From: Paralichthys olivaceus
Taxonomy: Eukaryota > Chordata > Actinopteri > Pleuronectiformes > Paralichthyidae
Reading direction: 5' to 3'
Length of the DNA: 64,000 nt
NCBI RefSeq assembly: GCF_024713975.1
Contig: NC_091112.1
Location: 410,001 to 474,000, forward strand
Part shown: piece after piece, positions 1 to 64,000 of the stretch
How positions within the stretch are numbered: position 1 is the stretch's first letter
How the letters are laid out: each line of letters starts with the position of its first letter
Made by a program: the position numbers and the translations under genes
The notes under the pieces: model-generated
Seen by the model: the letters and a program-made list of their open reading frames with translations, nothing else
Databases searched by the model: none
What the model was told of the DNA's origin: nothing

Positions 1-235
1 AACAGTAACAAGGAAATAAAATTAGATTAAAAAGAACAAGAGTCGGAGCTGAGTTAGTGTTGGTAGTGTTGTTAGCGTTGTTAGCGTTGTTAGTGTTGTG
101 TCTCCGAGTGAAGACGGTTTACAGCCTCTCGACAAAGACTCTCCTGCATCAACGTGACCAACACTTCACTTGTGTTGTCTTACAGTGAGACTGAAGCTAA
201 AACTGGTTCCTGGAATTCCTTTCAAACATTGAGTA

Positions 236-352
236 TGTGGCTCTGGTGTGTGTGATGAGTGTGTGTCTCTGGTGTGTGTGATGAGTGTGTGTCTCTGGTG
301 TGTGTGATGAGTGTGTGTCTCTGGTGTGTGTGATGAGTGTGTGTCTCTGGTG
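236..352. repeat. 26-bp GT-rich minisatellite, about 4 units
   Basis: The unit ctctggtgtgtgtgatgagt plus gtgtgt recurs about four times in tandem with almost no divergence. No gene is associated with it. Confidence 0.8.
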
Positions 353-1184
353 TGTGTGTTGTTTTTGCTGTGTTTCCTTGTATGTGACAGTTTCTGGGAA
401 ATCACATCACTGAACAAGAAACTTTTCTTCTGTTGTTTTCTTTAACTCAACACAAACAACTTCCTGCTTGTACTTGTAGAATTGTCCAGATTTAAAAACA
501 CAAACGTTTTACAGAGAAATGAAACGCTGAGAATATTTGATCAATGATGATTCTTAAAGGAAACTTATCTGATAAACATTAATAATAGTAAATAATAATG
601 ATAATTAAGGAGAACATCAGGATAAATGAAATAAAAAGCATCGCACACAGAACAAATAAACCAAAACAAAGCAGGTGTGAGCTGAAGAGCAGAAGTTATT
701 TACTTATGTTTATTTTAAAATCCTGGAAATGAAAATAGCTGTTGAAGCAAAGTCCCTTCATCCAGGTGACGTCAGCAGTTTTCCAAACAAACTCCCCAAG
801 AGTCAACTTCACAGCTCAGGAGAGAATCCGTCCATGGTGGTGTGGATCTGAAGGTCCCGAATCCACCAAGGATGTTAGTTAACTAAGTGAAAACTAACTA
901 ACTAACTAACTAACTAAGTCAGTCAGTCAGTCAGAGTCAGTGTTTTTCATTTCAGGTGTTACAGATGTCTTATTGTTACAGATGTTACAGATGTTAGTTC
1001 ACACTAACTGACCATGTGAAGAGTCTTTTTAAAGTGAACTCAGATTCTCGTCTGTTTGATAAAAACTGAGCAAAACGAGCAGAAAGTTCAACTGAGGACA
1101 GAAAACACTGAAATAAATCAGTTGCTGCTAATGTGTGTGTGAAAGTGTGTGAATGTGTGTGTGTGTGTGTGTGAAAGTGTGTGA

Positions 1185-1219
<35 letters not shown>

Positions 1220-1635
1220 TGATTGTGGCGTGTGTGTGTGTGTGTGAGCATGCAAATAGCCTCTAATTGGGGCAGTGTATTCACTTCATCGAATGAATCA
1301 CTGCAACAACAGGAGTCTTTTCCAAAGTCTCAGTTTAACTCTCAACTGCCTGTTCAAATAAACTTTATTAACCTGACCGTCACTGAACATGAGCACAAGT
1401 AAAATAACAAGAAACAAGAAGGTTGATGGAAGAAAAAAAAATACACACACACACACACACACACAGACAGACAGACACACAACTTCAGAGGACATTACAT
1501 TGTTTTCCTGGAGACGAACTGGAACCTTAACGAGTTATTGCTTACTTAACTCCCCATAATGACTGGTATATACATTTAGGTAACACACAACATGAGTAAT
1601 ACCTAGACCAGACACACACTCACACTCACGCCCAA

Positions 1636-1745
1636 AACTGAAACAAAAAGACCTTGAGTGCCCCCTGGTGGCTGGATGCAGTAGAGGCCTCCATGTTAGC
1701 AGATGGGACAGGAGCCAAACAAGAAAAATCAAAGTAGACATGTTT
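1636..1745 (-). repeat. Fragment of dispersed fish repeat, same family as 7230-7362 and 15436-15603
   Basis: It contains gccccctggtggctggatgc, followed by a tccatgttag motif and a gatgggacaggagccaaac-like segment. The same blocks occur, in the opposite orientation, in the elements at about 7230-7362 and 15436-15603. The assignment rests on shared blocks only and the ends are not visible. Confidence 0.35.
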
Positions 1746-3352
1746 GTCAAAGATGTTTCTGTCATTTCAGCTCGTTCTCATCTCACTGATGTTTGTTCAA
1801 GTGTTTTTGATCACTTTGGTTTGAATCAGTTATTTGAAGAAATAAAATCAGGCTGAGATGTCATGATTGACAGCTGAGACTCACTCAGGATTGGTCGAGC
1901 AGCAGCTCCAACCCACAATCACTCCTGCACATAATCTGACTCCAAATGACATCATCACCACAAGATGGCAGCATTAATTTCTGACATGTTCTGGTTTCAC
2001 TTCTGGAGGAAGTGGAGACGTGTCCTTGTCTGACTTGTTTCTGTGTCGGTGACCCAGAGATTGACCAGCTGTTGTGTCTGAGACCCAAAAGGTGCAGGGA
2101 GAGAGAGTGTCTGTGGTTGACACTGAATTCTAAACCTTTTTCATTTCCTAACTGGGATCTATCAAATATGCTAATATGGCTCACCTGTGTCTGAGCTTCA
2201 CAGCGCCACCTGCTGCTGAGGAGCCTTTTCCAGCTGCTGAGCTCCTAACCCTAACCCACAAGTTGGCAGGATTGGCTTATTTGGTGTTTGGTTTCTATTT
2301 CACTGCTGTACACCGGGTCCTCAGTAGTTAGTTTCGTTCCCTCTCATGAACCTCATGTTATGAAATGACAGTAAATCTTCTTAAATCTTGTGACATCACA
2401 ACCGCTGAATGTTTGAATCTACTTCTCAACTACTTGTTCAGGGTTAAGAACAGTGGATGTTGCACCTTGGAAAGATCTATGACACAAACTGTGATATGTG
2501 GATATGAGACAAATAAAATCTGATTGACTGAATATTCAGCCATGGTGTCGACTCCTTATTTCACTCAAAATATGCCTTTAATCCTACAGAACGAAAGGGG
2601 ACGTACTGACTTGATGGTCTGATAGACTGACGGGTGACGGGTTGTACCGGGGAGGGGGGTCCTCTGATTGGTGGAAGCCTCTACATAAGTTTTAGCTGAT
2701 GAAACATGGTGTTTGTAAAGTTAATTCATCTGATGCACAGCTCGAGGGATCCTCTAAGTGTTTTCAGTTTAACTTTATTAAAATACAACAAAAGAAGAAA
2801 AACAGAACGTGTGTAGATGATGTGGATGAAATTTTTCAGCTACAGTCCAGAAGATATGAATGAAGAAAATAAAACATAAAACAGATGAACTGAAGAGATG
2901 TAATACTCAGAGGTCTGCAGGAGTCCAGGGGACGAAGTCAAAATCAATGAAAAATATATTTAATTTCAGCTTTGATTTCAGAAACTGTCAGGGAATAAAA
3001 TCATTGTTTCAACTTCAAATTCAATTTCACATTTGTTGTTTGAGATATGAAGGTGTCTAAACATGCTCTACTAATAAAGTTTGAATACAACCCCTGGATC
3101 CTGGATCCCTGTAATCGATCTGGTCAACCAATCAGACGACAGATTAGTTGAACCAATCAGATGGCTCGGTGTAGAAGGTGAACATGTGTGAATCTGTCTG
3201 TGTCACTTTTGTAATAGATTACATGTTCGTACACCCGGGACATACCGCCGACGTCAGCTGACAGAGCATCCTCACGGAGTTTACCTCAGATGACCTCATC
3301 AATGATAAACATGTGACCTCATCATCTGGAGCAGTGAAGGACCAAAACAAAT

Positions 3353-3358
3353 CATTTA
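3353..3358 (-). terminator. Poly(A) signal of the secreted-protein gene
   Basis: AATAAA on the minus strand, about 325 bp downstream of the stop codon at 3681-3683. It is the first good signal after the stop; its use is inferred. Confidence 0.45.
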
Positions 3359-3680
3359 TTTTAGCTACGGCACTGATATTTTAGGGGTCGTGTTAAAAAA
3401 TTGGGGAGACACTGGATAAAAACGAAAATTCTAAATGTAATTTGACCTTTATAAGTATCTGCTGACAATGAGAGATGTGAGGAGCTACGTCAGCGAGTTG
3501 GAGCCTCACACAGGAAGTGATGTCACTGCGACCTGTCCACCAAATGTTGGCTAAATGAAAACCAGGAGGTTTGACACACGTGATGCAGGCGGAATGTCCC
3601 AGGTATTTGCCTACATGCATGTTGTATGTGTGTGTGTGTTACTGTGTGTGTTAAAGGAGTGTGTGTTACTGTGTTGTATA

Positions 3681-6600
3681 TTAAATCTGGCGGCGGTTGG
3701 TCCTGGATCTCCTCTTTGATGTTCGATTCCTCACCAGAGCTTTGGGCTGAGGAATGATTGGCTGAGACGGGAGGGCGGGGCTTTGGATGACACGGACGGG
3801 GCTGATGGGAAGATGGGCGGGGCTCTGGTGGACGTGGGGGGGTGGCTGTTGTGGTTTAGGGGGGCTCTGAGGTTTGGCCAAGCGTGAGCTGAACTTTTTC
3901 CTCCCTCTCTCCTCGGACTCTGAGCTTTTGTCCTCTGCAAGAAAATAAAATTGAAAACATGGAATCAGATCAAAAGAAACTAGTAAAAACATGAATTCTG
4001 ATCAAAAGACACTATTGAAAACATGGATTTCAGATCAAAGGATACTATTGAAAACATCAATTCAGATCAAAAGACACTATTGAAAACATCAATTCAGATC
4101 AAAGGACACTATTGAAAACATCAATTCAGATCAAAAGACGCAAGTGAAAACATGGATTCAGATCAAAAGACACTATTGAAAACATGAATTCAGATCAAAG
4201 GACACTATTGAAAACATGAATTCAGATCAAAAGACACTATTGAAAACATGAATTCAGATCAAAGGACACTATTGAAAACATCAATTCAGATCAAAAGACA
4301 CTATTGAAAACATGAATTCTGATCAAAGGACACTATTGAAAACATCAATTCAGATCAAAAGACACTATTGAAAACATGAATTCTGATCAAAGGACACTAT
4401 TGAAAACATCAATTCAGATCAAAGGACACTATTGAAAACATGAATTCTGATCAAAGGACACTATTGAAAACATCAATTCAGATAAAAAGAAACTAGTGAA
4501 AACTATTCAGATCAAAAGACCCAAGTGAAAACATCTCTTGTTAAAGTGTTTGTGTGACATTGTGAGATGTGTTGTACTGTTCTGACCGTCTGTGTCCTCC
4601 ACGCTGTTTGTAGCAGCTGCAGCAGGTTCTGCAATCAATCAATCAATCAATCCATTAATCGTCAATCAAACAATCAATCAATCAATCAATCAATAAGTAA
4701 GAGGTTGAAGAAAATAACTTACCAGGAGCTGTCACCTGATTGGCTGCTGGAGCTTCAAACAACAACACATAAAGCATAATTAATGGACGATGAGAACAAA
4801 CAAAAAAATGAATGAATTAGTATTAACATTGTATTTTTACCATCTGCTGTTTCTGTGCTGGAGCTGCTGGTGTCTGCAAAATATCAACACAATTCACTCT
4901 ATGATCCCATAAACACACATGAACATATGACACACACATGAACACATGACACACACATGAACACATGGCACACACATGGACATATGACACACACAGGCAC
5001 ATGAACACAGGACACATGAGCACATGAACACACACGTGAACACACACGTGAACACATGACAAACACATGAACACACATAACTCACATTAACACATGAACA
5101 GGTGAGCTGGTGTACAGCTGAACATGTCAGTGGTTCAACATGTGAACATGTCAGTGATTTTACATGTGAACATGTCAGTGGTTGAACATGTGAACATGTC
5201 AGTGGTTGAATATGTGAACATGTCATCGTCATATTCTTACCTGAAGGTCCTCCTCCTACATACTGAGCTCCATCTAAAAACAGCGGAGACTGATTTTAAA
5301 CATCTGGAGAATCTTCAAACACACCTGGCTAATAATGAGGATGGAAAACCGCTCTCTGATTGGTTGATGGACATTACGGCCATAACCCAGCCATGATAAA
5401 TGTGCCTGAGAACAAACCTTTGACGCATTCATGAAGTTGACCAGTAGATGTCAGCGTATCACAGGTAACCTCAGTCTCTCCAGAAGCTGAAAGTCACTTT
5501 GACACTTCTCCACATTTTAAATCTATTGAATCTTCAGCATGTTGATAGATTTTTTTTTACATTTCCTGGGGATCGACCAATAAGATATCCTGAACTCTAT
5601 GAACAGTTATTTTAAGCTTCACGTGTTTGGTCTGTATTTATCTGTTACACCAGATTCAACATGTTTTCTTTTCTGTCAGCAGCTGAGTTACTGTGTGTGT
5701 GTGTGTGTGTTAAACTGTTGTTAAACTGAGGGGAGCTGCAGTTTCAGCAAAGAATTCTTTGTTTATCACAGAACATTACACTCTGTGCTCACACTTCATA
5801 TCATATCCACATTATTCGTGTTAGAAGATACAGCAGAGTTTTCAGAGTCTTACCGAGCTGATCAGGAGAGATGATGTTCATACTCTCTGAAAAAACAACA
5901 ACAGTCAGAACTGAAGATGATGCTGTTTGTATCTGATGAACTCTGTAAACTGATCATGTGACAATATTCCAGAAATAACCTGAGTAAACATTTAGTTTGT
6001 GTACAAGTTAAACATTTGAATCAGTAGGAGGTTGTGTCTCTCGGGTGTTGACTGATTTGATTTGATCAAGGTGTTCTGCAGGGAAATATTCTAAGTCTGG
6101 ACTCACCTGTGGGAGCTTCATCAGATGTAGAATCTTTATCTAACAGGGAAGACAGAAACCGGTGAGACAACAGACAGGTCCAATACATCAACCAGAGATC
6201 AGAGACAGATGTGTGCTTTACCTGTTGACGTGGCGTGTAGTCCAATATCTGCAAACACAAAACAGACACAGTACCTGTCAATCACACTGGGATTTATCAA
6301 GGAGAACAGATATTGATCAGATGATTTTAAATCGAACCGTTAGAGTCCAGGTCTCCATCCACCAGCAAGACGAACAGAGAGAACACAAGCGCAACGTTCC
6401 TGCAACACAAACACAACCATAATTATTGTATATAAAGACGATCACTCACTGTATATAAAGATGATCACTGACTGTATATAAAGACGATCACTCACTGTAT
6501 ATAAAGATGATCACTGACTGTATATAAAGACCATCACTGACTGTATATAAAGATGATCACTGACTGTATATAAAGACCATCACTGACTGTATATAAAGAT

Positions 6601-7436
6601 GATCACTGACTGTATATAAAGATGATCACTGACTGTATATAAAGACCATCACTGACTGTATATAAAGACGATCACTGACTGTATATAAAGACCATCACTC
6701 ACTGTATATAAAGACCATCACTGACTGTATATAAAGACGATCACTGACTGTATATAAAGATGATCACTGACTGTATATAAAGACCATCACTGACTGTATA
6801 TAAAGACGATCACTGACTATATATAAAGATGATCACTGACTGTATATAAAGACCATCACTGACTGTATATAAAGATGATCACTGACTGTATATAAAGACG
6901 ATCACTGACTGTATATAAAGACCATCACTGACTGTATATAAAGACCATCACTGACTGTATATAAAGACGATCACTGACTGTATATAAAGATGATCACTGA
7001 CTGTATATAAAGATGATCACTGACTGTATATAAAGATGATCACTGACTATTTATAAAGACGATCACTGACTGTATATAAATCGAGGTCCCGTCCACATTA
7101 TGCACTTTCCTGAGTCAGTCTCAGTTGTAACTGATCAGAAACACTTGAACAAACATCAGTGAGATAAGAACGACCTGAAAAGACAAAAACATCTTTGACA
7201 AACATTTATTTCACGTCTGCTTTGATTTTTTAGTTTGGTCCATGTACCGTCTTCTAACATGGAGGAGGTTTATGACCTGTACTGCAGTCAGCCACCAGGG
7301 GGGGATTGAGATGTTTTGGCTTCACTTAAGGGAGCCATCATGTCGTCCATCTTTATTTACAGTCTGTGATATTAACACATGTTAACACAGTGAAAATGAA
7401 ACTTAACCACAGAGAGAAGACATACCTGGTGAACAT
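3681..7436 (-). CDS. Unrecognised secreted acidic/proline-rich protein, ten phase-1 exons
   Basis: Inferred coding exons in transcription order: 7426-7436, 6338-6399, 6222-6248, 6107-6139, 5854-5886, 5241-5273, 4841-4873, 4723-4752, 4587-4628, 3681-3934. The total is 558 nt, or 185 residues. Every junction splits a codon after its first base except the first (after the second base, AG|G), so the internal exons are symmetric phase-1 cassettes, four of them exactly 33 nt. The N-terminus, MFTRNVALVFSLFVLLVDG, is a clear signal peptide. The middle is Asp/Ser/Glu/Ala-rich, with SSSSTE and SESEE runs that resemble secretory-kinase sites. The last exon is Pro/Gln-rich and ends in a very basic tail (SKRRSRTNRRQI). 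There is no membrane segment and no cysteine in the model. I do not recognise the family. The all-phase-1 structure argues against the secretory calcium-binding phosphoproteins, which use phase-0 introns. A TATA box lies upstream at about 7554. The weakest donors are those of exon 2 (GTTCGA) and exon 9 (GTCAGA). Confidence 0.62.
3955..4520. repeat. 32-bp intronic minisatellite, about 17 units
   Basis: The unit begins gatcaaaagacactattgaa and continues aacatgaattca, with variants aacatcaattca and gatcaaagg. It fills the intron between exons 9 and 10 of the secreted-protein gene and ends about 65 bp before the exon-9 donor. Confidence 0.9.
4632..4694. repeat. AATC tetranucleotide run beside a splice acceptor
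   Basis: (AATC)n with one interruption. On the gene's strand it reads (GATT)n and runs straight into the TTGCAG acceptor of exon 9 of the secreted-protein gene, so the repeat supplies that acceptor's pyrimidine-rich tract. Confidence 0.8.
4905..5225. repeat. Two adjacent intronic minisatellites (about 21 bp and about 25 bp)
   Basis: The first part repeats variants of acatgaacacatgacacaca. From about 5110 a second unit, gaacatgtcagtggttgaac plus atgt, repeats four to five times. Both lie in the intron between exons 6 and 7 of the secreted-protein gene. The histidine/cysteine-rich open frames here are repeat shadows. Confidence 0.8.
6428..7081. repeat. 23-bp TATATAAAG minisatellite, about 28 units (array A)
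   Basis: The unit is gtatataaagatgatcactg plus act, with gat/gac and gatc/catc variants, in tandem across most of intron 1 of the secreted-protein gene. The same unit forms a much larger array at 17871-19761. Each unit carries the TATA-like core TATATAAAG and usually the palindrome TGATCA. Confidence 0.95.
7230..7362. repeat. Dispersed MITE/SINE-like fish repeat copy
   Basis: It ends with tgtcgtccatctttatttac and contains the cagccaccaggggg core. Both blocks recur in the element at 15436-15603. No matching left terminal repeat is visible here, so the copy is incomplete or a longer variant. It lies in intron 1 of the secreted-protein gene, about 60 bp from the exon-1 donor. Confidence 0.5.
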
Positions 7437-7552
7437 GATGCAGTGATGCCCGTCAGGTGATGGTCAGTGCGACAGGTAGGTCAGATGGTCAGACAGGTGA
7501 TGGTTCAGTTCTTCAGGAATCTTCTGGTCTGAGCTTCAGAGCGTCAGCGGTG

Positions 7553-7562
7553 GTTTATATAT
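7553..7562 (-). promoter_or_regulatory. TATA box of the secreted-protein gene
   Basis: The minus strand reads AGATATATAAACC, about 120 bp upstream of the inferred start codon (7434-7436). This would place the transcription start near 7525-7530. A TATA promoter suits a tissue-restricted secreted protein rather than a housekeeping gene. Confidence 0.5.
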
Positions 7563-7569
7563 CTGCCTA

Positions 7570-8180
7570 AATGTCACCGCCACAGAGGACGGACCACAGA
7601 GAGAGGGTGTTCACTGTGTGTGTGTGTGTGTGTGTCTGTGCGTCACTGTGTGTGACATTGTGTGTGTCTCTATCCTCTTGTCATCACTTTGTGTTTGTTA
7701 GATATTATAAGAACAATACACTCACATTTAATTGTAAATATTGTATAAATAAAGTATAATTATTTTCATCATATTCACATATTAGAAATATTTGTACACA
7801 GATGTGGTCAGAGTAAAACTCTGATTGTGTAAAAGCGTCTTTACGTCCTCACAGTTCAGGGAATCCCCCTCCAACAATCACACAGTGATTCATTAGCAGC
7901 AGGTCGAGTTTCAGCAGAATCAGATCCACCTGATAGAACCTGGAGAACAATCAGAGCAGAACAATGACGCTGCTGCTGGAACCTGAACCTCCACTGATCC
8001 ACTACACACCAGAACCAGCAGGAGAACACTCACACAGGTTGACTCTGAGAATCACTGACTTACTGAGTCTGTCGCTGTGGAAACATCCAATCAGAAACAA
8101 GGTCTTAAGGTTAAAGTGTTGGTCAGTGAGTCGATAACAGAAACATCAGTTCAGTTCAACATGCTACTGTCATGTGTGTC

Positions 8181-8226
<46 letters not shown>

Positions 8227-8330
8227 TATGTGTGTGTGTGTGTGTTTCAATGTGTTTGTGTGTGTGTGTGTGTGTGTGAATGTATGTGTGTGTGTGTGTG
8301 TTTCAATGTGTTTGTGTGTGTGTGTGTGTG

Positions 8331-8372
<42 letters not shown>

Positions 8373-8432
8373 TATGTGTGTGTTTCAATGTGTTTGTGTG
8401 TGTGTGTGTGTGTCAATGTGTGTGTGTGTGTG

Positions 8433-8465
<33 letters not shown>

Positions 8466-8484
8466 CAATGTGTGTGTGTGTGTG

Positions 8485-8546
<62 letters not shown>

Positions 8547-11400
8547 CACTTTTGCAATAAACGCAGGTGGAATGGTTTCTGTCCCTGGAGATCCCCCCCC
8601 CCACACACACACATACACACACCCACACAGTGATAATGGTGGGGGGCAATGGGGGGATTGGAGGCGTATTGGGGGGGTTGTGTGGTATTTGAGTATCAAA
8701 GCCTCTTCTGTCTGAAAACGTCTTTCTGTGTAAACGGAGTCGGTTGAATGGTTGAAGAAGCTTTTTCAGGCGGCGCTGCTTCATTCAGCCGAAGCTTTGA
8801 AACACGGTAAGGTCAGATTTACATGTTTATAGAGCTTCCATCCATTAATCAGTCCATCCATCCTTTCATCCCTTCATCCTTCTGTCTCCACGAGGGCGTC
8901 CCACAGGAGGGAGAATGGACCTGGAGCAGAGGACGACGCTAAAATAACGTCTCTGAACACAATGTTGGCTTAAAACAAGTTTTAAAAATGTTCTGTGAGC
9001 GTAGGTCATAGGAAGTGCATACAGGACATACAGGAAGTAAAGACATTAGCTGTGTTCCAAATCCAGAAGCTGCTTTTGAAGACAGATTCCATGGCTAGTC
9101 CGTCTAGTCGGTCCCTTCTCAAGGTTTCTTCAAAAGACAAATGAATCCTTCCATCCCTGAGCGACGAAGGATTCAACCAATCCAAGCTAACGAACTAGCT
9201 ATATGTGGGTGGTGGAGACCAAGCGAAGTAGCTAATAGTGCAATGTCAGAAAAGATGACGCGAACTGTTGTCTGTTGACCTGACCTCTAATCTGCTCAGC
9301 TTTCTCAGCCTTTGCAGTCTACGAAGGCAACGCCTGTGAGGAATGAGGCCCCTGAGCTTGGACCCACCTAGTTTGTGAGGTCAGTCCATGGACTTCACAA
9401 ACACTTGAGCTGTTGCCAGATTCAGGGGCCGAATCATTCAGAGAGAGTCGACCTCACAACGATGGGCTTTCTCGTGTAGAAGTCTACTTCAACCACGGCG
9501 GAGAACCGACATGATGATCTTACAAGGAACGCGACGTCTGAGGTGTTTTCTTTTCATTAAAGTGAAGACTTCAGACTGGTATTGTTTTTCTGGATTCCTG
9601 CGAGGTTAACTGAAGATAAGTCTAGACTGCGAGGGTTCGGCTGGACGGTGGCGAGCCTGAGCGTCTGCCAACACAGTAATAAGTCTCATCTCTCAGATCG
9701 CCATCAGCAGGAGGAATTACAGACATACCAGACAGGATCATTGTATGAAACTGATCCAGGATCAGCTGATATGAAACTAAAGCGCGCTGCGTCTGTCTGC
9801 ATCAATTCATCTTGGTTTCCAAACACCAGCATGAACCTGAACCCTCACATGGTGACGCTGATGAGTCGGTGTGAAGGAGAGCAGGTGGATCATAGAGACG
9901 CTGTCGTCTCTTCAGATCAGCTGTGTTTTAGAGTTAACACTTTACTTTAGGATTCATTAAAAAAACAGAACAACCCAGATGAGACAGAAACTGTGTCTCG
10001 GTTCAGATGCTGCATCCTTCTGAAGAAACATTTAAAGGCTGAAGGTGACACAGCAGCGAGGCACAGCTTTACCATTTCTTTCATTTCAGGTAGTTCTCAC
10101 CACACTGATGTTTGTTCAGGTGTTTCCTGTGAGATGGTTCCTTTCCTGGATATTGTGGCTTCATTTCTGGATAATGGGAGGAAGTGGAGACATGTTTTCT
10201 ATCTTTATTTACAGTTTGTATTTGGAACACGGATTGTTCCTTTAATTCACTCTCCAGTTGCAAAGTTAAAGAAAGAACTTGAATCAGTGTCAGAGTTAAG
10301 TTTTGTTAATATTCACTTTAATAAACACAAATTATCCTCAGAATAACACATTTCTGTACGTTTTGAATGTGTCGTCAGACGTCACTGCTGCGTTGACTGT
10401 CATCAGGTGTGTGAAGCTCCAGACAGTGATTGACATGTGTCAGTGAAAACATCAGGATCCAGTGTGAATCCAGCTCCAGGTTTTAATGTTCATATAAACC
10501 ATGTTCATAAAACTGCTGCTGAGATATGCTAAGCTAGTTAGCATTTGCAGGGTTTTAGATTTGTTTTCAGAGCAGCTGCTGAGGAGAAATAGTGAAAATA
10601 CTAAATGATCGTTGGTTATAATCAGTTTTTTACATTCCCAGATGAATATGTCCAGTTAGATATGAGTGAGTTCATCTCTAACACAGTCATAATAATTGAT
10701 CAATGATGCATCTGTAAGAACTTTGTTGTCATAGTTTTAACTCAGGTTTGATTTCAGCTGTAGTTTCTGTATTTTGTTTTTGACGTATTTCTCAGTCAGT
10801 TGTTTATTTAGAGGAAGAACTTTTAAATCTGAATAAACTTCATGACACAAACAGAGAAACATTATTGACAGACTCACAGCGCCACCTGTTGGTCCGTTAC
10901 TGTCACGTCACTGTTCAAAACATCTAGTTCACGCTGTAAAAACCATCCTGTCAGAAACCCTGTTAAAACACTTTTATTCAAAAGTCCCTTCAACTTAACT
11001 ATTTCACAATGTCATTACATCATTGTCTTTTACTTTATTGTTGTACTATTTTACACATTTCTCTATATTTATTTGTCTTATTTTTCTATTTCAACTAATT
11101 TTTTCATTTTCATACAGATGAATTCTCTTTATTTATTCGACTCTTTTTAATCTCTTTTATTTTGCTTGAAAATAGATTCACATTGTGTTTCCTGAGTTGA
11201 AGTTGAAGTTGTTAATAAATGTCCCTGTGCGTGAAACATGATTTACAAATACAACTTCCTTGCTTACCTATTCTTGGAGCGTATACTAATGTGTATGTCT
11301 GGTTTGATTTCTCTCTGAAAGGTCGTACAGGAGGTTTCTAGTTGGTTTGTGATTGTATGACTTCGTGAGTAGCTTCATTACATCGTGTTGTTTGTTTTAG
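7570..11400. other. Repeat-rich intergenic region, no gene seen
   Basis: Apart from the microsatellite at 8183-8546 I find no credible coding exon. Segments near 9040-9400 and 9990-10080 share tgttccaaat/ggctgcatccttc-like motifs that recall non-autonomous hAT-type transposon ends of fish, but no matched terminal repeats are visible and I do not call them. The 122- and 117-codon open frames at 9582-9950 and 9993-10346 have no recognisable domain and no signs of splicing. Confidence 0.5.
8183..8546. repeat. (GT)n-dominated microsatellite, about 360 bp
   Basis: Long GT tracts are interrupted by gaatgtat, ttcaatgt and tcaatgt islands and by single cg steps. The Cys/Val and His/Thr open frames here are shadows of the repeat. 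Confidence 0.97.
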
Positions 11401-11469
11401 TGGGAGAGAGAAAACAACCGAGTCGGAGTTTGACATTTCCGACGCGTCATGAACGCAGCCTCAACGGCA

Positions 11470-11528
11470 CGGAGATGTGACGTAGGATAACCGGAAGCTG
11501 CTCAGAGCGCGTGCGCCGGTCCTGCACC
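11470..11528 (+). promoter_or_regulatory. RNMT promoter and non-coding first exon
   Basis: A CpG-rich, TATA-less stretch with a CRE-like TGACGTA (about 11477) and an ETS-type CCGGAAGC (11491-11498). A consensus donor follows at 11528/11529 (gcacc|GTGAGT), and the matching acceptor is at 12475 just before the RNMT start codon. The exact transcription start is not visible. Confidence 0.55.
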
Positions 11529-12481
11529 GTGAGTCCATTGTTGTTGTTTTGTGTTTTCGTGAAAACTCCACCGGTAACGGATCCTTTCACCGTTTGTCTC
11601 CGGTCACGTGACGCGTTCTCCCGTGACACGAGCCTACGGTGACTTCCGGTTCTTCTCAGACCGAAAACACGCGTCTCATTTGACTTCAGGAGCTGTTAGC
11701 ATGCTAGCTGCTAACGTTAGCAGTGGAAACGCAGTAGATGGTGGTAGTAGTAGTTCTCCTTCAGCTCCTGAGAACTGAGTACAAGTATTCACAGTCTGTA
11801 CCTGCATTTAAGTACTTATACTTCAACCCGTTTAAAATACTCCACTGCAAGTAAAAGTCCTGCATCCAGAACCTTTGTTACGTCATCAGCTAAATGAATT
11901 CCAAGTAGATGTGCTGCAGTAAAAGTTTTACTATGTTTGTGTATTCACTTCACTGCAGCGTTGATGTGAATGTTGAGATTGAGCTCCTGTAAAATACTTC
12001 ATATGCTGTCGTGTAGTTTCATCTGCGAGCTAACAGCGAGCTCCACCAATCAGAGGCGTCGCTGCTACAGCTGAGGATTGTGGGTAGTGTAGTTCTCCTT
12101 GACACCCTTGAATGAAACATGTTTTTTTTTCATATCACACGAACCTGTGAGAACAAAACATGGTTTCACTTTCTCGTCACTTGAAATATTCTGGTTGATT
12201 ATCAAAATGATTTTTACTTCTTGAACCAAACTGTCGAGTTGTATTGTATCGTTTCAACAGACACGCCTCTTTATCGTAGAGTTAGTGTGATACTTTTGAC
12301 GATATCACGTTTGTTTCATCAAGATCCAAAACGTATTCTCTGAGCAATCAAAGGAAATGATCAAAGAACGTCTTGTGGATCCTGAGCTGTTGAGACGACA
12401 GCAAGGAGGCGGAGACTCGCCATCCATCTTTATTTACAGTCCGTGTTGCTCTGAGTCGTGTTTGTGTGTTTTCAGAGAACG

Positions 12482-15771
<3,290 letters not shown>

Positions 15772-15876
15772 CGATGAAAACGTGAACTCACCTGCTGCTG
15801 CCTCCGCAGCTGTTGTCCATGTTGTGTTTTCTTTTTGATAAAGTATGAACTGTTTGGGTTTGTTGAAATGAATAAG

Positions 15877-15882
15877 AATAAA
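15877..15882 (+). terminator. RNMT poly(A) signal
   Basis: AATAAA about 106 bp after the RNMT stop codon; the first canonical signal downstream. Confidence 0.7.
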
Positions 15883-15889
15883 CTTTAAA

Positions 15890-16061
15890 GTCAGAAGAAT
15901 GTGATTTGTGCAGTGACGTGATGTGAATGTCTCCATCACTACGACACAGCTTCACCAACAAGTTCCACAAAATATCGTGTCTGTGTAACTGGTTTCAAAT
16001 CACCATAGAAACACACGTTTATTTGAGACGCCTAATACACACGTTAGAATATATGTATATA

Positions 16062-16094
<33 letters not shown>

Positions 16095-17270
16095 CTGTAA
16101 CTTAATAATAATAAAGAGTAGAACAAATACGATCGATCACCAAAACAACATTATTGAATATAAAATGATCGGGATGTCACATGACAGGTGTGACCTTTGA
16201 CCTGAGATCAGGAGGCTGCGACTCATGAGTCAAAAATAAGAATAAAGCTGAAAAAAAATGTTTACTAAAGAGGAGGAGTCAGAGACCAGGACACTTGAAA
16301 ACCTCTGTCGTCATGGTTACATTAATGAGGTTGTCGAGGAGCGGTTCAATCACATGACAACACTTCAGCCATATTTGAATTCCTTAGTGCCCGCAGTAGA
16401 GACGTGACACCCGGGGACACCTCAGCAGCCACTTCACCTGTGGTCCGGCCAATTAGACGACGAGGATCACGTTTGGTTTCCATTACAGGAATCCTCTGCG
16501 TACAATCGAGGTCAGACAATCATCAAGGCGTTCCAAGGTGAAGGCAACAGCCACCTTAGAATTAATGAGAAATGTAATTAGCATTTGATTAGAGCAGACA
16601 AAAGACCGTGTACATACAGAACAGGGTGGAAGCACACGCCTATACTTACAGCTGACACCACCCACATTCTTTCAGGAACACACTGACCTGACCTTTAAGG
16701 CGACGCCCCGATAGGGGAGCGGCTACTGTACCCTACACTTGTCGTGTGTGGATATTGAACATGTGTGTGGTTATTGAACATGAGGTGAGTGAGATAAAGA
16801 AGGTAAACAGATGTGCAGATGTTTGTTAGTCATGAGTTGACGACACGTTAAGGTGCGTGACGACCTGCTGGTAGAAACTGGAACTGTTCTGTGTGAAGGT
16901 GCCACAGGCGGCCGGGGTCATGAAGCTCAGCAGAGTTCAGGACGTCTCTGGAGACGATGCGATGCTTTAGAGGTTTAGTTCACTGGTGGTGGGGCACCGC
17001 CCACTCTTGATTAGAGGGTGTTAACCTTTTCATATTTCTAAATATATACGTCACAAACTGTCGGCACCATTGACGCCGAAAGGTCTGCGACGGTTTGAAA
17101 CACTAGGTGGCGTAATGAGCCATGTTCAACTCATGAATGTAGATTTTTTGAATGAATGTGGTTTAACTGTGAAAAGTTTAAAACCAACATTAATGTGTTT
17201 TATCAACAAACACTCATATGTTTTAGTTTATAATTTAAAAACAGTTGAACGTTGAATTAGATAATGTATC
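15890..17270. other. Intergenic stretch without a supportable gene
   Basis: Contains a TA/TG microsatellite at about 16050-16096. I see no exon chain, domain or promoter signature. Confidence 0.5.
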
Positions 17271-17279
17271 TCTGAGGTG

Positions 17280-17790
17280 TTTAAGGCCGAGTATTAGAAC
17301 CTCTGTTTTAAGTTTAAAAAGAGTAAATTACAGCTCATCCAGGTTTTTATGTCTTTGAGACACGAAGTTTAGTTCATTACACTCTTCTGGTGTAGAGTGT
17401 TTCCTCATAGTGTTTCTCAGTGGAAGCATATATAATGAGAATAAAACTGGGCCGAGCACAGAACCCTGTGGAACACCGTGGTTAACTTTGGTGCGCACAG
17501 ATGGCATCATTTATTTACTCAAATTGAAATGGATCTGATAAATAGAATTTAAATAAGTTTAGGGAGGTTCCTTTGACGCTAATGAACTGTTCTAGTGTCT
17601 GTAATAAAACGATGATCAATAGTGTTGAATGCTGCACTGAGATCTAACAGGACGAGGACAGACACAAACATCTGGAGCTATGAGAAGGTCGTTAGTGACT
17701 TTGTCTCCGTGCTGTGATGAGTTCTAACACTGAAAGTCTTCACATGACTTTTCTGGAGAAGCTCTCACAGCTGATACGGGACAAGTTCTA
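17280..17790 (-). mobile_element. LINE remnant (L2/CR1-like reverse transcriptase), antisense
   Basis: On the minus strand, 17515-17430 encodes [20 protein letters not shown]. This is the reverse-transcriptase motif of fish LINEs of the L2/CR1 group, with PQG and SVLGP intact. The frame then degrades: the usual downstream YADD block cannot be read. The flank at 17600-17760 (gagatctaacaggacgagga and nearby) is a further part of the same element type. Inactive and 5'-truncated. Confidence 0.65.
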
Positions 17791-17870
17791 TCTTTATTTT
17801 GTTTTGTTTTATCGTATCTTAACAATGACTGTGTTATTATTATCTCTACTGCTTTTATAGAGAATACAAT

Positions 17871-19761
17871 ATGATCACTGACTGTATATAAAGATGATCA
17901 CTGACTGTATATAAAGATGATCACTGACTGTATATAAAGACCATCACTGAGTGTATATAAAGATGATCACTGACTGTATATAAAGATGATCACTGACTGT
18001 ATATAAAGACCATCACTGACTGTATATAAAGACCATCACTGACTGTATATAAAGATGATCACTGACTGTATATAAAGACCATCACTGACTGTATATAAAG
18101 ATGATCACTGACTGTATATAAAGATGATCACTGACTGTATATAAAGACCATCACTGACTGTATATAAAGACCATCACTGACTGTATATAAAGATGATCAC
18201 TGACTGTATATAAAGACCATCACTGACTGTATATAAAGACGATCACTGACTGTATATAAAGATGATCACTGACTGTATATAAAGATTCACCATCACTGAC
18301 TGTATATAAAGACCATCACTGACTGTATATAAAGATTCACCATCACTGACTGTATATAAAGATGATCACTGACTGTATATAAAGACGATCACTGACTGTA
18401 TATAAAGACCATCACTGACTGTATATAAAGATGATCACTGACTGTATATAAAGACCATCACTGACTGTATATAAAGATGATCACTGACTGTATATAAAGA
18501 TGATCACTGACTGTATATAAAGATGATCACTGACTGTATATAAAGACCATCACTGACTGTATATAAAGACCATCACTGACTGTATATAAAGATGATCACT
18601 GACTGTATATAAAGACCATCACTGACTGTATATAAAGACCATCACTGACTGTATATAAAGATTCACCATCACTGACTGTATATAAAGACCATCACTGACT
18701 GTATATAAAGATGATCACTGACTGTATATAAAGATGATCACTGACTGTATATAAAGACCATCACTGACTGTATATAAAGATGATCACTGACTGTATATAA
18801 AGACCATCACTGACTGTATATAAAGATGATCACTGACTGTATATAAAGATGATCACTGACTGTATATAAAGATGATCACTGACTGTATATAAAGATGATC
18901 ACTGACTGTATATAAAGACCATCACTGACTGTATATAAAGATGATCACTGACTGTATATAAAGATGATCACTGACTGTATATAAAGACCATCACTGACTG
19001 TATATAAAGATGATCACTGACTGTATATAAAGATGATCACTGACTGTATATAAAGACCATCACTGACTGTATATAAAGATGATCACTGACTGTATATAAA
19101 GACCATCACTGACTGTATATAAAGACCATCAGTGACTGTATATAAAGACCATCACTGACTGTATATAAAGATGATCACTGACTGTATATAAAGACGATCA
19201 CTGACTGTATATAAAGATGATCACTGACTGTATATAAAGATTCACCATCACTGACTGTATATAAAGACCATCACTGACTGTATATAAAGACCATCAGTGA
19301 CTGTATATAAAGACCATCACTGACTGTATATAAAGATGATCACTGACTGTATATAAAGATGATCACTGACTGTATATAAAGATGATCACTGACTGTATAT
19401 AAAGATTCACCATCACTGACTGTATATAAAGACACTGACTGTATATAAAGATGATCACTGACTGTATATAAAGACGATCACTGACTGTATATAAAGACCA
19501 TCACTGACTGTATATAAAGACGATCACTGACTGTATATAAAGATGATCACTGACTGTATATAAAGATGATCACTGACTGTATATAAAGATTCACCATCAC
19601 TGACTGTATATAAAGACACTGACTGTATATAAAGATGATCACTGACTGTATATAAAGACGATCACTGACTGTATATAAAGACCATCACTGACTGTATATA
19701 AAGACGATCACTGACTGTATATAAAGACGATCACTGACTGTATATAAAGATTCACCATCAC
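17871..19761. repeat. 23-bp TATATAAAG minisatellite, about 82 units (array B)
   Basis: The unit is gatgatcactgactgtatat plus aaa, with gaccatc and gacgatc variants. It is interspersed with 27-bp units (gattcaccatcactgactg...) and occasional 19-bp units (gacactgactg...). A higher-order pattern of about 184 bp is repeated near 19404 and 19588. The same 23-bp unit forms array A at 6428-7081. No gene lies inside. Confidence 0.97.
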
Positions 19762-19985
19762 ACCACAAGTTTGCCTAAAAACATCCACATTTGTTTTGGC
19801 CACATTATTTTACAGGTGAGCTACTTTAGGCTCACATCTGTTTGTATCTTTTATAAATGTAGAAGATCTTTTTAAAAATACATTTGTAAATATGATCTTT
19901 AAATGATTCTTCGTGAATTTAATGAACACTTGTATTATTGAGTAATGAAAAGCAGTTGATATCTTTGTCTCATTTTCTTGTGCAG

Positions 19986-20340
19986 ACTTCACAGTCTCTC
20001 TGTATCTGCTGAATCAAACACAACATGTGTTTACAGTGTGAACTGGTGGACCTGCTGCTCAGCTGACGATTCACCTGAAGAACAAGGTCACCGAACTCAT
20101 CAGGGTCAAATTCTGAAAGTCAGAGAATGTTTGTTGGCAGGTTTCCTCTCGTCACACCTCATTTCATGTGCATCGCCCACAGTGGCTGATAAGTTACTAT
20201 AATTATCTAATTATATGATACTATCTGCTCAGGCTGTACGGACACACCCTGAACAAAAACTTTAACTACAAGGTGGAGGAACTTTTTGTGGCATCAAGAG
20301 AAAGAGACAACAAACTGTCCCTGCACATGTGGGACAAATA
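19986..20340 (+). pseudogene. Possible decayed gene fragment upstream of the alanine-rich array
   Basis: Two stretches look like old coding exons. After an acceptor-like cttgtgcag at 19985, 19986-20104 reads DFTVSLYLLNQTQHVFTV, then an in-frame stop, then TGGPAAQLTIHLKNKVTELI. After tctgctcag at about 20232 the sequence reads RLYGHTLNKNFNYKVEELFV and continues ASRERDNKLSLHMWDK before a stop. The second piece is repeated ahead of copies 2 and 3 (about 27322-27400 and 35290-35400). I do not recognise the parent protein. Whether the two pieces were once joined is uncertain, because the first lacks a donor in the right phase. Confidence 0.3.
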
Positions 20341-20374
20341 CACCTTCATTTTATCAATTGTATGTTAAAATAGA

Positions 20375-20441
20375 GGACAGACAGAGGGCAGGTAGAGGAC
20401 AGACAGGGGCAGATAAACGACAGACAGGGGGCAGGTAGAGG
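20375..20441. repeat. 22-bp minisatellite, about 3 units (unit 1)
   Basis: The unit is aggacagacagagggcaggt plus ag. It is the short counterpart of the larger arrays ahead of copies 2 and 3. Confidence 0.85.
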
Positions 20442-20643
20442 ACTACTATTAAAATGTTTCCATGCATCACAACTATTAAAGCAGTTACGTGGAGCCTCGC
20501 CTTCATAGAACGCAGGTTACATAAATGTGCTGTTCTATGTTTAAACACAGGTATGAGCAAATTAAAGGACAACAAGTCATCAGTTTTAATTAGTGGGTTC
20601 GACAGGTTTCATCTCTATTAACCAGCATCCACACACTAAGAGT

Positions 20644-20746
20644 CCAATTACGTGGCAGGGAGGGGCGTCTCCGGGTCTGACATCATCATCATCGTCATTC
20701 ATGTGTCAATACCTGTGTTCCTGCTGCATCTTGGTGCATATATATA
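20644..20746 (+). promoter_or_regulatory. Promoter of alanine-rich copy 1
   Basis: A CCAAT box (20644-20648, in CCAATTACGTGG) lies about 90 bp upstream of a TATATATA box (20739-20746). The first exon would start near 20770, is non-coding and purine-rich, and ends at 20873 before a consensus GTGAGT donor. The arrangement is conserved in all three copies. Confidence 0.65.
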
Positions 20747-21229
20747 CAGGGTGAAGAGACAGGGACAGAAAGGACAAACTCAAACAAGAAGAAGAAGAGA
20801 CAGAGAAAGAGAGAGAGAGATACTGACCGTCGAGGAAACATCGTCACTTCACTGACTTCACTTCAACATCTGAGTGAGTTTTCAGTGATTTCATTTCATT
20901 TCAAATGTTTCTTTAGCTTTTATATGTCATATGTGCATATGATCATGTTCCTGTCAGTATCTCTTTTACAGTAGTTTTGGGTTTGATCAATTCAATTCAA
21001 TTCAATTTTATTTGTATAGCGCCAAATCATGATATACACGATCTCATTAAATGTCTCATAAATCACAGCACCAGTCGAGGCTGGAAATGTGTCCGACAGA
21101 TTTTATGATGTGACGTCATTTGACATGAACATGATCCAGTGTAGTTCAAGAGGAGTAGAGAGTTTTTTTAGTCAAATAACTGTATATGAGAACTTCATAC
21201 TGACAATATTTAGTTTTCTAACAATATTC

Positions 21230-21492
21230 ATCATGGCTGTGGCTGAGGGGTAGAGCGGTCGTCCTCCAAGCAGAAGGGCGGCAGCTCGATCCCTGGTCTT
21301 CCCATCTGCATGCCAAAGTGTCCTTGGGCAAGATGCTGAACCCCGAATTGCCCCATAGAACGAAAAAAGTGCTGCTAATAGATGCACTGTATGAATGTGT
21401 GTGTGAATGGGTGAATGGCAAACTGTAGTGTAAAGTGCTTTGAGTGGTCATCAAGACTAGAACAGCTCTATAAATACAAACCATTGACCATT
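21230..21492 (+). mobile_element. tRNA-derived SINE in intron 1, copy 1
   Basis: It begins with a tRNA-like head: a box A-like tggctgaggggtagagcgg and a box B-like ggcagctcgatccc. The body is typical of fish SINEs (catgccaaagtgtccttggg, then gtaaagtgctttgagtggtc). It lies in the intron just upstream of the signal-peptide exon and is present in all three units, so it predates the triplication. Confidence 0.75.
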
Positions 21493-21536
21493 TATTAACC
21501 GTCTCCTTTCAACTGTTTTTCATTTTCTTACAGACA

Positions 21537-24500
21537 ATGATCAGAGAAAGAGGAGGAGAACAGAAATCAATCAAAATGGTCGTCCACACTTTTGTCTTTG
21601 TTGTTATACTGATTGGTAAGTAATGATTTCTATGTTTTTAAGTTGTAAACTATTAACTCTGAAATATATGACTGAATTCTGACCAAACTCTTCAATGGAA
21701 ACAGCATCCATCAGCCAGACGGTAGAAGGAAGCCTGAAACTCAGGTGTCCCAGAAGTCCAGGTAACCTGACATCCACCTCAGCTGCTCCAACAACTTCCA
21801 CAGCTGCTCCCATAAGTGCTTCGATAACTCCCACTGCTGCATCAACAATTACCATGGCAACAATAGAAAGCCCAATCGGAGCAGCACCGGACCAAATCTC
21901 AAAAGCAACAGCAGCAAGCGTGACAGCAGTAGCAGCAGCAGTAGCAGCTACAGCAGCAGCTACAGCAGCAGTGGCAGGAACAACCTCTACAGGACAAGAT
22001 GCTGAAGATGCAGTAGCAGCTGCAGTAGCCGCTGCCACGGCTGCAATAAATGCAGCAGCAGCTTCTGAAGGACCATTAAGAGGAATAGCGCCAGGACAAG
22101 CTGCTCTAGAAGCAGCAAAAGCAGCTGCAAAAGCTAAATTAGCAGTAAACGCAGCGCTAAAAGCAGCTTCATCAGCCCCAGAATCAAAAGCAGGAATATT
22201 ACAACAAATAGTCGAGGCATCAGCCAATATATCAGCTGCAGCAGATAAAGTTGCAGAGGCTGTAGCTGCCGATGCCTCTTTGAACACAACAGAATCAGCA
22301 AAGTTAGTTGCAGCAGCTGCAAAAGAGGCAGCTGCTGCTGCAACAAGAGCTCTAGCAGCATTGCAGGTAGCATTATCAGAAGCCAAAAATGCAACATCTG
22401 GAGACAACACAGACTCACCATTAATGCAAGCATCAATGGTAGCAGCAGAAATAGCAATGGAAATGGCTGTAGCAACAGCAATGAAAGCAAAACAAGCAGC
22501 TGAAGCTGCAAACGATGCAGTAACAGCAACATCTGCACAAACATCAGTCAATAAGGCAAAAGAAGCAGTTGAAAAAGCTCGGGAAGCATCACAGATTGCA
22601 AAGGCTGCTGCACAAGCAGGAGAAACAGCAACATCTGCTGCTGCTACTGCAAATGCCATTTCTGCTGCAGGGGCACTAATTCCCACAACCTCAGCACCAA
22701 CAACAATGAGAACTACAGTATTATCTACTACTTCTACTACAACTACAACAATGGCTTCAAATGCATCACTACCAATAACACCACTCACAGCGGCATCCAC
22801 AGCAGCCACAGCAGCAACATCTGCAGCAACAGCAGTAGCAGCAGCAGCAGCAGCAGTTGCAGCAGCCGCTGCAGGACAACCACCCACAGCTGCAGAAAAT
22901 GCTTCAGAAACTGCACTAATAGCTGCTTCTACTGCCGCCGCTGTCACAGAAGGGAAGGCATCACCATCAATGGGAGCAGATGCAGCAACAACGGCAGCAA
23001 ATGCAGCTACAGCAGCAGCAGCAGCAGCAAAAGACGCAGCCAAAGCAGCACCAAATGCTACAGCAGTATTAGCACAACAAGCACTTGAGGCATCATTAAA
23101 AGCAGCTACAGCAGCAGAAGCAGCAGCAGAAGCAGCAAGATTCGCAGCAAGCATTAATGCATCACAAACAACACCAGCAACTGCAGCAGCTGTCACAGCA
23201 GCAGTTAAGTCTGCAGCACAGAAAGCAAAGGAAGCTGCAGACGATCTAAAAGCTTTACTTAAAGCAGCAGACTTAGAATCCCTACCAGCACAAACAGCAG
23301 CCATACTAAAATTAGCAATTGATTCAGCTGAGACAGCAGCAGAAATGGCTGCAGAGAGCGCAAAGAGGGCAGAAGAGGCAGCAGAAACTGCTGGAAAGGC
23401 ACTTGCATCACCACCAGGAGGGGCAGCAGCTCAACTGGAAGAAGCATCCATAAGTAAAGCAAAAGACGCAATAAATGCAGCAAAAGCAGCAGGTGCTGCT
23501 TCTACAGTCACTGCAGCAGGAGCTGCAGTGGCAGCGGCAGCGGCAGCGGCAGCACTGGACACAACTGCAGCAACAACTATACAGCCAACAACAGAGGGAG
23601 TAACAACAACACAATTAACAACACCATTGCCCATAACATTGTCACCAAGAGTAACACTAACAGTGAAAGCAGCATCTGCAGCAGCAGCAGCAGCAGCTAC
23701 TGCGGCAGCAGTAGGAGGGTCCACGTCTGCAGCGGCTGGAGCCACAACCAGCCCAGTTGCAGCAAAAGCCATGGAAGCTGCCCAAGATGCAGCCAGAGCT
23801 GCCATATTACTGGCAACAGGACAACAATCCCCAGCATTTGCAGCATTTGCAGCAACTACGGCTGCCCTTGCTGCCAAAGAAGCAGCAAAAGAAGCAAGTC
23901 TTGAGGCGGCAGCAGCCCCAGCATCAAAGAGAGAATCACTCAGAAGACTAGCCAATGCATCATCAATAGCTGCAGAGGCTGCTGAAGAAGCAGCAACAGC
24001 AGCAATGCTGGCAGCCTTTGGTGCCGCAACAGCTATTGAGAAAGTTGCACAAGCTGAAAAAACAGTGGCTGAAAAGGCAATAATAGTTGCAGGAATATTG
24101 AAAGCAGAATCATCATCCGTTAGTGGACCCACAGCAGCAGCCACACGTTTATCATTATCAGCATCGCAAGCAGTTGCAGGAATGACAGAAGCAACAGCAC
24201 TTATTGCATCTACGGCAATAGGGGACAAGGTAGCAGCAGCAAATGCAGCAGCAAAAAGCTCAGCAGCAGCAGCAAGGGCAGCCGAGGGGGCGCTCCCAAT
24301 TAAAGTGGATGCAACCACAGGACAACCACCAGTGGCAGGAACACCATCAACAGCACCAACGGAAAAACAAACTGCAGCAATAATATCATCCACCTCAGCA
24401 GCAGCAGCAGCGACTGCAGTGGCAGCCTCAACAGCAGCCGTTAGTGGAGCTACATCCAAAGAGTTAGAAGCTGCGATAAAATACGCACAAGTAGCAGCTC

Positions 24501-25987
24501 GAGCTGCCACCTTAGCAGCAAATGGAACAGCATCAGTATCCCAGGCAACAGCAGCAGCGGAAGAATCTGCAAAAGCAGCAGAAGCTGTAGCATTAGCAGC
24601 AATTCAAGCAGCATCAAAAGCACCAGCATCAATTGCAGTTGTGGTGGCAAAAATAGCACAGGAAGCATCAAAAGCTGCAAGGGCCGCAAGGGCAGCAGCA
24701 GCAGCAGCAAAAGCAGCCAATGAGGCAACTTCAGAAGCAGCATCTCAAAAGGCATTGATGGCAACAGACGAAGCTGCAAAAGCAGTGAGAAAATCAGCAA
24801 ATGATGCATTGGCAGCATTATCAGCAGTCCCAGCAGGAAAAGCAGAACAAATGACAGAAACAGCACGTTCAGCAATAGTCACAGCGAAAGCTGTGGCAGG
24901 GATAGCAGGAGCAACAGCATTTTCAGTAGAATCAGTGGTAAAGGCAGCAACAGCAAACAACTCTGAAATAATTACATCAAGTGCAAAATCAGCAGCAAGA
25001 AGTGCAACAGCAGCAGCAGGCGCTCTGCTTTCAACGGTATTAAACCCCACACCAGGCAGCAGTGCAGCACCAACCTTGGAAAGCACACCCAAGGCAACAA
25101 CAACAGCAGCAGCAGCAGCCGCAGCAGTTAAAGCAAAGGAAACCGCAGTAGTGGCGTCAACAGCAGCAGCTGCGGCTGCGGCTGCTGGTGCCTCAGCAGC
25201 TGCTGCAGCTGCTGGACCAGAGGCATCCGCAGCAGCCAAGAATGCAGCACAAGCTTCAAAAGAAGCAGCAAAGGCTGCTGCATTAGTTGCAGCAGGGGCA
25301 GCACCAGTGGAAACAGCAGCTGCGGCAGCAAGAAAAGCGGCCAAAGCAGCAGATGTGGCAGCACAAGCAGCAGTAGACGCAGCATCAAATACAGGCACAG
25401 CAGCACAAACAATACAAGCAGCGAAGATAGCAGCCTCAGCAAGAAAATTAGCTAAAGCGGCAGAAACTGCCGCAGCAGCAGCAACGCTGGCAGCAGCTGC
25501 AAATGCAGATACACAAACAATCTCAGGAACTGTAAAAGCTGCCAAAACAGTTGCCACAGAATCAAAAGAAGCAGCAAAACAACTGCGGGACGTTTTATCA
25601 CAGGCCACAGGGTCGACAGCAGCAGAGCAAGCAGCGATTGCAGGAGCACAGTCAGTGGCAGAGATGGCACAGGCAACAGCAACAGTAGCTACAACAGCAG
25701 CGGAAACAGCAGTAGACGCAGCATCACAAAAGTCACCAACATCCGAGGCAGATCTCACAGCAATAATGACATCAACAGCACAGGGGGCGGTGACATCAGC
25801 CTCAGCCGCAGCAACAGCAGCAGAGGCCCTCGCTGACAGCGCTAACAACGCAGCAGCAGCAGGTGGATCTGGATCTGGTTCTGAATCAGGATCAAATACA
25901 GGAAGCAACACAACAGGAGCTGCAGGTTACAACAAAATCAGCCTGGTTACTGTGGTGTTCGCTGTCATCGCTGCTCTGCTTCTGTGA
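21537..25987 (+). CDS. Giant alanine-rich, GPI-anchor-like surface protein, copy 1
   Basis: Coding exons 21537-21615 and 21705-25987 (phase 1, G|CA) give 1453 residues. Residues 1-26 hold a signal peptide (MVVHTFVFVVILIG core). The second methionine, residue 14, has the better start context (AAAATGG) and may be the true start. The mature part is overwhelmingly Ala with Thr, Ser, Lys, Glu and Val. There is a single Cys near the N-terminus (LKLRCPRSPG) and no Trp. About five long alanine-helix-like blocks are separated by Thr/Pro/Ser-rich, mucin-like linkers near residues 45-79, 352-380, 643-672, 892-915 and 1140-1162. The C-terminus is a Gly/Ser spacer, a small-residue region (SNTTGAAG) and a hydrophobic end (ISLVTVVFAVIAALLL), the layout of a GPI-attachment signal. 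Ala is mostly GCA. The family is not recognised. It resembles type I antifreeze proteins only in being Ala-rich; I see no regular 11-residue Thr spacing. The long antisense Ala/Val frames are shadows. Confidence 0.82.
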
Positions 25988-26335
25988 GGAGCAACTTAAC
26001 GCAGCTGGCTGCACTGAAGGACTGATATGTTCAATTGTAGAATATAAAGATGTATTTATTTTATTTTATCTCCACTTTTTCAGGTGTATATCTTAATTAT
26101 GAAAATGTAATATTTGTCTGAGAAGTTGGATCAAAGGAAATGAGAAAGGGAACAATGATCAATATTTTAATAATCACTAATCAGTAACAATAGAGATATT
26201 TAACCCTTTAAACAGCTGTAAATTATAGTATTTATTACCCTATTTATTGTGAGCGTGTGTTTGCACTGAATGAAACTGTTAATGTTCTATAGTTTAATGC
26301 AAATCATATTTGAAATTGTGACTGTTTTGATCATA

Positions 26336-26341
26336 AATAAA
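26336..26341 (+). terminator. Poly(A) signal, alanine-rich copy 1
   Basis: AATAAA about 350 bp after the stop codon, conserved in all three units. Confidence 0.6.
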
Positions 26342-26399
26342 CAGCTGATCTTGATGTATTTTATGAAAGAATGTGATTATGTCTTCATCAATAAATGAA

Positions 26400-27195
26400 C
26401 GATAACTGCATTTTGCTTTGATCTTTGTTTTCTTTGCCGAGCACATGGGTCCTATGCCGAGCATAGGATCAAAGTCAAAATCAACTTCAGCTCAACCAGT
26501 AACAACATTCACATGTTAGTGCTTCACTTTTAATCATCAAAATGTCAAGTTTTCACACTGAACGAGTACTTTTACTGTTAATACTTTTCCTTGGACATTT
26601 TCGTGAAGTTTTGGGCTTTTTAAATAAAAAGTAAAATGATTGTGTTGAAATAAATTCAATATTTTATATATAATATGAACATAAACATTATCAAGAGGAA
26701 GAAATGAATTTAATGATCAGATATTTTCAAATAAAATGTTAAGTTTGCTAACTGAACAAGTACTTTTACTTTTTAATACTTTTCCTTGGAGTTAAGTATC
26801 ATACACATTCTGTTTTTTTAATTTTAACTCAAGTGGATGGAGCGAGTGACTTATGCACCACTGAGAACAATACGCACCTAATAAACTGGTGACTGGGTGT
26901 ATAATCTCGAATCTCTGCATCTGATTATTAATTCTAAATATCTCTGAAACACATTTTCCAAAGGTGTGGTGCCGCAGACACAACTTGTACTTTACATGAA
27001 AATACAATTAGCGCAATTATCAGCAGCACTCAACTGGAGCATCAGAAAAGAACTTGAGGGTTCATAGAACAATGGAGGGCAGGAAGAAAGGTGAGTTTAC
27101 CTTTGTCACACCTTTAAAACACAAAGGGGATTCAATGACACACAAACCAACAATTATAAATCACAGTAGAGATGAATCACAAGGAGAGAAGCAAT
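26400..27195. other. AT-rich spacer between copies 1 and 2, no gene
   Basis: No coding signal. The sequence is nearly identical to 34349-35145 and 40250-41047. It contains two tandem-like acttttactgttaatacttt blocks and a small inverted motif (ccgagcacatgggtcctatg/ccgagcatagg). Confidence 0.5.
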
Positions 27196-28104
27196 GTACA
27201 GGGGACAGAGAGAGGACAGACGGAGCAGACAGAGGACAGACAGGGCAGATAATGGTCAGATAGGGGGCAGGTAGAGGACAGATGGGGGTAAATAAAATAG
27301 CTCTCTCAGACAGTTGGAACGGAGGTGGAGGAACTTTTTGTGGCATCAAGAGAAAGAGACAACAATTGTCCCTGCACATGTGGGACAATATACATATTAT
27401 CAATTGTATGTTAAAATAGAGGACAGACAGTGGGCAAGTAGTGGACAAACAGGGGGCAGGTAGAGGACAGACAGGGGGCAGATAGAGGACAGACAGAGGG
27501 CAGGTAGAGGACAGACAGGGGGCAGGTAGAGGACAGACAGAGGGCAGATAGAGGACAGACAGAGGGCAGGTAGAGGACAGACAGGGGGCAGGTAGAGGAC
27601 AGACAGGGGCAGATAGAGGACAGACAGAGGGCAGGTAGAGCACAGACAGAGGGCAGATAGAGGACAGACAGAGGGCAGGTAGAGGACAGACAGGGGGCAG
27701 GTAGAGGACAGACAGGGGCAGATAGAGGACAGACAGAGGGCAGGTAGAGGACAGACGGAGCAGAAAGAGGACAGACAGAGGGCAGGTAGAGGACAGACAG
27801 GGGGCAGGTAGAGGACAGACAGAGGGCAGGTAGAGGACAGACAGGGGGCAGGTAGAGGACAGACAGGGGCAGATAAACGACAGACAGGGGGCAGATAGAG
27901 GACAGACAGAGGGCAGGTAGAGGACAGACAGGGGGCAGATAGAGGACAGACAGAGGGCAGATAGAGGACAGACAGAGGGCAGGTAGAGGACAGACAGAGG
28001 GCAGATAGAGGACAGACAGAGGGCAGATAGAGAACAGACAGAGGGCAGGTAGAGGACAGACAGAGGGCAGATAGAGGACAGACAGAGGGCAGGTAGAGGA
28101 CAGA
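27195..28104. repeat. 22-bp minisatellite ahead of copy 2, about 31 units in the main block
   Basis: The unit is aggacagacagagggcaggt plus ag, with gggggcag and gcagatag variants, at 27417-28104, with a smaller block at 27195-27290. The 327-codon minus-strand frame (CPLPALCLSS repeats) is a repeat shadow. A piece of the decayed exon seen at 20232-20340 lies between the two blocks. Confidence 0.93.
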
Positions 28105-28592
28105 TGGGGGTAAATAAAATCTCTCTCTCAGACAGTTGGAACAAGTTACATTTTATTTCCTGGAGTCGTCTGATATATTTTTTAAAGACGTCGAATCGCA
28201 GAAGCTAAAAATTCCGGGTCTGAATACAGAGAAAAAGCAAGATGCTCAGAATTCTTAGGAAATATGTATAAATAATAAAACCATATACAATATTATAAAT
28301 AATTCATTATTTACAGGAAAGATCAGAGACTCAGAAATCACAGTGATGTAGAGTAAACACACACACACACACACAAATAAAATCTCTCCCTCTACTATTA
28401 AAATGTTTCCATGCATCACAACTATTAAAGCAGTTACGTGGAGCCTCGCCTTCATAGAACGCAGGTTACATAAATGTGCTGTTCTATGTTTAAACACAGG
28501 TATGAGCAAATTAAAGGACAACAAGTCATCAGTTTTAATTAGTGGGTTCGACAGGTTTCATCTCTATTAACCAGCATCCACACACTAAGAGT

Positions 28593-28695
28593 CCAATTAC
28601 GTGGCAGGGAGGGGCGTCTCCGGGTCTGACATCATCATCATCGTCATTCATTTGTCAATACCTGTGTTCCTGCTGCATCTTGGTGCATATATATA
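28593..28695 (+). promoter_or_regulatory. Promoter of alanine-rich copy 2
   Basis: Same CCAAT box and TATATATA (28688-28695) as copy 1. The non-coding exon ends at 28822 before GTGAGT. Confidence 0.65.
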
Positions 28696-29178
28696 CAGGG
28701 TGAAGAGACAGGGACAGAAAGGACAAACTCAAACAAGAAGAAGAAGAGACAGAGAAAGAGAGAGAGAGATACTGACCGTCGAGGAAACATCGTCACTTCA
28801 CTGACTTCACTTCAACATCTGAGTGAGTTTTCAGTGATTTCATTTCATTTCAAATGTTTCTTTAGCTTTTATATGTCATATGTGCATATGATCATGTTCC
28901 TGTCAGTATCTCTTTTACAGTAGTTTTGGGTTTGATCAATTCAATTCAATTCAATTTTATTTGTATAGCGCCAAATCATGATATACACGATCTCATTAAA
29001 CGTCTCATAAATCACAGCACCAGTCGAGGCTGGAAATGTGTCCGACAGATTTTATGATGTGACGTCATTTGACATGAACATGATCCAATGTAGTTCAAGA
29101 GGAGTAGAGAGTTTTTTTAGTCAAATAACTGTATATGAGAACTTCATACTGACAATATTTAGTTTTCTAACAATATTC

Positions 29179-29441
29179 ATCATGGCTGTGGCTGAGGGGT
29201 AGAGCGGTCGTCCTCCAAGCAGAAGGGCGGCAGCTCGATCCCTGGTCTTCCCATCTGCATGCCAAAGTGTCCTTGGGCAAGATGCTGAACCCCGAATTGC
29301 CCCATAGAACGAAAAAAGTGCTGCTAATAGATGCACTGTATGAATGTGTGTGTGAATGGGTGAATGGCAAACTGTAGTGTAAAGTGCTTTGAGTGGTCAT
29401 CAAGACTAGAACAGCTCTATAAATACAAACCATTGACCATT
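29179..29441 (+). mobile_element. tRNA-derived SINE in intron 1, copy 2
   Basis: Same insertion, position and body as the element at 21230-21492, inherited through the duplication. Confidence 0.75.
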
Positions 29442-29485
29442 TATTAACCGTCTCCTTTCAACTGTTTTTCATTTTCTTACAGACA

Positions 29486-32400
29486 ATGATCAGAGAAAGA
29501 GGAGGAGAACAGAAATCAATCAAAATGGTCGTCCACACTTTTGTCTTTGTTGTTATACTGATTGGTAAGTAATGATTTCTATGTTTTTAAGTTGTAAACT
29601 ATTAACTCTGAAATATATGACTGAATTCTGACTAAACTCTTCAATGGAAACAGCATCCATCAGCCAGACGGTAGAAGGAAGCCTGAAACTCAGGTGTCCC
29701 AGAAGTCCAGGTAACCTGACATCCACCTCAGCTGCTCCAACAACTTCCACAGCTGCTCCCATAAGTGCTTCGATAACTCCCACTGCTGCACCAACAATTA
29801 CCATGGCAACAATAGAAAGCCCAATCGGAGCAGCACCGGACCAAATCTCAAAAGCAACAGCAGCAAGCGTGACAGCAGTAGCAGCAGCAGTAGCAGCTAC
29901 AGCAGCAGCTACAGCAGCAGTGGCAGGAACAACCTCTACAGGACAAGATGCTGAAGATGCAGTAGCAGCTGCAGTAGCCGCTGCCACGGCTGCAATAAAT
30001 GCAGCAGCAGCTTCTGAAGGACCATTAAGAGGAATAGCGCCAGGACAAGCTGCTCTAGAAGCAGCAAAAGCAGCTGCAAAAGCTAAATTAGCAGTAAACG
30101 CAGCGCTAAAAGCAGCTTCATCAGCCCCAGAATCAAAAGCAGGAATATTACAACAAATAGTCGAGGCATCAGCCAATATATCAGCTGCAGCAGATAAAGT
30201 TGCAGAGGCTGTAGCTGCCGATGCCTCTTTGAACACAACAGAATCAGCAAAGTTAGTTGCAGCAGCTGCAAAAGAGGCAGCTGCTGCTGCAACAAGAGCT
30301 CTAGCAGCATTGCAGGTAGCATTATCAGAAGCCAAAAATGCAACATCTGGAGACAACACAGACTCACCATTAATGCAAGCATCAATGGTAGCAGCAGAAA
30401 TAGCAATGGAAATGGCTGTAGCAACAGCAATGAAAGCAAAACAAGCAGCTGAAGCTGCAAACGATGCAGTAACAGCAACATCTGCACAAACATCAGTCAA
30501 TAAGGCAAAAGAAGCAGTTGAAAAAGCTCGGGAAGCATCACAGATTGCAAAGGCTGCTGCACAAGCAGGAGAAACAGCAACATCTGCTGCTGCTACTGCA
30601 AATGCCATTTCTGCTGCAGGGGCACTAATTCCCACAACCTCAGCACCAACAACAATGACAACTACAGTATTATCTACTACTTCTACTACAACTACAACAA
30701 TGGCTTCAAATGCATCACTACCAATAACACCACTCACAGCGGCATCCACAGCAGCCACAGCAGCAACATCTGCAGCAACAGCAGTAGCAGCAGCAGCAGC
30801 AGCAGTTGCAGCAGCCGCTGCAGGACAACCACCCACAGCTGCAGAAAATGCTTCAGAAACTGCACTAATAGCTGCTTCTACTGCCGCCGCTGTCACAGAA
30901 GGGAAGGCATCACCATCAATGGGAGCAGATGCAGCAACAACGGCAGCAAATGCAGCTACAGCAGCAGCAGCAGCAGCAAAAGACGCAGCCAAAGCAGCAC
31001 CAAATGCTACAGCAGTATTAGCACAACAAGCACTTGAGGCATCATTAAAAGCAGCTACAGCAGCAGAAGCAGCAGCAGAAGCAGCAAGATTCGCAGCAAG
31101 CATTAATGCATCACAAACAACACCAGCAACTGCAGCAGCTGTCACAGCAGCAGTTAAGTCTGCAGCACAGAAAGCAAAGGAAGCTGCAGACGATCTAAAA
31201 GCTTTACTTAAAGCAGCAGACTTAGAATCCCTACCAGCACAAACAGCAGCCATACTAAAATTAGCAATTGATTCAGCTGAGACAGCAGCAGAAATGGCTG
31301 CAGAGAGCGCAAAGAGGGCAGAAGAGGCAGCAGAAACTGCTGGAAAGGCACTTGCATCACCACCAGGAGGGGCAGCAGCTCAACTGGAAGAAGCATCCAT
31401 AAGTAAAGCAAAAGACGCAATAAATGCAGCAAAAGCAGCAGGTGCTGCTTCTACAGTCACTGCAGCAGGAGCTGCAGTGGCAGCGGCAGCGGCAGCGGCA
31501 GCACTGGACACAACTGCAGCAACAACTATACAGCCAACAACAGAGGGAGTAACAACAACACAATTAACAACACCATTGCCCATAACATTGTCACCAAGAG
31601 TAACACTAACAGTGAAAGCAGCATCTGCAGCAGCAGCAGCAGCAGCTACTGCGGCAGCAGTAGGAGGGTCCACGTCTGCAGCGGCTGGAGCCACAACCAG
31701 CCCAGTTGCAGCAAAAGCCATGGAAGCTGCCCAAGATGCAGCCAGAGCTGCCATATTACTGGCAACAGGACAACAATCCCCAGCATTTGCAGCATTTGCA
31801 GCAACTACGGCTGCCCTTGCTGCCAAAGAAGCAGCAAAAGAAGCAAGTCTTGAGGCGGCAGCAGCCCCAGCATCAAAGAGAGAATCACTCAGAAGACTAG
31901 CCAATGCATCATCAATAGCTGCAGAGGCTGCTGAAGAAGCAGCAACAGCAGCAATGCTGGCAGCCTTTGGTGCCGCAACAGCTATTGAGAAAGTTGCACA
32001 AGCTGAAAAAACAGTGGCTGAAAAGGCAATAATAGTTGCAGGAATATTGAAAGCAGAATCATCATCCGTTAGTGGACCCACAGCAGCAGCCACACGTTTA
32101 TCATTATCAGCATCGCAAGCAGTTGCAGGAATGACAGAAGCAACAGCACTTATTGCATCTACGGCAATAGGGGACAAGGTAGCAGCAGCAAATGCAGCAG
32201 CAAAAAGCTCAGCAGCAGCAGCAAGGGCAGCCGAGGGGGCGCTCCCAATTAAAGTGGATGCAACCACAGGACAACCACCAGTGGCAGGAACACCATCAAC
32301 AGCACCAACGGAAAAACAAACTGCAGCAATAATATCATCCACCTCAGCAGCAGCAGCAGCGACTGCAGTGGCAGCCTCAACAGCAGCCGTTAGTGGAGCT

Positions 32401-33936
32401 ACATCCAAAGAGTTAGAAGCTGCGATAGAATACGCACAAGTAGCAGCTCGAGCTGCCACCTTAGCAGCAAATGGAACAGCATCAGTATCCCAGGCAACAG
32501 CAGCAGCGGAAGAATCTGCAAAAGCAGCAGAAGCTGTAGCATTAGCAGCAATTCAAGCAGCATCAAAAGCACCAGCATCAATTGCAGTTGTGGTGGCAAA
32601 AATAGCACAGGAAGCATCAAAAGCTGCAAGGGCCGCAAGGGCAGCAGCAGCAGCAGCAAAAGCAGCCAATGAGGCAACTTCAGAAGCAGCATCTCAAAAG
32701 GCATTGATGGCAACAGACGAAGCTGCAAAAGCAGTGAGAAAATCAGCAAATGATGCATTGGCAGCATTATCAGCAGTCCCAGCAGGAAAAGCAGAACAAA
32801 TGACAGAAACAGCACGTTCAGCAATAGTAACAGCGAAAGCTGTGGCAGAGATAGCAGGAGCAACAGCATTTTCAGTAGAATCAGTGGTAAAGGCAGCAAC
32901 AGCAAACAACTCTGAAATAATTACATCAAGTGCAAAATCAGCAGCAAGAAGTGCAACAGCAGCAGCAGGCGCTCTGCTTTCAACGGTATTAAACCCCACA
33001 CCAGGCAGCAGTGCAGCACCACCCTTGGAAAGCACACCCAAGGCAACAACAACAGCAGCAGCAGCAGCCGCAGCAGTTAAAGCAAAGGAAACCGCAGTAG
33101 TGGCGTCAACAGCAGCAGCTGCGGCTGCGGCTGCTGGTGCCTCAGCAGCTGCTGCAGCTGCTGGACCAGAGGCATCCGCAGCAGCCAAGAATGCAGCACA
33201 AGCTTCAAAAGAAGCAGCAACGGCTGCTGCATTAGTTGCAGCAGGGGCAGCACCAGTGGAAACAGCAGCTGCGGCAGCAAGAAAAGCGGCCAAAGCAGCA
33301 GATGTGGCAGCACAAGCAGCAGTAGACGCAGCATCAAATACAGGCACAGCAGCACAAACAATACAAGCAGCGAAGATAGCAGCCTCAGCAAGAAAATTAG
33401 CTAAAGCGGCAGAAACTGCCGCAGCAGCAGCAACGCTGGCAGCAGCTGCAAATGCAGATACACAAACAATCTCAGGAACTGTAAAAGCTGCCAAAACAGT
33501 TGCCACAGAATCAAAAGAAGCAGCAAAACAACTGCGGGACGTTTTATCACAGGCCACAGGGTCGACAGCAGCAGAGCAAGCAGCGATTGCAGGAGCACAG
33601 TCAGTGGCAGAGATGGCACAGGCAACAGCAACAGTAGCTACAACAGCAGCGGAAACAGCAGTAGACGCAGCATCACAAAAGTCACCAACATCCGAGGCAG
33701 ATCTCACAGCAATAATGACATCAACAGCACAGGGGGCGGTGACATCAGCCTCAGCCGCAGCAACAGCAGCAGAGGCCCTCGCTGACAGCGCTAACAACGC
33801 AGCAGCAGCAGGTGGATCTGGATCTGGTTCTGAATCAGGATCAAATACAGGAAGCAACACAACAGGAGCTGCAGGTTACAACAAAATCAGCCTGGTTACT
33901 GTGGTGTTCGCTGTCATCGCTGCTCTGCTTCTGTGA
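29486..33936 (+). CDS. Giant alanine-rich, GPI-anchor-like surface protein, copy 2
   Basis: Exons 29486-29564 and 29654-33936, 1453 residues, with the same architecture as copy 1. Comparing the two proteins I find six residue differences (Ser/Pro, Arg/Thr, Lys/Glu, Gly/Glu, Thr/Pro and Lys/Thr, copy 1 first), no length change, and only one silent change that I noticed. Signal peptide, five Ala-rich blocks, Thr/Pro linkers and the hydrophobic C-terminus are all intact. Near-identity of introns and flanks as well points to a very recent duplication, gene conversion, or an assembly duplicate. Function unknown, as for copy 1. Confidence 0.82.
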
Positions 33937-34284
33937 GGAGCAACTTAACGCAGCTGGCTGCACTGAAGGACTGATATGTTCAATTGTAGAATATAAAGAT
34001 GTATTTATTTTATTTTATCTCCACTTTTTCAGGTGTATATCTTAATTATGAAAATGTAATATTTGTCTGAGAAGTTGGATCAAAGGAAATGAGAAAGGGA
34101 ACAATGATCAATATTTTAATAATCACTAATCAGTAACAATAGAGATATTTAACCCTTTAAACAGCTGTAAATTATAGTATTTATTACCCTATTTATTGTG
34201 AGCGTGTGTTTGCACTGAATGAAACTGTTAATGTTCTATAGTTTAATGCAAATCATATTTGAAATTGTGACTGTTTTGATCATA

Positions 34285-34290
34285 AATAAA
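34285..34290 (+). terminator. Poly(A) signal, alanine-rich copy 2
   Basis: AATAAA at the position equivalent to 26336 in copy 1. Confidence 0.6.
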
Positions 34291-35144
34291 CAGCTGATCT
34301 TGATGTATTTTATGAAAGAATGTGATTATGTCTTCATCAATAAATGAACGATAACTGCATTTTGCTTTGATCTTTGTTTTCTTTGCCGAGCACATGGGTC
34401 CTATGCCGAGCATAGGATCAAAGTCAAAATCAACTTCAGCTCAACCAGTAACAACATTCACATGTTAGTGCTTCACTTTTAATCATCAAAATGTCAAGTT
34501 TTCACACTGAACGAGTACTTTTACTGTTAATACTTTTCCTTGGACATTTTCGTGAAGTTTTGGGCTTTTTAAATAAAAAGTAAAATGATTGTGTTGAAAT
34601 AAATTCAATATTTTATATATAATATGAACATAAACATTATCAAGAGGAAGAAATGAATTTAATGATCAGATATTTTTCAAATAAAATGTTAAGTTTGCAA
34701 ACTGAACGAGTACTTTTAATTTTTAATACTTTTCCTTGGAGTTAAGTATCATACACATTCTGTTTTTTTAATTTTAACTCAAGTGGATGGAGCGAGTGAC
34801 TTATCCACCACTGAGAACAATATGCACCTAATAAACTGGTGACTGGGTGTATAATCTCAAATCTCTGCGTCTGATTATTAATTCTAAATATCTCTGAAAC
34901 ACATTTTCCAAAGGTGTGGTGCCGCAGACACAACTTGTACTTTACATGAAAATACAATTAGCGCAATTATCAGCAGCACTCAACTGGAGCATCAGAAAAG
35001 AACTTGAGGGTTTATAGAACAATGGAGGGCAGGAAGAAAGGTGAGTTTACCTTTGTCACACCTTTAAAACACAAAGGGGATGACACACAGACCAACAATT
35101 ATAAATCACAGTAGAGATGAATCACAAGGAGAGAAGCAATGTAC

Positions 35145-35832
35145 AGGGGACAGAGAGAGGACAGACGGAGCAGACAGAGGACAGACAGGGGGCAGATAAA
35201 TGACAGACAGGGGGCAGGTAGAGGACAGACAGGGGGCAGATAAAGGACAGATGGGGGTAAATAAAATCGCTCTCTCAGACAGTTGGAACGGAGACGCCCT
35301 GAACAAAAACTTTAACTACGAGGTGGAGGAACTTTTTGTGGCATCAAGAGAAAGAGACAACAAACTGTCCCTGCACATGTGGGACAATATACATATTATC
35401 AATTGTATGTTAAAATAGAGGACAGACAGAGGGCAAGTAGTGGACAGACAGAGGGCAGGTAGAGGACAGACAGAGGGCAGGTAGAGGACAGACAGAGGGC
35501 AGGTAGAGGACAGACAGAGGGCAGGTAGAGGACAGACAGGGGGCAGGTAGAGGACAGACAGGGGGCAGGTAGAGGACAGACAGGGGGCAGGTAGAGGACA
35601 GACAGAGGACAGACAGAGGGCAGGTAGAGGACAGACAGAGGGCAGGTAGAGGACAGACAGAGGGCAGGTAGAGGACAGACAGAGGGCAGATAGAGAACAG
35701 ACAGAGGGCAGATAGAGGACAGACAGAGGGCAGATAGAGAACAGACAGAGGGCAGGTAGAGGACAGACAGGGGGCAGATAGAGGACAGACAGAGGGCAGG
35801 TAGAGGACAGACAGAGGGCAGGTAGAGGACAG
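35145..35832. repeat. 22-bp minisatellite ahead of copy 3, about 19 units in the main block
   Basis: The same aggacagacagagggcaggt-type unit, main block 35415-35832 with a small block at 35145-35255. It is shorter than the array ahead of copy 2 and much longer than the three units ahead of copy 1. Confidence 0.93.
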
Positions 35833-36321
35833 ATGGGGGTAAATAAAATCTCTCTCTCAGACAGTTGGAACAAGTTACATTTTATTTCCTGGAGTCGTCT
35901 GATATATTTTTTAAAGACGTCGAATCGCAGAAGCTAAAAATTCCGGGTCTGAATACAGAGAAAAAGCAAGATGCTCAGAATTCTTAGGAAATATGTATAA
36001 ATAATAAAACCATATACAATATTATAAATAATTCATTATTTACAGGAAAGATCAGAGACTCAGAAAGCACAGTGATGTAGAGTAAACACACACACACACA
36101 CAATAATAAAATCTCTCCCTCTACTATTAAAATGTTTCCATGCATCACAACTATTAAAGCAGTTACGTGGAGCCTCGCCTTCATAGAACGCAGGTTACAT
36201 AAATGTGCTGTTCTATGTTTAAACACAGGTATGAGCAAATTAAAGGACAACAAGTCATCAGTTTTAATTAGTGGGTTCGACAGGTTTCATCTCTATTAAC
36301 CAGCATCCACACACTAAGAGT

Positions 36322-36424
36322 CCAATTACGTGGCAGGGAGGGGCGTCTCCGGGTCTGACATCATCATCATCGTCATTCATTTGTCAATACCTGTGTTCCT
36401 GCTGCATCTTGGTGCATATATATA
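36322..36424 (+). promoter_or_regulatory. Promoter of alanine-rich copy 3
   Basis: Same CCAAT and TATATATA (36417-36424) arrangement. The non-coding exon ends at 36551 before GTGAGT. Confidence 0.65.
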
Positions 36425-36907
36425 CAGGGTGAAGAGACAGGGACAGAAAGGACAAACTCAAACAAGAAGAAGAAGAGACAGAGAAAGAGAGAGAGAGATA
36501 CTGACTGTCGAGGAAACATCGTCACTTCACTGACTTCACTTCAACATCTGAGTGAGTTTTCAGTGATTTCATTTCATTTCAAATGTTTCTTTAGCTTTTA
36601 TATGTCATATGTGCATATGATCATGTTCCTGTCAGTATCTCTTTTACAGTAGTTTTGGGTTTGATCAATTCAATTCAATTCAATTTTATTTGTATAGCGC
36701 CAAATCATGATATACACGATCTCATTAAACGTCTCATAAATCACAGCACCAGTCGAGGCTGGAAATGTGTCCGACAGATTTTATGATGTGACGTCATTTG
36801 ACATGAACATGATCCAATGTAGTTCAAGAGGAGTAGAGAGTTTTTTTAGTCAAATAACTGTATATGAGAACTTCATACTGACAATATTTAGTTTTCTAAC
36901 AATATTC

Positions 36908-37170
36908 ATCATGGCTGTGGCTGAGGGGTAGAGCGGTCGTCCTCCAAGCAGAAGGGCGGCAGCTCGATCCCTGGTCTTCCCATCTGCATGCCAAAGTGTC
37001 CTTGAGCAAGATGCTGAACCCCGAATTGCCCCACAGAACGAAAAAAGTGCTGCTAATAGATGCACTGTATGAATGTGTGTGTGAATGGGTGAATGGCAAA
37101 CTGTAGTGTAAAGTGCTTTGAGTGGTCATCAAGACTAGAACAGCTCTATAAATACAAACCATTGACCATT
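36908..37170 (+). mobile_element. tRNA-derived SINE in intron 1, copy 3
   Basis: Same insertion as in units 1 and 2, with a few substitutions. Confidence 0.75.
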
Positions 37171-37214
37171 TATTAACCGTCTCCTTTCAACTGTTTTTCA
37201 TTTTCTTACAGACA

Positions 37215-39837
37215 ATGATCAGAGAAAGAGGAGGAGAACAGAAATCAATCAAAATGGTCGTCCACACTTTTGTCTTTGTTGTTATACTGATTGGTAAGTA
37301 ATGATTTCTATGTTTTTAAGTTGTAAACTATTAACTCTGAAATATATGACTGAATTCTGACTAAACTCTTCAATGTAACAAAAGCAACAGGTGCTGCTTC
37401 TACAGTCACTGCAGCAGCACTGGACACAACTGCAGCAACAACTATACAGCCAACAACAGAGGGAGTAACAACACCATTGCCCATAACATTGTCACCAAGA
37501 GTAACACTAACAGTGAAAGCAGCATCTGCAGCAGCAGCAGCAGCAGCTACTGCGGCAGCAGTAGGAGGGTCCACGTCTGCAGCGGCTGGAGCCACAACCA
37601 GCCCAGTTGCAGCAAAAGCCATGGAAGCTGCCCAAGATGCAGCCAGAGCTGCCATATTACTGGCCACAGGACAACAATCCCCAGCATTTGCAGCATTTGC
37701 AGCAACTACGGCTGCCCTTGCTGCCAAAGAAGCAGCAAAAGAAGCAAGTCTTGAGGCGGCAGCAGCCCCAGCATCAAAGAGAGACTCACTCACAAGACTA
37801 GCCAATGCATCATCAATAGCTGCAGAGGCTGCTGAAGAAGCAGCAACAGCAGCAATGCTGGCAGCCTTTGGTGCCGCAACAGCTATTGAGAAAGTTGCAC
37901 AAGCTGAAAAAACAGTGGCTGAAAAGGCAATAATAGTTGCAGGAATATTGAAAGAAGAATCATCATCCGTTAGTGGACCCACAGCAGCAGCCACACGTTT
38001 ATCATTATCAGCATCGCAAGCAGTTGCAGGAATGACAGAAGCAACAGCACTTATTGCATCTACGGCAATAGGGGACAAGGTAGCAGCAGCAAATGCAGCA
38101 GCAAAAAGCTCAGCAGCAGCAGCAAGGGCAGCAGAGGAGGCGCTCCCAATTAAAGTGTATGCAGCCACAAACCAACCACCAGTGGCAGGAACACCATCAA
38201 CAGCACCAACGGAAAAACAAACTGCAGCAATAATATCATCCACCTCAGCAGCAGCAGCAGCGACTGCAGTGGCAGCCTCAACAGCAGCCGTTAGTGGAGC
38301 TACATCCAAAGAGTTAGAAGCTGCGATAGAATACGCACAAGTAGCAGCTCGAGCTGCCACCTTAGCAGCAAATGGAACAGCATCAGTATCCCAGGCAACA
38401 GCAGCAGCGGAAGAATCTGCAAAAGCAGCAGAAGCTGTAGCATTAGCAGCAATTCAAGCAGCATCAAAAGCACCAGCATCAATTGCAGTTGTGGTGGCAA
38501 AAATAGCACAGGAAGCATCAAAAGCTGCAAGGGCCGCAAGGGCAGCAGCAGCAGCAGCAAAAGCAGCCAATGAGGCAACTTCAGAAGCAGCATCTCAAAA
38601 GGCATTGATGGCAACAGACGAAGCTGCAAAAGCAGTGAGAAAATCAGCAAATGATGCATTGGCAGCATTATCAGCAGTCCCAGCAGGAAAAGCAGAACAA
38701 ATGACAGAAACAGCACGTTCAGCAATAGTAACAGCGAAAGCTGTGGCAGAGATAGCAGGAGCAACAGCATTGTCAGTAGAATCAGTGGTAAAGGCAGCAA
38801 CAGCAAACAACTCTGAAATAATTACATCAAGTGCAAAATCAGCAGCAAGAAGTGCAACAGCAGCAGCAGGCGCTCTGCTTTCAACGGTATTAAACCCCAC
38901 ACCAGGCAGCAGTGCAGCACCAACCTTGGAAAGCACACCCAAGGCAACAACAACAGCAGCAGCAGCAGCCGCAGCAGTTAAAGCAAAGGAAACCGCAGTA
39001 GTGGCGTCAACAGCAGCAGCTGCGGCTGCGGCTGCTGGTGCCTCAGCAGCTGCTGCAGCTGCTGGACCAGAGGCATCCGCAGCAGCCAAGAATGCAGCAC
39101 AAGCTGCAAAAGAAGCAGCAACGGCTGCTGCATTAGTTGCAGCAGGGGCAGCACCAGTGGAAACAGCAGCTGCGGCAGCAAGAAAAGCGGCCAAAGCAGC
39201 AGATGTGGCAGCACAAGCAGCAGTAGATGCAGCATCAAATACAGGCACAGCAGCACAAACAATACAAGCAGCGAAGATAGCAGCCTCAGCAAGAAAATTA
39301 GCTAAAGCGGCAGACACTGCCGCAGCAGCAGCAACGCTGGCAGCAGCTGCAAATGCAGATACACAAACAATCTCAGGAACTGTAAAAGCTGCCAAAACAG
39401 TTGCCACAGAATCAAAAGAAGCAGCAAAACAACTGCGGGACGTTTTATCACAGGCCACAGGGTCGACAGCAGCAGAGCAAGCAGCGATTGCAGGAGCACA
39501 GTCAGTGGCAGAGATGGCACAGGCAACAGCAACAGTAGCTACAACAGCAGCGGAAACAGCATTAGACGCAGCATCACAAAAGTCACCAACATCCGAGGCA
39601 GATCTCACAGCAATAATGACATCAACAGCACAGGGGGCGGTGACATCAGCCTCAGCCGCAGCAACAGCAGCAGAGGCCCTCGCTGACAGCGCTAACAACG
39701 CAGCAGCAGCAGGTGGATCTGGATCTGGTTCTGAAACAGGATCAAATACAGGAAGCAACACAACAGGAGCTGCAGGTTACAACAAAATCAGCCTGGTTAC
39801 TGTGGTGTTCGCTGTCATCGCTGCTCTGCTTCTGTGA
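37215..39837 (+). CDS. Alanine-rich, GPI-anchor-like surface protein, copy 3 (shortened)
   Basis: Exon 37215-37293 encodes the same signal peptide. The large exon has lost the region equivalent to 29654-31441 of copy 2, including the normal acceptor. An AG at 37389-37390 (aaaagcaacag|GT) lies at the junction in the right phase (G|GT), giving exon 37391-39837 and a predicted 841-residue protein. Other GCAG acceptors a few codons downstream would also be in frame. Two smaller in-frame deletions (33 and 15 nt) follow. The last three Ala-rich blocks, their linkers and the GPI-like tail are kept. Copy 3 has more residue changes than copies 1 and 2 have between them (for example RDSLTRL against RESLRRL, and KVYAATNQPP against KVDATTGQPP). 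Splicing to the new site is inferred; without it the copy would be dead. Confidence 0.65.
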
Positions 39838-40185
39838 GGAGCAACTTAACGCAGCTGGCTGCACTGAAGGACTGATATGTTCAATTGTAGAATATAAAGA
39901 TGTATTTATTTTATTTTATCTCCACTTTTTCAGGTGTATATCTTAATTATGAAAATGTAATATTTGTCTGAGAAGTTGGATCAAAGGAAATGAGAAAGGG
40001 AACAATGATCAATATTTTAATAATCACTAATCAGTAACAATAGAGATATTTAACCCTTTAAACAGCTGTAAATTATAGTATTTATTACCCTATTTATTGT
40101 GAGCGTGTGTTTGCACTGAATGAAACTGTTAATGTTCTATAGTTTAATGCAAATCATATTTGAAATTGTGACTGTTTTGATCATA

Positions 40186-40191
40186 AATAAA
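40186..40191 (+). terminator. Poly(A) signal, alanine-rich copy 3
   Basis: AATAAA at the position equivalent to 26336 in copy 1. Confidence 0.6.
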
Positions 40192-41047
40192 CAGCTGATC
40201 TTGATGTATTTTATGAAAGAATGTGATTATGTCTTCATCAATAAATGAACGATAACTGCATTTTGCTTTGATCTTTGTTTTCTTTGCCGAGCACATGGGT
40301 CCTATGCCGAGCATAGGATCAAAGTCAAAATCAACTTCAGCTCAACCAGTAACAACATTCACATGTTAGTGCTTCACTTTTAATCATCAAAATGTCAAGT
40401 TTTCACACTGAACGAGTACTTTTACTGTTAATACTTTTCCTTGGACATTTTCGTGAAGTTTTGGGCTTTTTAAATAAAAAGTAAAATGATTGTGTTGAAA
40501 TAAATTCAATATTTTATATATAATATGAACATAAACATTATCAAGAGGAAGAAATGAATTTAATGATCAGATATTTTTCAAATAAAATGTTAAGTTTGCA
40601 AACTGAACGAGTACTTTTACTTTTTAATACTTTTCCTTGGAGTTAAGTATCATACACATTCTGTTTTTTTAATTTTAACTCAAGTGGATGGAGCGAGTGA
40701 CTAATCCACCACTGAGAACAATACGCACCTAATAAACTGGTGACTGGGTGTATAATCTCGAATCTCTGCGTCTGATTATTAATTCTAAATATCTCTGAAA
40801 CACATTTTCCAAAGGTGTGGTGCCGCAGACACAACTTGTACTTTACATGAAAATACAATTAGCGCAATTATCAGCAGCACTCAACTGGAGCATCAGAAAA
40901 GAACTTGAGGGTTTATAGAACAATGGAGGGCAGGAAGAAAGGTGAGTTTACCTTTGACACACCTTTAAAACACAAAGGGGATTCAATGACACACAAACCA
41001 ACAATTATAAATCACAGTAGAGATGAATCACAAGGAGAGAAGCAATG

Positions 41048-41455
41048 TAATGATTATATCAATTATTGTCAGATGTGTTATTGCTGCTAGTTCAGGAGGC
41101 GTTACTCAACATTCCAATGATTATGTACGAGTTTTCAAAGCATCCAAAATCTAAACAGAACATAACGCACAGAAACTGATCCACTGAAAGTTTGGTCCAA
41201 AAGAAAAAAAGAAAAAAGAAAAAATGGTAAACGTATAAATGTCACAAAACTCTGATGAAATAAAAAGTGATGAATGTGTTAATGAGCCACACTGGGGGGG
41301 GGGGGGGGCAGTCTTTTATTATTGATAGTTTATGACTGAAACGTGTAATTCTGATGTTTTAGTTGGTGGATTTAATGTAAAATAAAATAAAATACTTAAT
41401 GAAAAGTTTTTAGGGTGCATGTGTATATTTGGTTTCAATACTCCTTTTGGCCGCT
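41048..41455. other. Spacer between the alanine-rich array and RING1, no gene
   Basis: Unique sequence with a poly(G) run at about 41293-41308. No coding signal. Confidence 0.5.
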
Positions 41456-41484
41456 GTTGGCGCTGTGTGGCTGCTGAGCAGCAG

Positions 41485-41751
41485 GAGTTGTTACTTCCGG
41501 TGAGAAGAAGAAGAAGATGGCTAACGTTAGCTAGCCTCGGGCTCAGAAAATGTCGCGCTCTCGGTGTGTGATCGTGTTTTTCTCCTCAGAGTGACACTGA
41601 AGCTGGACGGAGACGCCCCCCGGCGGCGGACAGGAGCCGCTGTGTGTAGTTGTGTTGCGTCTTTGCGGAGTTGTCAGGCGGTTGTTGTGTGTTCGTGTAG
41701 CGGGAGGAGGTCGCGTCTCCTCCGGTCAGCTGTCCATCACTTCCCCGTCAG
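41485..41751 (+). promoter_or_regulatory. RING1 promoter region and non-coding first exon
   Basis: GC-rich and TATA-less, with an ETS-type ACTTCCGG (about 41493). A 5' untranslated exon ends at 41751 before GTGAGA. If transcription starts upstream of 41517, the leader carries a tiny upstream frame (ATG GCT AAC GTT AGC TAG, 41517-41534). Confidence 0.5.
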
Positions 41752-41817
41752 GTGAGAGATTCAAACACGAAGAAGATCCACGAAGAAGATCCACGATCAC
41801 TGAGGTCCACCTGCTTT

Positions 41818-41820
<3 letters not shown>

Positions 41821-41873
<53 letters not shown>

Positions 41874-41955
41874 TCTCTCACACTCTCACACTCACACACA
41901 CACACTCTCACACACTCACACACACACTCTCACACACACACACACACACACACAG
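41821..41955. repeat. (CA)n microsatellite in RING1 intron 1
   Basis: Continuous CA then CA/CT mixtures; the His/Thr frame here is a shadow. Confidence 0.95.
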
Positions 41956-42367
41956 GAGGGAAACATCAGGTCACTGCTGGAGATAAAAAGACAAAGAAAA
42001 AAAAGACACAATTACTGAGAGTAGACTAAAACAATCTGAGTCATAAAAGTAATTTCGTCATTTTATAAGAATGAATAAATGTTAAGAGGAATAAAAGTTA
42101 CAATTCTATGAGAAAAAAGTCGTTAATGAAAATAAATTAGGAGGAAAAAACCCATTTGATTTGTAATTTCACAACAGTCATACCACATCATACGAAATAG
42201 ACTCACAAAGAAAACAACAGAAGAACGACTGAAACTGACACAACTACTGAGGAGATGTTAAAGCTGTGAAAGAGAAGTGAGAATCCTGACCTGAGTCACG
42301 TGGAGTTTCACTGAAGCTGATCGTTGTGTGAAGTTTAACAGTTTGTGATTTTCTCTCTGCAGCAGTG

Positions 42368-45301
42368 ATGGCAGCTCCCGTCAACGTCCAGACTCCCAGT
42401 AAAACCTGGGAGCTGAGCCTGTACGAGCTGCACAGGAGCCCGCAGGTATCAGGAGTATTCTGTTTTCAAAATGTGACATCAAATGTTCACAATAAGATTT
42501 AAAAGGTTTTAATAAAGGAGTGACGATCTAAGAAGCAGTAGATTAGTTAGAACACTGCGGTGTGAAAAGATTACAGAATAGTGTGAAGAGTCCTGATGGT
42601 AGAGCGGTCATCCTCCAACCAGAAGGTCGGCGGTTCAATCCCAGTCTTATTCCTTTGCATGCCAAAGTGTCCTCGGGCAAGATACTGAACCCCATAGAAA
42701 TACAAACGCAGAGCGTTGTCTGTGTGTGTGTCCAGGAGGCGATCATGGACGGGACAGAGGTGGCGGTGTCTCCTCGCTCTCTGCACAGCGAGCTGATGTG
42801 TCCCATCTGTCTGGACATGCTGAAGAACACCATGACCACCAAAGAGTGTCTGCATCGCTTCTGCTCCGACTGCATCGTGACGGCACTGCGATCAGGGTGA
42901 GAGCTCCCCAGGCTCTGTCTGTCTGGATCAATCTGTTGTTATGGCAACAAAAGGTCACGGCTTATCGGTCCAAATTATTCCTATGCAGTATTCATGAGTA
43001 GTACAATGTCCGTGTGGTGTGTAGCGTACTACATGACTCATGAGTGAGACCTCTGCTGTGAAAGTAAAATACTCAACAACTTGAACAACAACAGGATGTT
43101 CTCTTCAATTCTGGGTCAACGTGACCCCGAAGTTAACTTTGAAAACAGAACTCGTGTAACCGAGTTCACTGTGACCTTAAGAGGTTACGTGAAAATATCC
43201 ATATAACCACACGAGTATCTGTTGATTCTTGCATTATTGCGCTACAGTCTCAAACTTCCTCCCTCCTCAGGAACAAAGAGTGTCCGACCTGCAGGAAGAA
43301 GCTGGTTTCCAGACGTTCGCTGCGTCGAGACTCAAATTTCGATGCACTGATCTCGAAGATCTACCCGAGCCGTGAAGAGTACGAGGCCCACCAGCGACGA
43401 GTCCTGGACCGACTCAACCGTCTGCACAACAAGGAGGCGCTGAGCTCCAGCATCGAGGAGGGGCTCCGCCAGCAGGCCCGCTACAGGTCCGAGAGGTGGG
43501 GGACGGACAGGGAGACAACAGGAGGTCGATCACAGCGGTTCAGTATCTGCCTGTGAGAGATTATCTGTCAGAGCAGAGTCACAGAAACAACTTCATAATA
43601 AGAAGAAACTTTATTTCTGTAGCGCCGTTCAAAACCAAAGTCGTAAAGTGCTTCACAAAATAAAAGTGCAAAGATAGAAAATTGTAAAAACGCCAGATTA
43701 TACTCTTATTATCTATTTATCAGACAAACGGGTCATTCTTGTTGTGTAACCTCACCGTCGCCCCCTGCAGGAACCACCGGGTGAAGAAGCCGACTCAGGA
43801 AAGTGACAACACCACTTTCAGCGGGGGGGAGGATAATGGTGATGCCCGCTCTCACCTTTCCCACGACTCCGCCCCCTCACACACACCTCACCCCTGCGGT
43901 CAGACACCCTCAGAGGCGGGGCCGAGCCGCAAGAGGCCGCGGGCGTCGGACGATGGCTCGGGCCCCGAGGCCGACAGTGGGAGCCCAACGCCTCCTCTGA
44001 GACGCCACAAAGAGGGGGTGGCCTCAGAGATCGAGCTGGTATTCAGACCCCACCCACAGCTGGTCCACGCCCACGACTATAACCAGACCAGGTGTGTGTG
44101 TGTGTGCGTGCGTGTGCGTGCGTGCGTGTGCACATGTGAGAGAGAGAGAACCATCTGTCCTTCTCTCTGATTGGATCTCTCTCTTCTCTCCCCCGCATTC
44201 CACCCATCTCTCCTTTCCTCCCCCCTTCCTTTTCTTTCCTCACCCCAACCGGTCGAGGCAGATGACCGCCCACATTGAGCCTGGTTCTTCCAGAGGTGTC
44301 TCCCTGTTAATGAGGGAGTTTTTCCTCCACAGTCGCCTGTGCTTGCTCATTGTGGGAACTGTTGGGTTTCTCTATGTTAATATTGTTTTAAGATCTTGAC
44401 CTTTAAATGTAAAGTTCCTTGAGATAATGTAAATTATGAATTGGCGCTATATAAATAAAATTGAATTGAATTGAATCTTCTTTCGGTGCAGATTTGTGAA
44501 GACGACAGCGAACGCCACGGTGGACCACCTGTCCAAGTACCTGGCTCTGCGCATCGCTCTGGAGGACAGACGGACCAACAGGGAGGTGGAGGATGGAGGG
44601 AGGGAGGAGGGTGGAGGGGTAGAGGAGAGAGAAGCAGCGGGAGGAGGAGCAGCGGGCGGAGGAGCAGCGGGAGGAGGAGCAGCGGGCGGAGGAGCAGTGG
44701 TTGGCGGTGGCGAAGGCTCTAGCCTGGGCAGCGTCAGTGAGAAACAGTACACCATCTACATCATGACCAGAGGAGGACAGTTCTCTGTGAGTAACAATGA
44801 GACAAACTTTGTTGGTTTGATTTAAATAAACTTTAACAGATGGAAGATTCTCCAGGAAATGACATCACAGGGAGAAACTAGAGGGCCGGATTAGTGGCAG
44901 CATGTTCTGATTTGTCGTGTCACTGATTTATATTAAGACCAAAACATGTTGACTACATAATAAAAGAAGAGCATCTCTTATTCTGCCACTGAATGAACCC
45001 TGCCAGCTAACTAACTAGCTGACTAACCAGCTAACTAACTAGCTGACTAACCAGCTAACTAACTAGCTGACTGACAAAGAAACTGGAAACATAACCTGAG
45101 GTAAAGGAACCAACCTGCAGAGGTCAAATGTTAAAACTTCTTTCTCTCAAGACGCTGAACGGATCTCTGACTCTGGAGTTGGTCAACGAGAAGTTCTGGA
45201 AGGTCAGGAAGCCGCTGGAGCTTTACTACGCCCCCACCAAGGACCAGCAGCCGGCGCCACCCGCCCAGCAGAAGACTCCACCTCCTCAGAGAGAGGGATG
45301 A
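42368..45301 (+). CDS. ring1: E3 ubiquitin-protein ligase RING1 (Polycomb PRC1 subunit)
   Basis: RING1 is a catalytic E3 of Polycomb repressive complex 1 and monoubiquitinates histone H2A in the nucleus. Coding exons: 42368-42445, 42736-42896, 43271-43495, 43771-44091, 44492-44786, 45152-45301. The total is 1230 nt, or 409 residues, in frame throughout. Residues about 1-26 ([14 protein letters not shown]) precede the C3HC4 RING finger [20 protein letters not shown] with [20 protein letters not shown] and CRKKL. All zinc ligands are present. A Pro/Ser-rich middle with a KRPR basic patch follows. The C-terminal RAWUL domain starts at [10 protein letters not shown], includes [20 protein letters not shown] and [10 protein letters not shown], and ends [21 protein letters not shown] Gly/Ala repeat (15-bp units, 44640-44700) interrupts the RAWUL loop, where mammalian RING1 also has a Gly-rich stretch. 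Assignment to RING1 rather than RNF2 rests on that Gly-rich loop and on the RPS18/VPS52 neighbours. Confidence 0.95.
42592..42702 (+). mobile_element. Truncated tRNA-derived SINE immediately upstream of RING1 exon 3
   Basis: gtagagcggtcatcctccaa, then cggcggttcaatcccagtct and catgccaaagtgtcctcggg, match the head of the SINE in the alanine-rich genes. It ends about 33 bp before the acceptor at 42735. Confidence 0.7.
43590..43672. repeat. Fish retroelement tail fragment in a RING1 intron
   Basis: actttatttctgtagcgccg followed by ttcaaaaccaaagtcgtaaa and gtgcttcacaaaataaaa, a common fish dispersed-repeat tail (recalled family resemblance). Confidence 0.4.
44225..44478 (+). mobile_element. 3' end of an L2-like LINE in a RING1 intron
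   Basis: It starts near accccaaccggtcgaggcag, contains a tgagggagtttttcctccac block and ends with ggcgctatataaataaaatt followed by (gaatt)n. This is a 3' tail seen with fish LINEs of the type whose reverse-transcriptase piece is at 17430-17515. The tail stops about 13 bp before the acceptor of RING1 exon 6. Confidence 0.55.
44638..44702 (+). repeat. 15-bp coding repeat in RING1
   Basis: Four units of gcagcgggaggagga (or gcgggcggagga) encode AAGGG repeats inside exon 44492-44786. Length differences of one unit would stay in frame. Confidence 0.85.
45005..45076. repeat. 24-bp tandem repeat in the last RING1 intron
   Basis: ctaactaactagctgactaa plus ccag repeated about three times. Confidence 0.8.
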
Positions 45302-45843
45302 GGAAGACGAGTGCGCTGCTCTCTCCGTCTCCTCCACTTCTCCTCACACACGTCTTCTGTTTGAGGATGGAAGGTCAGCAGCTGCCATTTTCACATCGTT
45401 GGCGTCTGTTTTAATTTTTTCTCCTGACGTTAACTCTGCTTTGATTTAATCTGTAAAACTGAATCTTAAGATTGAAAGAAAATCAAACCACTCAACATCA
45501 GCTGGTGATTTAAACTCTGGTCGTTGGTCGTGGAGTTCCTGTTTTTATCTTATTACTTACAAATTAACAAACGCACAAATGTAAAGGTTTTTTCCGTACG
45601 GTGCCAAACAAGTTTCAGTTCTCCGACTCTTCTTACGAGTATTTATTTGTGTCACAACAACGTAAGTAAAAATAGCTTCTCATTATGTAGACATGCTCTT
45701 TTAAATTCTACTTTCATTTTCTGTCAGGAGGAAAAAAAAATCTTGCTAAAAGAAAAAGAACCTGAATGTGAGAAAGTGTTTGTGAAGATCGAGTTTTAGA
45801 TTTTCACACAACATGAGCTGGTTCTAAACATTGTTTTAATAAT

Positions 45844-45849
45844 AATAAA
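45844..45849 (+). terminator. RING1 proximal poly(A) signal; a distal one at 46979-46984
   Basis: AATAAA about 540 bp after the stop. A second AATAAA at 46979-46984 would give a 3' UTR of about 1.7 kb. I see no other gene between 45302 and 47360, so the whole stretch is probably RING1 3' UTR and spacer. Confidence 0.5.
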
Positions 45850-47361
45850 AAGTCATGTTGAGTTCTGACAGAATCGATCTGTGTAGTTACGTTTCTAAAT
45901 GAAAGGACTGCAGCTCGTAGTTGGTGTTAGTTTAGTTTGATCAGCTTTAAACAGTGTGAACCAAAGTGATCATGGTTTTATTTCACTCCACTCTGGAACA
46001 TGTTTTCTCCACAGACTGTAAATTAGATCGTCCACCAACAGTCTCCTCATGAAACCACATTTAAAGTCCCTTGATCCGGACACTCACAAACATCAGTCCA
46101 CTAAATATGTTGTTTTCATGAGGATCCACAAATTATTCTCTGAGAAAATCATTGAATGTTAAAGACAAAAGCTTCTGTGTGACCTCTTTAGAGAAGTAGT
46201 AAAGATGGACACTAACACGAACCATCTCTGACCGACCTTTATTTAACTCCACTTTGATTCTAGATGATTCTGATCCAGATGCTTTCAGGATCTTAATTTA
46301 CAGCCTGTGGTTCTGACGACGTTTCTTTAATCCACACACTCGTGGCTGCGACTCTTCAAACCAGCTGTGTGGGTCAGGTTGTCCTGACGACGTCTGGTTT
46401 AATGAGCTTGTTTTGTGGTTCAGGTGAATCTGATCATGATCCTCTCAGCTGATCGTTCGAACTGTCAGAGAGATGGTTTCTATTTAAAGATCAGTCCTCA
46501 GGTATTTATCAGCAGGATATTAGTCCACGATCTTTTTATGAGTATGAGACACTTAGAAGGAAAAATTCTGAGATATTACGAGAAGAAAGTCACAATATTT
46601 CTGAAATGACTCTTTATGAACTTTATGATTTTTTTCTTAGACATGGCCCCGGCACTCTGTCGTACCTTTTAATAACTGATGTAATGTTTTCATGTCCTTT
46701 AGAAAACCTCTGCCTTTAACTTTGCTGCCGTTTTATTGAACTCTGATATTAAGATGTAGCTGTGACACTTCACCTGCTGCTGTTTCCTTTTAAAACCATG
46801 TCTGTTCAAAAGCCATAAACCTTTTTAAGGTTCATTGACCTGACGCCTCCTCTGTCTTTACGCACTTTATATTTCCTGCAGTCATTTTCCCACCGCACCT
46901 GTTTTTATGGAATATTTGTATATTAAGAAAAAGTGAACTCTTGAACGCTGTTCCATCACTAAATACTGTCCGCAAAACAATAAACTGATTTACTGATCAG
47001 ATGTTTGGTGTAAATGTGGCTGATTTAAAATCAGTTGTGAGGAACCTTCAGTAACTCGTTGAAGTGTTTGTCTCTGCTGCTCTTTGATTTGTGCCGCTGA
47101 GGCCGGAGATGAGGTGATATACATATTTAGATCAAAGTGATGGAGACACGTGATCTTTGAGCCTCGAGGTTCCTTTGTTGTTTTACTTTAACACGCTGAG
47201 CCGAGGAATATTTTATTGTGATGCAACATAACGGAGCCAGAAAACAGCAGCTTTTTGAAACAAACCATCAGTTGACTTTTCTTTGTCACGTAGTCATGAT
47301 GGAAGTCACGTCAGGTTCACGAACAAACACAACTCAGGACACGTTCTGTGAACGGTGGCTT

Positions 47362-47367
47362 TTTATT
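47362..47367 (-). terminator. RPS18 poly(A) signal
   Basis: AATAAA on the minus strand, about 24 bp past the RPS18 stop, giving the very short 3' UTR usual for ribosomal protein genes. Confidence 0.8.
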
Positions 47368-47390
47368 CAAACAAGGGGAAGCTGGAGACT

Positions 47391-50142
<2,752 letters not shown>

Positions 50143-50415
50143 CTTGAAGCAGGTTCCGTGCGAAGAGGAAGTGGCTCCAGTCCCGCGAGAGTTTCACCCT
50201 GCGCGAGCGGAAGTGAGTCCGTCGCTTTTAATGTGTCCGACCAGAGTTCAGAAATAGAATAGAAACGTTTTTGTGTTGAGGCGAAAAAACTACAGGCGAC
50301 AAACCCGCCGGTGTCACAGTGTTCATGGTCCGTGAGGCTGAACCGCTCGTCAGAACCACAGACCTCAGATCGGGTGGAAGCTCGTCGGGACTTGATTTGT
50401 CTGTTTCAGTTCGTG
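50143..50415. promoter_or_regulatory. Bidirectional RPS18/VPS52 promoter
   Basis: The RPS18 start codon (minus) and the VPS52 start codon (plus) are 273 bp apart. Between them lie the 5' TOP-like start of RPS18 (about 50170), CpG-rich sequence and an ETS-like GCGGAAGTGA (about 50207). There is no TATA box. The same head-to-head pair exists in mammals. Confidence 0.75.
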
Positions 50416-57736
<7,321 letters not shown>

Positions 57737-58030
57737 CGACCGGTAAAACATCTGGATTCCCCCTGGTTCTCTCCTCTTTCCGCTAAAGACCACGAGGCTC
57801 CTTTCTCACTTACATCACTGTTGCCATGGTTACGCCTGGTGGAGTGTTTCCTCTCAAAGTTAAATCTACTGACGAGAAGTAAAGCCACAAAAACAGACTT
57901 TTATTCTGAAACACTGAACAGACACTTCATATTTATTGTTTAAGAATGTGACTTCCTGTGTTCGTCTCCTCTCTCCAGTGAAGTTTGTACATCTGTGACA
58001 GGTGTTTGATCACATGACCTTTTCTTGACC

Positions 58031-58036
58031 ATTAAA
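58031..58036 (+). terminator. VPS52 poly(A) signal
   Basis: ATTAAA about 295 bp past the stop codon; the first acceptable signal. Confidence 0.5.
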
Positions 58037-58262
58037 GAACGAAGCTGAAGATTTTCTACGTTTTCTTCTGTTGACCTCCATCATCGAGGAATCAGCTGAT
58101 TATTTTATTATTTGTCAGAGAAGATGTTTAGATGTTAAAAGACTTTGTAAACAGAGTGAAGGTTTAAACTATGTTAATTAATTATTTACATTTAAACAAG
58201 ACAATAACAATTCACACTTGAATAAACAGGTTCCTGTTTCTTAGACTTTCATTCATCAAACA

Positions 58263-58268
58263 TTTATT
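58263..58268 (-). terminator. Poly(A) signal of the minus-strand Ig gene
   Basis: AATAAA on the minus strand about 115 bp past the stop at 58382-58384. VPS52 and this gene converge here with only about 230 bp between their signals. Confidence 0.55.
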
Positions 58269-58381
58269 CACGTTAAACCCGTCGACTCAGTGTCAGTCTT
58301 AAAACGACTGATTTGAAAAAACGCTCAAGTTAAATTTACAGAATAAACACAAGACGACAAACGACCTCACGCGTCGACGCC

Positions 58382-61300
58382 TCAGAACAGACGAGGGATC
58401 TGGAAACTGGTGACGAGACCGAAACACAGAAGAAGAAGTGAACAGCTGCTTTTGATGGCGTCACCTGGAAGAACAGCAGATATTTGTTTCGTGACAAACT
58501 CTTCACGTGATCTTTTCAAACCACAAATAAATGTTGCTGAGGTTTGATATTTTACAGTTTATTCATAAACCCTCGTATAAGTAACTGTAAGTTAAGGAAA
58601 CACAAATACAACTAAAGACATGAATACAATGAGCTCTGGTCCTCGGGCCGTCACAAGTCTTTTTAATTTCTCACCTGATATTTCACTTTTCATTTCGTCG
58701 TGGACTCGGACTCTGGTGCAGGCTCCTGTGGAACAGACGAGTGACGTCGGTTACACGATGAAAACACTCGAACCACGCGACACAAACAAGACGAATCAAC
58801 AAAGGTTTGACTTTTCAAATCCTCTGATTCTTTCTCCAGGTGTCGGAGCAGCAAGAAACGGTTTGATCTCAGGAGAAGCTGCAGACGAGTGTCACATGTT
58901 ACTGATGAACTTTCTATCATGATTCACTTTTATAGATTCAGACACAGATTCAGTCTTTTGTTGTTTGTGTGAAAAAGTTTCTTCTAGTTTCCAGAACTCA
59001 GAAACATGAAAATAAAAAAGCTTGTGAAGCTGGAACCTGAGGGTTTTTGTTCGTTGGCTCAATAATGAAAATATTTGCTGAGTGATGCATGAGAGAAGTG
59101 ATGACGTCAGGCGCCGCTCACCCTGCACGGCGAGCTGCACGGTGCTGATGGAGAGGCCGTGCCCGTCCAGGACTTTGTACGTTCCCTCGTCTGAGCGCCG
59201 CAGGTTCTTCACCGTCAGCTGCTCCTTCAGCGGATCTTTCTCCAGACGCAGACTGTTCTCGTCGCCCTTCATCCACAGCTCCGACCACTCCGAGCTGTTC
59301 CTGAGGAGCAAAGATCAGACCGTCAGTCACTGTTTAAAGTCTGCAGAGCGCCCCCTGGAGGCTGCACCAAGAGAGAAGAGGCAGGTTCACATGACATGGA
59401 CAGAATGAAAGTATATTAAACACATATTTATATATATACATTTTATATCCCAGAATTTCTGCATCAAAGTTTTCTGGATTTTAACAATTTTTCTTTTTCC
59501 TCTTTAATAAAAACAAAATGTCTGTTGGACGGAAGCCGACCTGCCCTGGAAGACGACTCTCGCTGAGTGACTGCTCTGAAGATCCAGAACCAGGTCCTCG
59601 CCTGGACACCGAACCTGATGGGATTTATGGTCTGAAAACACAGATGTCGTAGCTCGGTCAGTGACTGAGAATAAACCCACAACACATTTAACACACTACA
59701 CATTTAACACACAACACATTTAACACACTACAGATTTAACACACAACACATTTAACACACAACACATTTAACACACAACACATTTAACACACAACAGCAG
59801 CTACATGTTCATTATCCTGGCGTAGGTTCGGTGTTTTATTTTTCATAAAGAAATTTAGTTTTATTCTTATTTGTGATTGAAAGATTAAGTGTCATGTTGT
59901 TAAAACAAGATTTTAAATGAAAATGAGTCAAATGACATAAAACAAATACAGAAAACAAACTAAACCACAGAAAAAAAAGAAAAAGTTCATCACACAGTCT
60001 CCTCGTGAAACCACATTTAAATTTACCAGATTTTCTTTGGATCAAATCACACGCACTCATTTTTATCATTTTATTTCCAAATGTCATAAAAAGAGATTTT
60101 TTTAAAATCACTGGATCTGCACCAGAATTGAATCAGTTGTTTGTCATGTGATGTCCGACGCCTCCACAAAGTTTCCTGGGAATCGGTTCAGCCGTTTCTG
60201 AGTGATCCTGTTCACAATGGGACGAAGAGAAGTTCCGAACTCACCGAACACAGACAGTTTCACGCCCTGAATGAAGACCCGGGTTTTCTTCGACCTTTCT
60301 CCGTCCACCACCATGAAGCTCTCGTATCGTCCAGTGTCTCCGAGCTGAACGTCGCTGATGACCAGCGAACAATCCCCCGACACGAGCTTCTCCTCGGGAA
60401 CCTCCACCCGTCCCCCGTACCCCTCCGCCTGCCACCTCTGCGCCCCCAGCTGCTCGAACACAGCGGCAGAGGCGGTGGTCTGCCACTGGACGTGGCAGGA
60501 GGCCAGAGCCCCGAGGCGGGGCCTCCAGCTGCAGGGGAGGACGGCCTGCTCCCCCACCGTGTAGGTGACGGACAGGAAGTTGGTGGACAAGGAAGAGGAG
60601 TCTGAAAGAAGAGACGCACGGAAACATTCACTCGACCACCAAGAACAAAGACCCCTGGTGGTGTTTAGGTGCAGTTACACTGCAGCTCACTGTCAATCAC
60701 AGACTCACCGACCAAACTGACGACCAGGAAACCGAGAAGTTTCACCAACAACCTGAAACAACAACGAGAAGGTTCAATCACAGGAAACGTGCGACTTCAT
60801 CAGAGTAAAAAAACCGAATCAGAACAATTTAAAATTCTCTTATTTAATTAGAACTCTTCTATACTTTTCTTTATTTTCCCAAATTATCAAACACTCGAAG
60901 CTGAACGAGCTAAAAAAAAAGAATTAGTCGCAGTTACAACGTGACATCGGACGATCTGATGCATAAAATATATTGAATAAAATCTGATTATTAATGTTCT
61001 TTTATTTCTGAATGAATCTCTTGTGTGTTGAAATGTCAAAGGTTTTCAGAATTTATTGAATAATTAATCAGTTAATTAGAAAATAATTAATCAGTTAATT
61101 AGAAAATAATCATCAGATGAATTTACAAGATGAAAGTGTCCGAGGTTATAAAACATTTTTGTCAGAGTATAAGTTCCCACATGCAACAGAGTGTAATGAC
61201 GTAAAATACTTGAAGTAGTTGAGTACATGTACTTTTACTTTCCACCTGTGGTGAACGTGAAACTTTGTCAGAAACGAAATTAACGAAGTTAAGTTTCGTT

Positions 61301-61611
61301 TCTTTTCTTCTGGTGATTGAGGGGCGCTGTTTCCCCTGCTGCTCCGATATACATATATAATATCACAATATAAAAACAATATAAATACGATATAAATACA
61401 CTGCAAATACAATATAACTACAATGCAAATACAATATAAATACAATGCAAATACAATATAAGTACACTGACATATAAACATAACAAAACATGGACAGGAT
61501 CTATGAAACGAGACAATATCAGAATATATCGAATCCAAATGAAACAGTTTAAAAACATATGAATCAAAGTAGATCGCTTCAGAATAAAAGTAGAGTTTGT
61601 GACCTGGTCAT
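58382..61611 (-). CDS. Two-domain immunoglobulin-superfamily surface protein, not assigned to a named gene
   Basis: Coding exons in transcription order: 61604-61611, 60709-60752, 60245-60601, 59541-59631, 59122-59300, 58675-58725, 58382-58464. The total is 813 nt, or 270 residues, in frame throughout. The signal peptide is MTRLLVKLLGFLVVSLV. Domain 1 is V-like (GEQAVLPCSW, CHVQWQ, GDCSLVISDVQLGDTGRYES) on one exon. Domain 2 is split over two exons (RCPGEDLVLDLQSSHSARVV, then LWMKGDENSLRLEKDPLKEQ and LRRSDEGTYKVLDG). A short stalk exon follows, then a last exon ending in a hydrophobic LLLLCFGLVTSF and IPRLF. That end fits a GPI signal or a very short-tailed membrane anchor. Both domains keep the DxGxY motif but have no Cys where the F-strand Cys should be, so the usual B-F disulfide is absent. 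Domain organisation recalls the CD2/SLAM and other leukocyte Ig families. I cannot name an orthologue. Confidence 0.75.
59683..59796. repeat. Short acacatttaac tandem repeat in an Ig-gene intron
   Basis: Variants of aacacacaacacattt repeated about seven times between the two Ig domains' exons. Confidence 0.85.
61340..61475. repeat. AT-rich tandem repeat in intron 1 of the minus-strand Ig gene
   Basis: Units like aatacaatataaatacaatg repeat irregularly; low complexity, no coding signal. Confidence 0.7.
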
Positions 61612-61635
61612 GGTGTCAGGTTTAGTCTGTCCTCT

Positions 61636-61690
61636 TCCTCTGGATCTGGATCAGGATCTGGATCTGGTTCTGGATCTGGTTCAGATCGTT
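61636..61690. repeat. GGATCT hexamer repeat near the start of the minus-strand Ig gene
   Basis: tctggatctggatcaggatc and similar, just upstream of the start codon at 61609-61611, so probably in its leader or proximal promoter. Confidence 0.75.
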
Positions 61691-62022
61691 GACCATCAAG
61701 TGAGAGTCCGTTGACAACCACTTCCTCTTTGCATTTCAAAACAAAAGTCCCGTGTTGCGTAACCAGTGTCTGAGCTGCAGGTTGAAACTGTTCAAAAAAC
61801 AAGAAGAAAGAAGGAAGAAGCGGAGACAGCTGTTGTCTTTGTCTCCTGATGTTTTGTGAGTCTCATCTTTCACCTGACAACTGTCCACAGAGTCACAACA
61901 TGCTTTTATTCTGAAGGACCTGTTGTGTTTATAACACAAGTGACTTGACAGGTTTCTGCAGAAACGAAAGTTTGTGTTCATGATGAACGAGAAGTTTGTT
62001 TTAGTGGAAACAACATATGGCG

Positions 62023-62108
62023 AACACACACACAGACACACACACACACACACAGACACACACACACACAGTCACACACACACACACACACAGTCACACA
62101 CACACACA

Positions 62109-62156
<48 letters not shown>

Positions 62157-62168
62157 CTCTCTCTCTCT
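62023..62168. repeat. (CA)n microsatellite upstream of the plus-strand Ig gene
   Basis: CA repeats with scattered cagaca/cagtca interruptions, then (CT)n. It ends about 70 bp before the start codon at 62236. Confidence 0.95.
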
Positions 62169-62235
62169 CCTGCACGTTGAAGTGAAGTCATAATTGAACT
62201 GTGCATGAAGAATTCCTCCAGTGTGAGTTTCAGTC

Positions 62236-62292
62236 ATGGCAGCTCTCTCATGGGTCCTCTCTCTCCTCTGTTAGTATCCATGCATATACATG

Positions 62293-62330
<38 letters not shown>

Positions 62331-63009
62331 TGTATATATTATATTTCATACTTCAAAGATTCTTCAGAGATACTTGACTTCAGGTTCTTCAGCTTCTCAC
62401 CTCCTCTCTCTCCTCAGGTGTTGCAGGATGTCACCGGTCTTCAGCCTCACCTGTTCTCCGCTCTGTCCCGGGGGTCCAGGTGGGGCAGAACGTCAGTCTG
62501 ACCTGTGAGCCGAGGTCCAGCGAGGAGGTCACCTGGTACCTGTTGCCTGCAGGTTCAGACCAGCTGCAGGCTCTGCTGACGATCACCCTCGGTAACCTGG
62601 GGCAACAGGTGGTCGTCCACCACTCTGAGAACATCAGCCACATGAGCAGCGGCGGGGGGGACGAGGGGACAGACCCCGTCACTCTGAAGATCACAGCAGT
62701 GGAGGAGCGGGACGGGGGGATGTATTTCTGCTCCGTACGGTGTCAGGGGTTCATGTGCTTTAACAGAGGGACTCTTCTGTCTGTGGACGGTGAGATGTTT
62801 GATGAGGAGCGACCTTTAACCTCCAAGTCTGACGAGGAAGGTCAGAGGTCAAAGTCTCAACTGATCAATTATCTGTTTGTTAGCAGGAGCCGATGGGACG
62901 TCGGCCACAGTTGAGACCAGTCCGCCATGTTGGAGCCTGGGAATCTGTGTCCTTCCTGCTTCACTCGTCCTCGTCCTCCTTCTCGTCCTCGTCCTCTTCC
63001 TGGGATCAG
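62236..63009 (+). CDS. V-set immunoglobulin transmembrane protein (3' end not resolved)
   Basis: Exons seen: 62236-62269 (signal peptide MAALSWVLSLLC), 62418-62789 (V-set domain) and 62887-63009 (stalk and membrane span). The domain runs from VQVGQNVSLTCEPRSSEEVT (with WYLL after it) to VEERDGGMYFCSVRCQGFMC. The canonical B and F cysteines, the Trp and the DxGxYxC motif are present, plus a possible extra Cys pair near the end of the domain. The span is LVLVLLLVLVLFLGSG with no charged residue. The exon then meets a GTGTGT donor. If unspliced, the frame would run on to a stop near 63086. Cytoplasmic exons are not identified, so the C-terminus is open. The gene is divergent from the other Ig gene, with start codons about 625 bp apart. 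The fold resembles fish CD300/pIgR-like or related V-set receptors; no orthologue named. Confidence 0.7.
62282..62350. repeat. (TA)n palindrome in intron 1 of the plus-strand Ig gene
   Basis: atgcatatacatgcacatat leads into (TA)n, then tatatgcatgtatatattat. The flanks are inverted copies around the TA core, so the transcript can fold into a hairpin. Confidence 0.8.
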
Positions 63010-64000
63010 GTGTGTGGCTGCCTGTTTGTGGGTTATTGACACCAATCAATCAATCAATCAATCAATCAATTAAAATGATGTCATAGTATTGATGAAGCAA
63101 CCAACAGTACAGAGATAAGTTACAATGATCTCAAAGTCATGTTTGCATATGAATTCACCCGAAGTTAAATATAAATATGAATATAATATAAATGTAATAT
63201 AAATATATAGACATTCTACTTTTATTTTTTGGTACTGAAGTACTTTTAGTTGAGTAGTATTTTGACCACAGTTAATATCATGAACTAAAATCAACAGTAA
63301 ATGATGAACAGTTAAAAGTCACTGAAGTGAAACCCGGTGAGGATGTTGGAGGTGGGGGGGCTGTAACACCTCCTACTGGTCAGAGGCTGTAACTGCAGGG
63401 TACAAAAATTTAATTTAAAAAAAACATTTGAGACTTGGCTTATATCTTTTTATTTTACTGTTATTTTCGATAATGAATTTAATTTCAGAACATTCAGTTA
63501 TTTTCTGTGGAGCCTAATTAATAAAGTGACTGAAGTCTCAAAAATACAATCTGATAATTGACCTTTCGTGCTAAAACGATATATAGAGAACTTCCCTTCT
63601 GTTTGTGCTTCTGCTCAAGATGATGATTTATTTGCTCCAAAACTAAAATTGTTGCCTGTTGTCATATAAAACTGTTCCAATATTTTATATAGTATTTAAA
63701 GTGAACAAAATGTTGTGCTGTGTTAAATACGACAGAGTTAAAGGGGAGTTCCTCTCAGTCTGAGTGACTTCCTGTCTCTGTCATGACGTCACGCTCAAGT
63801 GATCGGATGTAGGAAAATAAATACAACAAAAATCTGCTGTGGCCTGTTTTCAGAAAGAAGAAATTTATTGACTAGATGTTTTAATAATAGACATTATGAT
63901 TGTGAGTTTTTTCACAATAAAAGTATCGAGACAAATCAGCATGTTTACAACTAAAAATCATCAAATTAAAATCGAGCAACGTGATTGGACAGAAAAAGAA
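63010..64000. other. Downstream stretch without a resolved exon
   Basis: Contains an AATC tetranucleotide run (about 63043-63070) and otherwise AT-rich unique sequence. Any remaining exons of the V-set gene should lie here or beyond the window; I could not identify them with confidence. Confidence 0.4.

Follow-up and report, generated by a model that had tools for sequence, protein, structure and literature searches.

Introduction

Lineage-specific repetitive secreted proteins such as antifreezes, silks, and mucins are mostly built from short or unfolded repeats. Type I antifreeze proteins are further marked by thermal hysteresis and, in the flounder lineage, by descent from a Gig2-related gene, and a GPI anchor is a lipid anchor that PI-PLC can release. 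The trypanosome triple-helix-bundle surface proteins BARP and GARP carry GPI anchors. MISP is another GPI-anchored trypanosome protein, and the name of BARP refers to its Ala content, according to the account in PMC10089363. Among fish, type I antifreeze proteins are described as having arisen in righteye flounders and as bearing Thr at 11-residue intervals (PMC9122973).

Here, we describe a flatfish locus whose repeated unit, in contrast to short or unfolded repeats, is predicted to be a compact seven-helix bundle. Our best explanation, to which we assign a probability of roughly one half, is an orphan flatfish gene, lately triplicated in tandem, whose predicted product is a GPI-anchored cell-surface glycoprotein acting as a coat or spacer.

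Three tandem copies of one gene design

The window, by which we mean the whole 64-kb stretch of DNA analyzed, contains 3 neighboring tandem gene copies in units spanning 20443 to 41049. The locus sits between the RNMT and RING1 genes. On alignment, the unit of copy 1 (20443-27847) is 98.4% identical to that of copy 2 (28392-35839), and positions 20443-21700 of copy 1 are 99.4% identical to 36121-37378 of copy 3. An earlier note on this DNA had proposed a shared layout, and all 3 copies bear it out: a TATA box is followed by a non-coding leader exon (placed by eye), a signal-peptide exon, and a single huge in-frame exon with a GPI-type tail. GTAAGT donors and AG acceptors are present, the signal-exon motif is located at 21575, 29524, and 37253, and the junction between exons 2 and 3, at phase 1, is in phase in every copy. 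The features are as follows.

20736..20750, + strand: TATA box of copy 1, exact motif GCATATATATACAGG, found at 3 sites (other copies at 28685 and 36414)
20769..20873, + strand: non-coding exon 1 of copy 1, by eye, start inferred about 30 bp past the TATA box, donor GTGAGT at 20874
21534..21615, + strand: exon 2 of copy 1, signal peptide MVVHTFVFVVILI, ATG at 21576 and a further in-frame ATG at 21537
21705..25987, + strand: exon 3 of copy 1, 5 blocks and GPI-type tail, from open frame and junction check
21896..22675, + strand: block 1, 7 predicted helices, from block alignment and AlphaFold2
22784..23557, + strand: block 2, from homology to the other blocks only
23663..24307, + strand: block 3, from homology to the other blocks only, weakest to block 1
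24368..25033, + strand: block 4, 7 predicted helices, from AlphaFold2
25091..25858, + strand: block 5, from homology to the other blocks only
25859..25987, + strand: Gly/Ser spacer and GPI-type hydrophobic tail NTTGAAGYNKISLVTVVFAVIAALLL, from rule-based omega-site and hydropathy check only
25988..26420, + strand: 3' UTR of copy 1, AATAAA at 26336 and 26390
27417..28104, + strand: 22-bp minisatellite between copies 1 and 2
29483..29564, + strand: exon 2 of copy 2, from signal-exon motif and junction check
29654..33936, + strand: exon 3 of copy 2, 5 blocks, from open frame and junction check
37212..37293, + strand: exon 2 of copy 3, from signal-exon motif and junction check
37385..39837, + strand: exon 3 of copy 3, 3 blocks, from open frame and junction check

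The encoded proteins are 1440, 1440, and 830 aa long in copies 1, 2, and 3, with 37% Ala. The 4.3-kb open frame previously reported for copies 1 and 2 amounts to 1434 codons each from stop to stop (21683-25987 and 29632-33936), and that of copy 3 to 827 codons (37354-39837). The number of about 5 blocks per copy given in the same note is right for copies 1 and 2 but not for copy 3, which has 3. Here, a 1780-bp deletion took out most of blocks 1 and 2 and kept an in-phase acceptor. Of the 547 AG dinucleotides in the core, 467 share the splice phase of the signal exon, so that removal of entire blocks at the 5' end could leave the frame intact, as in copy 3. The leader and GPI tail are in frame in all 3 copies, and both indels within the part of the exon common to copy 3 (33 and 15 bp) are multiples of three. 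A minisatellite similar to that between copies 1 and 2 occupies 35416-35833 in the gap that separates copies 2 and 3, an intron carries a SINE, and short repeats of 12 and 21 bp occur within the huge exon.

The open frame and the differences between copies

Exon 3 has no in-frame stops, while the best frame of Markov controls (five Markov orders, 300 sequences per order) held a mean of 34 to 40 stops and a minimum of 14, and none of the 1500 was fully open. Long antisense frames of 608, 390, and 393 aa were rejected as genes, since the best antisense frame has 4 stops against none in the sense direction, and we read them as a side effect of the codon pattern. Codons ending in A make up 844 of 1321 (64%) in the core versus 14 of 67 (21%) in the exon ends, and 11% in a comparison set of eight GPCR genes.

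The copies differ by 6 nonsynonymous changes and 1 synonymous change between copies 1 and 2, and by 15 nonsynonymous and 5 synonymous changes between copies 1 and 3, the latter pair counted with 14 junction codons set aside. The earlier note had taken the lack of stops among such differences to show that the frame is in use, an argument that fails: a random change creates a stop with probability 0.035, and the 27 changes (7 plus 20, some common to the two pairs) would miss stops by chance with P = 0.39, so they are no evidence of use. Nor is there a sign of purifying selection in the differences within these two pairs, the counts being as expected for neutral change. The 3' UTR has no substitutions in any of the 3 copy pairs. 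Better evidence for a real protein comes from the open frame, the helical pattern, the block homology, and the AlphaFold2 models.

Helical pattern, blocks, and predicted fold

Ala is enriched at lags 3, 4, and 7 (z 4.9, 4.6, and 6.2) and depleted at lags 2 and 5, charged residues have the same 3-4-7 pattern, and the hydrophobic moment has its maximum at 103 degrees (z 9.0). Large hydrophobic residues (ILVMF) have no helical period in the lag analysis, so the packing pattern depends on Ala and polar residues. All 10 block pairs align better than residue shuffles (z 2.0 to 8.7), and 9 of the 10 reach z of at least 2.1 against 11-residue local shuffles. Block duplication looks old, with codons common in 442 of 789 identical-residue columns between blocks versus 404 expected, a comparison that is weakened by the A bias. 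The excess of between-block identity over shuffles is small, at 0.048, 0.028, and 0.027 for codon positions 1, 2, and 3; because the excess at position 3 matches that at positions 1 and 2, codon positions give no proof of constraint between blocks.

AlphaFold2, run on blocks 1 and 4 of the five, predicts 7 helices in block 4 (pLDDT 93.9, pTM 0.92) and again in block 1 (pLDDT 86.2, pTM 0.87, with block 4 excluded from the input alignment), scores from a method that can be over-confident when a helical sequence is designed-like. Nor do the two models stand independently of each other, because the alignment used for block 1 has four rows and all of them recur in that of block 4. What had been noted as alanine-helix-like blocks are helical and Ala-rich as described but, in these models, compact seven-helix bundles rather than loose stretches. 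Pro residues of the other four blocks fall in the predicted loops of block 4 at 14 of 208 positions and in its helices at 5 of 712 (P = 2.5e-6).

Designed proteins account for 6 of the best 10 solved structure matches of block 4, and no natural family was prominent in the VIA-align structure search (997 chains for block 4, 202 for block 1). Foldseek, with block 4 only, returned 235 matches, none at E <= 0.001. The block profile gave 12 matches to PDB sequences at E <= 10, the top two being designed helical repeat proteins (0.0048 and 0.009), which we reject as kin and read as likeness of composition and helix pattern. Single-sequence matches to three pyruvate kinases (E 0.71-0.92) are weak and read as composition.

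The protein has 12 N-glycosylation sequons versus about 6 expected, a number reached by 0.7-2.2% of shuffles. The linkers are short and rich in Thr, Pro, and Ser, and most of the length is Ala-rich. The GPI-like secreted design proposed earlier agrees with rule-based prediction, which finds an N-terminal signal peptide, a hydrophobic C-terminal tail (mean hydropathy 2.88 over the last 15 residues), and six small omega candidates.

Search for relatives

The proposal of an unknown family has held up. Copies 1 and 3 matched 0 Pfam families at E <= 1, NCBIfam (a prokaryote library) gave 0 families, and no homolog was found in the annotated-protein database, flatfish proteins included. The rest of the same genome has no relative at E <= 0.001, and genome DNA searches with the leader region and with the tail plus 3' UTR recovered only the 3 copies and no parent gene. 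Among the open-licence papers listed, none dealt, by its title or abstract opening, with a fish Ala-rich GPI-anchored protein. A 4.3-kb coding exon of this kind may escape gene catalogs where low-complexity masking hides it.

A proposed surface coat or spacer and its alternatives

Computation gives the anatomy of the gene, its open frame, the homology between blocks, the helical periodicity, the excess of sequons, and the seven-helix prediction for 2 of the 5 blocks; that the gene is expressed and its product anchored and glycosylated we infer, as we do the coat role, the last from architecture alone. In the proposed mechanism, the signal peptide would bring the protein into the ER, where each Ala-rich block of 215-260 residues would form an antiparallel seven-helix bundle, its helices closely packed through the heptad-like Ala pattern. 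Thr/Pro-rich linkers, probably O-glycosylated, would together with N-glycans hold the bundles apart, and the C-terminal tail would be swapped for a GPI anchor, giving a tall bead-on-string coat or spacer of five or three beads.

The Thr/Pro/Ser-rich linkers, the 12 sequons, and the repeated blocks in tandem copies would also suit a structural protein of mucin-like or egg-envelope type that is secreted to mucus or egg coat, its tail serving to anchor it in the membrane until release, but we consider this unlikely given that Thr/Pro richness is confined to short linkers in a mostly Ala-rich protein and that no ZP or VWD domain was recognized by Pfam at E <= 1 in copies 1 and 3. The neutral-looking copy differences, the missing annotated homolog, the codon usage remote from the eight GPCR genes, and the short repeats within the exon are what one would expect if the gene did not work and were a tract of repeats, rich in A and CAG, that follows a captured leader, is open through codon make-up, and was amplified with the minisatellite. 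We hold this to be rather improbable, since no composition-matched control was open, the phase of the helices, the excess of sequons, the position of Pro residues, and the predicted fold are features at the protein level, and the leader and GPI tail keep their frame throughout. An immune-type surface protein on an Ig-superfamily receptor shell (leader exon, phase-1 intron, and V-domain start), its remainder replaced by Ala-rich blocks, is very unlikely. The N-terminus SISQTVEGSLKLRCP may, by eye, resemble the first Ig V strands, the junction is phase 1, and two V-set exons lie about 20-40 kb downstream, but the V-like stretch lacks the length that a domain test requires and the genome DNA search found no parent for leader or tail.

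Least probable of all, in our judgment, is that the protein binds ice, having converged on the type I antifreeze proteins. The Ala-rich alpha-helix typical of these is present (37% Ala, helical periodicity, and predicted helices) in a secreted fish protein, and righteye flounders, the group in which PMC9122973 places the origin of type I antifreezes, are near kin of the host, which on the basis of one gene is probably a flatfish close to Pleuronectidae. However, Thr at lag 11, the feature described in that source, shows no enrichment (7 pairs, z -0.7), the Thr spectrum has no period above z 2.5, and among lags 1 to 30 only lag 6 reaches |z| >= 2 (z 2.6). Membership in the type I antifreezes is therefore rejected, and the analogy drawn in the earlier note gives way to a 3-4-7 pattern of Ala and charges. 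The blocks are also predicted as packed bundles, and a GPI anchor would seem unsuited to a blood antifreeze.

Possible origin and comparison with known systems

Returning to the proposed coat or spacer protein, we tentatively raise the possibility, which we regard as doubtful, that its folded domain family originated among ray-finned fish and perhaps among flatfish. A triplet tract of GCA type, rich in A, would have expanded in a secreted GPI-anchored gene shell, become a seven-helix Ala-packed bundle, and multiplied to five domains. If so, the A-ending codons of the core, set against host-like ends, would be a fossil of this origin. If expressed, the protein would show in nature an Ala-packed bundle of designed-like character and offer a chance to follow a new fold arising from simple sequence in a vertebrate.

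A proposed model for the antifreeze glycoprotein has the signal-peptide exon of trypsinogen kept and a core amplified, as described in PMC9122973; here, in contrast, the genome DNA search found no parent gene, and the core repeats a predicted folded domain rather than a 9-bp unit. The type I antifreezes of righteye flounders, including Maxi, share with this locus Ala-rich alpha-helices, secreted forms, and near-identical tandem repeats, but are described as 37-195 aa long with Thr every 11 residues (PMC9122973), whereas the protein here has 1440 aa, multiple domains, a GPI-type tail, and no such Thr spacing. In designed antiparallel alpha-helical barrels, six or more antiparallel helices surround a channel. 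Among the closest known systems are designed single-chain antiparallel helical barrels such as sc-apCC-6, as presented in PMC11288890, and, for a putative surface protein with predicted helical bundles, the trypanosome MISP, BARP, and GARP, described in PMC10089363 as helical-bundle surface proteins.

Anatomy of the three tandem genes

The three tandem genes for alanine-rich, putatively GPI-anchored proteins (copies 1 to 3) span 20443 to 41049 of the window (G000:C20:410001-474000 in a 588-Mb genome of 25 contigs), which places these orphan genes between RNMT and RING1. Every copy has the same layout of a TATA box, a leader exon (identified by eye in each unit), a signal exon and a single very long exon, with a phase 1 exon 2/3 junction and a GTAAGT donor in 3 of 3 copies.

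Features of the three genes and their neighbors
12947-14108, upstream of the copies: mRNA cap guanine-N7 methyltransferase exons (PF03291; gene name by eye)
20736, 28685, 36414: TATA box, one per unit
42547-43553, downstream of the copies: RING1/RING2-type ligase exons (gene name by eye)
53042-53287, downstream: VPS52, a weak match (E 1.2e-4, below Pfam's cut-off; name by eye)
60147-60674, minus strand, beyond VPS52: immunoglobulin V-set exon
62378-62911, plus strand, beyond VPS52: immunoglobulin V-set exon

The encoded proteins are 1440, 1440 and 830 aa long, with 37% Ala and 11% Thr, and their C-terminal tail satisfies simple GPI rules in a rule-based check. Copies 1 and 2 contain five homologous Ala-rich blocks (B1 to B5) joined by linkers; copy 3 lacks 1780 bp, comprising the last part of intron 2 and the bulk of blocks 1 and 2, and an AG acceptor is still present, in phase, in the joined sequence. 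The copy 1 protein has a single Cys (residue 28, codon 21746-21748) and no Trp, and the copy 3 protein has no Cys. Intron 1 carries a SINE-like repeat, tRNA-like by eye, at about 21234-21494 in copy 1 and also in copies 2 and 3, with at least 37 more genomic places at 88-93% identity. One 23-bp minisatellite unit occurs at two sites, 6427-7080 (28 copies) and 17871-19751 (81 copies), 11 kb apart and flanking the RNMT-like gene on either side.

The open frame and differences between copies

The long exon contains 0 stops; among Markov sequences of order 1-5 (300 per order), the best frame averaged 34-40 stops with a minimum of 14, and none of the 1500 was open. The earlier note had also argued that the frame is used since differences between copies avoid stops, but this argument fails, because at a per-change stop probability of 0.035, 27 changes would avoid stops by chance with P = 0.39. 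The exons of copies 1 and 2 differ at 6 nonsynonymous positions and 1 synonymous position, and those of copies 1 and 3 at a raw 29 to 5, or 15 to 5 once 14 deletion-junction codons are excluded as misaligned (codon 609 among them may be a true difference), beside 3119 to 1201 sites. On these counts, the differences look neutral. The two indels inside the copy 3 exon have lengths divisible by three (33 and 15 bp); no exon indel separates copies 1 and 2, which outside the exon differ by indels of 1, 5, 24, 29, 1 and 270. These events are too few to carry much weight. The 433-bp 3' UTRs (25988-26420, 33937-34369 and 39838-40270) show 0 substitutions in all three copy pairs, and immediately downstream the copies diverge by 0.8-1.2%; either gene conversion or constraint may have kept them identical.

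Protein signals and a possible origin of the core

All 10 block pairs beat residue shuffles (z 2.0-8.7), and 9 of 10 keep z >= 2.1 against shuffles within 11-residue windows, B1-B3 dropping to 0.6. Alanines recur more often than in controls at lags 3, 4 and 7 and less often at 2 and 5; the charged residues follow the same pattern, and the hydrophobic moment is greatest at 103 degrees (z 9.0). A helical period was absent from the large hydrophobic residues, and no enrichment of Thr at lag 11 was found in the protein. Sequons number 12 where 5.9-6.7 are expected. Short 21-bp repeats within the long exon could be the source of the lag-7 signal but not of lags 3 and 4, and we take these signals to be features of helix and secretion, probably beyond what a DNA repeat alone would give. 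The computation establishes gene anatomy, open frame, repeats, periodicity and a structure prediction; in the preferred reading, the genes would be expressed, and their products, putatively GPI-attached and glycosylated, would act as a coat or spacer.

Third-position A reaches 0.61 in copy 1; the reference, a narrow one made up of eight GPCR genes (3223 codons) from this genome, gives 0.11. Within the protein, the core (residues 78-1398) has 844/1321 and the leader (1-45) plus tail (1419-1440) 14/67 (P 3e-12), in a test that omitted residues 46-77 (0.47) and 1399-1418 (0.60); three linkers share the core bias (0.61, 0.77 and 0.80), and the fourth stands at 0.47. We read this as a host-like shell enclosing a core of different history, and infer that the core arose by expansion of a GCA-type tract. 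Of the 547 AG dinucleotides in the core, 467 share the signal exon's phase, and loss of 5' blocks is therefore harmless to the frame.

Search for relatives and comparison among fishes

No Pfam or NCBIfam family matched, and in a search of 5.8 billion proteins, the 8000 candidates with the most shared words yielded 0 at E <= 0.001; the N-terminal stretch as query gave 0 at E <= 10 among 281 candidates. A GPCR of the same genome, used as control query, gave 2233 matches among 8000 candidates, Hippoglossus hippoglossus and Platichthys flesus being the best among the matches listed, and flatfish proteins are therefore within the searched database. By simulation, a relative with 42% identity would reach an E of about 1e-89 at that database size, although scoring also requires enough shared words. 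The searched set yielded no close relative that is annotated and full-length, and a relative that is unannotated, much shorter or strongly diverged would be compatible with this outcome. Searches of the genome itself with the protein (E <= 0.001, 33 of 50 candidates scored), with the leader region and with the tail plus 3' UTR each returned the three copies only.

The GPCR protein is identical to halibut at 400/419 and to flounder at 397/417 positions (halibut versus flounder, 404/417). On this one gene, the fish is probably a flatfish belonging to Pleuronectidae or standing just beyond that family. The same protein is nearer to wolf-eel (376/416) and remora (375/416) than to the flatfishes Solea (368/418) and Scophthalmus (365/416), at odds with a simple picture. 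As for the type I antifreeze proteins that the earlier note had mentioned for their Ala content, a table in PMC9122973 places olive flounder, together with Pacific, Greenland and spotted halibut, among the species without them.
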